Shown here: piece by piece, positions 1 to 64,000 of the stretch
How positions within the stretch are numbered: position 1 is the stretch's first letter
Layout of the letters: the number at the start of each line of letters is the position of its first letter
Source of the DNA: Melieria omissa
Taxonomy: Eukaryota; Arthropoda; Insecta; Diptera; Ulidiidae
Length of the DNA: 64,000 bases
NCBI GenBank assembly: GCA_963971225.1
Contig: OZ020269.1
Span: 34,059,264 to 34,123,263, forward strand
Direction: 5' to 3'
Made by a program: the position numbers and the translations under genes
The notes under the pieces: model-generated
Told to the model about the DNA's origin: nothing
What the model saw: only the letters and a program-made list of their open reading frames with translations
The model's database searches: none

Positions 1-186
1 GAGAGTTGGTGCTTCATCACCACTTTTAATTCGTATCCCTACGCTTTTTCTCATATTAATCTTTAGAATTACTTTTTAACCATTATTTGTCAAAACTTCC
101 GTGGAGTATTTATACTCCTTTGAAAGGCTGAAAAATCTACTATTAGAAAAACATGTTTTTAATTTTTTTATAATATTTTTATTATT

Positions 187-1354
187 CATTTTTAAACGCA
201 ACAACTCGAAAAATGTAAATGTAAATGTAAAGTGACGATTAATATCTCGTACTCCTTGGTTTTATGTGAAATAAAGTCTACTATTTTGAACTGTTTGAGT
301 TTATTGTCATTCAAGTGATGACATTTTTTCATACAATAAATTTTATAATCATTATATCGACATGAATCAACAAGTCTAATTCTGGCAAAAATTATCTTCA
401 AATGGCAACGGAATTGAGTTTATCTAAATCTACAGTGCAATATATTGTAAAAAGTTTCAAAGAATTGGGGTTAACCGAAACACAATTGCATAAACGGGGT
501 CGGAAATCAACGATTACACCTCGCGATATGCGCATTTTGTCATCGATTGTGAAAGAAAATAGGCGAAGCTCTTTAAGAAACCTATCTGCAAAGTGGTCAG
601 AAAGAATCGGAAAGCAAGTGGGGCGTGAGTGGACTAGAAAAAATCGTCATAAAATCAAATCATCATTGCATTACAAAATGTATAAGGTACCGTTGTAGCT
701 GAACCAAATTGCTATTGGTTTAAAACTGTGTTCTATTAATTTTCAGGCGAAACAAAAACCTTTATTGACTGCTTTGCAGAAGAAAAAACGATTGGCATGG
801 GCAAAAGTCAGACGCAACTGGGTCCAGAGGCAATGAGATTCCATTATTTTTAGCGACGAATCGACATTTGAGGTATGTGTAGGCGACAACAGATCAAGAG
901 TCATACGCAAAAAACATGAAGCCTACAACAGAGACTACATTCACTTATTGGAATCCAACTTGTCTCCGCCGGTACAAAAGCTTGGCATGAGTGAATACAT
1001 CTTTCAGCAAGACGGTGCTACAGCAAAAATTACGAAAAAATGGTTCCACAAGAATAATATTGAAGTTTTAGATTGGCCTTCGTCTAGCCCCGATCTAAGT
1101 CCAATAGAGTCCTTGTGGGCCCTAATGAAAAGAATATTGAGGAACGAGAGCCCCCACAAACTCTCTTGAAACTAGAAAACAAAATTTAAGAAGTTTGGGA
1201 CTCTATAACACCGGAAGAGTGTCAGAAACTTATTTCGTCAATGCAGAGTCGATGCAAAGCTGTAATCGAAGCAAATGGAGATGTAACCCAATATTAATTT
1301 GTCTTTCATTTGCGGTCGTACGAATTTTTTTTCGAGTTGTTGCGTTTAAAAATG
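187..1354 (+). mobile_element. Minos-like Tc1/mariner element, decayed
   Basis: A 27-bp perfect inverted repeat bounds the element: 187-213 begins CATTTTTAAACGCAACAACT and its reverse complement is at 1328-1354. The match continues imperfectly inward. It encloses a broken Minos-type transposase gene on the plus strand. The repeats are far shorter than the roughly 255-bp ends known for Drosophila hydei Minos, so the outer parts may have decayed or this is a related family. No clean TA duplication is visible at either end. Confidence 0.75.
402..1297 (+). pseudogene. Minos-like transposase relic with intron
   Basis: This is a cut-and-paste DDE transposase of the Tc1/mariner superfamily. The first part (402-687) reads as a helix-turn-helix region (SLSKSTVQYIVKSF) followed by RGRKSTITPRD and SLRNLSAKWSERIGK. 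A 60-bp intron with GTACCG donor and TTTTCAG acceptor (about 688-747) separates it from KQKPLLTALQKKKRLAWAK. Minos is known to carry one intron of this size, and the position appears to be the same. Downstream are the first catalytic Asp (IIFSDEST), FQQDGATAKITKKWF with the second Asp, and DWPSSSPDLSPIESLW with the last acidic residue. The end, GDVTQY, stops at 1297. Damage: the N-terminus is missing, a TGA follows WVQRQ near 836, about 60 residues are deleted near 940, a frameshift lies near 1150, and a stop near 1186. It cannot make active enzyme. Confidence 0.8.
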
Positions 1355-4300
1355 GTTACGGCTTGTATGTGCATATTTGTATTTTTTTAGTGTATGAAAA
1401 TCCGCTTCCTAATTATGAGCATTTCCACACCGAAATGAAAACTTGAAAAACATAAAGCTTTGATGTGTGACGCAAAGTTTTTGTTGTATGTATATTAAAA
1501 AAACTCAGCGCACAGCGTACACCCGTATTAATGCGAAGCATTGTATTGGTTCTGAAAGAATTTAATAGTTGGACATGTTTTGTTTTTATTTAAATCCCTC
1601 ACCTGCTCTCCTAACTAATGGTCTTATAAGATTATTGATTAGTTTGTTTTAAAAATTTTTTCTTTCATTTAAATAAGCGACACATCCACACATAATCCTC
1701 TCCTTTCAACTTTACCATTTATTAAAATGCAAATATTCTTTCTATTAACATTTACTAGCAGCAAATACGAAAAACATCAAACGATTTTGCTGCCAGAATT
1801 TAAACTGTCATTAGAGTCGAACCTTCAAACTGACCTCAAATCCGTTTGGCATTTGCCCTTTTTATATATTTTGTATTTTCTTAACTTGTTCATACATTGC
1901 AGCAATGAATTTAATGCAATTTTTTCAATCTTCCCATTGAGCAAAACCCTTTGAACCAATTTGCTAGGCGATTCAAAAACATCAAGCAAATTATTTTAAT
2001 TTCCTCTCGGGCAGCAGTGCCCCAATTTGTGCCACACATCTTTTCAGCACAAAAATCACACAACAAAAGGCCGAATGGCACACGAGCACACGGCCGCCGC
2101 AAATGTTGGCCGCCATTGCTGTACGATTTCGAGTGAGTCGCATTGGTGGCAGCCGATGTGCAGCGCTGAGCCTGCGAAACCGCCTAAAACGCGGCTCCGG
2201 CTCATGTGCGGCCACAATAGAACACTTCAACGGCTGAACATAAATCAGCAGCGCGTGGCCCCAGCACGGACGGACGAGCAAGTGGTGTGCGTTGCTGCCC
2301 TGCACTTGGCGTTCCCAGTGTGCAATTGTGTTATAAATATTTGCATGTGCCTACGTAAAAAGCGGCATTTGCATCTACAATAAGTGCTTTTTATTGTATA
2401 TTTGAAATTCCTGCCCGCTCGGCCGCTTTGTGCTGGTAAACACAACATTTGCTTGAGAGCTCACCACAGAGTTTCCTCATGCAGAAACCTCGGCATGGCT
2501 CCTGATTTGATTGGTGAATTGTTGTTTTTTTCGAGGATTTCATTTTGCTATTTTTCGCCGAGCTGTGCGGCTGTACTTGACCGAAAAATCAACTGAGAGT
2601 ATCAGTGCAAAGCAGGATTCCTTAATTTATTCTGCAAGAATTGAGCATTTCAAAAGCGGCTTTCAGTCTGGCTCGAGCACAAATTGCGCACTTGTCAGAA
2701 GCGAGCGATGAATATCATTCGCAACGGCACAATTGGCGAAATTCTTTTGAATACATTTAAGGAATTCTTCCAAATTGTTTAGGAACCTAATACTCGGAAT
2801 GCTGCAAAAGTGGCAACATTGGCAATTGTGAATATGGTTTGGCCTAAAGCCCAAAGTATTTTTATTTTTTCACGTTTAGAGTTCGGTAGTTGAAAATATT
2901 TCATTTCTATTTCGATGCAAATATATGGAAAGGAAAATTTTGTTCACTGAGAGAATTGTGTTTTTATTAAATAAATTACAATCAATTTTTTAATTTGCTT
3001 TTTTATATAGTTTTGATGGAAAGTTTCGCAAAGTTTCGTAGGAGTTCGGTTGGAAGAATTCTGTTTTTGTCTACGGCGAAGGACCTTGCTTGTGAAAAAT
3101 TCGCTCCAAGAAAGCTTGAAAATAAACTGTTCCAGTTTTAAACAATAGGGACGAGTGATTCTATGAAAAAGGCATAATGGAATTAACTATGCTAAACAAA
3201 TCTTAAATTTCATGCACAAAGATAATATTTCGTAGAGCTGCCCTTTGTACTTGTTTTATTATTTATTTTAATCTGTAAAATAATTATCTAATTTTTTTTA
3301 TATTTGAAAAGTGAAAGTCTGATTGATTTTATATTTCCAGATCTGATATCACATACAAAAATTTACTTAAAATTTCCAATAAGCATAAAGGAGTTTCTTA
3401 AAATTTTTTGATCCCCATGTAGGATTAATCCTCCATAGGGATGATAAGTTGCTTTTTATATGTAAACAACAGACGGTAAGCAACAACAACAACAAATAAC
3501 AAGTGACTTCAAAATAGAACTCCCGCCATTTGAATAGATTTAAAATTAACTCCGGAAGAAAAAAATTGTTGTGCAAAAAATTTGTTTCGAATTTTTGTTT
3601 AATAATTTCTAATCATTAAAATCCCATTTTCAATTAAAAACTAATCACAATTGCTATGAAATAGTTTCTCAAATCAATAACTTTCAACTTAATTTTTCAA
3701 CTACCAAACTGAATGTTGCATTGTTGTTGCTGCACGAAAGCCATTCAAGCAACTTAAACACGTCAGCGCGCTGGCGACATTGCAGCAAACGCGACGCATG
3801 CAGTTTTCTCATATTTCTCGTGAGCAACAATAAGACAACAGCACACAACACAACAGCAACAAAAACTCAAAGAAGGCGAACGAGCAAAAAAAATTCACTT
3901 AAAATGCTATCCGGCTCATAAATTAACAATAAATTCTGGCAACCACAACCGACCGCAAGAGCAGCTGCACACCCGACAGTTCCGGTGGCCACCAAAAATT
4001 GCCAACAACAGCTCACATACCGCAGCACCGCACCGCCTCTCGCCCTCACAACTTTCGGCCGAATTATTGCCACTTAAGAAATGCGCAATAAGTTGTTGTT
4101 ATTGTTGTTGTACATGTTGTTGTGTTTGCTCTTGTTGGCCGTCTTTTGTTGTTGCACTTTGCGGCTACTACTGTTCGGTATTGTTGTTTACTGTAGCCGT
4201 AGCTGTTGTCGTGGTCGTAGTTGTTGTTGTTGGTTTTGTTGCTTTCGCTGCTCAGTGCACACTTCCGTCTAACTTTCATTCGCAGCCACTTAAGACCGGC

Positions 4301-6619
4301 AGCGTCAACGGCTCCGAACGGCAGCGCCAACCAGCCAGCACCATCGCCATCACCGTCGCTACCGCCATCGTCAACGCTTCACTTCCGCCGCATAAATATG
4401 AACGCTAGCATTCACCCGGCATCCTGTGGCGGTAAAAGCCCGCTGCCCGTATTTAGGCGCGGGGTGGGGCAGTATGGGCATCTGTGGGCGGTATGCAAAC
4501 AGCGCGGACATCCGCCAGCATTCAACAACTTGCGCTCAAGTTATGGTGTCTCGCACAAAACACCCGCATACACAAACACAAACATACACACACACATATA
4601 TATGTCGATGGAAGTCCATGCACACCGATACAGAAAATATGGCTTCCGCTTTTTGTGATGCAAAATTTACACTTTTCACATGGCGAACATTGACCAAAAG
4701 TGAATGGAATCAGGCGCGCACGCTGGAGAGTTTGTACTCTTCCAATCTCTGATTTTTTCTTTGAACTTTTCCAATCTCCAGAGGTCTTTACAGGTCTTAA
4801 GAGGATCTCCTTGGGGCGGATCTCTTCTTGAAGATCTGCCACATTTCCAAAATTCATTCTCTTATTTCGGGCAACAGTGTTTATGTAAAAATAATGGACA
4901 GTTGGAAATACATTTAGAACTACTGCTACCGACCAATTCTGAAAATCCAACTGAAATTTCTTGAATTGGTTTTTGCTCATTGCAATCCCCCCCTACGGAC
5001 GTTGCCTTCGAGTGGCGATTTGAAATAATCAGCGTGATTGTCGATGGGTATAAAAAGACCATAAAATTTGGGCTTCAGGACGGCCGGTGCAAAACAGCAA
5101 AAGCATTTTTTGCATTCTTCGTCGACATAAACTATTTACATGCACTTTTCCGCATGCACAGCAATTCTGGGAATCGCAAAAGGCCGCAATTAATTGGCGG
5201 AAATTTTAAGATGCAGCAACTGCAATAACTGCACCGCACCGAACGCACAGCGGCCACCTACAATTTTGTGCAGTCAATTAAATTTCATTACACATTCTTC
5301 CTGCTTTTTAGCATTTTCTTTAAACACTTTCGCTACTGCGTCCTGCCAGCAACTGTTGTTGTTGCCGTGCTGCAACCACAGCCGCAACAATACAACAAAC
5401 GACTGCCGCGCCGGGTTGTGCCAACAAAGCAAAAGCATGTGAAATCGCTGCGGAGACGACAGCTGCAGGTGGATCGTTTAACAGCGCAAAGGCAGCGCGA
5501 GGATTACATGAGGCTTGACCCCAAAAGGCAAACAACGGCAACAGCAGCGTGTAAGAATCACAACAACGTGCGCGAAAGTGCAACATGGCAACAAGCAACG
5601 CGCCAGTCGTGCGGTGTCGGCTTGAGAAAATCCTCTCAGCCTCTGCATTGTGCTGTGCTGCCTCGTGCCAAAAATTACACTTACAGCCAGACGACGACAT
5701 GAAACTGGCTGCGAGTGGCCTGCAACACATGTTGCAAACGAGTTTTGCTCATATTTCACACAACAGTGTGCGGCAGTCGGTGTGCAGTGCCACCGAATGC
5801 GGCGCGCAATCGAAGCCACCCAAAGGCTTGCAGCCGACTTTGGCCAAACATTCACACACTCCATCGCTGTGGGCAATGATTATTACCGGAGAATTACGAA
5901 CTGATGCAACGAATACAATCAGCCACAAGTCCTGCCATAACCGTATTTCACACACAAATATATCAGGCATTGTCCTGGTGGCAGGCCGAAGAGGTGTGTG
6001 TGTTGAGTAATGTTTAGAACGCCATCGATGGTAGAAATCACATACTTGAGGCCATGTTATCAAAAGTTGGTTAGCTTGTTGCCGCAGTGATGGAAAATCC
6101 TGCTTTAGTTTCTTACAACAACAATTACAACAAAACACTCAAATGTGGGTTGAGTGGTATTTTAGTTTTGAAAGAATTATTTAGTAATTATTGTTAGTTG
6201 TAAAAATTTTTTTATAGGAACGCTACACATTTTTCTATTATGTTTTTTTGTGCCTTAATGCATGTTTGAAGTCTATAGAAGCTAACAAAGCAATAATTTG
6301 AGTACAAAATTCACGTAAGTCCAAGTGTGTCGTCCTAATAAGGAAAACATCTGGCGGAAAGTGAACTCATGATGATGAAGACAAGGCAATTCTTAAGATA
6401 TATAAAACAGTTCAATACACAAAACAATTGAGCCAAAGTGTGCCATCCGGATGTGTTCAGATAAGATATTAACACCGTCGTACAATAGGGAAGTGTCCAA
6501 GAAGAAAATTATTCAAGTAAAACTATTAATCAGAAACTATTTTTTTGTATTATTTTTAAAATGTGGAAACTATCACTTAGGTTACTAAAGAAAGGATTGC
6601 AAGGTTAGGAAACTAAACA
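1355..6619. other. Gene-free stretch with CAA/TTG triplet runs
   Basis: No convincing gene is visible. Short open frames overlap on both strands without recognisable domains. About 1990-2460 and 3720-5870 are richer in GC than the flanks and dense in CAACAA/TTGTTG triplets (clearest at 4085-4235). A CA/TA microsatellite sits at about 4562-4602. The low-repeat, GC-richer blocks could be regulatory DNA, but nothing in the sequence proves it. Confidence 0.5.
4085..4235. repeat. TTG triplet-rich tract
   Basis: Interrupted runs of TTG/GTT (CAA on the other strand) give Leu/Cys-rich or Asn/Gln-rich readings in different frames. This is a typical fly opa-like simple repeat. The apparent Cys-rich open frame over it is a by-product. 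Confidence 0.7.
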
Positions 6620-6980
6620 CTTAGGTTAGGGTTAAGTGTGCGGAAGGGTGTGTGCGGCACAGACTCTGCACTTTCACTCAGAGGCCAAAGTGACCCACTG
6701 TTAATAGTTCTGAAACTAACCAAACAGTCTCAATCCAGGGCAAACCAGTTCGATAATAAAAGATAAGCAGATCAGGAATAAAGGAGATCAGATCCGGAAT
6801 TTCAGCTTTAATTGTGCACGCCAGGAAGTCGGTGTTTCTGCAGAGCCGAGTAGTGGCACGGGAAGTGTTTATCTCCGCCTACATCTTCTGCAGACATCAC
6901 TGGACGGGAGGCGCCATTTGATGAGCATAGATCAAATGGCGCAGTGTCCAGTGATGACTCCAACGAGCTGTCTAACTATA
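6620..6980 (-). mobile_element. LINE 3' end, copy A (decayed)
   Basis: On the minus strand this matches, in the same order, the segments at 51001-51232 and 60110-60530: a block around GGAGTCATCACTGGACACTG, a CACTTCCCGTGCCACTACTCGG-like block, then a 3' untranslated part ending in CCTAA repeats (TTAGGTTAGGGTTAAG on plus, near 6621). The coding frame is destroyed. A short hairpin with GCGCCATTTGAT arms lies at 6911-6942. The tail-first orientation on the plus strand fits 5'-truncated retrotransposition. Confidence 0.65.
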
Positions 6981-9900
6981 AGTTAGTTAAACAGCTCGTA
7001 ACTAAACTAAACTCTTAATATGGAAACATAAAAAACTCAAAATTATTTAAACTTTAAGTAGATTTCGGTGCTAGAAATAGTTGGGCTTAAATTAATGCTA
7101 TCAAGAATACTAAACATAAACCCTTGGACACAGGAAATCCTTTGAATACCCAAATCTCAGATCTTTCAACAATAAATTCAATTCACTTTTGAACGTGGGC
7201 CATACTGTATGTTTGAATTGACTAATGTGGACAGATACTAAAAAATTTGTAACTTGATGCTGTGTTTTCCCTCAATTCAATTAATTAACTTTTCACAAGA
7301 TTCTTCCTAAACCCACTTTCTACTTCACGCTAAATGTACTCAAACATGCACATAAAAACATACTCATGCATTTGTATGTATGTATATGAGTGCATGCACT
7401 TCTAACGAACTACAGCCGCCCAGTCATCTGCTGTCGTCTAACTAAATAACCAAACAACCGACAGACGTCTGCTACCATTTGCAACGAGCAGTTGTGACAG
7501 TCTCCAAAAGTGTTGTTTTGCTTTGGGCATGTCACACTGACAACTTACTCCGCTCTGACGCCGTTTTCTGCAACAGACTTTCTGCACAACCACTTTAATC
7601 CTTTTCTATTTTCATTTTTTTTTTCACTTGATTCGAGTTTCTTCATCTTTGTAAGGATTTTTGTTGAGTCTTTATTCGCACTTGTAAAAATGCAAAACTC
7701 CTCCCGCTCTTTTTCCGAGCCGTCAATTGGGAGTGTCAACGGTTTTCATAACTGCAGGCTGGCTGTTGACTACTGGGTGAAACTACTGCGGCAGAAGTGT
7801 TGATTCGAGTCGAGTTGGTAAGGTTGAAATTGTATTCGTCCCAGTCAAAGTGTCGTCCTAAGTGAGCGTAAAATTTAACAGTTTGGAAATAGAAAAAGAA
7901 AACTGTTTCTGTTTTAAACCGAACGACGAAGAAATCATTTTTAAATACGCAAACTGATTTACTGATTAATTGAACAAATATACAAATAAATATCGGTCCT
8001 TTCTCCCACCCTTTTCCTTATCTTCATCAACGACCTATTGTCGTCGACGAAGAAACCCATCTACTCCCATATGTGTTATGGGTTTATGGTAAAATCTCAC
8101 TAGATCGGCATGAATTCATAATTGTAAAAATCTGTAATAATCAGAAAATAGATACTTATATAGAGATTAGAATACATAATGTAGACCCCTGAGTGCTTTA
8201 AGTTCCTACCTGATGGTGTTGTTCTATCAAAAGAATGTTTAATTTGTTGTTAAATTCGATGCTAAGGTCAGTTAAAAAAAATTAATCAACACGTTTAAGG
8301 AATGTGGAAATATATTGTAAGTAGTGTTCAATCGAAACCACTTTTTTAGGCCGGAACCGAATTTCGGTTTTTTTTAAGTTTCGAAAAAAACCAAAACCGA
8401 AATTTTCCAAGTAAGAAACTGGAATGCAGACAATTCATTATCAAAATTTCACGAAATCCATACAAGCTCAAAAAACCATCACACCTTAGGAAAAACTTTA
8501 AGAATTGCCTACGCAGATTCAAAATTACATTGAAGTTATTTTAAATTTGTAACTCTGTGTGATTTGTATAAATCGACTATTCAATTCAATTCAATTCACA
8601 ATAGCAGCCACTGTTTTAAATATGAACATTTTTTCCTCGCTTTTTTTAAGCTTCTTTAAATGTTTGCACTTCATTTGTCGCCATTTGTGTTGCATTTATT
8701 TGCGAATTTTGATTGCCTGAATAACATCGTCGATATGCGTCGTAATGTTGTTATTTGTATTCGTACGTATTTTTCTGTTGCTTTTGCTTTGCTTTCGGTG
8801 TATTTCAATTCGCTCAGAATTTCTTACATGTTGATAATTTGTGTGCAATGTGCAGCTTATTTGAACAGTTCAGCGAACCTGTCGAGTGCAGTCGAATGGC
8901 AAAAATCTCTTTGGATTAGATGTGAAAGCAACGAATCGACTTGTTTTGTGGTTCTTTTTTGGCGGTTGGCTATGAAAGATGGCCACTTGGAATAAATCGC
9001 AGGTGTTGAGGTAATCGATACTAGAGATTGAAATGCTGTAATATTGTGGGTATGCGCACTCCGACCATATACAGAGGTGCTTCAAAGTGTAGCGATGTGG
9101 CAACCATCAACGAAGGTTCTCACCCAGAATGACTAAAAATCATTGATGCTTTCGGGTCTCTGAAGCACTTTTTTGAGCAGAGATCTTTGCCAACTGCAGA
9201 GCTGTTAAGCAGAGCGCGACAAAACCGCGGGGTGCGGTTGCAGTTGAAATTGTTTCAGACGTACTGCTATGTGCTCTTAGCTTTCATTTAACTATCACGC
9301 TAATCCGTTTTTCATTACACTCCAGTGTCGAGCGACGGTCCCACGCGCAATTACTGTGAATTCAATTATAAATGAAACTGAGGAAACTGAAACAAACATA
9401 TTTGTGCGCTCGGGGAGCTGTTGGCAGCAGGCAGACAGGCATCACGTTCTTGTCCCATGCCGCAACGGTCAAAAGTATGAAAGAAAGCAATTGCTATGCT
9501 GGAATTATGAAAAATGCCAGAGATGGCACGGCTATTGAATGCCGTAGCGGGCACCTGGCCGCCGGCGCTGCAGAAGAGCCAGAGTACAACTAAGACAGCA
9601 AAGGAGAAGGCGACCAGATGGGAACTTGTTTCTGACAGCCAACGTCAATTCCAAGCGATTACAGGTGCGTGGCGCTGGCTTGACAATGTTGCCGTCGGTC
9701 GAAGTGGCTGTTGAGAAATGTGAAAAAATGTAATGCTTCAGTTAAATTGCTTGCTTGCAAAAATTCACGTTTCATGCGCAGACGTCGCACAGTGCTCCGA
9801 AGTGGGACAAAAATAGAAAAATTGTAAGTCACCGATTTCAAAGAAATTGGTGTCATTTGAAAGATAAGCAAGATTGCATATTAAGCAAGATCTTTACTAT

Positions 9901-10740
9901 TTCTTAATAGGGTAAATCTTGAGAGAGTTATAGCATTTAGAAGTTGATCGAAATCAAGATATATGGTTTTATGATAAAATGCAGTTTTAAGCGTCAGCAA
10001 TTGAAAACGTAACCAAAACACTATTTTCGCTACAATTGGAGAAAATATTACTGCTGTGCACTTATAAGAGTTAAAAAAATCATTTCATGAGCTATTTTGA
10101 AAAAAAATGTTAACGGGGTTGTACGTTATTTAAACAAACCATTTTTTTTTATTTAAAACTATAAAAATGATATATCTTGTGGATGGAAAATGTGGAATTG
10201 GGCATTATTACACCTACTTTTTTACGTAATCCTATAGAATGGACTTTTTTCTTTTGGATCATGAAAAAAACTTCTGCGATTTTTTCCGATCTTGGAAAAT
10301 AATAGAAATTTTTAAACTTCTCTAACTAAACAAATTGGAGTACGGAGCTTGTAACGCCCAGAAAGTGGAGTAACTGGAAAGAAAAAAGGATAGTAGCACA
10401 GTAGTAGTAGTCACTATTTAAAATGGGCATGGCCCGCCCACTAAAGGCAGAGTTGCCATACGGAAGTCTTTCATAAAATATGAAAACTTCTGTATTAACA
10501 AAACCAATGTCACAAATTAGTAAAGTTTTATAAAAAAAAATTGGTTTTGCTTACCCGTTTAACCCGTTTAGAGCCATTATATCCTACTTTTGTTTTCATT
10601 ATTAACAATTTTTTGTTAAAATGTGATTTAGAGGTAATATTTTCTGAGAATAAGGAGGAAAGTTAAGGAAATTTTGTTAAAATTACGTTGCGTTATTTCT
10701 TTCTTATTTTTCAATCGTTGGTTTTTTTTTGTGGGGAAAG
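6981..10740. other. Gene-free stretch
   Basis: No gene is supported. The region is AT-rich. About 9400-9720 is more GC-rich and unique-looking. At about 8351-8408 a loose inverted repeat pairs CCGAATTTCGG with AAAACCGAAATTT, possibly a worn transposon end. Confidence 0.5.
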
Positions 10741-10746
10741 CTATTT

Positions 10747-11070
10747 GTAAGCTCGCGAAAACGTGAACTCTCGATTACGTGAACACTTTGTTTTTCCTAT
10801 TGACTACTTTAAAACGTGAACAATGCTTGAAGGCTCTAAAACGTGAATACCCTGCTGTGTATCTTTTTCGCAAACATTTCATCGCCCACAACCTTAAATG
10901 TGTATATACTCGTCCCTTTTTAACTTTTTGTTATAAAACTTAATTCAATTATCTTTTTGTAAGTAGTTTCAAATAAAAAAACACGTATTTTTCAACAATC
11001 GTAAACTTGAACAATCTCGTAAAGTGAACAGCCTTGGTTTTTATTAGTTCACGTTTTGGCGAGTGCACTG
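10747..11070. mobile_element. MITE of pogo/Tigger type
   Basis: The right end reads AGTTCACGTTTTGGCGAGTG then CACTG followed by TA (11071-11072). The left end near 10752 reads CTCGCGAAAACGTGAACT, its inverted counterpart with one mismatch. The first few left bases are degraded. Internal copies of AAAACGTGAA recur at about 10812 and 10840. There is no coding capacity. CAGTG termini and TA flank fit the Tc1/mariner-pogo superfamily. Confidence 0.6.
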
Positions 11071-11211
11071 TAGCTTTATTTGAATTGAACTGTCTGTGTG
11101 GGATTGAAAACATCATTCTTAAAAATAACTGTTGTGATTTCGCGAAAAATGATGATCAAATAACTCGAATTATTTGAATGTTGGGTATCTACGCGCACAG
11201 ACAAAACGTAA

Positions 11212-13830
11212 GTGTTAATTTCTTTACTCAAAGATAAACTGGGCGAAGGCTGTGATGAAAAAGTGCTTAAGCCAAAATTAGCCATTTTCAGTTGCCAAAT
11301 ACGGCAAAAGTGGCAGGAAAGTTCTCGGAGGTTGGAAGCGTTCACGAACATATTGCGCGAAACTGTTAATAGCTTATTGCAAATATGTGAAGTACAAGAA
11401 TCAAAAAAATTGTCATTGATGTGTAAATGGGGAAAGGATGGGAGTTCTGGAGACAATCGATTCAAACAAGCGTTTGGTGACGAGTTTAATTCAGATGAGT
11501 TCATGATCTTCATTGCATTCGTTCCTCTTAGGTGAGAATACATATGTACTTAGGTATATACGTAGTGTTCTCATTGTCAACAAATCTGTATGCTCCACTT
11601 TATTGCACAGATTAATTGATTCAACTTCAAAGTCCGTTGTGCGGATCAATGAAAAGTCATCCCCTTCATTATACTACCGAGCCACAAAGTTTCTGATTAC
11701 AAAAGAAAATCGAAACTGACTTATTGAAGAACATGAGCAAATAAAAATGAAGATTACGAACTTTAAGTGCAACGTATTTGATATTGGTGGAAAGGTGTAT
11801 GAAGTGGCATATCAAATGATGAATGTTGCAGTGTTAAATGTTTTGACGGCAACGAACGCGACAAGTAGTATTTGCCAAGCACCACCCACTGAAATGAATC
11901 AAATCGCAATCAGACCACCCACCGCAGATCATTATCAATACGGATTGTCACTGCTACACTGTTGGATTCGATTCTTCGAATGTGTGCTACACATTGCGTA
12001 CCGACGTTATTTTAAAACATGGCAGCTGCGCGAGCAGAATAAAGCAATTTTTTGGAGACCAAACATTAACCTTCACACTGTCACTATTAACATATGTTAA
12101 TATTTCAATTTTGATTTTGCTATAACTTTTTGGGTTTAAGTCCGATTTTCATGCGGCTTCGGCTCAGTGGCCAATTTGTCAACCTCTTTCTATATATGTA
12201 ATCAGAAAACTAAAAATTTAATTTTTTCCATCTTTTTTTTACAAATGAAAATTTTTACCCCTATTTTGGTTACATATTAACATATGTTAATATTTTTCTT
12301 CTCATCCGTTTTATAAAGACAACTTTCATTTTTTAAGCTAAGTTGGTAAGCAGAAACATAAAATGGACTGTTCTAAAGAGATTTTAGGTTCACATGTGGA
12401 AGGGGGGAAAAGAGATGAATGGGGTTTCAGCCCCTACAATGTGGGCGAATTTGTTGCTTTTTTTAAAGAAATGCCATAAAAAGTGCATTTTCAAATATAT
12501 TTTCATCAATTTTCGTATTTAAGACTTTTAGGTAATACTACATCACATATCTAAATTTGAACGAGATCGGCCAACTATATCATATAGCTGCCATAGAAAC
12601 GATCGCTCAAAAATGCGATTGGTACAAAAGGGCTAAATTGGTAACAATTGGTGCATTTTCAAATATATTTTCATCAAATTTCGTATTTAAGACTTTTAGG
12701 TAATACTACATCACATATCCAAATTTTAACGAGATCGGCCAACTATATCATATAGCTGCCATAGAAACGATCGCTCGAAAATGTGTTGCATTGCGATTTG
12801 TACAAAAGGGCTAAATTGGTAACAATTGGTGCATTTGAAAACTGATAGTTGGCCGATCTCGTTCAAATTTGGATATGTGATGTAGTATTACCTAAAAGTC
12901 TTAAATACGAAATTTGATGAAAATATATTTGAAAATGCACCAATTGTTACCAATTTAGCCCTTTTGTACCAATCGCATTTTTGAGCGATCGTTTCTATGG
13001 CAGCTATATGATATAGTTGGCCGATCTCGTTCAAATTTTGATATGTGATGTAGTATTACCTAAAAGTCTTAAATACGAAATTTGATGAAAATATATTTGA
13101 AAATGCACTTTTTATGGCATTTCTTTAAAAAAAGCAACAAATTCGCCCACATTGTAGGGGCTGAAACCCCATTCATCCCTTTTCCCCCTTCCACACGTAA
13201 ACCTAAAATCTTTTTAGCACAGTCCATTTTATGTTTTTGCTTATCAACTTAGCTTAAAAAATGAAAGTTGTCTTTATAAAACGGATGAGAAGAAAAATAT
13301 TAACATATGTTAATAGTGACGGTTTCCGTATATAAAAATTGGTGACAGTGTGAAGGTTAAATTCAAAAGCAGTTTGAAAAACGTTTGGGTTTGCGCATTG
13401 ACTTTGTTAAGTCTGGCTTCGGAACCACAAACGATGGCAATACGGCTCGAAGGTTCTTCGGAAATATCGAAATTGCGTCCGAAATAACCGGAGTAGACAA
13501 ATGTCTAATACAAAATTTTCAAACAATACTAAGCGTGCTGTCCTCTGGGCTTACTTACTTTTAAAGGATTGATTGATAAAGCTTTAATGCTGTACCTAAA
13601 TAAGTACAGTTGGTACTACATGCCAAGTAGTGTTCATAAGGTGTTGGTGCATGGAATAAATGTCATACATTTTTTTGATCCACCTATAGGTGAGAACTCT
13701 ATAAACCATTTCTTGTTTATAGTGATTAAGTTTGTATTTTTACTATAGGATGTTTTTCGGAAGAAGCGTTGGACGCAGCACACAAGATCATTAAAAGAAC
13801 GCGATTGGACCACACAAGAAAAATAATACG
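11212..13830 (+). pseudogene. Transib/RAG1-like transposase relic
   Basis: This is a DDE transposase of the Transib superfamily, the relatives of vertebrate RAG1. Segments appear in family order. 11212-11535 includes CKWGKDGSSG (the likely first catalytic Asp, in the KWG-DGSS block) and ends FVPLR before a GTGAGA donor. 11640-11716 includes SPSLYYRATKFLITKE. 11747-12060 includes LTATNATSSICQAPPTEMN and YGLSLLHCWIRFFECVLHIA. After a 1.3-kb insertion, 13361-13560 includes GFGTTNDGNTARRFFG. About 13586-13684 holds YSWYYMPSSVHKVLVHG, and after a further intron 13750-13828 holds CFSEEALDAAHK, the block that carries the last catalytic acid in relatives. In-frame stops and the insertion at 12070-13356 kill it. 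Element ends were not found. Assignment rests on recalled family motifs. Confidence 0.65.
12070..13356. mobile_element. Foldback element in TTAA target (piggyBac-type MITE)
   Basis: This is an almost fully palindromic, non-coding element about 1.29 kb long. It is flanked by TTAA on both sides (12066-12069 and 13357-13360), with termini CCTTCACACTGTCAC and the inverse. Arms of several hundred bases share blocks such as TTAACATATGTTAATA, CATTCATC next to CAGCCCCTACAATGTGGGCG, and GAGATCGGCCAACTATATCA. The TTAA target and CC start fit piggyBac-type mobilisation. It interrupts the Transib-like relic, so it is the younger insertion. Confidence 0.75.
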
Positions 13831-13934
13831 ATAAGCTACAAATCACGATTTAATGGCGCACCTCATTGTAGCAACAGATTTGTGCATAACAGAAAATTGC
13901 TCCAGTCTAAAAAAGTTCAAAGAAAAAATATTAT

Positions 13935-13965
13935 TGATACTGATATTGATATTGATATTGAGAAA
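13935..13965. repeat. GATATT microsatellite
   Basis: A short run of GATATT units (TGATATTGATATTGATATTGAG) follows the Transib-like relic. Confidence 0.7.
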
Positions 13966-16351
13966 AAATAACACAAAATCAAAATGGCATTACAAAAGCA
14001 ATAGCAATCGCAACATCAACTATCGTGGATGATAGTGAAACTGAACAAAATTACCTTTTTGGAAAATGGCAATTATTTTTGTTCATCCAGGAAATTCTAC
14101 TATAGCATTGCATCTTCATAGCTGTGTCATCTCTATGCTAAGTTCTACGGAAATAAAAACAAAAAACTTTCTTTCAAACAACCTCATCGCCCCCTTTCCC
14201 TTTTAAGGTCGAATATAGAAAAACGCTCAAATACGTATTTCGTTATTTTTCTTTCAGTACCTATACATATAAAACATTTTTAAACAATCCAACCAAAAAA
14301 CAATATCCGTCTATATAAACTTTACCACCCCATTTCCGGCCTGTCAAGGTCGAAGTTTTTAAAATCGCTTCTTTTTAAAGGTTGACTTTTTAAAATACAA
14401 CTATTGACCAAATTTCATCATTATAGTTCCAGCGGTTTGGGCTCGGTGGTGATGGCATACATGGTTATACATGTACGTGTATATTCGATTTTTTTTTAAA
14501 CTGTATATTTTTTGACAAAACATCATTTTTGAAGTCGCCTCAAATAATTCAGATAGCAAATTTTCAGCGAATTTAGAACACTGCTTCTGTTTTTGTCCCA
14601 ATTTTGTATGGAGTCGGAGCACTGTGCGTCGCTAGAAAACTGCTCAGTAACTTTGAAAATGCCAAATACAAGATTATTAAACTCTCAAATGCTTATCGGA
14701 AGTTTCACAAAGTCGCGTCAAGTTTAAGTGAAACATAGAAACATCACTGGAAATTATGTGTTAAAATTGTGCACGCACATTTCCAATAGATCTGCCGTTG
14801 TGCACGAAAACACTTGAAGACTGTCTATAACTTTCCTCCGGTGCATTAAAAATGCCTTAACGCACTGAATAATGGCAGAACTCACTCGATGCGAACTTAT
14901 CAAATTTACGCCAGCATTTATTTGCATAAACGAGCATATAATTCACTTGCACTCGCTCATCTTCTCTGCTGTCTGCCGCATCACTTTAATTGGCATCAAA
15001 ATTTACTGGCAACAACTTTCGTGGTAATGGGTATAATAAATTCGCAGTTCTGACGGCAGAGCTGAGCGCAAACTGCAGCTGAACCACCAAAGTGCAGTTG
15101 GATTTGTATGCACAAGTGTACAACAACTTCACATTTAAAGCTAAATACGATTAAGTCGACGGCAGCGCATTCGATCGAAGAGCCAAAGATGGGCGTAGTG
15201 CCCTGATTTTTTATGGCACCATGTTCTTAACTACCAGTAACGGTAATGGTATTACAATCTACTTATATATTTAGTGAAATAAAATCGATGCACCCATTTT
15301 TTAAAGGTAGTGCAATATACCTTCAACTACAAGCCTAGTGAAGTTTAAAAATTTCACTAAATTAACCCTTTCCGGAAATTTGTACGATCAAAGAATATGA
15401 AGTTATTACTTCAAAGAATATGAAATTATTACTTCATATTCTTTGGTACGATGTATCGTAAAACTTTTTCGAGGACTTTTTATTCGACAGCGGACGCACT
15501 TTCTATGCAACAGCTTTTCAATTCATATTAAGTAGGCTGTGTTGTTTCATTCTGTTTAAAAATATAAATCATGGTAGCCGTGGCTACACAGTATGATTGA
15601 GTTTTGTAGGTAGCTCTTTGCAAGAATTTGAAAAACCAGCAAATGACGATGCTTTGCTGAGGAATTTTTGAATATTTAATACTTTTTGGTAGCAAAAAGC
15701 TAAACAATTTCAAATTTTGAATCTCAGTTGGCTTATACAATTTACTAAATTTAACATTTGTGCGTCTAAATATTTTTCCCGAGGTTTTCCCGGTAAATTT
15801 CCGCATTTCTTAAGATACATTTTTTTCAAAATATTTACTCTCATTGAACATTTGAGCAATAAAATACAACAAAGTATCGAAAAAATCATTTACGTTGAGA
15901 ATTACAGCTCAATCAATTTTGTACGATACATCGTACAATGGTCTGCAGAGAACAAGAACACCTACTCAACATCAGTGAGCCCTACGCGGGAGCGATAAAA
16001 AAAAATGTTGCTTATCCCCTTGGCGATTTGGTGAGTCGTTCCAATTTTTGTATATTAACATATTATAAACAAATAAATAAACAATTAAACAAAACCTTAT
16101 CAGTTGAACTGATTTCTTTAATTAAATCCCTATTAATTTTTGGAATAATTACACACTTTATTCATTTGTGTTTGTCAATGCACCCAATTTCTTGCGGTGA
16201 TACATTGAAAAATTAAAATTTTCATCAACTTGGACGTGTTTTAACTTCGTCATTACAATAGTTGGTTTTCGTGCTTTCTCCAGTTCTTTTCAAGTGCAAA
16301 ATATCCGGTGCTTTCTTTTTTTGGATTTAACTCTCCTAAAATAAATTCGAT
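13966..16351. other. Gene-free stretch with small inverted repeats
   Basis: No gene is supported. A tight repeat of AAAGAATATGAA units, direct and inverted, lies at about 15390-15447. It is followed by GTACGATGTATCGTA. At 15919-15938 there is a hairpin with TTGTACGAT arms and a 2-nt centre. The two TACGAT blocks may mark the ends of a worn element of about 500 bp. Confidence 0.4.
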
Positions 16352-16678
16352 ATGCCAGTGAATCGTTTACCCGATAAAGCTGAGTCGGATTCACATTCGG
16401 TACCATCAGAGATGACTTCTAAACTCCCTACAATGCCTGATACCGAATCAGAAGGCCTTGAGGCAGACTTATTAGGTGCGATTCCCAAAAAGCGCATCAC
16501 AAGGTCACATACGATCGAGATTCGAAAATCTCAAAAGGAAATGGCTCATGATCCCTCCATGAGTGCCTTCGTTTTCGAAGCGGACAACCTCGTCCATTTT
16601 GCACCATTCTCTTCGCGTGCAATTGAAGATTTCACTGTGCCCATGCTTATGACAGCTTTAGCCGATTTAACCCTCTAG
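16352..16678 (+). CDS. Unrecognised 108-residue open frame
   Basis: An uninterrupted frame starts at an ATG preceded by AATTCGAT. The protein is hydrophilic, Ser/Thr/Glu-rich at the N-terminus, with a basic stretch KKRITRSHTIEIRKSQKE in the middle. I recognise no domain, signal peptide or membrane segment. Its surroundings are transposon-rich, so it could be a fragment of a retroelement gag-like protein or chance. No neighbouring exon was identified. Confidence 0.3.
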   Translation: MPVNRLPDKAESDSHSVPSEMTSKLPTMPDTESEGLEADLLGAIPKKRITRSHTIEIRKSQKEMAHDPSMSAFVFEADNLVHFAPFSSRAIEDFTVPMLMTALADLTL

Positions 16679-17359
16679 TTCCCAAGTTTTTAATCTTGTT
16701 AAAAAAACTTCATCGGTAAAATATACTTCAGCATTTTCGGAACTACATTGTACAAACAGCGTTATTGTGTGATGTGCAATCTGATGTTGTTGCTACTGCA
16801 ATGCTTCATGTAGTTTATTAATCACCTAAATATATGAAAAACATTACGTTGGTATTAACATAGCTAAGTAGCAGAATATTGACAAGCAGAATATTTATGC
16901 TTTTAAAATTTATATTTGTGAAAGAAAGACAAATTTCGAAAGGAAAATCGGTATTTTCAAACATATATTCAATTTTACATTTCTAGAATGTAATACATAC
17001 TAATACATAAATCGACAGCAGGAACTATTGATACATTGAAACAACAATAGTGGTGATGTTTTTTAATAAACATTAAACAAAACGATATCTTAAGATTTTA
17101 ACAGGTTAACTATTTGCAAATAATAACATCAAAGAAATGCAAACAGGAAATTAAGTTAAGGTTTTCTGTAATTTGTTTTGTACATTAAGTTTGTTTTTAA
17201 GTTTTTGTTGTTTTAAATTTTGATTCAAATATTTAATGCGAAAATTTATGCGACACTTATAAAAAAACTTTTTATATGATACATTTCTCTAAATCAATAT
17301 TTTCACTATAATTTACCAAATAATCACGTAAATTTGCAATTGGGAGAATGCTGTCCGAA
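16679..17359. other. AT-rich flank of P-like relic 1
   Basis: This is AT-rich and non-coding, downstream of the minus-strand P-like transposase relic. It probably includes that element's 3' end. I could not find a terminal inverted repeat or 8-bp target duplication here. Confidence 0.4.
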
Positions 17360-19490
17360 TTAATTTTGAAAAACAATTTTTTCTAGAGCAGTTATCTTTT
17401 CTAAAAATATTTTGTTTGGTTTTATAAGGTCTGGTTTGGATAATTGGTTAATCCATGTAAACGAATTTGATGCTTCTTCTAAATATTCACTTCCTAATTT
17501 TAGTTTTCTTATCATATAACCTGCTATGTATTCAAGCCCATCTTCATGAAGTTGATTAATATCTTTATCTTCAAATTCGAAGTGCTCAACATGCAGCTCA
17601 TCGACTTCGGATCCTCCGTCAAGTGCTTCGACATTTTCTAATATAGGTGTTTGATCTTCCCCTACATTGAGTGCAGCACTCAGCACTTCTGTATTTCTCG
17701 CTGAATGAGAATCAAGTCAACTTACAGATTAAATACTTGCGAAGCCTATATCGAAACTGGACCGCACTGGGGTGATCGCAAAGCCCTCCGGCGAAACGAA
17801 TGGAACTAAACAGATTCTCCACCCCGTCCTGGTTAATCCGACTTGTTACTAAATATTTGAATCCAAGTTTTTCCTCCACGTATTTCTGCAGGAGCACAAG
17901 AGACGTATTCGAGACAATAATTCCTTTTTGAAAGGGAGCAATAGTTGCTTTCCCCGGAATTATGGGCTGTGCCATTATTTCGGTCACTGCCTGCGTGCCA
18001 TGGTCACGGAAATTTTGGAATGGTTTGTGATATATATTATTAAAAGATGTTGTTAGTTTCGTATTTAGGGTATCGAACCAATTGTTCATCATTTCGATGA
18101 AGTCGGCACAGTCACAGGGATTGTATAAATCATTTCCATCTGAATAGCACCGGCGTATGGCATTGGCTACCGTGTTGGAAAATAACTGTGCTGCCAGCTT
18201 AACTTTTTGCCTATTAATATTCTTAACGTCTAAGTGTTCTTCTTTAAGCTTAAATACTATTGATACATCGTTTTTGGATGTATAATTCAAGACTTGGCAT
18301 AGTATCTTCACTGTAATTATTTTGTTCCTAAATATAAATCCGCTGTCGATGAAGTGGTTTCGAACCAATTTTATTAAATGCGGCGGATCCGCAAACACAA
18401 ACACAGAATCCGCAGGATTCGCAGGGTTCTTGAAAGATGTGTTATCTTAAAAAAAAATTAAGTACAAGAACAAATTATATCAAATAACCATTAAATAAAT
18501 GATCGTCTTACTTGTTGATATTTCAAGGTCTCTCCAAAGCCCCTGATTTCCAGGCCCCATATCGGAAACAATGGCGACTACAGTATATTTGGCCGAATAA
18601 AGTGCTTGAATAATTTGGGACAATAGTGTTTTTGACATTTTGCAGTCAAACCCGTAAAAAATTTGTTGCTTCCAAGAAGCCTTTAGTCCTTTTGCCATCA
18701 CGACTTGCACATAGTTAGCTGGCTTCCTCACTTGCTTTGTTAAAGGGTCATATTCATATACAGCAGACACCTTCATTTCATCGAAACTCAAAGTGCAAAG
18801 CCTTTCGTCATATTCTAGTTCGTTGCATGCCATGAGTTCGATTATGCTGTTGGATGCCTTCGTTAAATTTGACTTTGCGGACCCAATTATTGAGAGTAGC
18901 CTTGCATGGAATTGGGAATCCCTTTTTGTGCAGGTATCGGTATGCCCTTGGTCCAGCAGAGTGCAACGATAACTCTGACGCTATATCAACCCAGTCCCAA
19001 CAAACTCTTTGATTTTGATTTTTAAGTTTACGAATTTCCCTGCCGTCAAAATTTTGGAAATGCCGTCGTTTAGAGCATTTTGTTCTGCAATTCTCTGCTT
19101 CAAGTCTTGCACTTCTGCTTCCAATTTCTGCACTATTCGACCAAGTCGAATGCTTTCAAGCATGGCAGCACTCTCTACCACTTCTGGCCTAGAAAAAAGT
19201 TGTTGGTTCTTTTTCGGAAAACTCAATTACATGTTATGGGAAATCTTACTCAGTTTGAGTTTCGATGTTATTAAAGCTTGTTTGAAGAATAATGGGTTTG
19301 GGCCTTAAATAATACTGTTAAAAAAGTTACAAGTGGCTGATTAAGTGAGGTAACGTACTGTATTTCAAAACTGTCCATGCTGAAATGTATTGATTTTGCG
19401 TGGATTAAAAAAACTTGTACCAGTCTTGAAGCAAAAATTCTTCCTCGCAAAACTTGCAGCAGATGGATAGTGTTTTCTCGTCGTTTCGTC
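17360..19490 (-). pseudogene. P-element-like (THAP9-type) transposase relic 1
   Basis: P-type transposases are RNase-H-fold enzymes with a GTP-binding insertion. Reading the minus strand: a finger with CKFC and HAKSIH (about 19480-19380, broken by one base in a T run); an exon end IETQTE before GTAAG (about 19270); a coiled coil (IVQKLEAEVQDLKQRI, 19195-19040); a block with SAGPRAYRYLHKKGFPIP (about 18980-18870, frame broken); then LSFDEMKVS and VSDMGPGNQ with two catalytic Asp (18833-18480). After an intron whose acceptor precedes a DNTSFKNPANP-like exon start come FVFADPPHLIKLVRNHF and NQDGVENLFSSIR with the last acids (18404-17712), and a C-terminal domain EDGLEYIAGYMIRKLKLG (17686-17360). 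No THAP exon was found, so the 5' end is missing. Several frameshifts make it dead. Confidence 0.85.
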
Positions 19491-20029
19491 TAATCATTGC
19501 ATAAGTGTCTTGATTTCTATTGAAAGGCACGATTTTATTGCTAATCAATGAAATCCACAGCTATGAACCTATTTATCCTAAATTCCCAAAACTCACTCGC
19601 CTTAACTGCACTTTTTGTTCTGTTTTAGATGAATTAAAATAATAATTTTCCATGTATTCGTATTTATTGACAATATACTCACAAAACGGTGCAGAATAAG
19701 TTTGCGTACAAAACTAATAACGGGAACTTCCGGTTATGCTCTTTATTTTTTTTTGGAAAATTTGTATTCCATTGAACAGTAAACGGACTTGTAAGTTATT
19801 TGGAACCGTATATGTGCTTGAAATTTTATAGAAAGCAATAGAATTCAACAGAAAAATATTAAAAATGGATAAAGAATAATCTTACAAAAACTTTTCAAAA
19901 TTGACAAAAAATTTCATGAAATTAGGGAAACTTTTGGGAGAGCACATTCGTCATTTCAAAAAGCCATCTTAAATCTAAAAAAAAAACAGAAAATCTTGTT
20001 TGGTTACTACGATCTGACCATTTTCTTAA
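19491..20029. other. No gene seen
   Basis: AT-rich sequence upstream of P-like relic 1. The missing THAP exon was looked for on the minus strand and not found. There are no clear terminal repeats. Confidence 0.4.
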
Positions 20030-20700
20030 GTTACCCGAGCAAGAGGATTCGATTGTTTGCGATCAGTGCATCACAATCTAAGGCTAGTTGCATCCAATAT
20101 CTTCAGAAATGTACAGAAATATTTTATAAACCCCATTAGCAGTGACTTTATAAGAAAAGTTCTGAAAAAACATACTTCCCCTACATAACAGCATGTAAGA
20201 AGCCTATATTTAGCTAACTTACAAGGAGCACAGAATTGCTTTCGTAAAAGAGTCCATCAAGGAGTCTAAAAAACCGGATTTCCGGAACGAAATGTTGTTA
20301 TCTATAGAAAGTGGGACCTTTCATTATTATTTGATAATGGTTTGGCATATTTGGAATTAAAAAGCATCATCTAATTTGAACAGGATCCTGTTAATAACAA
20401 AAATCTGAAATTAACAGTGCAGCACTGCATATGTGGAGATATGGTATGGGGCTGCATGTCAGGAAAAGGAGTGAGCAGGCTGTGTTGTTTTATTCAGAAA
20501 TGCTTCCTGGGGGTTATTTACATATTCTAGAAGCTTATGTAAGCCAAGGTTTCAAAACTTTGGATCAGATTCCAACATATCTTTTCAACCTTAGCGCGCA
20601 ATGCATACGATGCGAAGCTATGTTTGCTATTAACTGGCTCAACAAAGCTGCAAAAGTCCCTCCCTAGTCACCTACCGTGCATCTAATTGAGTATATAAGG
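20030..20700 (+). pseudogene. Tc1-like transposase relic
   Basis: This is a heavily mutated Tc1-type transposase. In changing frames one reads SSDFIRKVLKKHT (about 20140), KEHRIAFVKESIKES (about 20224-20268), a decayed FSDES region near 20310, and GDMVWGCMSGKGVSRL (about 20433-20480), which resembles the VMVWG block of Tc1 enzymes. Multiple stops are present and no terminal repeats were found. The assignment rests mainly on the MVWGCMS motif. Confidence 0.5.
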
Positions 20701-21385
20701 GGTTCAGTTAAGCCCTGAGCCCAACAACACTCCATCTTCTAAGATATAGTTAACCAATACAACAATTCAAGGATATAACAAAATAACCGCTGAAAAAACA
20801 CCGAATTTAAAAAAATTTGCGCCAAAACTTCTGCAGGGAGTTCAAGCGAGAAAAGAAAATTCACAAAGTTATTAATTTTTGGACAAAACTTAGTTTCAAT
20901 TGAATTTTAACTACATAATCTCATCTTGTACGCAAACTTTTTCTGAGGTGAATTCATAACATATTTTGTTTTTGGCCCTCCTTTTACAGTTTGGTCAAGT
21001 TTTTGTTATTATTATCTTAATGGAATAAAAGAACTAAGTTGATTCTTTGTGCAGTGATTTGCCGGAAGTGCTAAATTAAAATACCGAAGACTTTTATTTG
21101 TTTTATTTAGAGTCCGACCGATTAATCGGCATCGGCATCGGCATCGGCTAGTATCGGCCAATAAAATTGGTATCGGCATCGGCTAGTATCGGCATCGGCC
21201 AAAAAAAAAAGAATCGGCATCGGCATCGGCTTCGGCCTTTTTTGGCCGATGCCACATCGGCTTTTTTTGGCCGATGCCACATCGGTTTTTTTTGGTAGAT
21301 TTTCCTGCTTTTATTTCTTGTTTGTTTTTATTTGCAGCTGAATCGCACTGTCTTTCTTTTTCATATCTCGCTTTGTATATTTATT

Positions 21386-21783
21386 CGGCCTCGATAGTCA
21401 AGCGGGTAGCGCGCTGGCTTCTCATACCAAAGGCTCCAGGTTCGATTCCTGGCTCGGGCTGGTGAACAACTCATCTACTTCTATCGCTATCCACATGAAG
21501 GGAATGAGAATTACAAGAATCGCACAAGTGCGCTCTTGGCAGGCAATGGCAAAACCTCCAAGTGTGAACGAAAAACTACCAATTGCCGTTCGGATTCGGC
21601 GTTAAACTGTAGGTCCCCTCCCCCTTTCCCCATCCGCCTTGAAATGTGTGCTGTAACATATGTTGGCAAAACGGTGTTGCATACACAATTCAAAACGGGT
21701 GAAATATGTGGTATCACAATGGGCCTTTCAGGCCTCCGAGTGTGTCTCTTATAGAGGCAGCCACCGCAACCAGCAACCTAACC
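21386..21783 (+). mobile_element. tRNA-derived SINE, complete with target duplication
   Basis: A 13-bp direct duplication TTGTATATTTATT (21373-21385 and 21784-21796) brackets it. The head resembles a tRNA: TAGTCAAGCGGGTAGCGC as box A and GGTTCGATTCC as a perfect box B, with CTCAT where an anticodon loop would be. The body is unrelated to tRNA. The 3' end reads GAGGCAGCC then AACCTAACC. A second copy is at 42812-43082 (minus) and a 3' fragment at 38985-39063. Transcription would be by RNA polymerase III from the internal promoter. Confidence 0.85.
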
Positions 21784-21823
21784 TTGTATATTTATTACAT
21801 TTTTATTATACGTTACAAACCAG

Positions 21824-22100
21824 TGTTGCCTGATTAGGGGGTTTCTCCTTAGATTTGTTTGGATTTTATGACAAACACTTAAGGGGACAATATTTTACAG
21901 ATATTTTTAATCTATTTTTGCTACATCAACACCTTGTTCAGCAATATTGGCTATTGGGTCTTTTGTTAATTCCTTGTGCCAAATAGAATGAGCAATTTTC
22001 ATGAAATATTTATTTTATGTGTTATAAATTTGGGGGAAATTTTAGTTTAATGTATTTAAATTCTGAATTTTCTTGTAATTTTATTTAGTTTTTAGTTGTT
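21824..22100 (+). repeat. Dispersed repeat, copy 1 (CAGTGTTGCC start)
   Basis: It starts CAGTGTTGCCTGATTAGGGG and shares with 43107-43420 a series of blocks in the same order: CACCTTGTTCAG, ATGGGTCTTTT-like text, AGCAATTTT(C/T)ATGAAATATT and GGGGAAATTTTAGTTT. The CAGTGTTGCC start resembles hAT-type ends. No inverted partner was found, so the superfamily is uncertain. Confidence 0.6.
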
Positions 22101-22358
22101 TATTTTCTCGTTTTTGTTTGTTAATTTGTGATGAATGTGATGAAATGTACTATATATGTAAAGTTTTATAAAATAAGCAGTGTTTTTGATTGAATTCATT
22201 CGTGTTTTTTTTTCTATGGAATCGGCATCGGCATCGGCATCGGCCGATTTTCGGCCTTTTGACCGATTAATCGGCATCGGCTGAGAATTGGCCGATGCCG
22301 ATTAATCGGCATCGGCATCGGCCAAAAAATTTGGTATCGGTCGGACTCTAGTTTTATT

Positions 22359-24437
22359 TCATTAATCTGCATGTTCCTAATCTTATTCCAGGGGAACTGG
22401 CCATTTTTCGTTAACTTGTTGTCAAAAAGAGATGACGTGGACGTGTCTAAGAGAACCACAAACTTTCCTTTATGACTAGAATTGAAGTTTGTTTAAATTA
22501 TGTACCTTTCGGTACCAACATCCCCTTGGTTCAGTTATTGCTCTCTAATTTACTTTTCTCTCTTTCTTTGATTTTGCTGTCAGAAAAGACCATGCACGAT
22601 TTTTCTTTCCAACATACGCCTTCTGCAAAGGTAGTTGGCCTCTTGCTGCACTTTGTTGTTAACTGCCCAGTTATAATATCTGTGACGTCATCAATGTCCC
22701 TATACCAGTCCCCTGTTCCAGCTGCGATGCCAGACGCCGAAGAGCCTGCCATCCAAACTACCGTGTATCAGCTTACCTTCTCCTGCAAATGCCTTCACCA
22801 AGTGCCGAAAACCCTTGTGGTTTTGATTAACCTCCTGAAAATACTGTCACACCGGATGTACTCTAAGTTATTCCTTGATTCTCCTGAGCTCCGCAAGTTT
22901 TCTCAGCTATTGTCACTTGAAAAAAAAAGTTGGCGTGTTTTTCCACTTATAGATGGACCAAATTCCTGAACAAAAAGAGCGAGCCAAACATGCCTCAATA
23001 TGTCTGTGGACTGTGGACTCACCTACCAGATATGTGTGCAAATTTGAGAGTTGAGTTGATTTGAGACGATAACAAACAAAGATGGCAAAAACTTTGCGGT
23101 TCAAAGGTAAAAGCCTTTCTGCTCTCATGGGAGAGCTGAAATGCTCATTTTTCTACGCATTACTTGTACACTCAATCTTTCAAACAACGCAGATACGTTC
23201 TCCGAATGTTTTATTGAATTCAAACGTGAACTTTGCCATTGCTTCCCTTTGTTTTTCTTTGCTGCAAATCCTTTCAGGCTCACGGCCTGTCAGCGTTCTA
23301 ACAATATTTGACGTTCATTTGTCACTTCAGTCAACTGCGTCGACAATGATGGCCATGATGACAATAAAGTAAATCTCCGATAAGTCAGTCACCGAAAACA
23401 CACAAAGACGGCGCAAGGGCCGAGCACGGATGGCGATGGCGGCACGCTTCGGGAAAACTTATGATGCAAACGTCAATGTCGACGAAGAAGTCAAAAAGAT
23501 GCGCGTGGCTTTGTTGTTGGTGTTATTGTTATTTCAGTTGTTTGGCAAAAACGTCGCAAAGGAGGAACAGTTCACCTGCAAAAAGCACGCTGCCGTTAAG
23601 GGAGCAATTGTCATTCAGCCACTCAGTCAACCCGCCAACCAACCAGCCAATTTCCATTAGACTGGATATCCCGCAGGCGTTGAGTAAGCGCTCAGCGCGC
23701 CCACTCGTCAGCCGGCCGCCTCGACGAGCTGTCATACGCGCTGACACTCGTTGCATTCGTGTCGTGTTCGCTTTTGGGGGAAACAACTTCATCAGTCATC
23801 ATCAAAACGACAAAATGACATTTACAAATTATGATTGATTGTCTTCAGCGCAGGGTGTGATTCATTTTTTCACTCTCATTGTTCTGTTGCCGCCTTCGAA
23901 TCTCACCACTGCACTGCCTCGTAGGCCATAAAGCGAGCGGCTGGCATTTGATTGGTAGTATTGACGGCAAACAAAGCGGCAACAACAAGAGAGTAGTTAG
24001 TGGTATTGACTCCTGTCGAACGACAGACAGTAATTTACGCAGTCAATCATGGGCGTTGTCGGCAACTTCATTTCTATCTATATATGACTACTAGAAAACT
24101 TTGTTAATTTTTTCCAAGGATCAAAATTAATGTTTTTTCGTTGAGGTTGTATACTTTAAAAATTATAATGCAACATCATAATGGAGTAACTATTATAAAA
24201 AATTATCAAATCAGGCGTGCAAAATCCAGGCATGCAATCTCGAGATTGAGTTTGTGGGCGTGGTGAGAAGAATGGCATTGAACTTCAGTGATCATTTAAT
24301 ATCAACACTACTGGCTAAATGTGTTTGTTCAGTGCCTTGTGGATCCTATGCAATTTCAATCACATCCCTTCCAGTTCCCCCTGTGATGATATTCCACTAT
24401 TCCAATACCTCCGCTCCGATCGTTCGTGTTGTATATT
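22359..24437. other. Gene-free stretch
   Basis: A 165-residue plus frame at 22472-22969 and a 73-residue minus frame at 22531-22752 overlap. Neither shows a domain or splice context I recognise. 23350-24060 is GC-richer and unique-looking. No gene is claimed. Confidence 0.4.
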
Positions 24438-24513
24438 GTTATTCCCCAAGGTAAATTAACAAGGTATGCTACGTATGGAGCGACGTCTGTCAATGTCTCT
24501 CTTGGCACCCTTA

Positions 24514-25291
24514 TGGCCAAACTCCATAAATCGCGTTTCAGGCGTTCGGGGTTTGTCGGGTTATGGCGTTTCTCTCGTTATTCGCGTTGCAAATGGTCAA
24601 ACTCCATAAAGCGCGTTTCACGCGTCAGCTTCTTCTTCTTACGTCAGTTGATGCTAGTTTTTAATTGGCAAACTGCTGATTGATTTCGTTGTGAATTGTG
24701 AAAAACAACGAAATGAAATTGCTATACGACGTTATAGACTTTGTAGAATTTACTGATTTCATTTGAAACACATTAAATGCATATCGAACATTGCAAAAAA
24801 TAAAAAAAGATTCAGTTGAATTCAATTTGTAGCAATTTATTTCACAGGGGTGAGCAAAATTCGATCGACAACGAATAAGCTATCGAATTTCCAATACAGC
24901 GAAGACTAAGTTTCGTCTGTCAAAGAATTATGCTAATTTTTACGAATTTCTCCACATTCTATGTTAAAATATTGAATTTCAAATGTTTCTTAAATGTATT
25001 TAATAGCTTTCGTGTAAAATAAATGCATCCGACTTTTGCGATAACACAAGTTTGTTATCGGCATTACCATTCAACCACATAATGTATGACATCTTTAGGA
25101 GCTCTGTCAGCTGTTTGACGTCGTTTAACGAGAAACGCGAGAGAAAGTTGAAAATAGTTCAACTTTTGCCGCGTTTCGGGCGTAGTCATGGAGTTTGCTT
25201 CATACAAATACACTGATTCAACTTTTTCTCGAAACACGAGAAACGCCAAACACCACGATACGCCTGCAACGCGCTTTATGGAGTTTGGCCA
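24514..25291. mobile_element. PIF/Harbinger-type MITE
   Basis: Inverted ends start TGGCCAAACTCCATAAA and stay similar for about 60 bp, including GCGTTTCTC blocks. A 3-bp TTA stands directly outside each end (24511-24513 and 25292-25294), fitting the TWA target of Harbinger elements. The left end carries a second internal copy of the terminus at about 24595-24625. It is non-coding and nested in P-like element 2. Confidence 0.65.
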
Positions 25292-25948
25292 TTATTTGTG
25301 AACTGATGCCTTTTTTCGTAGGAAAAAGTACTAAATATCAGTTTGTAGCAGGGGTACCCTGTTAATTAGCGCCATCTACATTCTTGCGTAGTAATTAAGT
25401 ACCAAATGTCACTATCTCATAAGTTCACATGTTTACATATTTCCAAATGTCACTGTTGCACATGTTCACCTGTTTATAGTGTACTTCCAATGAATCAGAG
25501 TGTATAAAAGCGAGATTTGCGTTAATCTCGTTCACTTGCGCATTAGCGTCAATGATAACATGATGCGAAACTGAGAGCGCTCGACCACAATACATACTCA
25601 AAATCCGCACTAATACACCGATAACATCAGACCTTAGGGTTGATTTTGCCAAACATCAGACCCGGGGTATGCACAGAACCGTACTGTTGATTTCCCATAC
25701 AAGGGCCACGGCGAGGGTTGCGTTTACTTTCAATTTTTTAAGCATCGAAAAATCAATTGTTATTTCTTTGTAACTTTGTAATCTTTTGGAAGAAAAATGA
25801 TTAAAAAATTACAATATTTCCCGAAAACCAGTCAAAAGTATTTTAATACGTGTTTAACACATTTTTTATTCAGCTTTTATTGAATTTTATTCGTGAAATT
25901 TGAATGAAATGTGAATTTGATGAAAGCTCCATAGGAGTTTTTGCGATA

Positions 25949-26142
25949 ATTGCGACAGCCATATTTTGCTATCCCTTTTATACGGGTGCGCATATTATAT
26001 ATACATATATATATGTCATATATATATGTATATGTATATATAATATATGTATATATGATATGCGTATATATGTATATATAATATATGTATATATGATATG
26101 CGCACCCGTATAAAAGGGATAGCAAAATATGGCTGTCGCAAT
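25949..26142. mobile_element. Short hairpin MITE with AT core
   Basis: 47-bp perfect inverted arms (25949-25995 and 26096-26142) start ATTGCGACAGCCATATTTTG and end in GGGTGCGCATAT. TA is on both sides (25947-25948, 26143-26144). The core is a (TA)n/(TATG)n microsatellite that is itself nearly palindromic. It is non-coding, and the open frames across it are artefacts of the repeat. Confidence 0.75.
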
Positions 26143-26943
26143 TATAATATAATATAGATATATGCATATATATACATATGTTTTCTGATACGATTTTATA
26201 ATCGCGAAGTAGCAGACTATACTTATAAACATAAATTGTTTACTGTCCGACATTTATAAGTTTCGGCTACTTCTGGTTTTTGTGGTCCGTTTAGTCCGTG
26301 TTTTTTGCGAATTGGGAAACAAACGCATTAAATACATTTTTTTTATTTGTTCCTCTCTGAAATCATTGTTAAAAAAATTGTTAAAATGTTACAAAATCGT
26401 TAAAAAAAAATGGGTAACGCGCCGTATTGCCTCAGTGGTGGTTCGGAAAATGCAAATTAGTTATTATTAGTTTTTACATATGCACAAAGAAATAAGGATT
26501 TCTTTTTTACATCTTTATATCTCTGCATATTACAACTTTTCCCTAACATTTTCATTTAAATTAAATAATTTTGATCATTTCATATATTTTTTCCTTATTT
26601 TACACTGCTTCGTACAATAAGACTGCGAACATACTTTTTTACAAGTACATAAAAATTGCAACCCCGCGTTAGGAACAAATTTGCAAGTCAGCTGCTTGCT
26701 ACAATACGAATTGTTCCACAAAGAGAGAAAGCTGGCAGGGTTGACGATTTTCTTTTCAGCTCACACGGATTGTGTTCGTGTGACCAAAAAAAACGACAAA
26801 ATTTCGTCAATCCTCTCAGTTTCGCATCATGTTATCATTGATTAGCGTTCGAGGGACAACCCGGTAAGCTAAATGCGATACTTGGACAGGAAAACTGGCC
26901 GGTTCGCATTTGACTTAACTGTGGGGCCACTATTCCTCAGTGT

Positions 26944-27905
26944 CAGTGTTGCCGCTGTAAAATTTAAAAAAGTCGCAAAAAAAGTGTCATCAAGTGATCC
27001 AATTTGCTATGCCATGTATATAAATACATACTTTCATTATTTTACCTTTCGGAGCTCATTTTTTAAATAAATTTCTTAAGGAAATGATTTTCTGTGAAAA
27101 AACTGTTTTCCCCTTAAATTAATTGATGAAGGATATATTAAAAGGTTCCAATATGCATGTTTTGTATTTATTATGAATACATTTGCATTTCAAAGCATAT
27201 GCGTGATATACTTAATTATCCATTGGGAGCCATCAAAATTATTTTAGCAAATAACTTAGGCAATGCCACAAAAAAGCGCGTGAATTCAGATTAATTTTGT
27301 ACATTTTTGCGGGAAAACTTAGACATAATTAAAGAGTTGCAAGTAGTTTAACCTTCTACCTTTCCCTTGGGGTCTAATTCACCCCAGGCAGAATTAAAAA
27401 AACGGTTGAGCGGTTTTGTGCGCTTGTCTTGTGTGTTAATCGCTCTTTCAACCCAATAACAAATCGAGAAAAACACTTTTCGGGGCTTTCTCCTTTTCTT
27501 TTTTATGTGTTACCTTCCTCCATGTTTTGTCAGTAAATTATATAACCGTTTGGTTGGGGTCATCCTGACCCCAAAGGACAGCGAAAGCAATTTTGAGCAA
27601 GGGACAGGCACAAGGTTAAATGTTGCCAGAGGTGTAATTTTGAAGTACTTACGAGTTACCTTTAAAAAGTGAATACCAAAAGGAAGGCATATTATAAATA
27701 TTACGTACGCAAAAATAAAAAAATTAATTTTACGAAACAATTTTGAAAATTAATATATAAACTTTTTGATAAAAGAAAGGGGCAAAAGTCGCATGGTTTT
27801 GAAGAAAAGTGTCAAAATGAGCATATTTTTAAAAAGTCGGTGTCAGGTATCATCGGTCTCCAAAAAGGGTCAATTTGACACTATAGTCGCACAACGGCAA
27901 CACTG
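26944..27905. mobile_element. hAT-type MITE
   Basis: Inverted ends CAGTGTTGCCGCTGT and ACAACGGCAACACTG (one mismatch) are flanked by the perfect 8-bp duplication CTCAGTGT (26936-26943 and 27906-27913). It has no transposase frame. It holds a TTAA-flanked MITE (27352-27615). It sits inside P-like element 2. Confidence 0.85.
27352..27615. mobile_element. piggyBac-type MITE nested in hAT MITE
   Basis: TTAA on both sides (27348-27351, 27616-27619) flanks inverted ends CCTTCTACCTTTCCCTTG and CAAGGGACAGGCACAAGG (few mismatches). Subterminal GGGGTC...GACCCC hairpins at about 27368-27390 and 27555-27575 recall piggyBac-family ends. It is non-coding. Confidence 0.7.
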
Positions 27906-28327
27906 CTCAGTGTGGTTGGACAGGAAAACTGGCCGCCGCTACTGGGAATAGTCGGTTCCAAAGGTTGCCACTCGTCGCTAATTACCGTATATTTTCAGGA
28001 ATTGTTGTTTATATTAAATAAAATAAATCCGGTCCAGTACCGCTACAAGTTTTGATATTTTTTGGTACAACAACCTTTTTTGTACATTTTAGAATAGCAT
28101 TGAAATAAACATATTTGAAGCGTAATATAATTAATAAATGCAAAACATATGCACATATATACCTATTTGTTTTTTTATTGTTTTTTTGTTCATAAACTTC
28201 ATTGAATAATATTATACTTTTCATTGCACCTTTATCATCCTTGCCTTGAAATCCCTGCTGTTTGAACTTCATTTAAAAATTATTACGCTTTGAGTCCTGT
28301 TTGTTTTTTAAAATAAATAAAAATAAA

Positions 28328-30413
28328 ATGCCGAAAACCAGTTGCGCTTTTTGCCATACCACCTACGAAGGGAAGGTGTGCATGTTTCGTGTTCCTGCGG
28401 ACGAAGAGGTGGCCAGGCAATGGAATATGGTATGTGGTGGACGTCTCAAACAATACTCGAAATTGTGCGAAAAACATTTCAAATTAGCCGATTTCAAAGC
28501 GTTTGAGACTGAAGCCATATACCATTCCTTCATTGCATTTGCCTCAACCAAGTCAAGGGCAACAGGTTACATCGTGAGTTATATAAATTTTAATATCAAA
28601 TTAGTAGTGATTAAAGATAAAGCTTGCTGTTTACAGAGCAAATCAAAGGATTCTAACAGGTTCGGGTGTTTTGGAAAAGCAAAATAACTATAACGACAAC
28701 AACAACAACGACAATTTTTCCACAAATAAGGGAATCGAAACAGAACCGTAAGTTCAAATTGGTCAAGTTCTTATCGGTATAGCATTCGCCTCACCTTGGA
28801 GGAATTCTTTTCGCAGCTTACCTCAAATTTTCGGACTTGTGAAAGCCTCGCAAACCCAAAAAACGTTTCTTATTACGTGCAGCCTTTGTGATGATGAGTT
28901 TACCATTTCGGAATGGTATTCCTTTGCTTTGCATATGAAAACTAGCCACAGTTGCATGCTTGATGGGTGTGTGAAATCGGTTTTTGGTTAGCACATGGTA
29001 ATTAATGTAAAACAAATTTGTGTTTTAGGAGTCTTTGCCAAAACACGGGCAAGAAATTGGTTGAAAGCGCAACTCAAACTATGTAAGCAAATTAATACTA
29101 CTTGCATATATGATTTGATTTTATCAAGTAAAGGTTCACAGGAACGTGGCGGTTGTTGCAGATGGTATGGCTTTAGAAAATATCGAATTAAAGCAAAGCA
29201 TTGGAACCCTCAGGCAGCAAACAACCATGATCCATGATTGGTTCGATCTCCTCAATTCTCGGCTGACGTCTCCAAATTTAAGTGTGTTTAAAAAACCCTT
29301 TGGAATGGCCTTAGAGGAGCAGAAAGAAATGTTAAGCCGAATGTCAAAGCTTATGGCAAGTCCTCTGCTGCCTAATAAGACGGCACTCGTGCCATTTCAG
29401 AAGGGCATTTTAATCACAAACAAATCACTGGAACTTTTATACAACGAACTTCAGGAAAAATACAACATAAAATTCATCGTGACGAATAGATTGAACCAAG
29501 ATTTAGTGGAGCACCTCTTTGGAACAATCAGAAGTGTGGGCGGCCTGAACGATCACCCGAGTCCACTCCAGTTCAAATTTTGGTTTAGGAAATATTTATT
29601 TGGTATATAAAAATCTTGTTTCATACTATATTACATTGTCCGACATAACTTCGCACACATGGTAAAAGCCTATATGTATATCAATCATTATACTAGTTTG
29701 AAATTTTGTTATCGTGCAAACTAGTGTTATTTATATTCGCTCTTAACACGTGAACAGTCGGAACCAGTGAAGTTATTAGCGAACAATTGTTTAAATAAAT
29801 CGTTTTTAATTACAGCGCGAAATACCGAAATTTTAAGTTCAAATTATTATATTATATTAAGTATAAATTATCATGGTTCAAATTAACAGCAAATCAACTT
29901 CAGGAAACTAACTCGGCAAATGTTGTGCAACCATCTTTTCAAGACTCTTTTCAAAATTCAACGTTAGTAGACAATGACGAAAACGAACTTAACATAGACT
30001 TGACAAACGAATTTGACAGTTTCCACGAGGACGGATTGGAATATTTGGCGGGATATATTATTTGAAAATTAAATTTAAATAGCGTTCAAGCAATTCAAAG
30101 TGGGACTTGGACATGGGTGAACCAAGTATCCCAGGGTGGGCTTCTCAAGCCATCTAGTATATTTTTAAACAAAATTTAACAATTAGAAAAAATTTTTGTG
30201 GAACTAAATGGAGGCAAAATTCTATGTATTAAAAATTTATGTGATGATCTCTGCGATTCTTCAAAATTTGTTGGACTTTCTGATGATGTAAAAAAACTCT
30301 TTTTTAAATGCCGAATGTTTTTTAGAATAAGACATTTAAACAAGAATTTTAAAAAAACTCAACTAAAAAATAAATTTTTCAATAATAAAAAAATGTCAAA
30401 AACTGTTTTATGA
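28328..30413 (+). pseudogene. P-like transposase relic 2 (THAP plus C-terminus, core deleted)
   Basis: A THAP DNA-binding domain starts at 28328: SCAFC, RVPADEEVARQW, and LCEKHF supply the C2CH zinc ligands. It breaks at a GTGAG near 28574. A finger C-x2-C-x14-H-x4-H (CSLCDDEFTI...LHMKTSH) reads at about 28880-28955. The catalytic Asp blocks expected next are absent. Coding resumes at about 29146 with IHDWFDLLNSRL, VPFQKGILITNKSLELLY and NQDLVEHLFGTIRSVGGLND, then a C-terminal domain (about 29890-30413) with HEDGLEYLAGYI and stops in it. So it keeps DNA binding and tail but lost the front half of the RNase H fold. Drosophila KP elements have a comparable layout and encode repressors. Any such role here is inference, and the present stops argue against a full product. 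Confidence 0.85.
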
Positions 30414-30896
30414 AAAATTACCTTCTATTTTTATTTCTATTTGAATGCATTGAATTAAAAATATAAACTTTTTGCTACACAAAATCAATTGTTAGCACAT
30501 GACATTTTTGTCTTAGGAACAAATACTGAATGTTGCAACCAAACATTTGCTACTAAGTGAAAGTAACTCTGATTTTGACATAACCCGCACTCTTATTTTG
30601 AAGTCTCTCCATACGTAGCATACCTTGTTGATTTACCTTGGTTATTCCCATAGTCAAATAATAAAGTCATCCCGATAGGTGACGTCTATTTGTTTACGTA
30701 CTCTTATTTTGATAGCTGCCATTTATGTCCTCTCTACATTCTCACATGAATGAAATATGTCTGTCAAATTTTAACCTTTTTATTCATAATATAAAATATT
30801 CCAAAAAATATTTGGTTGTTTAAAGGAAGTTCATAAAAGATTTAAATATTTAAAAACTTTAACTTTAACTGAAGTGCAGTGCGGTACAAATAAAAA

Positions 30897-32632
30897 ATGC
30901 CAGCAACGTGCTGCATTTGTAAAAAAACATGGGACCAAAAAGTTTCAATGTTTTGTGTACCCAGTGAAAAGGATGAACGCTGCAAATGGGAAGCAGCAGT
31001 TGCAAAATCCCTGAGTGCCACCTCTAGAGTGTGTGCCAAGCACTTCTCAGAGGAGCACATTAAAGATGATCCACTACGAAAACGCAAGCGTTTACAACCA
31101 AACGCTGTACCCGCAAAAAAATTATCGACAATAGAAGTGTATGTGCAGAGTTTACAATTTTTTCAATTGCAATAAATATTCATGTATATGCATATATGTT
31201 AATATACCTAATATTAGGCCCGAAAACTTTGAAAACCCCTGGAATTGTGGTTCCATACAAGTAACTAAGGATAGAAAGACATATTCAATAAAATGTACAT
31301 TTTGTGACGAAACATTTTTACTATGGTCTTGGACAAAATTTATTAATCACGTTAAAGAAAAACACGACATTATAAATGAATTTGAGTAAGTTATAGCTAC
31401 TTACATCATTGCAATACATTTGTATGAGCTGAATATTTTAATAATATAGAATGCAATATACAAATCAGGCAAGTGCACAGAAATCTTATGTTGATTGCGA
31501 AACTCAGACTGAGTGAGTATAGTAATAATTGATTTTACAAATTGTATTATGTTACATATAACCAATTTTGTAGCCCTGAAATAATTCAACACACAACACT
31601 AATCGACATTAAGCAATTGCACAACAAGAAATTAAATTCCATAGAGTCCTTAAATCTTTCGATGCAAAACAAAATTCGCTGTATGGAATATTTCAACAAT
31701 GGCATCAACAAAATTTTTTCGGAAAACCAACTCAAAAAATTAAAAACTGGGAAGAATATTCATTGGAAGTGGGAGGATATTGCCACGGCAATTGCCCTTC
31801 ACGCTGCTGGGCCTAGAGCTTATAGGCATTTACTACTTAAGGGCTTCCCACTGCCGTCCACTACCACATTGAACAACTGGGTTCGAACTGTGTCGCTTGA
31901 AGAAGGGCTGCTACAAAATGTGATAAATGTTATGAAAAATAACCAAATGACTCCCGAACAAAAGCTATGCATTTTGTGCTTTGATGAGATGAAAGTTTCC
32001 TCATGTTACGAACTCGACACGTTAACTCAGGCAGTGCGAAAGCCCAGCAAGAACGTGCAAGTAGCTATGGTACGAGGTCTAAAAGCCTCATGGAAACAGC
32101 CAGTTTTTTACGCTTTCGATTGTAAACTTACAAAGGCTATTCTAGAAGAAATTATTTCCAAATTATACGTCGTGGGTTTCAAAATTCTTGGGGTTGTATG
32201 CGACATGGGTTCGAATAATCAAGCTCTGTGGAGAGAATTGGAGATTTCCGTCGGTAAGACTTTTATTTAAACTAGGTTGAATTGTCTCTTACCTTTTAAC
32301 TTAACTTACTTTTAACTTAACTCTAAGATAAAACGTGGTTCACAAATCCTGTTAACGTTGAAGAAAAAGTGTTCGTGTTTGCCGATGTTCCTCACCTCCT
32401 CAAACTCATAAGAAACCACTTTATTGATAACGGCTTTCTGTTTGAAAACAAAATTATAACGGTACAAACTCTTAAGCAAGTCATGAACTATACGTCCTCG
32501 TCAGACGTATCAATAGTATATAAGTTGTCTGAAGAACATTTGAACGTCCGAGGAGCGAGCCGTCAGAAAGTGAACCTAGAAAATGCACACAATTTGACTA
32601 AAAATAAAAAACTTTTTAAAACTGTTTCGTAA
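30897..32632 (+). pseudogene. P-like transposase relic 3 (C-terminus lost)
   Basis: A five-exon reading is clear. Exon 1 (from 30897) is a THAP domain: CCICKKTW, VSMFCVPSEKDERCKW, VCAKHFSEEHI and NAVP. Exon 2 (31218-31387) holds a finger with CTFC and HVKEKH. Exon 3 (31450-31512) ends CETQTE. Exon 4 (about 31574-32253) has a coiled coil, AAGPRAYRHLLLKGFPLP, LCFDEMKVS and VCDMGSNNQ (two catalytic Asp). A 74-bp intron (32254-32327) separates exon 5 (VFVFADVPHLLKLIRNHFID, SRQKVN), which fades into unrelated sequence after 32582. The final catalytic block and C-terminal domain are missing, so it cannot be active. The coding frame before that point looks nearly undamaged, and introns sit where relic 1 has them. 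Confidence 0.88.
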
Positions 32633-33297
32633 AACCCATTCGTATTATTTAAATAATTTCTTTACATGATACGTATCCATATCTATGTTAATGTCCCTAC
32701 AAGGAATGCCTAACCGAAACTCCAGAAAAAAGTTCAAAATTTGTCTAAAAACTAACACATGCATAAAAATTTCCCAAATCTCACTAACACATTCAAATCT
32801 GCATTTCACATGTTGGGATTTTTTCCAGTAAGTGGGAATGAAAGAATATATTTGCATTAGTACCTTCCATATTCTCTGTATGAAAGAGTGAGATAACGAT
32901 ATAAACGTGGCGTGCCACTTGATTTTATGCCCAAAATGTCGTAGTTCACGCGAAGACTTCAACTGGTACGTCAGGCAAGCGTCCGCTGACGAATTTATTT
33001 TTGTGGAACGTTTTGAAGGTAATAAAATATTTACTTGACTAAAAAATAACATTAAATTGAATTATTATTTCATGATTGTTCTATATAGATCTTTTCCGAA
33101 GCATGGATATGGATAATTCAACAAAAGAACCCTGGAGGCTAAAACCAAAGGCGCCGGAAGAAATGTTGTGTTTTTTTTGTGTGTCTTTCTCGCTTTTCCT
33201 CTTTGTATTTCTTTTTTATGATAGCCAAATACATTTTTTTAAACTAATCGTCCAAATAGTTTTAATGTATATTTACGTAATGACTATCAGGTACATC

Positions 33298-33470
33298 TAA
33301 CCGACAAACCGGTTAGACCTATCTGGTAGACATACCGAATCGTACGTTATGTCTACCAGATAGGTATGACCGGTTTGTCGGTTAGACGTAACTGACTGTT
33401 ACGGTAGACATACCGATTCATACGTTATGCCTACCAGATAGGTCTGACCGGTTTGTCGGTAAGACGTAAC
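33298..33470. repeat. Palindrome plus direct repeats
   Basis: A palindrome of about 38-bp arms (33298-33335 and 33348-33386; core arm text CTATCTGGTAGACATA, outer text CTAACCGACAAACCGG) is followed by further copies of the same arm: TAGACGTAACTGA at about 33383 and 33461, and ACCAGATAGGT at about 33356 and 33431. It lies inside P-like element 3 between its broken gene and the inner element. It is non-coding, and the origin is unknown to me. Confidence 0.7.
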
Positions 33471-33997
33471 TGAATGGTACATGCGAGACTCCATGTGAGT
33501 AAGCGAGGCAGCTGTACGTTTGCCAAGGTTTCAGAGTGCATGCGTTAGAAGGTGATATCAAATCACACGGACACAAAATCAAGTCACACGTAAACAAAAG
33601 GACTAGTCAGATTTTTCACACTGCTAGAACAAATCTGACTAGAAATATAACCGATATGTTGGTTATGTATACCGGTTATATAACTAGTCATATGACCGGT
33701 AGTCTCCTTGTAGGGGTGTTTTCTGTATACACATACAGTACACAACATATACACTCCATTGCTTGTAGCTATTTGTATACACATTTGAAAAAGGGTTAAA
33801 AGCAAAATAAATGTCGAATGAGTTGAATTCAAAATACTTTGAGAGAACAGTTGTCAAAATAAGAGTACGAGGCATGATACAAAAATATACAGGTAGATTC
33901 AATCGAGCAAATTTAAAAGTCGGTTGCTTTTTTGGCAAATAAAAATAAAATTTTAAGGGTGCAAAAAAAAGTAAAGGAACAAACGTTTTCGTGAAAA

Positions 33998-36648
33998 ATG
34001 AGCTGCATAAAAAAGAATTGTGTTAACAGCAGATATAACAAAAAAAACGTAAAATTTTTCGCGGTACCGGTAAACAAATTTATGCGTAAGAAGTGGCTTG
34101 TAGCGTGCAGTATTCAGGAGCAAGACCTACCAAAGGCGCCGCTGGTATGCTGTGTACATTTCCTGCCAACAGACATCATAAAAAAAATAAAAATCATCGA
34201 CTTATTCCAAGTGCCGTACCCTCAATGGACAATGGCGCGAAGAGGTATTAAAAATGCTTTACTTGTAAGGTTGTCGTTATATGTATGCAATTTGTAGTTC
34301 TTATGACTGTTGTGACGAAAGACAGTGGATTGCAACGACACCGCGCAACAATGCGATATGGACACGCAAGAGTCAGTTTCAACAGTTCCAAAGCTCTTAG
34401 TTTCCAGAAGTACTCAAACAGAGTAAGTACTTTTAGTATAATTTAAGAGTTCTATGTAGGTAACTTTTGGCATGTTAAAAATGTTCTAATATCCTAGCTT
34501 ATCATCGAGCTACTGTGAGCTTCAGCGGAAACTGAAGAACGCAGAAGAGCTTGTAAAAGAGTTGGTGCAGAAGCTGGAGACCGTAACTGCCAGCAATGTA
34601 CTGACAGAAAACCAACAGGAGCTGCTCACACATCCTCGAAAAACGCCGAGGTACACAATGGATGATATATCTTCATCTATTGGGATATATGCAGCTGGAC
34701 CGCGCTGCTATAAGCTATTACGTAGAAAACATTTCCCGTTGCCTTCTCCATCAACGCTCAGAAGATGGGCATCAAAATTGAATGTAGACCCCGGTCTTCA
34801 GACGCACGCACTTTCATTCATGGAAAGCCATGAACTCAACGTTGACGACAAGTTGTGCGTGCTGTCGTTTGATGAGATGAAGTGCCGGGAAGAATGGGCA
34901 TTTGATAGAATCGGCGATACCATAGTTTCACCTAAGACACAGGTGCAGGTTGCTATGGTGCGCGGCTTAAAGGGGAGGTGGAAGCAACCTATATACTACG
35001 ACTACGACACGAAAATGTCGGCGGAAGTCCTGATGCCAATAATCGCGCGTCTGTATGGCATTGGCTTCACAGTAGTGGCAGTCGTATGTGATTTAGGTGT
35101 TGAAAACCAATCCTTTTTCCGAAGAATGGGTGTTGATGTAAACAAAACCAATTTCCAACATCCGGCGGACGCCAGCAAACCTATTTTTGTGTTTAGTGAT
35201 GTTCCACATCTTATTAAACTACTGAGAAACCATTTTGTAGACAATGGGTTTCTATTTAATGGGACTGTACTGAGCAAGTACGTAATTGAAGAACTGCTGT
35301 CTCTATGCAAAAGCGACCTGACCTGACTATAACCAACTCCCTTAATATCGATATGCTGAACGTCAGAGGACCAGGTACCAAATACTTTATATTTTTATTT
35401 TTACAAAGCATCATCATTTTCAATAGGTCGGCAAAAGGTTAAATTTGCAACCAAACTATTTTCACATACATGTGCCAGCGCACTTAGAAGATGCGCGCAG
35501 CTTGGCCTGTGTAGCGATGTAGAACGATTTGTGAAATGCGCGGACTTGTTCAAGATAATCAACGACTGGTTTGATGTGTTTAATACACAAACCGTTGAGA
35601 AAGACGTCAGGCCCTTAAGTAAAGCTTTTGGGTTAGCATTGGAGGAGCAGATAGAAGCGATTCAACTCATGAACGGAGTTGTTTTAAACCTGTTCCCGGT
35701 GCGTGCCAGCGGTGCCTTTTTACCGTTCCAAAGAGGCGTCTTAAGCAACAACAATGCTCTACCACTTTTATATGACCACTTGTAAACCCAATATGGGGAA
35801 CATTTCATTATGACGAACAAGCTTAATCAGGACTGCCTGGAAAATTTCTTTAGTGCGATTCGGGCAAAAAGTGGGCTCCATGACCATCCATCACCCATGG
35901 AGTTCAAGTACAGGATCCGATCCTACATGCTTGGTATATACTTATTAAATAACTATGTAAATAACTTGTTAACCAAACTTCAACATAGGTCGAAACGAGA
36001 ATGTACTTAGTACTGAAGCAAACGTACATACTACTGATACGGACTTGCTTGGTATTGGTTTGGTGGACCCAGCAGAGACGGTAATTTCGCAGGAAGCCTT
36101 TAAAGAGCTGCTTTCAGATTTTCCAATTGACTCTGAAGAATGTCAAGTACATATTAAACGTAACTTCTAATAACGTATGCAAAAAGTAATCTTTATAATA
36201 ATTTCAGATTCCCATCGATATGTGTGAGGAATTCTCGCACATAAGCGATTTGGAATACGATGGGCTGGAGAACTTTGGAGGTTATTTAATTCACAAACTC
36301 AATTTAGCGTCATATGGGAGTCGGACTGGGCTTAACCATCAAAATCATTCATTTACATATGTAGATTTAGTTTCAGAAGGTGGTTTGATAAAACCAAATT
36401 TAGAGTTTATGGGTATTTTAGAAAAGTTAAATCAAATTTTTGTGCATACGAATGGCGATTCTCTGACAACCACTCCAAATTACATGTTAAACCTTATGTC
36501 TAAAGCATCACATATTAATGTAAGATCAGATATCAAAACACGTTTTTATGTAGGGAGAACTTATTTCAGAATTCGTTTACTGAACCGCGACCGCAATGAA
36601 AAGAAGCAAAAAAATTCAAGGAAAAAAATTAAAAAAATTACAACATAA
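33998..36648 (+). pseudogene. P-like transposase relic 4 (almost complete)
   Basis: The gene begins 125 bp inside the element's left end. Exon 1 is a THAP domain (SCIKKNCVNSRYNK, FFAVPVNKFMRKKW, LVCCVHF). A short exon (34322-34421) ends STQTE before GTAAGT. There is no extra finger here, unlike the other copies. Exon 3 (from about 34498) has a coiled coil (ELQRKLKNAEELVKEL), AAGPRCYKLLRRKHFPLP, LSFDEMKCR and VVCDLGVENQ (catalytic Asp pair) and FVFSDVPHLIKLLRNHF. A tandem CCTGA duplication at about 35319-35328 shifts the frame. After an intron ending near 35425 follow RQKVKF, NDWFDVFNTQ, VLSNNNALPLLYDHL, a TAA at 35783-35785, and NQDCLENFFSAIR with the last acids. Two introns later the C-terminal domain (YDGLENFGGYLIHKL) ends at 36648. 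Just one frameshift and one stop are evident. Confidence 0.9.
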
Positions 36649-36650
36649 TA

Positions 36651-37363
36651 CAGTGCGTTAAGAAATGATAGCACCATTGACCTTTTGTATCATAACTTCC
36701 ATGCTAATGATCGAAGAATGGAAAAACTTGGTCGAAATATCCATTGCATATATCTAAATAATGTCCATTAACCATTCTTTTCTACTTTTCGATGCGTGCT
36801 CTGCTGCGTTATCCTGCATGAACGTAAAATCCACGGCGGGAAACTTGTCGATATATGATGAAGATGTTCCTGAAGGAGCTCTTGATACCGCGCAGAGTTC
36901 AAGCGTGTATCAGTAAATGCCAGAGATGCTTTTCCATGAGCTTAAAGGCTGCCCAAACCATTAATGATCCACCACTGATTTCGCGGTTTGTTAGACCTTC
37001 GTCTTTAACATAAGAGCGCTTATGACGGCTTTTTCCCCTTGTTCCAGTTCCGCCTTTCTGCCCAGTGCGTTCACTTCTTCTTCACTTCTTTAGTTTTTAC
37101 AATAGAAGTTTGACAAAAAAGTCAAAGGCCGTGCAAAAATAAAATATTGTAAGTGGTGCTATCATTTCTTAACGCTTGTGAAAGTGACTTTTTTATGTAA
37201 ATTCATATTTTGTCCTTTGTATCAAACATTTCGGAATTTTGGGTGCGGGACATTATTTAAATATATGCAATGGATATTTCGACCAAGTTTTTCCATTCTT
37301 CGATCATTAGCATGGAAGTTATGATACAAAAGATCAATGGTGCTATCATTTCTGAACGCAGTG
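36651..37363 (-). mobile_element. Tc1-like deletion derivative
   Basis: Ends start CAGTGCGTTAAGAAATGATA, with an inverted partner of about 115 bp at the right end, and TA on both sides (36649-36650, 37364-37365). The minus strand keeps two transposase pieces fused by deletion: LTNREIS-type text from the DNA-binding part, then GGSLMVWAAF, FTDTRLNSARYQELLQEHL and FTFMQDNAAEHASKSRKEW with the second catalytic Asp. An extra internal copy of the terminus lies at 37154-37174. It is dead but potentially mobilisable in trans. It is nested in P-like element 4. Confidence 0.85.
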
Positions 37364-37692
37364 TATATGTCTTCACACAATAATAAAAAATAGTTTTAAT
37401 TCGTTGCATCTTTAATTATCTTTTTTATAAATGAAAGATTCTAATACCTAAACTGAATGATATACTACATAAACTAATTGCTGTGAAATTGCAGCTCTGT
37501 AGCAAAAATGAAAATAGTAGTACAAAATTTGTAAACAAATATTTTTTTCCAATTGTCAATTTTATTTTTATCTGTCGCATTGAATCTACCTGTATATTTT
37601 TGTATCATAGTACGAGGCATAAAATGTCACTATCGGGATGACTTTATTATTTGACCAGAGACAATTGTCTCTGATTTGACTATGGTTATTCC

Positions 37693-38107
37693 TTGTTGTC
37701 ATTTGTGTTTTCAGTTTTAAAAAATAAACATCACCGAACCGCACTCTACCCGCCTGTTTTATTCCGCTTCGCCGACGGCAAAATTTGTTCGTTAAAATTA
37801 CAATCACATTGATTTGTTGGCAGCATCAAGTAAGCAGGAAGATGACGAGGAGCTTAAGGAAGAACGACAATTACACCAATTAAATGTGCCACACATATGT
37901 TGCAACTTGCAAGAATTTATTTGCGGCAAATATGACCACAACAGTCCATTGCGCTCGCGAAGTTATTAAAACATTAAAGACGCTTAATTTCTAGGAGGAA
38001 TTTGTGTGTTAAATGCACCAAATATTTCTAGACTACGTTTAAGTTCTCTTTTCAACCTTTTTATTTAACCCTTTGAATATGTTTATACACTAAAAAGACT
38101 GAATTTA
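37693..38107. other. No gene seen
   Basis: The sequence resumes host-like DNA beyond the GTTATTCC duplication. No supported coding region, RNA gene or repeat end was found. Confidence 0.4.
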
Positions 38108-38951
38108 GTGAAGCCTGACTCAACTGTACGTTCCAACAAGATGGAACTCAACCACAGAATAAACAGTTTGTTCTGTGAACTCAACATACAACATGTTGGA
38201 ATGGCTTCTGAAGTTGTTCCCTCAGAACACTTCAAAAATGCACTGCAAAAGGAGGAATGGAACGAAAATGTAGAACTGGTACGAAATCACCATCAAACTT
38301 CAAAAGGAGCAGCTTTTATTCGACACTTTCTTCAGAGAATGGTTCACTTTAAAAGTGCTCCTGAGATCAATTTAGTCTTCTGCAGCACTCTTTACTTTCG
38401 TTGTAAATAGAGAATCTAAATTTTTAATTAACGTGGTTATGAATTCTGTGCTCTTTTTGGATCCCCGTTTTCCCCGGATACTCAATCCAGTGCAGAAAGA
38501 AGGAGCAAAGCAACATTAAAAAGCTTTCTCGGCAATTAATTGCGCTAAAACAGGTTTGTGATTCATATTATGCACTTAAAATATAACATTTACTTTTTCT
38601 TTTAAATTATTTTTAGTCATGCATTGCATTTAACAGTTCTCCTTCTGTGTTTCCAAGCTCTCACCATAATTTGGATGTTGATGAATCGACCAATCAGAGT
38701 ACTACGTCTCTCCTCAAAGATGCTCTAGCATGAAGTCGATTTGTCTTCTGATGATGACGGTAGTAAAACGAAAAAAAATGTCTTTAAAACAATTATGGGC
38801 AACGAAAAAAAATTATGCTTCAAAGCAGCGTAAAAATGACTTTTGCGAAGAACCTATTGGCAGTTGCGCTGAAAATACATTGGGTTTTTCCACTCAGAGA
38901 ACCTCACCCATATTTCAATTAGCTCAATACAGCTCATCCTCAATCCTATAA
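38108..38951 (+). pseudogene. Probable hAT-type transposase fragments
   Basis: Three broken pieces read in the plus direction. 38108-38410 has EHFKNALQKEEWNENVELV and is not diagnostic. About 38434-38540 has NSVLFLDPRFPRILNPVQKE followed by GAKQH, which resembles the FLDPRF block of BED-type hAT transposases. 38730-38951 is a Lys/Ser-rich tail. A GTTTGTGATTC/TTTTTAG pair near 38551-38615 may be an intron. Stops are frequent. No ends were found, and only the FLDPRF block supports the assignment. Confidence 0.4.
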
Positions 38952-38984
38952 GGATTTTGATGGTTCGAGCCTTAGAGGGACTAA

Positions 38985-39063
38985 GTCGTGTGGTGTCACA
39001 ATGGGCCGAATTGGATAATGTGTACCTTTAAGTCTTATCTGGCTGCCTCAGCTAACCTAACCT
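38985..39063 (+). mobile_element. SINE 3' fragment
   Basis: It matches the 3' part of the SINE at 21386-21783: GTGGTGTCACAATGGGCC then GGCTGCCTC and a tail CTAACCTAACCT. The 5' part is absent. Confidence 0.6.
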
Positions 39064-42000
39064 ATCTTAGGATTATCGATTTTGCATTTGAACCGTCATC
39101 AATTTGTTTGTTCTTCAACGCATCCACATTGGCAGACACTCCGTCAGTCAGAATTATCCCAAAAACAATATTTGCCTATACTCGAATGGGCCTACACCAT
39201 TTGTCAACAGACGCCTGAGCCGCTGGGGATAAAATATCTCATATGTGTTCAACTCCAATGAAGTCGCTGGTTCGCACAACTTTTTATACCAATTTTGTGA
39301 AATTATACAAAAAGTTTTCTTATAAAAGCAATACTCGTTCATTGCCCAGATATGCTTGAGCGCAAATTGAAATACTGGACCTTGCAATGCAATAAGAATA
39401 AATTCGGCATTTAAATCAGTTCGCTACGCATAGCGGCGAAATTTCGTTTACAAAGTGCGAAATCGCAAAAAGTGAATTGTGGCTGGCAGTCGCCGGCATT
39501 AGGCCGTGGCCGATGAGTCAATAAATCACGCGTACAACATCAACATGAATTGGCCATAAACCGGACGGCAGCATTGTTCGCTGGCGCCCCTCATGTCGAC
39601 CGCTCCAGTACACACACACACACTGGCGCACACAAACAAAAGCACACAACAGTGGCAGTGGGAGCGACGGTGGGTCCAGGAAGTCGCTGCTGTCAGCAAA
39701 ACGCGTTCGAGTCCACCGCCAAATCATTGCGATCGCATCTATCATTCAATTTTGATTCATGTCGCCCAGGCCGCAGCGCTTTGTTGCCAATAAAACCGCC
39801 ACTCCAGTGCGGACTGTGGGCGGCATGCGGCACGTATTTCGGCACTTGTTACACTTGTAGTTGTTATATTCGCGCCGTCGCTTGCCGAGGATATTTGATT
39901 TTGTCACGGCTTATCTGATCGCCGACACCGAGCTGCCGAGCTGCACAGGTGAAACGTTGTCGGACGCGTCTATAAAAGTTGGCCCAATAAAAGTCAACGC
40001 GGCGACATTATCTGAGCAGCGACTTGTGGCACGCGGCGGAATTTGTGTCGCCACGTAACTTAAACGATTGTCTGTTAAACTAAAACAATTTGCAATTTGC
40101 TACATTTGCGCGCTGGGCCTCGTAAATTAAACAAAATTTATTAGCATTGGCGATGCATTTTAAAGCTGTCCGCACTCGGCTGTGTAAACATGCAACAAAA
40201 TCTGCGCGCGCCACACACACACACTGCACGATTTATTATTGGGTCAAAACTGAAAAATTAATTTACCAAGTTACAAAAGTCGAGCATAATGCAACAAATC
40301 GAACCAGCGCAGCCAGCTCAAGCCGCAAATGGCACCGCAAATGGTTAAACTTGTTAGTTGTAACAACAACAATGCGCTGGAAGGCAAATTTATTTATTTA
40401 CGTTTTATTTAAAAATTAAAACACGAAATGCTGCAGTTGATTGCTTTGCAGTAGCATTTTAAGTTGAACTTATTGAAAATAAAATAGATGAAGACAAATC
40501 AAACAAACGAAAGTATTTCAGTCGGTCTGGACCGATCTGCGTACATGCTGCAAATTTTCAATACAAACTAATTTATTGTGGATGGCTGGTATGTTGCTGT
40601 CAAATGTGTTAATGAATCATATCTAGAATCATGAATCTAGTTCCAAAAATGGTTGTGCTGTTTAAAAGGGTTCTACAAAAGGATTCTAAACAGATCGCCG
40701 GGTTGAACGATAAAACGTATTTCTGAGAAAAGCCAACTTCGGGCATTCGTTGAGGAGAGCAGGTAATAAAATAAGGTCAGAATGCCAGAAAATTTCTCGA
40801 AATTGGTCAGTAAAATGCTCACTGGCGGACTTTCCTTTCAATGAGCACTGTTAGAGCTGACTCCGTGAATTAAGAAGAGTACATGCTGCGTCAGATGTGT
40901 CACTGTAAAGTACCGGCCCCGGAGAGACTTCCTAATCTTTTGACCAATTTTCTGATTGTCCTCTTCCACCCAAGGATATGTTGATTCAGGGTTAATCCCT
41001 ATTATTTTTGGTAACACAACGACTCAGTACTGGCCTATGTGAGCATTCTAAGCTAAGTCAGTTCAGGTCAAGTTTTCACACTATGTACTCAAGTCGAAAG
41101 AAAGCAATGAAAGCAAGCAAAGTCAGATTATCAAATTTAGAACCACAAAACCATAAAAAATCTCTGAATATACTTGAAATCTGTGCGGCCTATCAGCAAA
41201 AAGTCGAAAGGAATAGATGCACCGACACTTCGTCACAAATGTCTCAGCAACGAAATGTCTTATGTCTTACTAGGCTCAATGGAACATACGACATTCGTTT
41301 TCTGAGGCGACGATTTGTGAAGGTTTAAAACCGTAATTAAACCCTTTAATTAGCGGCAAATTAGCAATTTCGCTTTTGTTAAGCTGTAGTGTGCTTTTAG
41401 GCGCACACAGACATATAAAATGTAAAGCCAAACCACACTGAACAATCAACTACTTAATGTTTAAGCGTCAAATTATGATTAATTAATTTCGATATGTATT
41501 GACCTCAGGTCGCACGGCTACAACTGCACTTTGCTTTATGAGTATTTCAGAAGCAAAATGTGATGTAAGTTGTAATTTTTTCCATAAAATTATTATGGCA
41601 CACAAACATTTCACTGCAGGTCATAGATCATTTTGCAGTAAATGGCATTTACAATAATTGATAATGTTAATATTTCCCTGAATGTTAATAATTTTGTATC
41701 ATTTTTGAGTCATGACAAAAGAATTTCAATTTTTATTTGTATTTAACAGTTATGAATTCCCATGCATATTCCGTGGGGCCACTAGGCGTCTGTTGATCGG
41801 TTTAACAGCAAAATGTATGGTTTTCACTTTATTAAATTTTCTAAAATGTAATACAACATGGTATACCCTTTTTGATATTCTACATTACTCTAAATTTTTT
41901 AAATAATTCTTTAAAATATTGATGTGCTTGAAATTAAAAAGACATTTCCAAAAATTTCCGACGCTAGAAGAAAAACTATATTTGATTATCGGTTTTATTA

Positions 42001-42811
42001 TATTTGGCCCCTAGTTTTGCGAATATATCGATTTGTTTGTATGTTTTAAACTTTTTGTGTTTTTTTGGCAATGGTCTCGGCGTAACTACATACAAAGCTT
42101 TGGGCTGGTTCAACAGCCGGCCAAGCAAACGCTACAACGCACGATCCGCTGTAGGTCACTCAAAAACTATGACAAAAAACTGTGTTCTAATACCCAAAAT
42201 GCGTTCCTACGGGCTTTGACCGCAAGAAAACTGTCACCTGTTAGGGTCATAATCGTCGGCAGTTTGACAACAGCAGCGCAGTAACAGCGACAAAGGCGTC
42301 TCCCGGCGGCGATGACAATGGCAATGACGACCGGAATGCGTCGCAGAATTATAACGTCGGCGTAAATTTATTCATTGCCGGTCAGTGTGCCGTTTGAACC
42401 GCAACAATTATGCAAATGAAGACACCATACGCAGTCGGACTTGTTTAACGGCGCAACAACAACGACGACAACGAACTGCGGCGCCGGGCAGTTTGAGCAG
42501 TCTGAGTCAGAAGACCAAGCGAGAGCGACGGTGCCACCGTTGATGGGTCAGCGCTGACACACTTGTCATTGTTATGAATAAAAATTCGACAAGGAATTAT
42601 GACAAATGCAAAACACCGAAACGTCAAAACGCTAGACACAATCAATTTGCATAATAATGGATCTAGTTGGGACAACACGCAACGCATTAAAATGATACCA
42701 GAAAAATTCTTAAAATACATATTTACGTAGAAATGTGATGAGAATTTGCTGTTTTAACCCAAAAACGACTGCTCATAGATTGCGTTTTATGGGGTTTTGT
42801 GAAAATTTATC
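39064..42811. other. Gene-free stretch
   Basis: No coding region is supported. 39500-40400 and 42060-42560 are GC-richer and non-repetitive apart from short CA runs (about 39608-39630 and 40212-40224). They read like non-coding unique DNA such as regulatory sequence, but no specific site could be proven. Confidence 0.4.
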
Positions 42812-43082
42812 AGGTAGGTAGATTGTAGCGGCTGCCTCTCTATGACACACTTCGGCCTCTATATGGCTCATAGTGATACCACGAATTGGACCCGTTTGAA
42901 ATTTGTATGCAACAAGTGTTACAACCACATTTCAAATGGATGGGGCAGTTTTTCCATTGCCTGCCAAATGCGCACTTGTTCAATTCTTGTAATTCTCATC
43001 TGGTTCTTGTAGATAGCGATAGAAGTAGACAAGCGTTTCACCAGCCCGAACTAGGAATCGAAACCAGGGCCTCGGGGTTTTT
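42812..43082 (-). mobile_element. SINE, copy 2 (5' truncated)
   Basis: On the minus strand it reads GGTTTCGATTCC (box B with one extra T), TTCGGGCTGGTGAA, TACTTCTATCGCTATC, GCGCATTTGGCAGGCAATGG, GTGGTATCAC and GAGGCAGCC, in the same order as the SINE at 21386-21783. The tRNA-like 5' third is missing. The 3' end at about 42812 has a short CTACC tail. Confidence 0.75.
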
Positions 43083-43106
43083 GAAAATGTATCACGTAAC
43101 TTATTG

Positions 43107-43420
43107 ACAGTGTTGCCTGATTAGGGGGTTTCCCCCTTAGATTTGGGGTTTATTCGTTTGGATTCGGGGGAAATTTTATAATAAATATTATATATAAATA
43201 GGAGAAACCTTTAGGGGAAATATTTTAGACATTTTTAATTTAACCAGGTTGTATTTTTGTTACATAAACACCTTGTTCAGATATGGCTAATGGGTCTTTT
43301 TTTAATTTCATATATCAAACAAAATAAGCAATTTTTATGAAATATTATTTTTATGTGTTTAATTTAAATTTAAGGGGAAATTTTAGTTTTTAGGGGGAAT
43401 TGGATTTCATTTTAGGGCTT
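43107..43420 (+). repeat. Dispersed repeat, copy 2 (CAGTGTTGCC start)
   Basis: This is the same family as 21824-22100: CAGTGTTGCCTGATTAGGGG, CACCTTGTTCAGA, ATGGGTCTTTTT, AGCAATTTTTATGAAATATT and GGGGAAATTTTAGTTTTTAG. In both places a SINE lies immediately before it, in opposite orientations. Confidence 0.6.
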
Positions 43421-44388
43421 ATTGAATATGTAGAAGTTGAGCTGGAAATCAATGTTGTCCACATCGATGTTTTGGGGAGACGAATATCGATGTATCGACC
43501 TTTTTTCAATGGGGTCCAATTCCAATTTTTTTAAATAAATTAAAACTTAGAATGTTTTAAAAATTTAAGCAATTAATTTGCCACTTTCTTAAAGGTCTGC
43601 GCGTTATAAAAAATAATAAATTTATTCAACAACAACAACAAAAGATAATTAAACATATTAATAACAAAATAAACATTTTTGTGCCACCCAGTAGCAAAAT
43701 CTTATTTGACTGTGGTCGAGATCCATTCATAGCTTTATAAATGTTAAATGAATTTTTGTAGTTTTCACTTACCTAACTTCTTCCGCTCTTTTTAATAGTA
43801 ATGGGTAAGTAGAGAACATCATCGAACATCGAAAAAACATCGAAGTTTGAAATAGACTTGAAAACATTGATGTATCGATGCTGATTCCAGCAATATTAGA
43901 AGTTTATTTTCAAATTTTTCGAAATTTCAGGCACATCTGATCCAAGTGCTTATGCAAATGTAATAGCTATTTTTGTCATAAAATAAAATTCTCGGAAAAT
44001 CTCAATTCATTCGAAATACTTAGATATCTCTTTTTGAACCCATAAAACCAGAGACAAACTGTTCTGTAAAACTGAAAGTTATTGTCTACACATCTTAAGA
44101 TTGTTTATTTTTGAGAAGATCTCTTCTTCGGCCTTGAGAAAGACAATCTAAACATTGGAGCTAAGTCTTAACTCATTGTCCTATCTTGCGTAATTGTAAC
44201 ATAATGCGAAAAAGCCACCTTGACATAGGAGTTTTCGTAAACACTGTTTCTAAAGTTGTTAACTAGGTTACAGTGACCTTGACCTGGGGACGCAAGAATA
44301 TAAATAACAATTAACGAAGAACGAGTGGATTAGCCTCTCCAAAGGGACTTTGTACATATTAAATGTGAAGAACTTATGGTTCAATTAA
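43421..44388. other. Gene-free, ATCGATG-rich
   Basis: No gene is seen. Blocks of ACATCGATG, ATCGATGTATCGA and CATCGAACATCG at 43458-43500 and 43815-43885 lie in loosely inverted arrangement and may be the worn ends of a further element. A 7-mer-level resemblance only, with no target duplication found. Confidence 0.35.
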
Positions 44389-45214
44389 CCCATTCGCTAT
44401 TTTGTTGCCACATGGAAACATGCAACTTTGTGAGCTCCTGAGCGTCTTATGGTGCTAGAAATCCAAAAATTTATTGTCCATAGCACAAGTTTGAGTCTTG
44501 AAAGACTATTTTAAATTAAAGAAAACCTTATATTTAGCCTTAAAATAAAAAAAAAATATACAATTTTTTTCATGCTATCTTTCCATGCGGACATTTTTTC
44601 AAAAAGACGCATTTTTAATTTCCATGTTTAACATTAATTCAAACTTGTTTTCTTACTAATTATGATTGAAATGGCTAAAGAAATATTTGGTTTTCATTAG
44701 TAAGTCAGAACTTTTATGTTCAAGTAATTAATACCACCACAGCGATTGTTTTAATATTGTTTGTTGCCATATGGCAACAAATTACCTGTAAGGTCATAAA
44801 ATGTTCCTTTGAATGGAATGTTGGCTTCGTAGCGTTCGGTTGTGTTCAAAAGAAAATATTTTCTATGATGCCTAGAAATATTGATGACAGTGAAATCGAG
44901 AAAATGTTAATAAATTTTGAAGACTCAGACTTATCTGATTTAGAGGAGCTAGAAGAACCTGATCTCTCCAATGACTTGCTCGAAGCATTTGATAAAAATA
45001 ATGCGTTTCCGCCAGAAGATATATTTCGGCAAGATCAATATGAAATTTATACTGACATTGTTTTAATTGAAGTTACAAACTATAAAACGAAAAATCTTAA
45101 TCATCTATGGCAACATCCAAAAAACACATTTAGGAACACTTTTTTTTAATTTTTACGGAACGTTGAAGAATTTGGAATTTTAACATTCTCCAGTAAAAAG
45201 CTGTAGCGAAAGGG
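44389..45214 (+). mobile_element. piggyBac-like deletion derivative
   Basis: TTAA on both sides (44385-44388, 45215-45218) with inverted ends CCCATTCGCTA and CCCTTTCGCTA. An internal palindrome TTGTTGCCATATGGCAACAA lies at 44760-44779. The element keeps only the start of a transposase gene (44865-45149), so it is an internally deleted copy. Confidence 0.8.
44865..45149 (+). pseudogene. piggyBac transposase N-terminal fragment
   Basis: ATGATG at 44865 starts a highly acidic N-terminus (DDSEIEKML, FEDSDLSDLEELEEPDLSND, EDIF) of the kind seen at the start of piggyBac transposases. It ends at a TAA at 45147-45149 just after the deletion joint. The catalytic DDD domain and the C-terminal Cys-rich finger are absent. 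Start choice: the two adjacent Met codons at 44865 and 44868 lie where the acidic domain begins. The frame is open further upstream to 44757 but that part is AT-rich terminal sequence. Confidence 0.65.
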
Positions 45215-45218
45215 TTAA

Positions 45219-45896
45219 AGATTACACCAGACCAAAACGCTGAAGCTAACAGTGATCAGTTAGTCTTTCTGCCTAACAATAATATTCAATAAGAATAGGT
45301 CACAAAGCTCATAAATGTGGTAAGAATTAGTGCGGTTAACACGGGCCACTGGGACAATGCGGCCAATACCATAATATCTGTACCTGTTCGAATTTATGTA
45401 GAAGTAGATGGTAACGTGTTTCACATACTATATTCAGACTGTTTGAAGAGTAGCTAACTATACAATGGTATCGCTTTTCGTCTTAATAAAGCTCATCGTT
45501 TGGCTTTAGAATTATGCCGTCAAGACAATAAGACACGCTGACATTAAAACGAGCATCGCAACTGCAGCCAACTCATCTAACTCTCTTTTACAGGTCTTTA
45601 AACCCACCGGCAGTAAAGGGTTAAACGATGCTATATGCTGTGTTTTGCCACTCGTACTGCTTAAAGCTGCCGGTTTAATACGCGCACATTTATTTGTGAA
45701 TGATTTGAAACCGTTATTTACGCTACTCAACTGCTGACTGAATTTATGACACCGCTCTGAGACCACATTCCAGACACCTTTGTGCGAAAGTAACAAAATT
45801 GTACGCATTGCCTAAAGTCGGTTTAGTTCTGTGATAGCCGCACGGCCAGTAAATTTCAAGTATGAGCAACGACGGAGATAATATTTGCAGTAGAAA
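45219..45896. other. Upstream region of the 923-residue gene
   Basis: No gene is supported. It presumably contains the promoter of the gene starting at 45897, but no TATA box or initiator stands out. A TTTGCAG just before that ATG could be a splice acceptor of an upstream non-coding exon. Confidence 0.4.
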
Positions 45897-48729
45897 ATGA
45901 TATGTGCGCGACTTGAAGACGCGATTTGTTGGCTAGTGATTGTGACGCTTATTGCACGCGCAGAACGTGAGTTGAGAAGGAAATCACCAAAGCGATTAAA
46001 CACTAAACAAACTGTAATTTCATACAGCGCGGTCCGTGGGCACAAAGCCGCACGCGTTCGACAAGCATTGGCGACCATATTTCAGCGCAGTAGCCGAGGA
46101 CGAATACGACTACAATCAGCCGGTCATGCTCAGAGGTAGCTCAGAGATGGAAGCCCGCGTCGCTGAGACTTCCCTAAGACCCAAAGCAGACGCGTTATTG
46201 AGGCACTCGAGTTGGATTACGCAAGGTGGTAATCCGTTGGAGAATGATTTGCGCATACGTCGGCTGATGGAGGAGCTCGTGCTAAAGAGTCGCCTTGTGG
46301 GCGGGACGGACATATTGGAGGACATGCTGCCAAAGGATTACAGTGCGAACACAATGACGCGGCACTCAAATGGCCAAACCGAAACAGGTGGCGTCTATAA
46401 AAGGGAGAAGGTAGTGGAGAGCGAACAGCTGAAAGTAGATGGCACAGCTTTGGACCGATTCACTAATGAAGCGCTGCAAAAAGAGAAGCGAACAAAAAGT
46501 GCGTCCGAAAATCAAGTTTCGCTGCCGGAGGCGCAAATCAACTGGGCTCAGCGCGAAAACAGTTCGAACGCACTTGACACAAGGCTTACGAATGTTTACC
46601 ACAATACAAATAACGGTACACATGACAAACGAAATAATCCATTAGCAAATCAATTAGAAGTTTCAGAAGTGAATGAAATTCGGACAGCGACTTTAGTTTT
46701 GGGGCCAAACAGTGAAGGGATTGCAACAAACTGGGAGCAGCAACGAACTACAGAAACCCAAAATAATATAAATTTGAAACCTACCAAGCACATTCTTATC
46801 AAAAATACACTGAATTCAGCGGAACACCAGAATCCTCTGGAAACAAACAACAACAATATTCCGCAGGCCAATAGTGGCTTTCCAGCAAAAGTCAACGTTA
46901 TTAATTTTAACGCAATTAATAATATGAGTGCAATTGCAGATTTTTCCAATAAGTCGTCCTTCCATCCAACAATTGACAAGAAAGCCAACAACAATGCGCT
47001 GAGCTTTGTTCCGTTGTCCAATAAAAATTCAAATAATTTTTCTGCTGGCAACGCTGGCACCCAGCACAGTTTGTTGTTGCACAATAATACATTTGCTCTG
47101 ACCTCCGGCGCGTTTATACCTGAGCCTAACGATTGGCTGAGTTCAGTGCAAACAATGGCGGACAATACCTCTCTGCTGTTGACAAGTACTCCACCGCAAA
47201 ATACCAACAGTTCTGCATTTCACAACGGTGCGGCAGGACGCCCTGAAACCAACGAAAACATTCCAAATAAAACAATGGCCGTCCACGAATATTTCGATCA
47301 TAAAGAAACTTCCGCTGCGGACGAGGAACCCGAGCAGTCGGCGGAAGTGGCCGACACCGCAGAATTCAGCACGAATGCAGCAGCAATGACTACGAACAAC
47401 AATGTCGCAGCGACAAGTTCAACACTCGACCAAACAACAACAAATGAGCCAATGTTGAGCGGCAATCAGTCGGCGGAAAGCAGTCAGTTGGAATGGGCCA
47501 CGCCGCCAATAGCTGGAGCCACCTCAACTGCACATCAGCACGGCGACGAAAGCGTCGAGTATGTCGAGGCGGCAATTGCAAATTTTCTGCGGAGCGAAAT
47601 TGCCAGCAACTTCGATACTGAGGCGGATCGAATACTACAGGAGGAGAGTGTTGCAGTGAATTCAAATGTGCCCGCAACAGCAGCGAAGCAACAGGAATTC
47701 CATAGAACGGACGTAATTAAAAGCGCAACGACCAAAGAGAACGACGCTGCTGCGCCGCTGATGCTGGGCGAAGAAGTGCGCTCGACGGTGAATTGCTTCA
47801 CGCGCGCAATGGATAGCAAAAATCACGCCAGGATAATAGCTGCTCAAGGGGCGTGGAACATCACAAGTGGCGCTGCAGCTGAGGAGCTCATAGCAGCGGA
47901 CAAAAACACTGACGATGCCACAGAGCAGTTCGACTGGGCGCCAGTGGCCGGGAAAGTGCAGTGGCCGGCACGTGCTGCTGCACATGAAAGCGAAGACGAC
48001 GACAATGACAACGACAGATCGGACGGCAATAATGCTCACAACGACCGAACGAAGGCAACTGAAATGTCAACAATTGAAAAGCAATCGGCAGCCATTTTAG
48101 AAAAAGATAATAGCACAACATATGACACTCGAGTGCACATGGCGGATGCGCCGCACATGGTGCAGCACGACGCCGAGGACGCTGTGGACATTGCCGGCCA
48201 TCGCAACGAACTGCCGGGGTATTTGACGGTGGGGGAAAGCGTCGAGTCGGTTGACAGTGGGGAGGAAGCCGTCGACGCTCATGATGATAGTGATGACGAT
48301 GAGGGGGATACCGACAGCAATGAGGCTATTCACATAATGTCACACTTGCACGAAATGGTTAAAACTATCGAGGGCGATAAGTTGTCGCTTCGACCGGTCG
48401 ACGATGTAATGAAAAGCGAGACAGAATCAACACAGCCGCCGTATGAGGATGGCAAAGTGCCGTCATTGGCCGCCGCCGCCAATCCGCACCGCAAACCCAT
48501 AAAGAGTACTGCCAGCGGAGCGGAAATTACAACGACAAATTGGTGGCACACATTGTCATATACGGAAATTAGAAAATTTTTAAATACGATCTTTGATAGT
48601 GCGGCACAAGAGTTGTACACGGAAATCGCACGGAAATCAAAGGAAATACAAAGCGGCGAGAAGGAAGTGGACGCGTGGCTAAGTGCGGATGCCGCTGCCA
48701 GCGTTAATGACTTTTGGTCGTTCTGGTAG
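45897..48729 (+). CDS. Secreted Asn-rich, acidic protein (923 residues, two exons)
   Basis: Join 45897-45966 with 46028-48729. Exon 1 encodes a signal peptide (hydrophobic ICWLVIVTLIARA, likely cut after ARA). A GTGAGT donor and TTCATACAG acceptor bound a 61-bp intron that keeps the frame. The long second exon has no domain I recognise. The N-terminal third contains RPYFSAVAEDEYDYNQ and charged stretches. The middle is rich in Asn, Ser, Thr and Ala. About residues 677-700 and 760-785 are strongly acidic Asp/Glu runs. The end has SYTEIRKFLNTIFDSAAQELYTE-type helix text and FWSFW before the stop. There are no Cys clusters and no membrane span after the signal, so it should be exported. It lies at one edge of a group of secreted-protein genes. 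Low complexity suggests a fast-evolving extracellular or eggshell-type protein; this role is inference. The long undisturbed frame and clean splice signals make it a convincing gene. Confidence 0.85.
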
Positions 48730-49613
48730 GTTTACAGTGTATGTAAATTTTATACTTTTCTAAGCACATTCGAATTTTTACGACACTTTGAGATGGACTG
48801 ATTATTTATCATATTTTGTAGAGACATTGTGTAATGTAAACTAGGAAATTTTATGACTAAAAAAGTGCTATAAATATTTTAGTTTACGCATGTTTTGAAT
48901 TGGAATATTTTATGTTGGATAAACATGGATTCATACTGCAAGCACTCACTTCTATTTCGCTAACTCCAAAGGAGAACACATTCAGTGCTTCAGTAGTCAA
49001 ATGGTGTTTCAAAGGTCACATCCACATTCACCAAAAAACAAAGGCCTCCTTCATGGCGGCAACAGATGAAACATCACCCATGACTGCGAGCCATCACCTG
49101 ACCCGGTGGAATAGCAACCAATTAACGTTACCAAAACAAAGCATTACGCCTTGTTGAGATCCTCCATCGAGCAGAGTTTAAAAACAACAAAATTACAAAC
49201 AATTAATTTGGCTTTGTTTCCATTATGATGGCCTTTTTATTTTCTTTTTCTTTCCATCATTTTTCACAACGAAACTTTTACTTGTTCGGTTTGTATACCA
49301 AATTTTTGCGGCATTTGTTGAAACAACAGTCAACGGCATTGTTTTATTTGATGTTTGTACTACAACACATGAAGCGGCGAACGGGTAGGGAACCATAAGT
49401 GCTGGGTGTAGCACCAACTTGTATGTTTATGGCAACAGTTCACTGCTGTTGTAACGATGTTCATTGCTTTCAGCTGTTGTAATATTGAATTTGCTCTTTA
49501 AATCGTGCAGAGTCAACGGCATCCAGGGCCCCCACCGGCTATTTGCCAGTTAGAGCAATCAACGAAAGACAAAACCAACACACTGAAGGCATTTTATACA
49601 TTTTACGTATGTA
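48730..49613. other. No gene seen
   Basis: 3' flank of the 923-residue gene and AT-rich spacer. No canonical AATAAA lies close to the stop. Open frames here lack domains. Confidence 0.4.
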
Positions 49614-50715
49614 CAGTGTACCAATAAAGTCTACGTACAGCACCTGATTCAGAACTAATTATTAAAAAACACTAAATAATTGTAGAAATTTTGTAAAAAG
49701 GTCGATGCAGATCTATTTATTAAGCACCAAAAATAAGCTCAGAGTTCCTTCAATCGAATCAAAAAAAAGTGCACCCGGAAACTGTGCGAAAAGCCGTGAT
49801 TGATGCCGGTTTCAAGTCTCGCACTCCTCGCCGAAAGCCATTTGTAAATTTAATCAATCGCAAAAAGCGTTTGGACTTTGCTCGTGAGTACCAAAATGCA
49901 TCTCCTGAGTTCTGGCGCAATGTTATATTCTCCGATGAGTCCAAATACAACATCTTTGGCTCTGATGGCAAGCTCAGGGTCTGGAGAAAGACGGGAGAAG
50001 CTTACAATCCAAAGCATACGATCAAGACTGTAAAGCACGGCGGCGGCGGAGTGATGGTATGGGGTTACATGGCTGCCAGCGGCGTTGGAAACTTAGAAAT
50101 AATTGAAGGAGTCATGGATCATCGCGCATACATTGATATTCTCAAGAGAAATTTGAAGCCAAATGCTCCACATCTACTAAAAACACCACCGCAGAGTCCA
50201 GACCTCAATCCTATTGAGCACATGTGGAATATGCTTGAAAAAAAGATAAGGACTAATCACATTTCGTCAGAACCTCAGCTACAACAGGTTCTTCAGGAGG
50301 AATGGGCGAAAATCGACGCAAACTATACACAAAAACTTGTAAAGTCGATGGCAGATCGCCTCAAGGCCGTCATTAAAAACAAGGGGTATCCAACTAAATA
50401 CTAATAAAACATTTTTTAGGTTTTCATAATTCGTAGTTGATTAATTTCGTAAGTGTACGAAGACAAATGCACAGACATACCTTAATTGTACGAAGACTTT
50501 ACTGGCAGTAAATAAGCGATTTTTTTTTGTTTTTGGCTAAAAACTTTTAAACTACTTAATGAAATATATTACAATAGTTTTTGTTGTTATATTAAAAATA
50601 AATGCTTAATAAATTGATCTGCATCGACCTTTTTACAAAATTCCTACAATTATTTAGTGTTTTTTAATAATTAGTTCTGAACCAGGTGCTGTACGAAGAC
50701 TTTATTGGTACACTG
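49614..50715 (+). mobile_element. Tc1-like element, complete ends, defective gene
   Basis: Long inverted ends start CAGTGTACCAATAAAGTCTA (right end inverse, few mismatches, at least 100 bp including GGTCGATGCAGATC). TA duplications stand at 49612-49613 and 50716-50717. The ends are well preserved, suggesting a fairly recent insertion. It encodes the truncated transposase frame at 49769-50404. Confidence 0.9.
49769..50404 (+). pseudogene. Tc1 transposase, N-terminus and second catalytic Asp deleted
   Basis: An open frame of 211 residues against about 340 for intact Tc1 enzymes. It begins inside the DNA-binding region (HPETVRKAVIDAGF), keeps VIFSDESKYNIFG with the first catalytic Asp, GGGGVMVWGYMAASG, and TPPQSPDLNPIEHMW with the last acid. 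Between NLKPNA and PHLLKTPPQ about 27 residues are missing, precisely the block that holds the QDN second catalytic Asp in relatives. The frame is otherwise unbroken. It cannot cut DNA by itself. The missing N-terminal third also removes most of the paired-type DNA-binding domain. Confidence 0.85.
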
Positions 50716-51000
50716 TATGTGTTTGGAACGATCTGTAAATAATTTTCTTATTATTTGTATTAATATTTACAACTTGTAAATGACTCGCGAATGCTCGTGA
50801 TGACAGTTGAGTTCAACCAGACGAACTCATCTGCAAATTTAAATGAAAGCGCTTGGATACCCTTTGAGAGTAGCGAATGTCTTGTGCACCGTACAAGTGA
50901 TATTTGATTAGTTGGGAAACACTTTTGAGTTTCGCTAATTTCAATCTGTGTTTAAAGACCTTTGGCAGCGTGTACTCTTGCCACCGTTTTCGTCACCCGC

Positions 51001-51232
51001 ATTAGGTTAGGTTAGGTAGGGATCCCACTCGGAATCCCTTCTTAGAAAGTTCAGGAGCTAACCAATGCCTCTCAGTCCGGGGCAATCCAGTTCGACCTCT
51101 AGGAGAGTAGATCCAAAATTTCAACTTTTGCCGCGGAAGCCAAGTCTGCCAGGAATCTTTACCCCCGGGTACGGAGACGGCGCTCCTGCAGAGCCGGGCA
51201 ATGGCACAGGAAGTGTTGGATGAGTCACCCGC
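51001..51232 (-). mobile_element. LINE 3' end, copy B
   Basis: On the minus strand it begins in the coding tail (FLCHCPALQERRLRTRG then RFLADLASAAKVEILDLL with one stop) and passes into a 3' untranslated part ending CCTAACCTAACCTAA. It matches copy C at 60110-60530. The 5' part is missing, as expected for truncated insertion. Confidence 0.75.
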
Positions 51233-51343
51233 ATTAACATTGCTATGAATCTAAATCCTAGCAATATCCCAAATGAAACCAGTTCAAACCTTGCTTAAAG
51301 TTCATTTATTTCAGCTCGTAAAAAGTTGTCAATCGTTTCTAGA

Positions 51344-52591
51344 TTAAAGTTGTTCTGCAGCTTCTGTTAGAGGTGCACGTCGTAGGGTTCGCTTCAATTC
51401 TGACGCCTTGAGAGCCGGTTTGCTGTTGCTGCTACGGCTGGTTCCGAGCACAGCGTTGGCTTGGAGTGGCAACGGATTCACATCGGCTGGCACATTAACC
51501 GTCGGAGAGTATTGCGGCTCTTCAATACTCGTAGGCTCCGTTTCGCTGGCGGGTTGAACAAGCAGCACTGCTGGCAAAGGGCTATTGAACTGTCTCTGTT
51601 GCCCATTCGTTATCGGAAGAACATCACAAATCCCAGGGATTTGACTACAAATGGCCGGTCTTGACTGTGCCTGGGTTTGACACAGCCAGCTGTTTGGGTT
51701 GGCGCTGCAGAAGCCCGCTGGCGGCATAACCGGATTTTGGCACATCCAGAAGTCTGGCAGCATTTGGCAGATGGCGTCCAGGCCCGGCGGTCGCTGCACA
51801 GCTGATGCTTTGATTGTGTGGCGCGGAAGACAAGCCCAGTGTGTGGGGTAGGTTGTGCAGAAGCCGGGCGGTGGCGTAACCGGATCTACGCATTGCCATT
51901 GCGGAGGATCTGTTGGGAACTTGTCGCAGATCCACTGTATTGCCTCCGGGCGTTCAATGGGCTTCATGGTATCACCGCTCGTGCACGCCCAATGATTGGG
52001 ATAGTTACCACAGAATGCGTCCGTTGGACCTGCGCCGCCAGGGCACATCCAGTGCGAAGGGAAGATGGCACAGAGCCACGGCAATATGAGCGATTCCTCT
52101 TCGAGCACGTTCGACCGGCGGCAAGAAGGCTCGAAAAGCATGCAGAATTGATCGGGCAGTTCTGGGATAGCCGTATCGCCCGGATTGCAGAGGAAAGCGA
52201 CGACCTCACAGAATTCTGCTGCTGCTGCGGGCGTCTGCGTTGGAGTTGGCGTTGTCGTTGGAGGCGGAGTCGTGGATGGTCGCGTTGGACGCACTGTCGG
52301 GGGAGGTGGTATAAACGGCGGCAGCGGGTACGGGGGATACAAGAACGGCGGATACGGCGGCGGTGGATAGGGATAGGGATACGGATAGTATGGCGGATAG
52401 TGACGCTTAGTCGAGTTGATTTTATTGGAAACATTTCCGTGACGTTTCTTGTGATACGTTGCTGACAGTTGACGATGCTGCTTTACTTCAGCCTCATCGT
52501 TGCTGGCGGCTTTCTCCAACTTCTGAGACTCCTCGCAAAGCACCACACCCAATGCCAGTAACAATAAGCAGACGATTGTCTTGGCGAGCAT
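51344..52591 (-). CDS. Secreted Pro/Tyr-rich protein with repeated W-x-C modules
   Basis: A single exon of 415 residues. A signal peptide (VCLLLLALGVVLC, cut near residue 19) is followed by a charged stretch, a Pro/Tyr tract at residues 65-98 (YPYPYPPPPYPPF) and a Thr/Pro linker to about 121. Residues 128-325 carry Cys pairs in a recurrent module, C-x3-P-(short)-W-x-C: C173-C183, C194-C203, C222-C234, C245-C254, C275-C284 and C295-C304, with a variant at C315-C322. The tail is basic. The start is set by the signal peptide and by a TATA/Inr promoter about 65-100 bp upstream. An AATAAA lies at 51305-51310. The Cys modules suggest a disulphide-bonded extracellular structural protein. I do not recognise the family. 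The opposite strand also has an open frame, which is a shadow. Confidence 0.88.
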   Translation of the reverse strand: MLAKTIVCLLLLALGVVLCEESQKLEKAASNDEAEVKQHRQLSATYHKKRHGNVSNKINSTKRHYPPYYPYPYPYPPPPYPPFLYPPYPLPPFIPPPPTVRPTRPSTTPPPTTTPTPTQTPAAAAEFCEVVAFLCNPGDTAIPELPDQFCMLFEPSCRRSNVLEEESLILPWLCAIFPSHWMCPGGAGPTDAFCGNYPNHWACTSGDTMKPIERPEAIQWICDKFPTDPPQWQCVDPVTPPPGFCTTYPTHWACLPRHTIKASAVQRPPGLDAICQMLPDFWMCQNPVMPPAGFCSANPNSWLCQTQAQSRPAICSQIPGICDVLPITNGQQRQFNSPLPAVLLVQPASETEPTSIEEPQYSPTVNVPADVNPLPLQANAVLGTSRSSNSKPALKASELKRTLRRAPLTEAAEQL

Positions 52592-52651
52592 TTCGCTGTT
52601 TCTAAAACCCTAAACGTAGCTGTTGTTCTATAGTTGTGAGAGCTGCTCGCT

Positions 52652-52690
52652 GGACTGAATGGAGCACGAACGGTATTCAAAGCTTTTATA
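52652..52690 (-). promoter_or_regulatory. TATA box and initiator of the W-x-C gene
   Basis: On the minus strand TATAAAAG (52683-52690) is followed by the initiator TCAGTC (52653-52658) about 32 bases downstream. This is the standard fly core promoter spacing. It places the start of transcription near 52656, about 65 bases before the ATG. Confidence 0.8.
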
Positions 52691-52699
52691 GTCGCTAGA

Positions 52700-53760
52700 G
52701 GAATTTCAATGTTTTCTTTTCATTTGTTTATCTTTTGGTCGTCAATCTTGTAAATCACTGCAGGGTGGTTTCGGCAATGTCTACAATGGGTGAATATTCG
52801 CATTTACCTAAAATAGGCGAATAGGTAAACAGAGCTAAGCAATAAAAATATGATTTCGATGATAATAAAAGAAACGATAAAAAGTAATAGAACTGTTTGT
52901 GAATGTTGTTTAGAGAAAATTATACGCGTTTGTGCAAATTTGTCGACACGGACTCAAATAAAAACTTAAGCTCGGTTAAGCCCTAACAGGAATTTAACTG
53001 GAGGAGAATTTCCTGCTGCCGCTTTTGAAAAATGTTACGTTTCGTGTCGATGAGAAATCATTAAGCCAATCAATCCTGAAGTTCTGGGATACCGTCTCTT
53101 TTTACCAGTTTTATGTTAGTTGCCTGGGGCATTAAATTTTTCATCTTCAGAATTTCAATTTCGAAAATTCAAAGCGGGACATAGGGTGCCCCCAACTAAG
53201 GCAAAGGTGCCCATAACAAAGCCACGCATTTACATATTATCAGCGTCAGTTGGTGTAGTAAAAATAGTAGGTAGTAGGTTTAGACCAAATATAGATTTTA
53301 ATGATTATAGAACCTAAAACAGTAGTAATTTCTTGCTACAGTTTACAAATTTAGCAGCACACAGCTGCCTGGCCCAATTCTGTTTGTTTAGGTTTTTTGT
53401 GTTGGTTCACTATAAAAGGTCTTTGACCGATTTCGCTGCTCGTTGTGTGGCACGTTTGCTATTGTTGTCCTAATTTTCACTAAAGTTAACATTGATTTGA
53501 TGTGTAACACGAGCTAATTCATGGAATTACACTCATTTGCATTTGTTTATAGGCACAAAACAAGATAACAATAAATTTCTTCCCAAATAGCAAAATCTTC
53601 TATAGTGCAAAAATTCGCAAAAGCTTTTAACGTGCTAGAAAGTTGAATGTCTTTATTGAATTTAGAGAAATTATTTAATTATTTATAAAAGCAAAATAGA
53701 ACATTTTTTCAAATAATTTATAATCAAACTAGCTGAGCCCCGTGGCTTTGCACGCACGCT
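52700..53760. other. No gene seen
   Basis: Upstream flank of the minus-strand secreted-protein gene, probably with its regulatory DNA. A possible TATAAAAG lies at 53412-53419, but no gene follows it. Confidence 0.4.
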
Positions 53761-54290
53761 CTCTCGTTTCCCCTTATAAAAATTCTTAACCCATTGCTGA
53801 GCCCATCGGATTTTGATTAAAAAAAAAACATGTGTCTAATTATCTTTGATTTCGAATGTTTTACAAAATTTTGAAGTCAGAAGGCCCATAGTACATTTCG
53901 ATTTTCAAAAAAATTAAAAGCTCGTTTTTATTATTTCCTGATTGAAGTGCTTTTAGCTAAATTTGAAGACAGAAAGAAGGCTCAATAAATCTTGTTGCTC
54001 CACACAAATTGTTAACCCATTAATGACCCCGTTAGACTTTTATTTTCAAAAAAGTTAAAAACACGTATCAAATTATTTCTCACTAAGAGTACTCTCCCCA
54101 TGTTTTAAGTCAATGGGCCCATTAATTCATATTTCTTCACAGTTTCTCCGTACAAACTTTTAACCTGTCGTTGACCCCGTCCGATTTTAATATTCGGAAA
54201 AATAAAAAACACGCTTCGAGTTATTTTAAATTTGAAGTACTTTCACAAAGTTTGAAGTCAAAAGTTAAAAAAAATGTGTTTCCCCATACA
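53761..54290. repeat. Diverged tandem repeat, about 170-bp units
   Basis: Related units recur: TTAACCCATTGCTGAGCCC (about 53788), TTAACCCATTAATGACCCC (about 54011), TTAACCTGTCGTTGACCCC (about 54160), each followed by a GATTTT/GACTTTT and an AAAAAACACG-like block, then TTTGAAGTCA. The unit continues beyond the insertion at 54293-55188 as TTAACCCGTCGTTGATCC (about 55195). Confidence 0.65.
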
Positions 54291-54292
54291 TA

Positions 54293-55188
54293 GAGTAAGT
54301 TCGGGTAATGTGATATACCTGTTTGTTTTACGGCGATTCCCGACACACTTTGCCTTAAAAGACACTTTTTTGGTCTCAAACTGCTCACTGACACATTATT
54401 TGTAGTATATCTAAGATTATTAACTCTTTAAGATAAACTGTTGACAAGTTTTTTAATTACAAATGAAAATATCCAAAAAGTGGCGGGTTATGTGATATAC
54501 CCAAAAACGTATTTAACAGACCTATAAGTTTCAAACTTGGTCAAAATACTCCAAATCAAAAATAATAAGAGACGTGCTTCTCAGTTTTTTAAGAAAATCA
54601 CAATGTTACGGGGTAAACCAAGGGTTAAACATTTGTATCGAGAAACATTATTTCATGGGTTTTTTCATCTGAAACGTAACCACAACAAATTTTTGAGATT
54701 ATTCCACTTCAAATATTTTCAAATTAAGCATATATACATTACTGTATACAATAGTACTACTGTCATAAGTTTGGGTACCGTGATGTACTATATCACATTA
54801 CCCGAAATTGACTTTTTGCGAAAAAATATTATAAATATAATTTTGTTAAAAAGTTAAGAAATATAATTTTGTTAAAAAGAGCTTACATCGCAAACTCATA
54901 ATCGATATCACTGATTTACTTCTGTTTAGCCTCGAACTTTTTAATAATATTTTTTTTTACCTTTTATACTTTCAAACTTAATGACCAAAAACTTGTGCAA
55001 GCACTACTCAAAGCACTTCATCACACTGACTGTAAACTATTTAAGCAAATACATCCAAAATCATGCTGCACAAGTTTTTTAGCTTTTATAATGTTTTAAA
55101 AAGGTTAATTTTGAAACAGGTCAACGCACTTGTGAAATAAGCCACTATATCACATTACCCGACCATATCACATTACCCGAACTTACTC
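54293..55188. mobile_element. Mariner/pogo-type MITE with GGGTAATGTGATAT ends
   Basis: Inverted ends GAGTAAGTTCGGGTAATGTG and the inverse are flanked by TA (54291-54292, 55189-55190). The motif GGGTAATGTGATATA recurs inside: near 54485 in direct form, and near 54790 and 55147 inverted. A frame at 54537-54857 is basic and AT-rich with no domain. The element splits the tandem repeat 53761-55440. Confidence 0.75.
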
Positions 55189-55190
55189 TA

Positions 55191-55460
55191 CTTTTAACCC
55201 GTCGTTGATCCAGTCCGCCCACTGAACAGTAGAATGACACTTCTATGGGAGAATGTCAAACCAAATTTCAATGCTGTGCGACTCACAATTCCGAAGCTAT
55301 TCCATATAAAAGAATTTAGTTTTATGGGCGGTGCCACGCCCCCTTGTTCAATACCCGCTTCATTCCCTCTATCAAAGGAGATGACTAAAATAGTAAGTAA
55401 TAGTAGTAAGTTCGTACCAAATTTAATTGATGTGTGACTTATGGTTCCAAAGTTATTGTC
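55191..55460. repeat. Continuation of the tandem repeat
   Basis: It resumes with TTAACCCGTCGTTGATCC after the MITE and runs on through related text with GCCACGCCCCC and GTCACGCCCC blocks near 55338 and 55480. Confidence 0.5.
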
Positions 55461-56893
55461 TAAAAAAGTATGCTGGTGGTGTCACGCCCCTGAAACCTTC
55501 GCAATATAATATCAATATCCAATATAATATCAATAATATAAAATAAAATAAATAAAAAATATAATAATTAAAGCAATACATTAACGAGTCAAATCAAAAT
55601 AAAAGAATAATTTCAGTCAAGATTTATTATAATAAAAATTTGACAAATTTGTTAATACACTGAGACTTAAATTTAACAATGGGTTCTTTGGAAAAATCCA
55701 ATGCGATCACATTGTTGCACGGAACAGTTGTAGGAGTCTATTCGAACACAGCACGGCACAAGTGCTTTCAGAATCATACCCAATGAAGTCTTCTAAGATC
55801 TTAGAAACAGACCGCACGTAGGAATGAGTCATACCTGGGTCCGAGTTGACACAAGAATGCACAGTGGTTAGATAGCTATTTAGAGCTACGGAATATCTAC
55901 TCTGATAAAGGGAAAACAGCGATTAGCTGCCATAGACGAACTATGTGTAAATCACTACTACTGACATTATTATGGAAATGGGAAGGAAATTGGTGTTGAA
56001 TATACATGGTGTAAAATATTCATAAGTCAGACTGAGCGAACTATTTTTTGCAATGAAATGTGATGCATCTACATTAAGGCTTACGGAGATATAGAAATGT
56101 TTTTTTTAGGAATACCAAACAGCAGTCGATTTTAGGGAGTTGTGGAACCCATAAAAGGGTACCGCTTTTGGTTTTTAAATTTTCAAATCGTGTTCCAATT
56201 TACTTATTTGAAATCAGTTTCTGTTTTGTTTGTATTATTTTGTTTTTTCATATTAATCCAAATTTGTGGTGAGTTTGCGACGGATGTAGCTTAACCTGAT
56301 ATTTTCGACTCTTTCGCGACCATTTTGGTTATGTTTATAGAACAAGTTATAAGTCTCATGTTCAACTGAACATACCAGTATGACTGCAGTAGCGAATGAA
56401 TTAAGGAATTGTTGCAATCAAATGGTGTCGGCAGATAATATAGCTTAAACGGGTTCGGTCCACTTCTGTATTCTGTATAACAAGACCTAACAAATTCAGG
56501 AAATACCTAAAACGGCTCACACCTCTTACAAATAATCTATGATGAGATAGCTATGAAAAATGTCTGACAACCATTGAAAAAAGGATAAAGAAGTTAAGAA
56601 AAACCATTAAGAAGGATGGATTATGGACTATCAGTCGCATAGTTCTATTTGAGATAATGCGTGACATAGTTGTTGCGATGAAAATGTATAGTTATAGTAG
56701 AATTCTGAACAACTAAGCAGAAAACTGAGACGAAAAGGTCCCCACTGAGCGGTGCGCTTCGGTGGTGGTCAGTTTGAATCTAACATGCTGATGGATACGG
56801 TTTAAAAACGAATTGAAATACGTTCTAGGAATACTCTGGTTAGACCAAAACGTCCGCCTTACAAATTATAATTAATGACCAAAATTGCACATT
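55461..56893. other. No gene seen
   Basis: AT-rich, with an AATATAATATCAATA simple repeat at about 55502-55570. No supported coding or RNA gene. Confidence 0.4.
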
Positions 56894-57823
56894 TTAAAAT
56901 TTTTGTAAAATTCTTTTTTTTGCATCATTTTTGGCTCTGCTCAGATTAGGTGCATCCTTCTGATGGACAGGTCTCTCCCGAACGAAATACTCGAACCGGG
57001 AGTCTTTGCTATTGCGAGCGCTCGACAGTCGTTGTGCCACACCCTCAAAGTCACCACTATTCACATTGTAAATGCTATAATATTGGCTTCTGTCCGCATT
57101 CGATTCCTCGCGGTTAAACGACGGTTGTCTCAGTTTGGTCAGATCCGTGTCGTCTTCGGCCACAATTAGCTTCAATCCTTTGCTGGCCACACCGTCGACT
57201 TCGCTGTTAGCGGCGGACTCCTCGGCCAAGTTGTGTATGCGAAGCCTTACAGCGGCCGCTGGCGTTGTGCCGGGCACCGGTAGAATTGGCAGTGTGTCGC
57301 TTCCGGTAATGGGCGCAACGGCGGTTGGGGTTTGCAGTGCGCCCACAAGTCCCTTAATGAACTCGGCGGTGACCATTGCGTTGGGATCGCTGGCTGGGTA
57401 CGGCTGCATAAGAATCGGCGCGTACGCCGGTGGCGGCAGCGTATACACCGGATCGAAGGCGGGATAGAAGGGCCGCTGTACTGGCAGCACGGGCACAGAA
57501 GCGGCAGCCGTTGGCGCCGTTGTGATTATCTCGTCGGCCTGGTTTATGTTGTCAGATGGTTCGTTCAAGTTGAGCAGATCCAGCCAGAAGTTGGGGGGCT
57601 GTGGGCTGTTGCCCGGTGGATTTGGCTGTTGACTGGTCGACTGTTGATCGCTGACGATACCATTCGGTTGGTTTCTGGTGCCGTGCAGTAAGCTGAGCAG
57701 CAAGAACGTTCGACCAGTTTGCCGGTTGACGGGTTTCTTCTTTGCAATACTTTTGGCCGACACTACGGAGCTGCTCAGAAGCAATGTTAACACTAAAATG
57801 TTCGAAACTCTGCACTTTGACAT
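56894..57823 (-). CDS. Secreted Pro/Ala-rich protein (309 residues)
   Basis: A single exon. The signal peptide SNILVLTLLLSSSVVSA is likely cut after residue 23, followed by a basic patch (KSIAKKKPVNRQ). Residues 50-85 are Gln/Pro/Asn-rich and include FWLDLLNLNEPSDN. The middle has Pro/Tyr text (RPFYPAFDPVYTLPPPAY, LMQPYPASDP) and a helix MVTAEFIKGLVGAL. The C-terminal part is charged, with SQYYSIYNVNSGDFEGVAQRL and FEYFVRERPVHQ. There are no Cys after the signal. The start is supported by the signal peptide and by a TATA box 67-74 bases upstream. The family is unknown to me. It shares layout (signal peptide, Pro/Tyr tract, short single exon) with its neighbours and is divergent with the gene at 58616, about 0.8 kb away, so shared control is possible. 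Confidence 0.85.
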   Translation of the reverse strand: MSKCRVSNILVLTLLLSSSVVSAKSIAKKKPVNRQTGRTFLLLSLLHGTRNQPNGIVSDQQSTSQQPNPPGNSPQPPNFWLDLLNLNEPSDNINQADEIITTAPTAAASVPVLPVQRPFYPAFDPVYTLPPPAYAPILMQPYPASDPNAMVTAEFIKGLVGALQTPTAVAPITGSDTLPILPVPGTTPAAAVRLRIHNLAEESAANSEVDGVASKGLKLIVAEDDTDLTKLRQPSFNREESNADRSQYYSIYNVNSGDFEGVAQRLSSARNSKDSRFEYFVRERPVHQKDAPNLSRAKNDAKKRILQKF

Positions 57824-57889
57824 TGTGAACTCAATTGCAAGTGCGTGAAATTCGAAGCTAAACTAAGCGACAACGCTTTGATTTACCTT

Positions 57890-57897
57890 TATTTATA
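57890..57897 (-). promoter_or_regulatory. TATA box of the 309-residue gene
   Basis: TATAAATA on the minus strand, 67 bases upstream of the ATG at 57823. Confidence 0.65.
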
Positions 57898-57900
57898 CCA

Positions 57901-58510
57901 ATGCGTTCATTTGGTGAATATTTTCGCGCGCTGGTGTACTGAACTCTGACCGTCTGTAAGGGGTAGCTACGAAGTTGATAACCTGTGCCTTGAATGGGCA
58001 ATAAATAAAAATCTATTGAAATCACAGCACAGCAACAAAAACACAGCAACATGTTGCCAAAAAGACCGGCAAGCGAAAACGAGCAAAAGATAGAAATGTA
58101 TTTGAACATTTGGCTACTTGGTGTGCTGACTTTCTGTATATGGAAGAAACTAATTAATTTTTTAATTTAAAAAAATCTAAACCAATATTTAGTGCAATTA
58201 AACAAAAAATTGACTACTTATTTTCTTTTAGCGACCAAGGAATCTTCGCAAAACACAATAAACAAGCTTTTCTTGAAGTTTTTAGTTAAGGATGTAAACA
58301 GACTTAGGAACTAGACGTAAATTCTTCGAGCTTCAATGTTTGTGGCGGCCTCACTTAGTGGGGCTTACTGTAGCCCGAGACACCTAATCTGTATCGAATT
58401 CTGCGCCGCAATAGTCAAAGTCGTATTTACATATTCGTTCGTGCAAGCTCAACATAGCCGTTTCGCCGAAAGTGACGAAAGTGACCTGCTTTAGTCTTCC
58501 TCACTCATGG
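57901..58510. other. Divergent intergenic region
   Basis: It lies between two oppositely oriented secreted-protein genes and is the likely seat of shared or separate enhancers. No coding capacity is supported. Confidence 0.45.
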
Positions 58511-58517
58511 ATATACA

Positions 58518-58525
58518 TATAAATA
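58518..58525 (+). promoter_or_regulatory. TATA box of the 220-residue gene
   Basis: TATAAATA, with ACAGTCAG about 32-34 bases downstream as a plausible initiator. The ATG at 58616 follows. Confidence 0.65.
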
Positions 58526-58615
58526 CTGTTAGCGCTCGTGTGTACCGAAACAGTCAGGGAAAATCAATTTGGCTCGACACACTGCGAAGCGCATTCAGCG
58601 CGACAAAGCCAAAAA

Positions 58616-59278
58616 ATGTTCTCACATTCATTCATTTCACTATTCGCTTTTTTGCTGGTGGCATCAACAGCCCGCGCCGCCGCAGGATCAGCAAAGCCGC
58701 AGCAACTGCAAGCCGCACCACAGTCACAGCTACCAGATGCCGAGTACGAGTATCGTTCAATAAACACCCAAGGCGGATCGCTGGTAATCAAGGTTCCGCG
58801 CATAACTGCGGACAATCTGTACAATTTATTCCAAGTGAAAAAGACCACTCGAAGTCCCGACTACGAAGACTACGATCAGACTACCAGGCGCACACGGCCA
58901 ACAAGAAGAACAACGACGACAACAACCACCACCACAACGAGGAAGCCGCACAGACCTGGCGGATGGCACAGGCCTGGCGGATGGCACAGGCCTGACGAAT
59001 ATCCACCATGGAATGAGGGGTCTGGGGAAAGTGGCGAGAATGAGAGGCCTGGGCCTCCGCCGTGGTCTCATCAGCGACCCCCGTACGAATGGCCGTTTCC
59101 GCCGTATCCGCCGTACTTCTACCCCCCATACTTCTTGCCTCCCTTCCACGGTCAGCCGCCACAACGCCCAGACGAAAAAACCGATCTCGTGTCTATGCAG
59201 GCAGTGGCTAGTGGCTTGCATCCAATTCCGATTCCAGTGAGACAAATTCGATCTATTTATTTAAACAATTACAAATAA
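58616..59278 (+). CDS. Secreted Thr/Pro-rich protein (220 residues)
   Basis: A single exon. I choose the ATG at 58616 (context CCAAAAAATG), because it opens directly into a signal peptide (SFISLFAFLLVASTARA). The frame is open upstream without a better start. After the signal come a Gln/Ala segment, then EYEYRSINTQGGSLVIKVPR and ITADNLYNLFQVKK, which look like the one folded, perhaps conserved part. A run of Thr with Arg (about residues 90-105) follows, then a repeated PGGWHR unit, an acidic patch, and a Pro/Tyr tract (PPYPPYFYPPYFLPPF) near residues 160-180. The end is IPIPVRQIRSIYLNN. AATAAA overlaps the stop codon. The Pro/Tyr tract resembles those of the genes at 51344 and 62047. An extracellular matrix or coat role is inferred. 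Confidence 0.85.
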   Translation: MFSHSFISLFAFLLVASTARAAAGSAKPQQLQAAPQSQLPDAEYEYRSINTQGGSLVIKVPRITADNLYNLFQVKKTTRSPDYEDYDQTTRRTRPTRRTTTTTTTTTTRKPHRPGGWHRPGGWHRPDEYPPWNEGSGESGENERPGPPPWSHQRPPYEWPFPPYPPYFYPPYFLPPFHGQPPQRPDEKTDLVSMQAVASGLHPIPIPVRQIRSIYLNNYK

Positions 59279-59424
59279 AAATATTATTAAACAATACAAC
59301 AACAATATTCTATTTAATTGTTTTATTCATTTGACAAGTTTTCATCCAGTGTTAATTTTTTAAATTACTCTTAGGATGTCTAACCGATAGTAAAATCATG
59401 AATTCTTTCAAACATAGGTCGAAC

Positions 59425-59629
59425 CATAGTATAATAATAAAGTAGTCTAACCTGAACTCTCCCCTCTTTTGAGTACAAATTTTTTGAAATTTCTTTCACA
59501 ATATTTCATTTTGATGCACAAAATATTTTCAAAACTCTGTTCATAAAATTTTCTGCCAATTTTTGTAAACAAAATAGAAATACATTAGAAATACTCTCTC
59601 AGGTTAGACTACTTTATTATTATACTATG
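59425..59629. mobile_element. Mini-P (P-type MITE)
   Basis: 31-bp perfect inverted ends start CATAGTATAATAATAAAGTA (59425-59455 and 59599-59629), with an 8-bp duplication GGTCGAAC (59417-59424, 59630-59637). The terminus agrees with that of P-like element 3 over CATAGT-AATAATAAAGT. It is non-coding. The length of the repeat and duplication fit the P superfamily better than hAT. Confidence 0.75.
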
Positions 59630-59639
59630 GGTCGAACTA

Positions 59640-60109
59640 AGATATCTCTTCAACTTATTTTGTATGTTTGTTATTCTTAGATAAGTTAATTGTCTCCAAG
59701 GGTTACGCAGGTCTATTGTAACCCACTCACTTATGTGGCCAAAAAAACAACTGTTACTAAGTTAGAACTTTGATATTTTTTTCAGAAATTGATCCATTGC
59801 GATAATACAGTCTTTCAAGATCGGATCCCATTTTAATGTGTTAGTTAAACCACTACGAGTTGTTTGTAAAGTACAAGAAGCTACATCCAAAAGCTTCTTC
59901 AAAACATTGAAAGACCAACAGGCTTTTAGTGTCCGTCGCTTCCTATTTCCTAGTTACATAGTTACCTATCAGACTTTAACTCGAAATAACCCTACAAATA
60001 CGCCAATTCTATCGTTTCTTATTAACATTAATAACTTGCAGCGGTTGAGGTTAGGTTTTCTACAAACCGAAGCCAAGTTATTAGATATTACAATATCTAA
60101 GTGGATAGT
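59640..60109. other. No gene seen
   Basis: AT-rich spacer. The frame at 59838 runs into the LINE fragment and has no domain. Confidence 0.4.
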
Positions 60110-60530
60110 TACGTTAGGTAGGGAAGGGTCTGTGCGGCAGGACCGCACTTCCACTCGGACGCCAAAATGGTTCATTGTGAATCCCTTCTTTTGGTTTTCT
60201 GGAGCTAACCAAAAGCCTCAGTCAGAAGGAAACCAGTTCGATCTCTTAATGAAGGAGAACAGTTTCGAGACTTCAACCTTCGCCGCACAAGCCAGGTCTG
60301 TCATGAATTTGGACCCCAAGGTGCAGTGTCGACGTTCCTGCAGAGCCAGGTAGTGGCACAGGGAGTGTTGTATCGTTTCTACTTCTTCTTCATCTCCACA
60401 GCAACGGCATAGATTCAATAGAGCAGTGTCCGCTGATGACTCCAACGAGATGCCGAATGGGGGTACGACTCAGGGACAATACAAATCGCGTTTTCGTCAA
60501 GGAGAGGGCAGGTGCCGCACTCGGTCCTGA
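60110..60530 (-). mobile_element. LINE 3' end, copy C
   Basis: On the minus strand it holds the C-terminal tail of a non-LTR retrotransposon polyprotein: LNLCRCCGDEEEVETIQHSL, CHYLALQERRHCTLGSKF, then DLACAAKVEVSKLFSFIK and NWF before the stop at 60218. The Cys/His spacing (C-x2-CGDEEE-x-ET-x2-H-x2-C-x-C) is the knuckle after the RNase H domain in Jockey/I-type LINEs. A 3' untranslated part and a CCTAACG tail near 60112 follow. It is the best preserved of three copies. Confidence 0.75.
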
Positions 60531-61920
60531 TTCGTCATGGCGACTCAATTTAATTTTTGGTCAACCTGCCAATATACATATACAGGGCAGATATCGGAGG
60601 AAACACAGAGAGTGACCTGGATCTAACTGGATATTGCTTGATATTAAAATTCTAGTTCTAAAGGAAGCGTCAAGAAAGTACTACTGTGATCCCGAAACCG
60701 GGTAAAACTGACCTCGGTAGAGTGCTTGTGATTAATAGAAATTTTAGCATTTAAGCAAATCGCACAATTTTCAATTACTTAATAGTAATCAAAATTTACT
60801 TTGCCTCCTTCAAAATGGTCTCCCATTTAGTTATGACAGCGATTCAGTCTTGAAAACTTTTTCAGCATCAATTAAGTCAAAATACGAATAGGTACCCCGA
60901 GCGGGTATTTGAATCTGTCGAACAGTTGACTACGTGTCCCTTTGGATGAGTTCATAATCGTAATCTGAAGAACCACCAAAATCAATCGATTACACTCTTG
61001 ACACCGTTTAGCGTAAAGAAAAATTTCTCCTTAACTGAAATGTTGGCTACTTAACATAATTTCTTCGCTTTATTTATGTCTTCAGGCTTACGTCTTCAAT
61101 GTAATTTAGGACGAGACATCTCTTCGATAATAACTTATTGCACCTTAAAAACTTGGCCACACCCAGAAATCAGTGTTCGATATTATCAACTTGGACTTGA
61201 CTTCCATCAGCTGCTCTAAACCAATTGGGTGACAGTTCGCACTCATGTTTATTAAACCAATTTCATAAGTATGACGCGCTAATAAGCTACGAAAAATGAT
61301 ACAAAATTAGACTTTTAAATAACAGAAATTCCCAGCAGTTTATTGACAGAATATAAATTAATGAAACGTGCCTTGATATAAGCAATTTTTAATATAATAT
61401 TCAGACTATATCTTTAAGTTAATATATAGTAAAAGTGCCATCGAAACCATTAACTAACGAGCACATCTTATATTTCTTTTTTAATTTTAATTTGTTTTCT
61501 TTCCTTCACAACGCGCGTTGGCTCAATTCTTCAGTTCTTCTTTTTCATTCTCTTGTTGCTATTTTGTTACAATTGTTCAACGATTATCGACATCAGCATA
61601 AGCTCATCGTTTCAACACAAGCGAAGCTTAGTCGGTGGCTTCTTGCCAGCTATTGGCTCAATAAATTCATAACTTGACGGTTGTATAATAAATATTTATA
61701 AATGGTGTATGCGAATGTTAAGATTGCCATTTCGACTCTGAAGAGAATTGGGTTAATTTAGACCATTGATTTGAAATGGCCAAATTTAAAGCAAAAATCA
61801 AATGTAACAGAGGCTCATAAAACTCAAGTTACGGCAAATGTTACTGAACGATCTTTCGTAAAGAACAAAAATCCCATGAAGCAAAATCAATGAGCGAATA
61901 TGAAAGAGTTGCCCAGAAAA
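60531..61920. other. No gene seen
   Basis: No supported gene. Minus-strand text near 60790-60870 (DHFEGGKVNFDY) faintly resembles the last residues of mariner transposases, but the frame is broken and too short to annotate. Confidence 0.35.
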
Positions 61921-61925
61921 AATAC

Positions 61926-61933
61926 TATAAATG
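61926..61933 (+). promoter_or_regulatory. TATA box of the 289-residue gene
   Basis: TATAAATG with CCAGTG about 32 bases downstream as initiator. The ATG is at 62047. Confidence 0.65.
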
Positions 61934-62046
61934 GAAACGAGCTTGGCGAACTCCGAGCCAGTGACAAGTAGAATCGACGCCAAAGCGGTATTGCAGGGAC
62001 AGAAACTGTCGTTCCAGTATTCGTAAGAAGAAGCATTTCTACCACA

Positions 62047-62916
62047 ATGTCTGCCAAATTCAGGCTTTGCCTGCTTTTGGCACTGTTCGTCTGCTGCGCT
62101 CGAGCCGAGCAAATAGAATTGCTCGAAAAAGAACAGAGCGCCGAAACCACAGAAGCCAGACAGGACCTCCATGTGATTGATCAGCAGAATCTGCTGCTGC
62201 AGCAGCAACAGTTACAGCAGAGGCTCATCGAAGAGCTGCAGCAGACCCGACTGTTGCAGCAGCAGCTGGCCGAAAAGTTGAAAGCGCAATTACTACAGCA
62301 ACTGAACGAGGCCGACGAGGATGTTGAGAGTGCCGATGCTGTTGTTTTAAAAAACTTAAACCTTAACGAGTTGTTCGCCCAAAAGTTCGGACAACAAAAT
62401 CGACCACAGCGGCCGTCTAAACGTCCGCATCGGCCACAATATCCAGACTATGACTATGACTACGAAGACTGGCCTACCCGCCCGCCGCGTCCAACAAGGC
62501 CACGACCAACAAGGCCACGGCCAACAGAACCCCATCCATCCAGGCCAACGCCATCACCGCCCGATGGCGACTTTGATCGTCCTCCCTATGGCTGGTACCC
62601 CAGACCGTATCCACATCCCTACCCGCCGCCGTTCTACTACTATCCGCAACCGCCCTACGGCAACCCGCACTATGGCTACGGCTACGGCAACCCGCACTAT
62701 GGCTACGGTCACGGCAACCCGCATTACGGCTACGGTTACGGCCAACCGTACCCCATCATCCGCGGAACGCCACAAGGCAGTCCCGTTGCAACGACAATTG
62801 TTACAGCTCCAACCGCTGATCCCAACGTTGCGGCCCTGCTTGCGGCAGCCTCTGCTGGCAGCATGCGAAAGCTGTCCAACACCCGAACGGATGCGGCTGT
62901 TGCTACGGCGGTTTAG
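62047..62916 (+). CDS. Secreted Gln-rich coiled-coil, Pro/Tyr/Gly-rich protein (289 residues)
   Basis: A single exon. The ATG (ACCACAATG) opens into a signal peptide (FRLCLLLALFVCCARA, cut near residue 20). Residues about 40-95 form a Gln/Leu-rich probable coiled coil (LLLQQQQLQQRLIEEL). An acidic segment follows, then YPDYDYDYEDW, an RPTRPRP repeat, and a Pro/Tyr stretch (RPYPHPYPPPFYYYPQ). Four tandem PHYGYG(Y/H)G-type units come next (about residues 212-236). The tail is Ala/Thr-rich. AATAAA lies at 62992-62997. Coiled coil plus Tyr-rich and Gly/Tyr repeats is a layout used in cuticle, silk-like and eggshell proteins, where Tyr can be cross-linked. The specific role here is inference and the family is not recognised. 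Confidence 0.87.
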   Translation: MSAKFRLCLLLALFVCCARAEQIELLEKEQSAETTEARQDLHVIDQQNLLLQQQQLQQRLIEELQQTRLLQQQLAEKLKAQLLQQLNEADEDVESADAVVLKNLNLNELFAQKFGQQNRPQRPSKRPHRPQYPDYDYDYEDWPTRPPRPTRPRPTRPRPTEPHPSRPTPSPPDGDFDRPPYGWYPRPYPHPYPPPFYYYPQPPYGNPHYGYGYGNPHYGYGHGNPHYGYGYGQPYPIIRGTPQGSPVATTIVTAPTADPNVAALLAAASAGSMRKLSNTRTDAAVATAV

Positions 62917-62997
62917 TGTTAAGTGCGACTTGTGCGGAAACTTGAGTTTCTTTAATTTTTATATTAAGACATTTTCACATACATTTGGACAAATAAA

Positions 62998-64000
62998 ATC
63001 GGCTAAAAGCTATAAAAACCTATGTTGGCATCACTTTTGATAATTGAAAAACATTTGAATAGATATCCTAACCTAAAATCAGTAACGACATACTGTATTT
63101 AGAAGAGTTTTCCTTCTTTTTCAGTTTATTGTCAAATTTCATAAATAAATTAAGTCATAAATAAAGCCATAAAAAAGTAACAACATCGAAATCGACGAAC
63201 AAGTCGATGCCAAACGACGTTCGTAGTTCCTGTCAGTGGGCCCACACACACAAAAACATTCGCATAATTATGATAATTTGTTGTGAATAACCGTTGTTGG
63301 TGTCTCTTGAGTAATAAAACTCATGTTGGTGTTTTCTTGAAGTAATAAAACTTGTGTAGAAATGTTTCGGTTTTTCGAGACCAATTCTGACAGTGTAGAT
63401 GAATCAGCGGTGCATGATATGTCTGAGCAGCACCGCAAAGTGCTTTTGTTACGCCAGCGATGACATCCGTCAGCAGCTCCAACGATGCATATTGCTTTTG
63501 CTCTTAGTGTCTGTTTCGGCGTTGTTTCCTTTCGAACGCTTTGCGCAATTTGACTTGTAATGCTGCAGCACGACACAGAGCGCTCCAGTTTCTTATTTTC
63601 AAGCAGCAGAGATGGCGCCAAGTCGACAATCGCTGATAACATCGTCCGACACAACTTTTGCGTATTTGAGAAAAACTATAATTTGAATGCTTTAAACTTT
63701 CATATTGAAATCCTATTCTTATTTGTTCCAAAATATAAAATAAAAAAATAAATATTTTACTTGTACACTCTTTTCAATTCTATAGAAATGAAGAAGTTTC
63801 TTATGCGTGTAGCAAAGTTTGAATTTCGTAAAAATGCGTTTTATAATCGCACATGTTGAACATCATTGTTTGCAGTATTTTAGTGTATTCGGAGCGAACA
63901 TAACAGAAACAAAATGAAACAATTGACAACAAAAATAACAACAGAAATCAAGTTAGGGGTTTTCATGGACACATTCGGAAATATATAACATGGGCCTTAG
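62998..64000. other. No gene seen
   Basis: Downstream flank. Minus-strand frames at 63268-63731 overlap and lack domains. Nothing else is supported. Confidence 0.4.

What the first reader, a model, noticed from the sequence alone, without database searches (positions are those of the whole stretch)
24438..37692. Two different P-like elements in tandem sharing one 8-bp target, present three times
GTTATTCC stands at 24438-24445, 30641-30648 and 37685-37692. Between the first two lies an element with 31-bp inverted ends starting CAAGGTAAAT; between the last two lies one starting CATAGTCAAA. Both encode THAP-type transposases of different families. The simplest history is that one P-like element inserted and a second later used one copy of its target duplication. 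P elements in Drosophila are known to form double insertions at one target, but two distinct families side by side with exactly shared duplications would be a clear fossil of that behaviour.
Basis: partly seen in the sequence, partly recalled or inferred. Interest (0 to 1): 0.9.

Follow-up and report, generated by a model that had tools for sequence, protein, structure and literature searches.

The report
Stacked P-like transposons sharing one target
Two different P-element relatives sit side by side because the second one landed exactly on the footprint left by the first, and similar stacks occur at a few other places in the same genome, so it looks like a habit of these elements rather than a single accident.

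Summary
GTTATTCC flanks two P-superfamily elements, e1 (24447-30640) and e2 (30649-37684); other copies in the same assembly confirm both sets of ends.

One correction matters. The e1 family makes 9-bp target duplications (7 of 10 other paired copies exact), the e2 family 8-bp ones (12 of 20 exact). The e1 duplication here is therefore GTTATTCCC, and its right copy ends on the first base of e2. This orders the events without another genome: e2 first, then e1 into the junction of e2's left duplication and e2's first base.

Both intervals hold nested elements, one of them a third P-like element inside e2; both e1 and e2 copies lack part of the catalytic core.

It is not unique. At C2:105.65 Mb three P-like elements are separated and flanked by four copies of one 9-mer. 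A 9-bp MITE family, nB, is stacked on itself at one locus and on an M59 element with the window's geometry at another. Three further nB junctions are half-verified.

Double insertion of P itself is known. Stacks of different families and a 9-bp P-superfamily family had no counterpart in my searches. Active targeting of ends is possible but unproven.

The parts
24438..24446 (.). Left copy of the 9-bp duplication of e1 (GTTATTCCC); its first 8 bp are also the left copy of the 8-bp duplication of e2
24447..30640 (+). e1: P-superfamily element of the CAAGGTAWATTAAC family, interval 6194 bp, about 3.1 kb without the three nested elements
   Evidence: ends confirmed by 30 genomic matches; lengths
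24514..25291 (.). MITE nested in e1, TTA duplicated on both sides, TIR TGGCCAAACTCCATAA; high copy (40 long matches scored)
25550..26840 (.). n1: non-autonomous element nested in e1, TIR CAATGATAACATGATG, 8-bp duplication ATTAGCGT
26944..27905 (.). hAT-like element nested in e1 (name by TIR, recalled), 8-bp duplication CTCAGTGT
28277..30065 (+). Transposase remnants of e1: THAP, zinc-finger segment, RNase-H C part, P-element C domain; RNase-H N part missing
30566..30601 (+). Two copies of ACTCTTATTTTGA (first with one mismatch), candidate transposase-binding motif, positions 63 and 40 from the right end of e1
30641..30649 (.). Right copy of the e1 duplication GTTATTCCC; base 30649 is at the same time the first base of e2
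30649..37684 (+). e2: P-superfamily element of the CATAGTCAAATAATAAAGTC family, interval 7036 bp, about 3.27 kb of its own
   Evidence: ends confirmed by 93 genomic matches; lengths
30700..30712 (+). ACTCTTATTTTGA at position 52 of e2; inverted partner at 33854-33866
30894..32632 (+). Transposase remnants of e2: THAP, zinc-finger segment, RNase-H N, start of the GTP-binding domain
33873..37609 (+). n3: third P-like element, nested near the right end of e2, 8-bp duplication GTACGAGG, encodes THAP and P-type transposase pieces
36648..37366 (.). MITE with 119-nt inverted ends (97%) nested in n3
37649..37680 (.). 18-bp perfect palindrome between two copies of ATTTGAC inside the right terminal repeat of e2; looks like an excision footprint
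37685..37692 (.). Right copy of the 8-bp duplication of e2, followed by T, not C

Best explanation
Sequential double insertion. e2 (8-bp family) inserted into GTTATTCC. Later e1, from a P-superfamily family that staggers its target by 9 bp, inserted into the 9-mer made of e2's left 8-bp duplication and the first base (C) of e2, duplicating GTTATTCCC. Shown: both families, their duplication lengths, the junction letters, and similar stacks at other loci. Inferred with good odds: the order. Inferred more weakly: that duplications beside P-like ends are favoured landing sites for the 9-bp families e1 and nB. The likeliest reason is that a site once good for P-type integration stays good and is now present twice; attraction of the incoming transposase to P-like ends is possible but unproven.
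For: 9-bp duplications: 7 of 10 other paired e1 copies exact, 2 at 8 of 9, 1 at 7 of 9; the 8-bp frame matches only 1-5 of 8. 8-bp duplications: 12 of 20 e2 copies exact, 4 at 7 of 8. Ninth bases are C, C, T at the three sites: e2 first needs no mutation, e1 first needs a chance C and a later C-to-T. Same geometry at C3:30.36 Mb, nB on M59, with G after the third copy. Stacks with outer copies seen: C2:105.65 Mb, four CTTTAGGGG; C2:43.50 Mb, four GGTTCTCCC. nB|CATAGT junctions: 5, control 0, gaps only 8 or 9 though 7-10 were allowed. Expected outward-facing end pairs 7-10 bp apart among the four families, uniform model: 0.0007; at least 4 seen.
Against: 3 of 20 e2 copies show no duplication and 1 matches 5 of 8. 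M59 copies have 8 bp at three places and 9 at three, so length is not strict in every family. No empty site could be examined. e1 and e2 cluster regionally, so the uniform chance model is too low. No second e1|e2 junction. I searched junctions only for chosen family pairs.
Confidence: 0.85

Rival explanations
1. e1 inserted first and e2 later used the right-hand copy of its duplication; the ninth base of the third copy then changed from C to T.
For: Needs only one C-to-T change at 37693; such changes are common in old copies, and 3 of 10 other e1 pairs have mismatched duplications.
Against: Also needs the host's ninth base to have been C by chance, equal to the first base of e2. Rough odds 40-200 to 1 against, under assumed substitution probabilities of 0.1 to 0.02. 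The nB/M59 stack independently shows the 9-bp element second.
Confidence: 0.06
2. The two targets coincide by chance in a region where P-like elements are dense; no re-use is favoured.
For: e1 and e2 places cluster: 8 of 24 e1 copies lie within 100 kb of an e2 end, rotation mean 0.74. With very many P-like elements and 50-fold regional enrichment, two exact coincidences among e1 copies would not be surprising (bottom rows).
Against: Several stacks exist, including two with three elements; gaps are 8 or 9 only; family sizes found are modest (30, 93, 149, 322 ends).
Confidence: 0.05
3. The pair moved as a block (macrotransposition) or arose by recombination between two alleles, each with one insertion at the same site.
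For: Macrotransposition of P pairs has been proposed for an Anopheles MITE with unlike ends (PMC1562414, section read).
Against: After a block move the inner 8-mer would differ from the outer ones; here they agree. The exact e1|e2 junction is unique in the assembly. Recombination would need crossover within 8-9 bp.
Confidence: 0.02
4. Assembly artefact joining repeats.
For: All partners are repeats; no reads were available.
Against: The differing ninth bases and the nested elements form one consistent history, and stacks with verified outer copies exist at three other loci.
Confidence: 0.02

Closest known systems
Double (tandem) insertion of the P element in Drosophila melanogaster (McGurk and Barbash 2018; not held; seen through passages of reviews PMC12628747 and PMC9659126)
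   Same: Second insertion into a duplication left by the first; junction of duplication length.
   Different: There the same element stacks on itself; here different families do, with different duplication lengths that reveal the order.
1360 and Galileo, P-superfamily families with 7-bp duplications (PMC3276498 and PMC4168063, passages)
   Same: P-superfamily families whose duplication length departs from 8 bp.
   Different: They are shorter (7, a few Galileo 8); the e1 and nB families have 9.
AgaP2-P12MITE of Anopheles gambiae (PMC1562414, passages and one section)
   Same: Ends from two different P subfamilies; its authors propose two neighbouring P copies moving as one.
   Different: There the pair is inferred from a product; here pairs and triples of different families are seen in place. 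No chimeric product was sought here.
Tandem hAT MITE insertions at Atlantic cod inversion breakpoints (PMC12368964, abstract and one section)
   Same: Several related elements accumulated at one place.
   Different: hAT superfamily in a fish; shared duplications were not the evidence in the section I read.

Membership tests
P superfamily: e1 family | THAP domain plus P-type RNase-H, GTP-binding and P-element C domains in the transposase | tested here: met
   Copy L040: THAP, RNaseH_N, GBD, RNaseH_C and P_element_C all above Pfam cut-offs; two pieces match P transposase 6p5a at 2.7e-59 and 1.7e-62. The window copy lacks RNaseH_N.
P superfamily: e1 family | Acidic catalytic residues D230, D303, E531 (named) | tested here: met
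   Aligned motifs FDEMK, VSDMG and NQDLVEH in L040; the match of motifs to residue numbers is my reading. The copy is split over several frames and was not mended.
P superfamily: e1 family | Terminal inverted repeats beginning CA | tested here: met
   CAAGGTAWATTAAC..., 30 ends within 3 mismatches, one of them TAAGG. That CA is the rule for the superfamily is recalled.
8-bp P-element clade: e1 family | 8-bp target duplication | tested here: not met
   9 bp in 7 of 10 paired copies exactly, none best at 8. So e1 is filed in the superfamily, which also holds 7-bp families, not in the 8-bp clade.
P superfamily: e2 family | P-type transposase, CA ends, 8-bp duplication | tested here: met
   THAP, RNaseH_N; protein relatives named P transposase (one named hit of 25 plus insect hypothetical proteins); 12 of 20 exact 8-bp duplications.
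P superfamily: nB and M59 MITEs | Relation to a P transposase-encoding element | tested here: inconclusive
   Ends resemble those of n3 and e2 and duplications are 8 or 9 bp, but neither encodes protein, and mobilisation was not tested.
Double insertion at a target duplication | Elements separated and flanked by copies of one duplication | tested here: met
   Window, C2:105.65 Mb, C2:43.50 Mb, C3:30.36 Mb.
Double insertion at a target duplication | Empty or single-insertion allele in a relative | not testable with these tools
   The tool holds no relatives of this genome.

The most novel reading that the evidence does not exclude
A class of P-superfamily elements with a 9-bp stagger (e1, nB) is drawn to the duplication/terminal-repeat junctions of other P-superfamily elements, by recognising P-like ends or transposase bound there, and so builds mixed arrays of different families. 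The motif ACTCTTATTTTGA shared by e1 and e2, at positions 40 and 52 from the ends, about where transposase sites lie in the Drosophila P element, would be a candidate handle.
Probability: 0.3. Interest if true: 0.82.

Novelty: new variant of a known kind. Interest (0 to 1): 0.63.

Why it matters
The 8/9-bp difference makes the order of insertions readable from a single genome, which normally needs a relative with the empty site. Mixed stacks seen in place are the precursor that was proposed, but not shown, for MITEs with ends from two P subfamilies. A 9-bp stagger extends the range of target spacing that I found described for this superfamily (7 and 8 bp) and offers a comparison for the solved P transpososome. 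If junctions of foreign P-like ends prove to be preferred targets, then target choice in P-type transposition depends on resident elements, which can be tested on plasmids.

Tried and rejected
Rejected: e1 with an 8-bp duplication plus one slipped C, or with a 7-bp duplication and ends CCAAGG/CCTTGG. Both fitted the window alone; other copies decided for 9 bp. Rejected: en bloc movement of the pair (and the identical inner and outer 8-mers).

Weakened: that e1 copies lie beside P-like elements more than e2 copies do. An element with CA ends and an 8- or 9-bp duplication lies at, around or within 100 bp of 6 of 24 e1 copies (five from the scan, the window added by hand) and of 0 of 20 e2 copies. 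But e2 flanks were only 450 bp, 13 of the 24 e1 copies had one flank only, and of the 6 only three (C2:105.65 Mb, E, L035) have the neighbour wholly within 450 bp, so the contrast is not significant; that the neighbour of E is P-like is not shown. Weakened: the loose e1|CATRRT pattern gave 8 hits: one is the triple stack; in 3 others no flanked element was found within 1500, 411 and about 200 bp; 4 were not checked. Suggestive only: the shared 13-mer of e1 and e2; 0.0011 of 40,000 random 100-bp pairs share one, but many end pairs were compared.

Led nowhere: three viral-contig scans, 0 hits; protein search with a host ORF, none; protein search with e2, best 56% identity, origin not resolved; no terminal repeats for the P-like gene at 17363-19500.

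Choices: one e1 pair (L047, 4 of 9) was dropped as spurious and 9 of 20 fetched e1 loci gave no partner end. The 24 e1 and 60 e2 places were collapsed by hand. The place lists of nB and M59 are truncated by the tool. Two of the 12 exact e2 copies (L079, L091) have the same flanks. The e1|e1 and e2|e2 patterns had fixed gaps of 9 and 8 bp with up to 3 mismatches; the reversed e2|e2 control gave 1 hit per strand. M59|M59 was exact with gap 7-10. Pairs such as M59|e2 and pairs of B3-type elements were not searched.
Full report
OBSERVATION. GTTATTCC is at 24438, 30641 and 37685, plus a copy at 22867 with no element beside it. Between the first two lies e1, between the last two e2. e1 has 42-nt ends at 93%; e2 has 30 identical nt at each end after a 25-bp insertion in its right end is set aside. 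A scan for 8-bp duplications abutting inverted ends gave 13 pairs in the window, against 2 in one and 0 in nine simulated sequences; several of the 13 are sub-pairs of one inverted repeat at 12.3-13.3 kb.

ANATOMY. e1 (24447-30640) holds a high-copy MITE with TTA duplications (24514-25291), n1 (25550-26840, ATTAGCGT) and a hAT-like element (26944-27905, CTCAGTGT). Its own part encodes a THAP domain, a zinc-finger segment, the RNase-H C part and the P-element C domain, but not the RNase-H N part. e2 (30649-37684) encodes a THAP domain, RNase-H N and the start of the GTP-binding domain (the last below its Pfam cut-off); no C-terminal half was found. The second THAP transposase in the e2 interval belongs to n3 (33873-37609), a third P-like element with the 8-bp duplication GTACGAGG; a piece of it matches the solved D. 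melanogaster P transposase at 7.5e-67. With n3 left out, the two subterminal regions of e2 align as an inverted repeat across its insertion point, an independent check of its borders.

DUPLICATION LENGTHS. The window alone allowed 7, 8 plus one base, or 9 for e1. The assembly (490 Mb, 164 contigs) settled it. The e1 end pattern occurs 30 times within 3 mismatches, control 0. Of 20 fetched loci, 11 gave a candidate pair of ends and 9 none. One pair was dropped as spurious (4 of 9). Of the other 10, seven have exact 9-bp duplications, two match 8 of 9 and one 7 of 9; the 8-bp frame matches only 1-5 of 8. The e2 end pattern occurs 93 times, control 0. Of 20 copies with both ends, 12 have exact 8-bp duplications (two share flanks), 4 match 7 of 8, 1 matches 5 of 8 and 3 have none. 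The e1 family belongs to the P superfamily: copy L040 encodes five P-type Pfam domains and two of its pieces match P transposase 6p5a at 2.7e-59 and 1.7e-62.

ORDER. The letters are GTTATTCCC, e1, GTTATTCC, e2 beginning with C, GTTATTCC, T. If e2 came first with 8 bp and e1 followed with 9 bp, nothing has to mutate. If e1 came first, the host's ninth base had to be C and to change later to T. Rough odds are 40-200 to 1 for e2 first, under assumed substitution probabilities of 0.1 to 0.02.

RECURRENCE. (a) C2:105645912 to about 105651100: an e1 copy of 3673 bp, a 419-bp MITE (nB, CATGATACAATTATAA) and a 1071-bp element (B3, CATAGTGAAATAAATA, with a THAP domain) are separated and flanked by four copies of CTTTAGGGG; the array lies 38 bp from the right end of an M59-type element with the duplication CGTATAAC. 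(b) C2:43499640-43500590: three nB copies, the middle one only 75 bp, with four copies of GGTTCTCCC. (c) C3:30364740-30365280: GGTCACACC, nB, GGTCACAC, M59 beginning with C, GGTCACAC, G: the window's geometry and order. (d) nB|CATAGT junctions: 5 genome-wide, control 0, gaps 8 or 9 although 7-10 were allowed; two are (a) and (c). For the other three (L143, L144, L145) I saw the middle duplication and the start of a P-like partner, not all outer copies. (e) Not found: e2|e2 (reversed control 1 per strand), e1|e1, M59|M59, a second exact e1|e2 junction. Family sizes within 3 mismatches: nB 149 ends, M59 322 ends. A uniform model expects 0.0007 outward-facing end pairs 7-10 bp apart among these four families; the window, (a), (b) and (c) make at least 4.

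INSERTION INTO ENDS. P-like elements also enter each other's terminal regions: an e1 copy at e2 position 89-97 (C3:32823276); an e2 MITE in an e1 terminal repeat (L056, CGTATGGA); an M59-type element in an n3-type terminal repeat, at the same spot in two loci (L056, L143); nB in an M59 terminal repeat (L142, AGGTTAGAC); n3 near the right end of e2 in the window. These were met while following chosen loci, not in a survey. e1 and e2 places also cluster regionally: 4 of 24 e1 copies are within 10 kb of an e2 end (rotation mean 0.09) and 8 of 24 within 100 kb (0.74), 0 of 2000 rotations as high in either case. So part of this is regional preference; local hopping and preference for promoters and replication origins are known for P (PMC7776569, passages).

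MECHANISM. Shown: sequential insertion at one target by different families. Inferred: why. Under plain site re-use each duplication copy stays as good a target as the first; D. melanogaster P has high site fidelity (178 of 1,226 natural insertions coincide exactly with induced ones; PMC3276498, passages). Against that as the whole story, each stack seen has a 9-bp partner (e1 or nB), while the larger M59 family gave no stack with itself; but I looked only for chosen pairs, and pairs such as M59|e2 were not searched. Under targeting, the 9-bp transposase would recognise P-like ends. ACTCTTATTTTGA is shared by the right end of e1 (position 40; a second copy at 63 in most family copies) and both ends of e2 (52 and 49). 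In the P element the binding sites lie 9 and 21 bp inside the 31-bp repeats, so near 41 and 53. This is suggestive only.

NOVELTY. Double insertion of the same P element is known (McGurk and Barbash 2018, not held; described in passages of PMC12628747 and PMC9659126). Searches for tandem or double P insertions, for shared duplications and for 9-bp duplications in the P superfamily listed no paper that I recognised, from titles, abstracts and the passages read, as reporting mixed-family P stacks or a 9-bp P family. The library lacks most subscription papers. I recall, without a source here, that the singed-weak allele of D. melanogaster holds two P elements at one site.

Noticed in passing
17363-19500 (minus strand): A P-type transposase gene with long open stretches (RNase-H N, GTP-binding, RNase-H C) for which no flanking terminal repeats were found: a truncated copy or possibly an immobile gene.
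   Followed up: partly
37649-37680: An 18-bp perfect palindrome, CAGAGACAATTGTCTCTG, between two copies of ATTTGAC inside the right terminal repeat of e2; resembles a transposon excision footprint.
   Followed up: partly
59425-59629: M59: a 205-bp MITE with perfect CATAGTATAATAATAA ends and duplication GGTCGAAC; 322 ends of this family in the assembly. Duplications of family copies are 8 bp in three places and 9 bp in three.
   Followed up: yes
12275-13315: A long inverted repeat (about 1 kb, 92%) with internal 168-bp tandem repeats.
   Followed up: no
33287-33480: Two 78-bp tandem copies (91%) with further inverted similarity inside the non-coding part of e2.
   Followed up: no
G000 C2:85477934-85485454 and C3:52359465-52409234 (positions): nB ends recur at steps of about 1.8 kb and of about 9-11 kb, as if units carrying nB had been amplified in tandem.
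   Followed up: no
L141 (C3:30364988) and L144 (C2:67714521): The same 8-mer GGTCACAC separates nB from two different partners at two loci: a preferred target sequence or a shared origin.
   Followed up: partly
L079 and L091 (C3:55868836 and C2:63332919): Two e2-family copies of different length have the same flanking sequence on both sides.
   Followed up: no
366-1166 and 49724-50401: Open frames that read like Tc1/mariner transposases (my reading of the translations).
   Followed up: no
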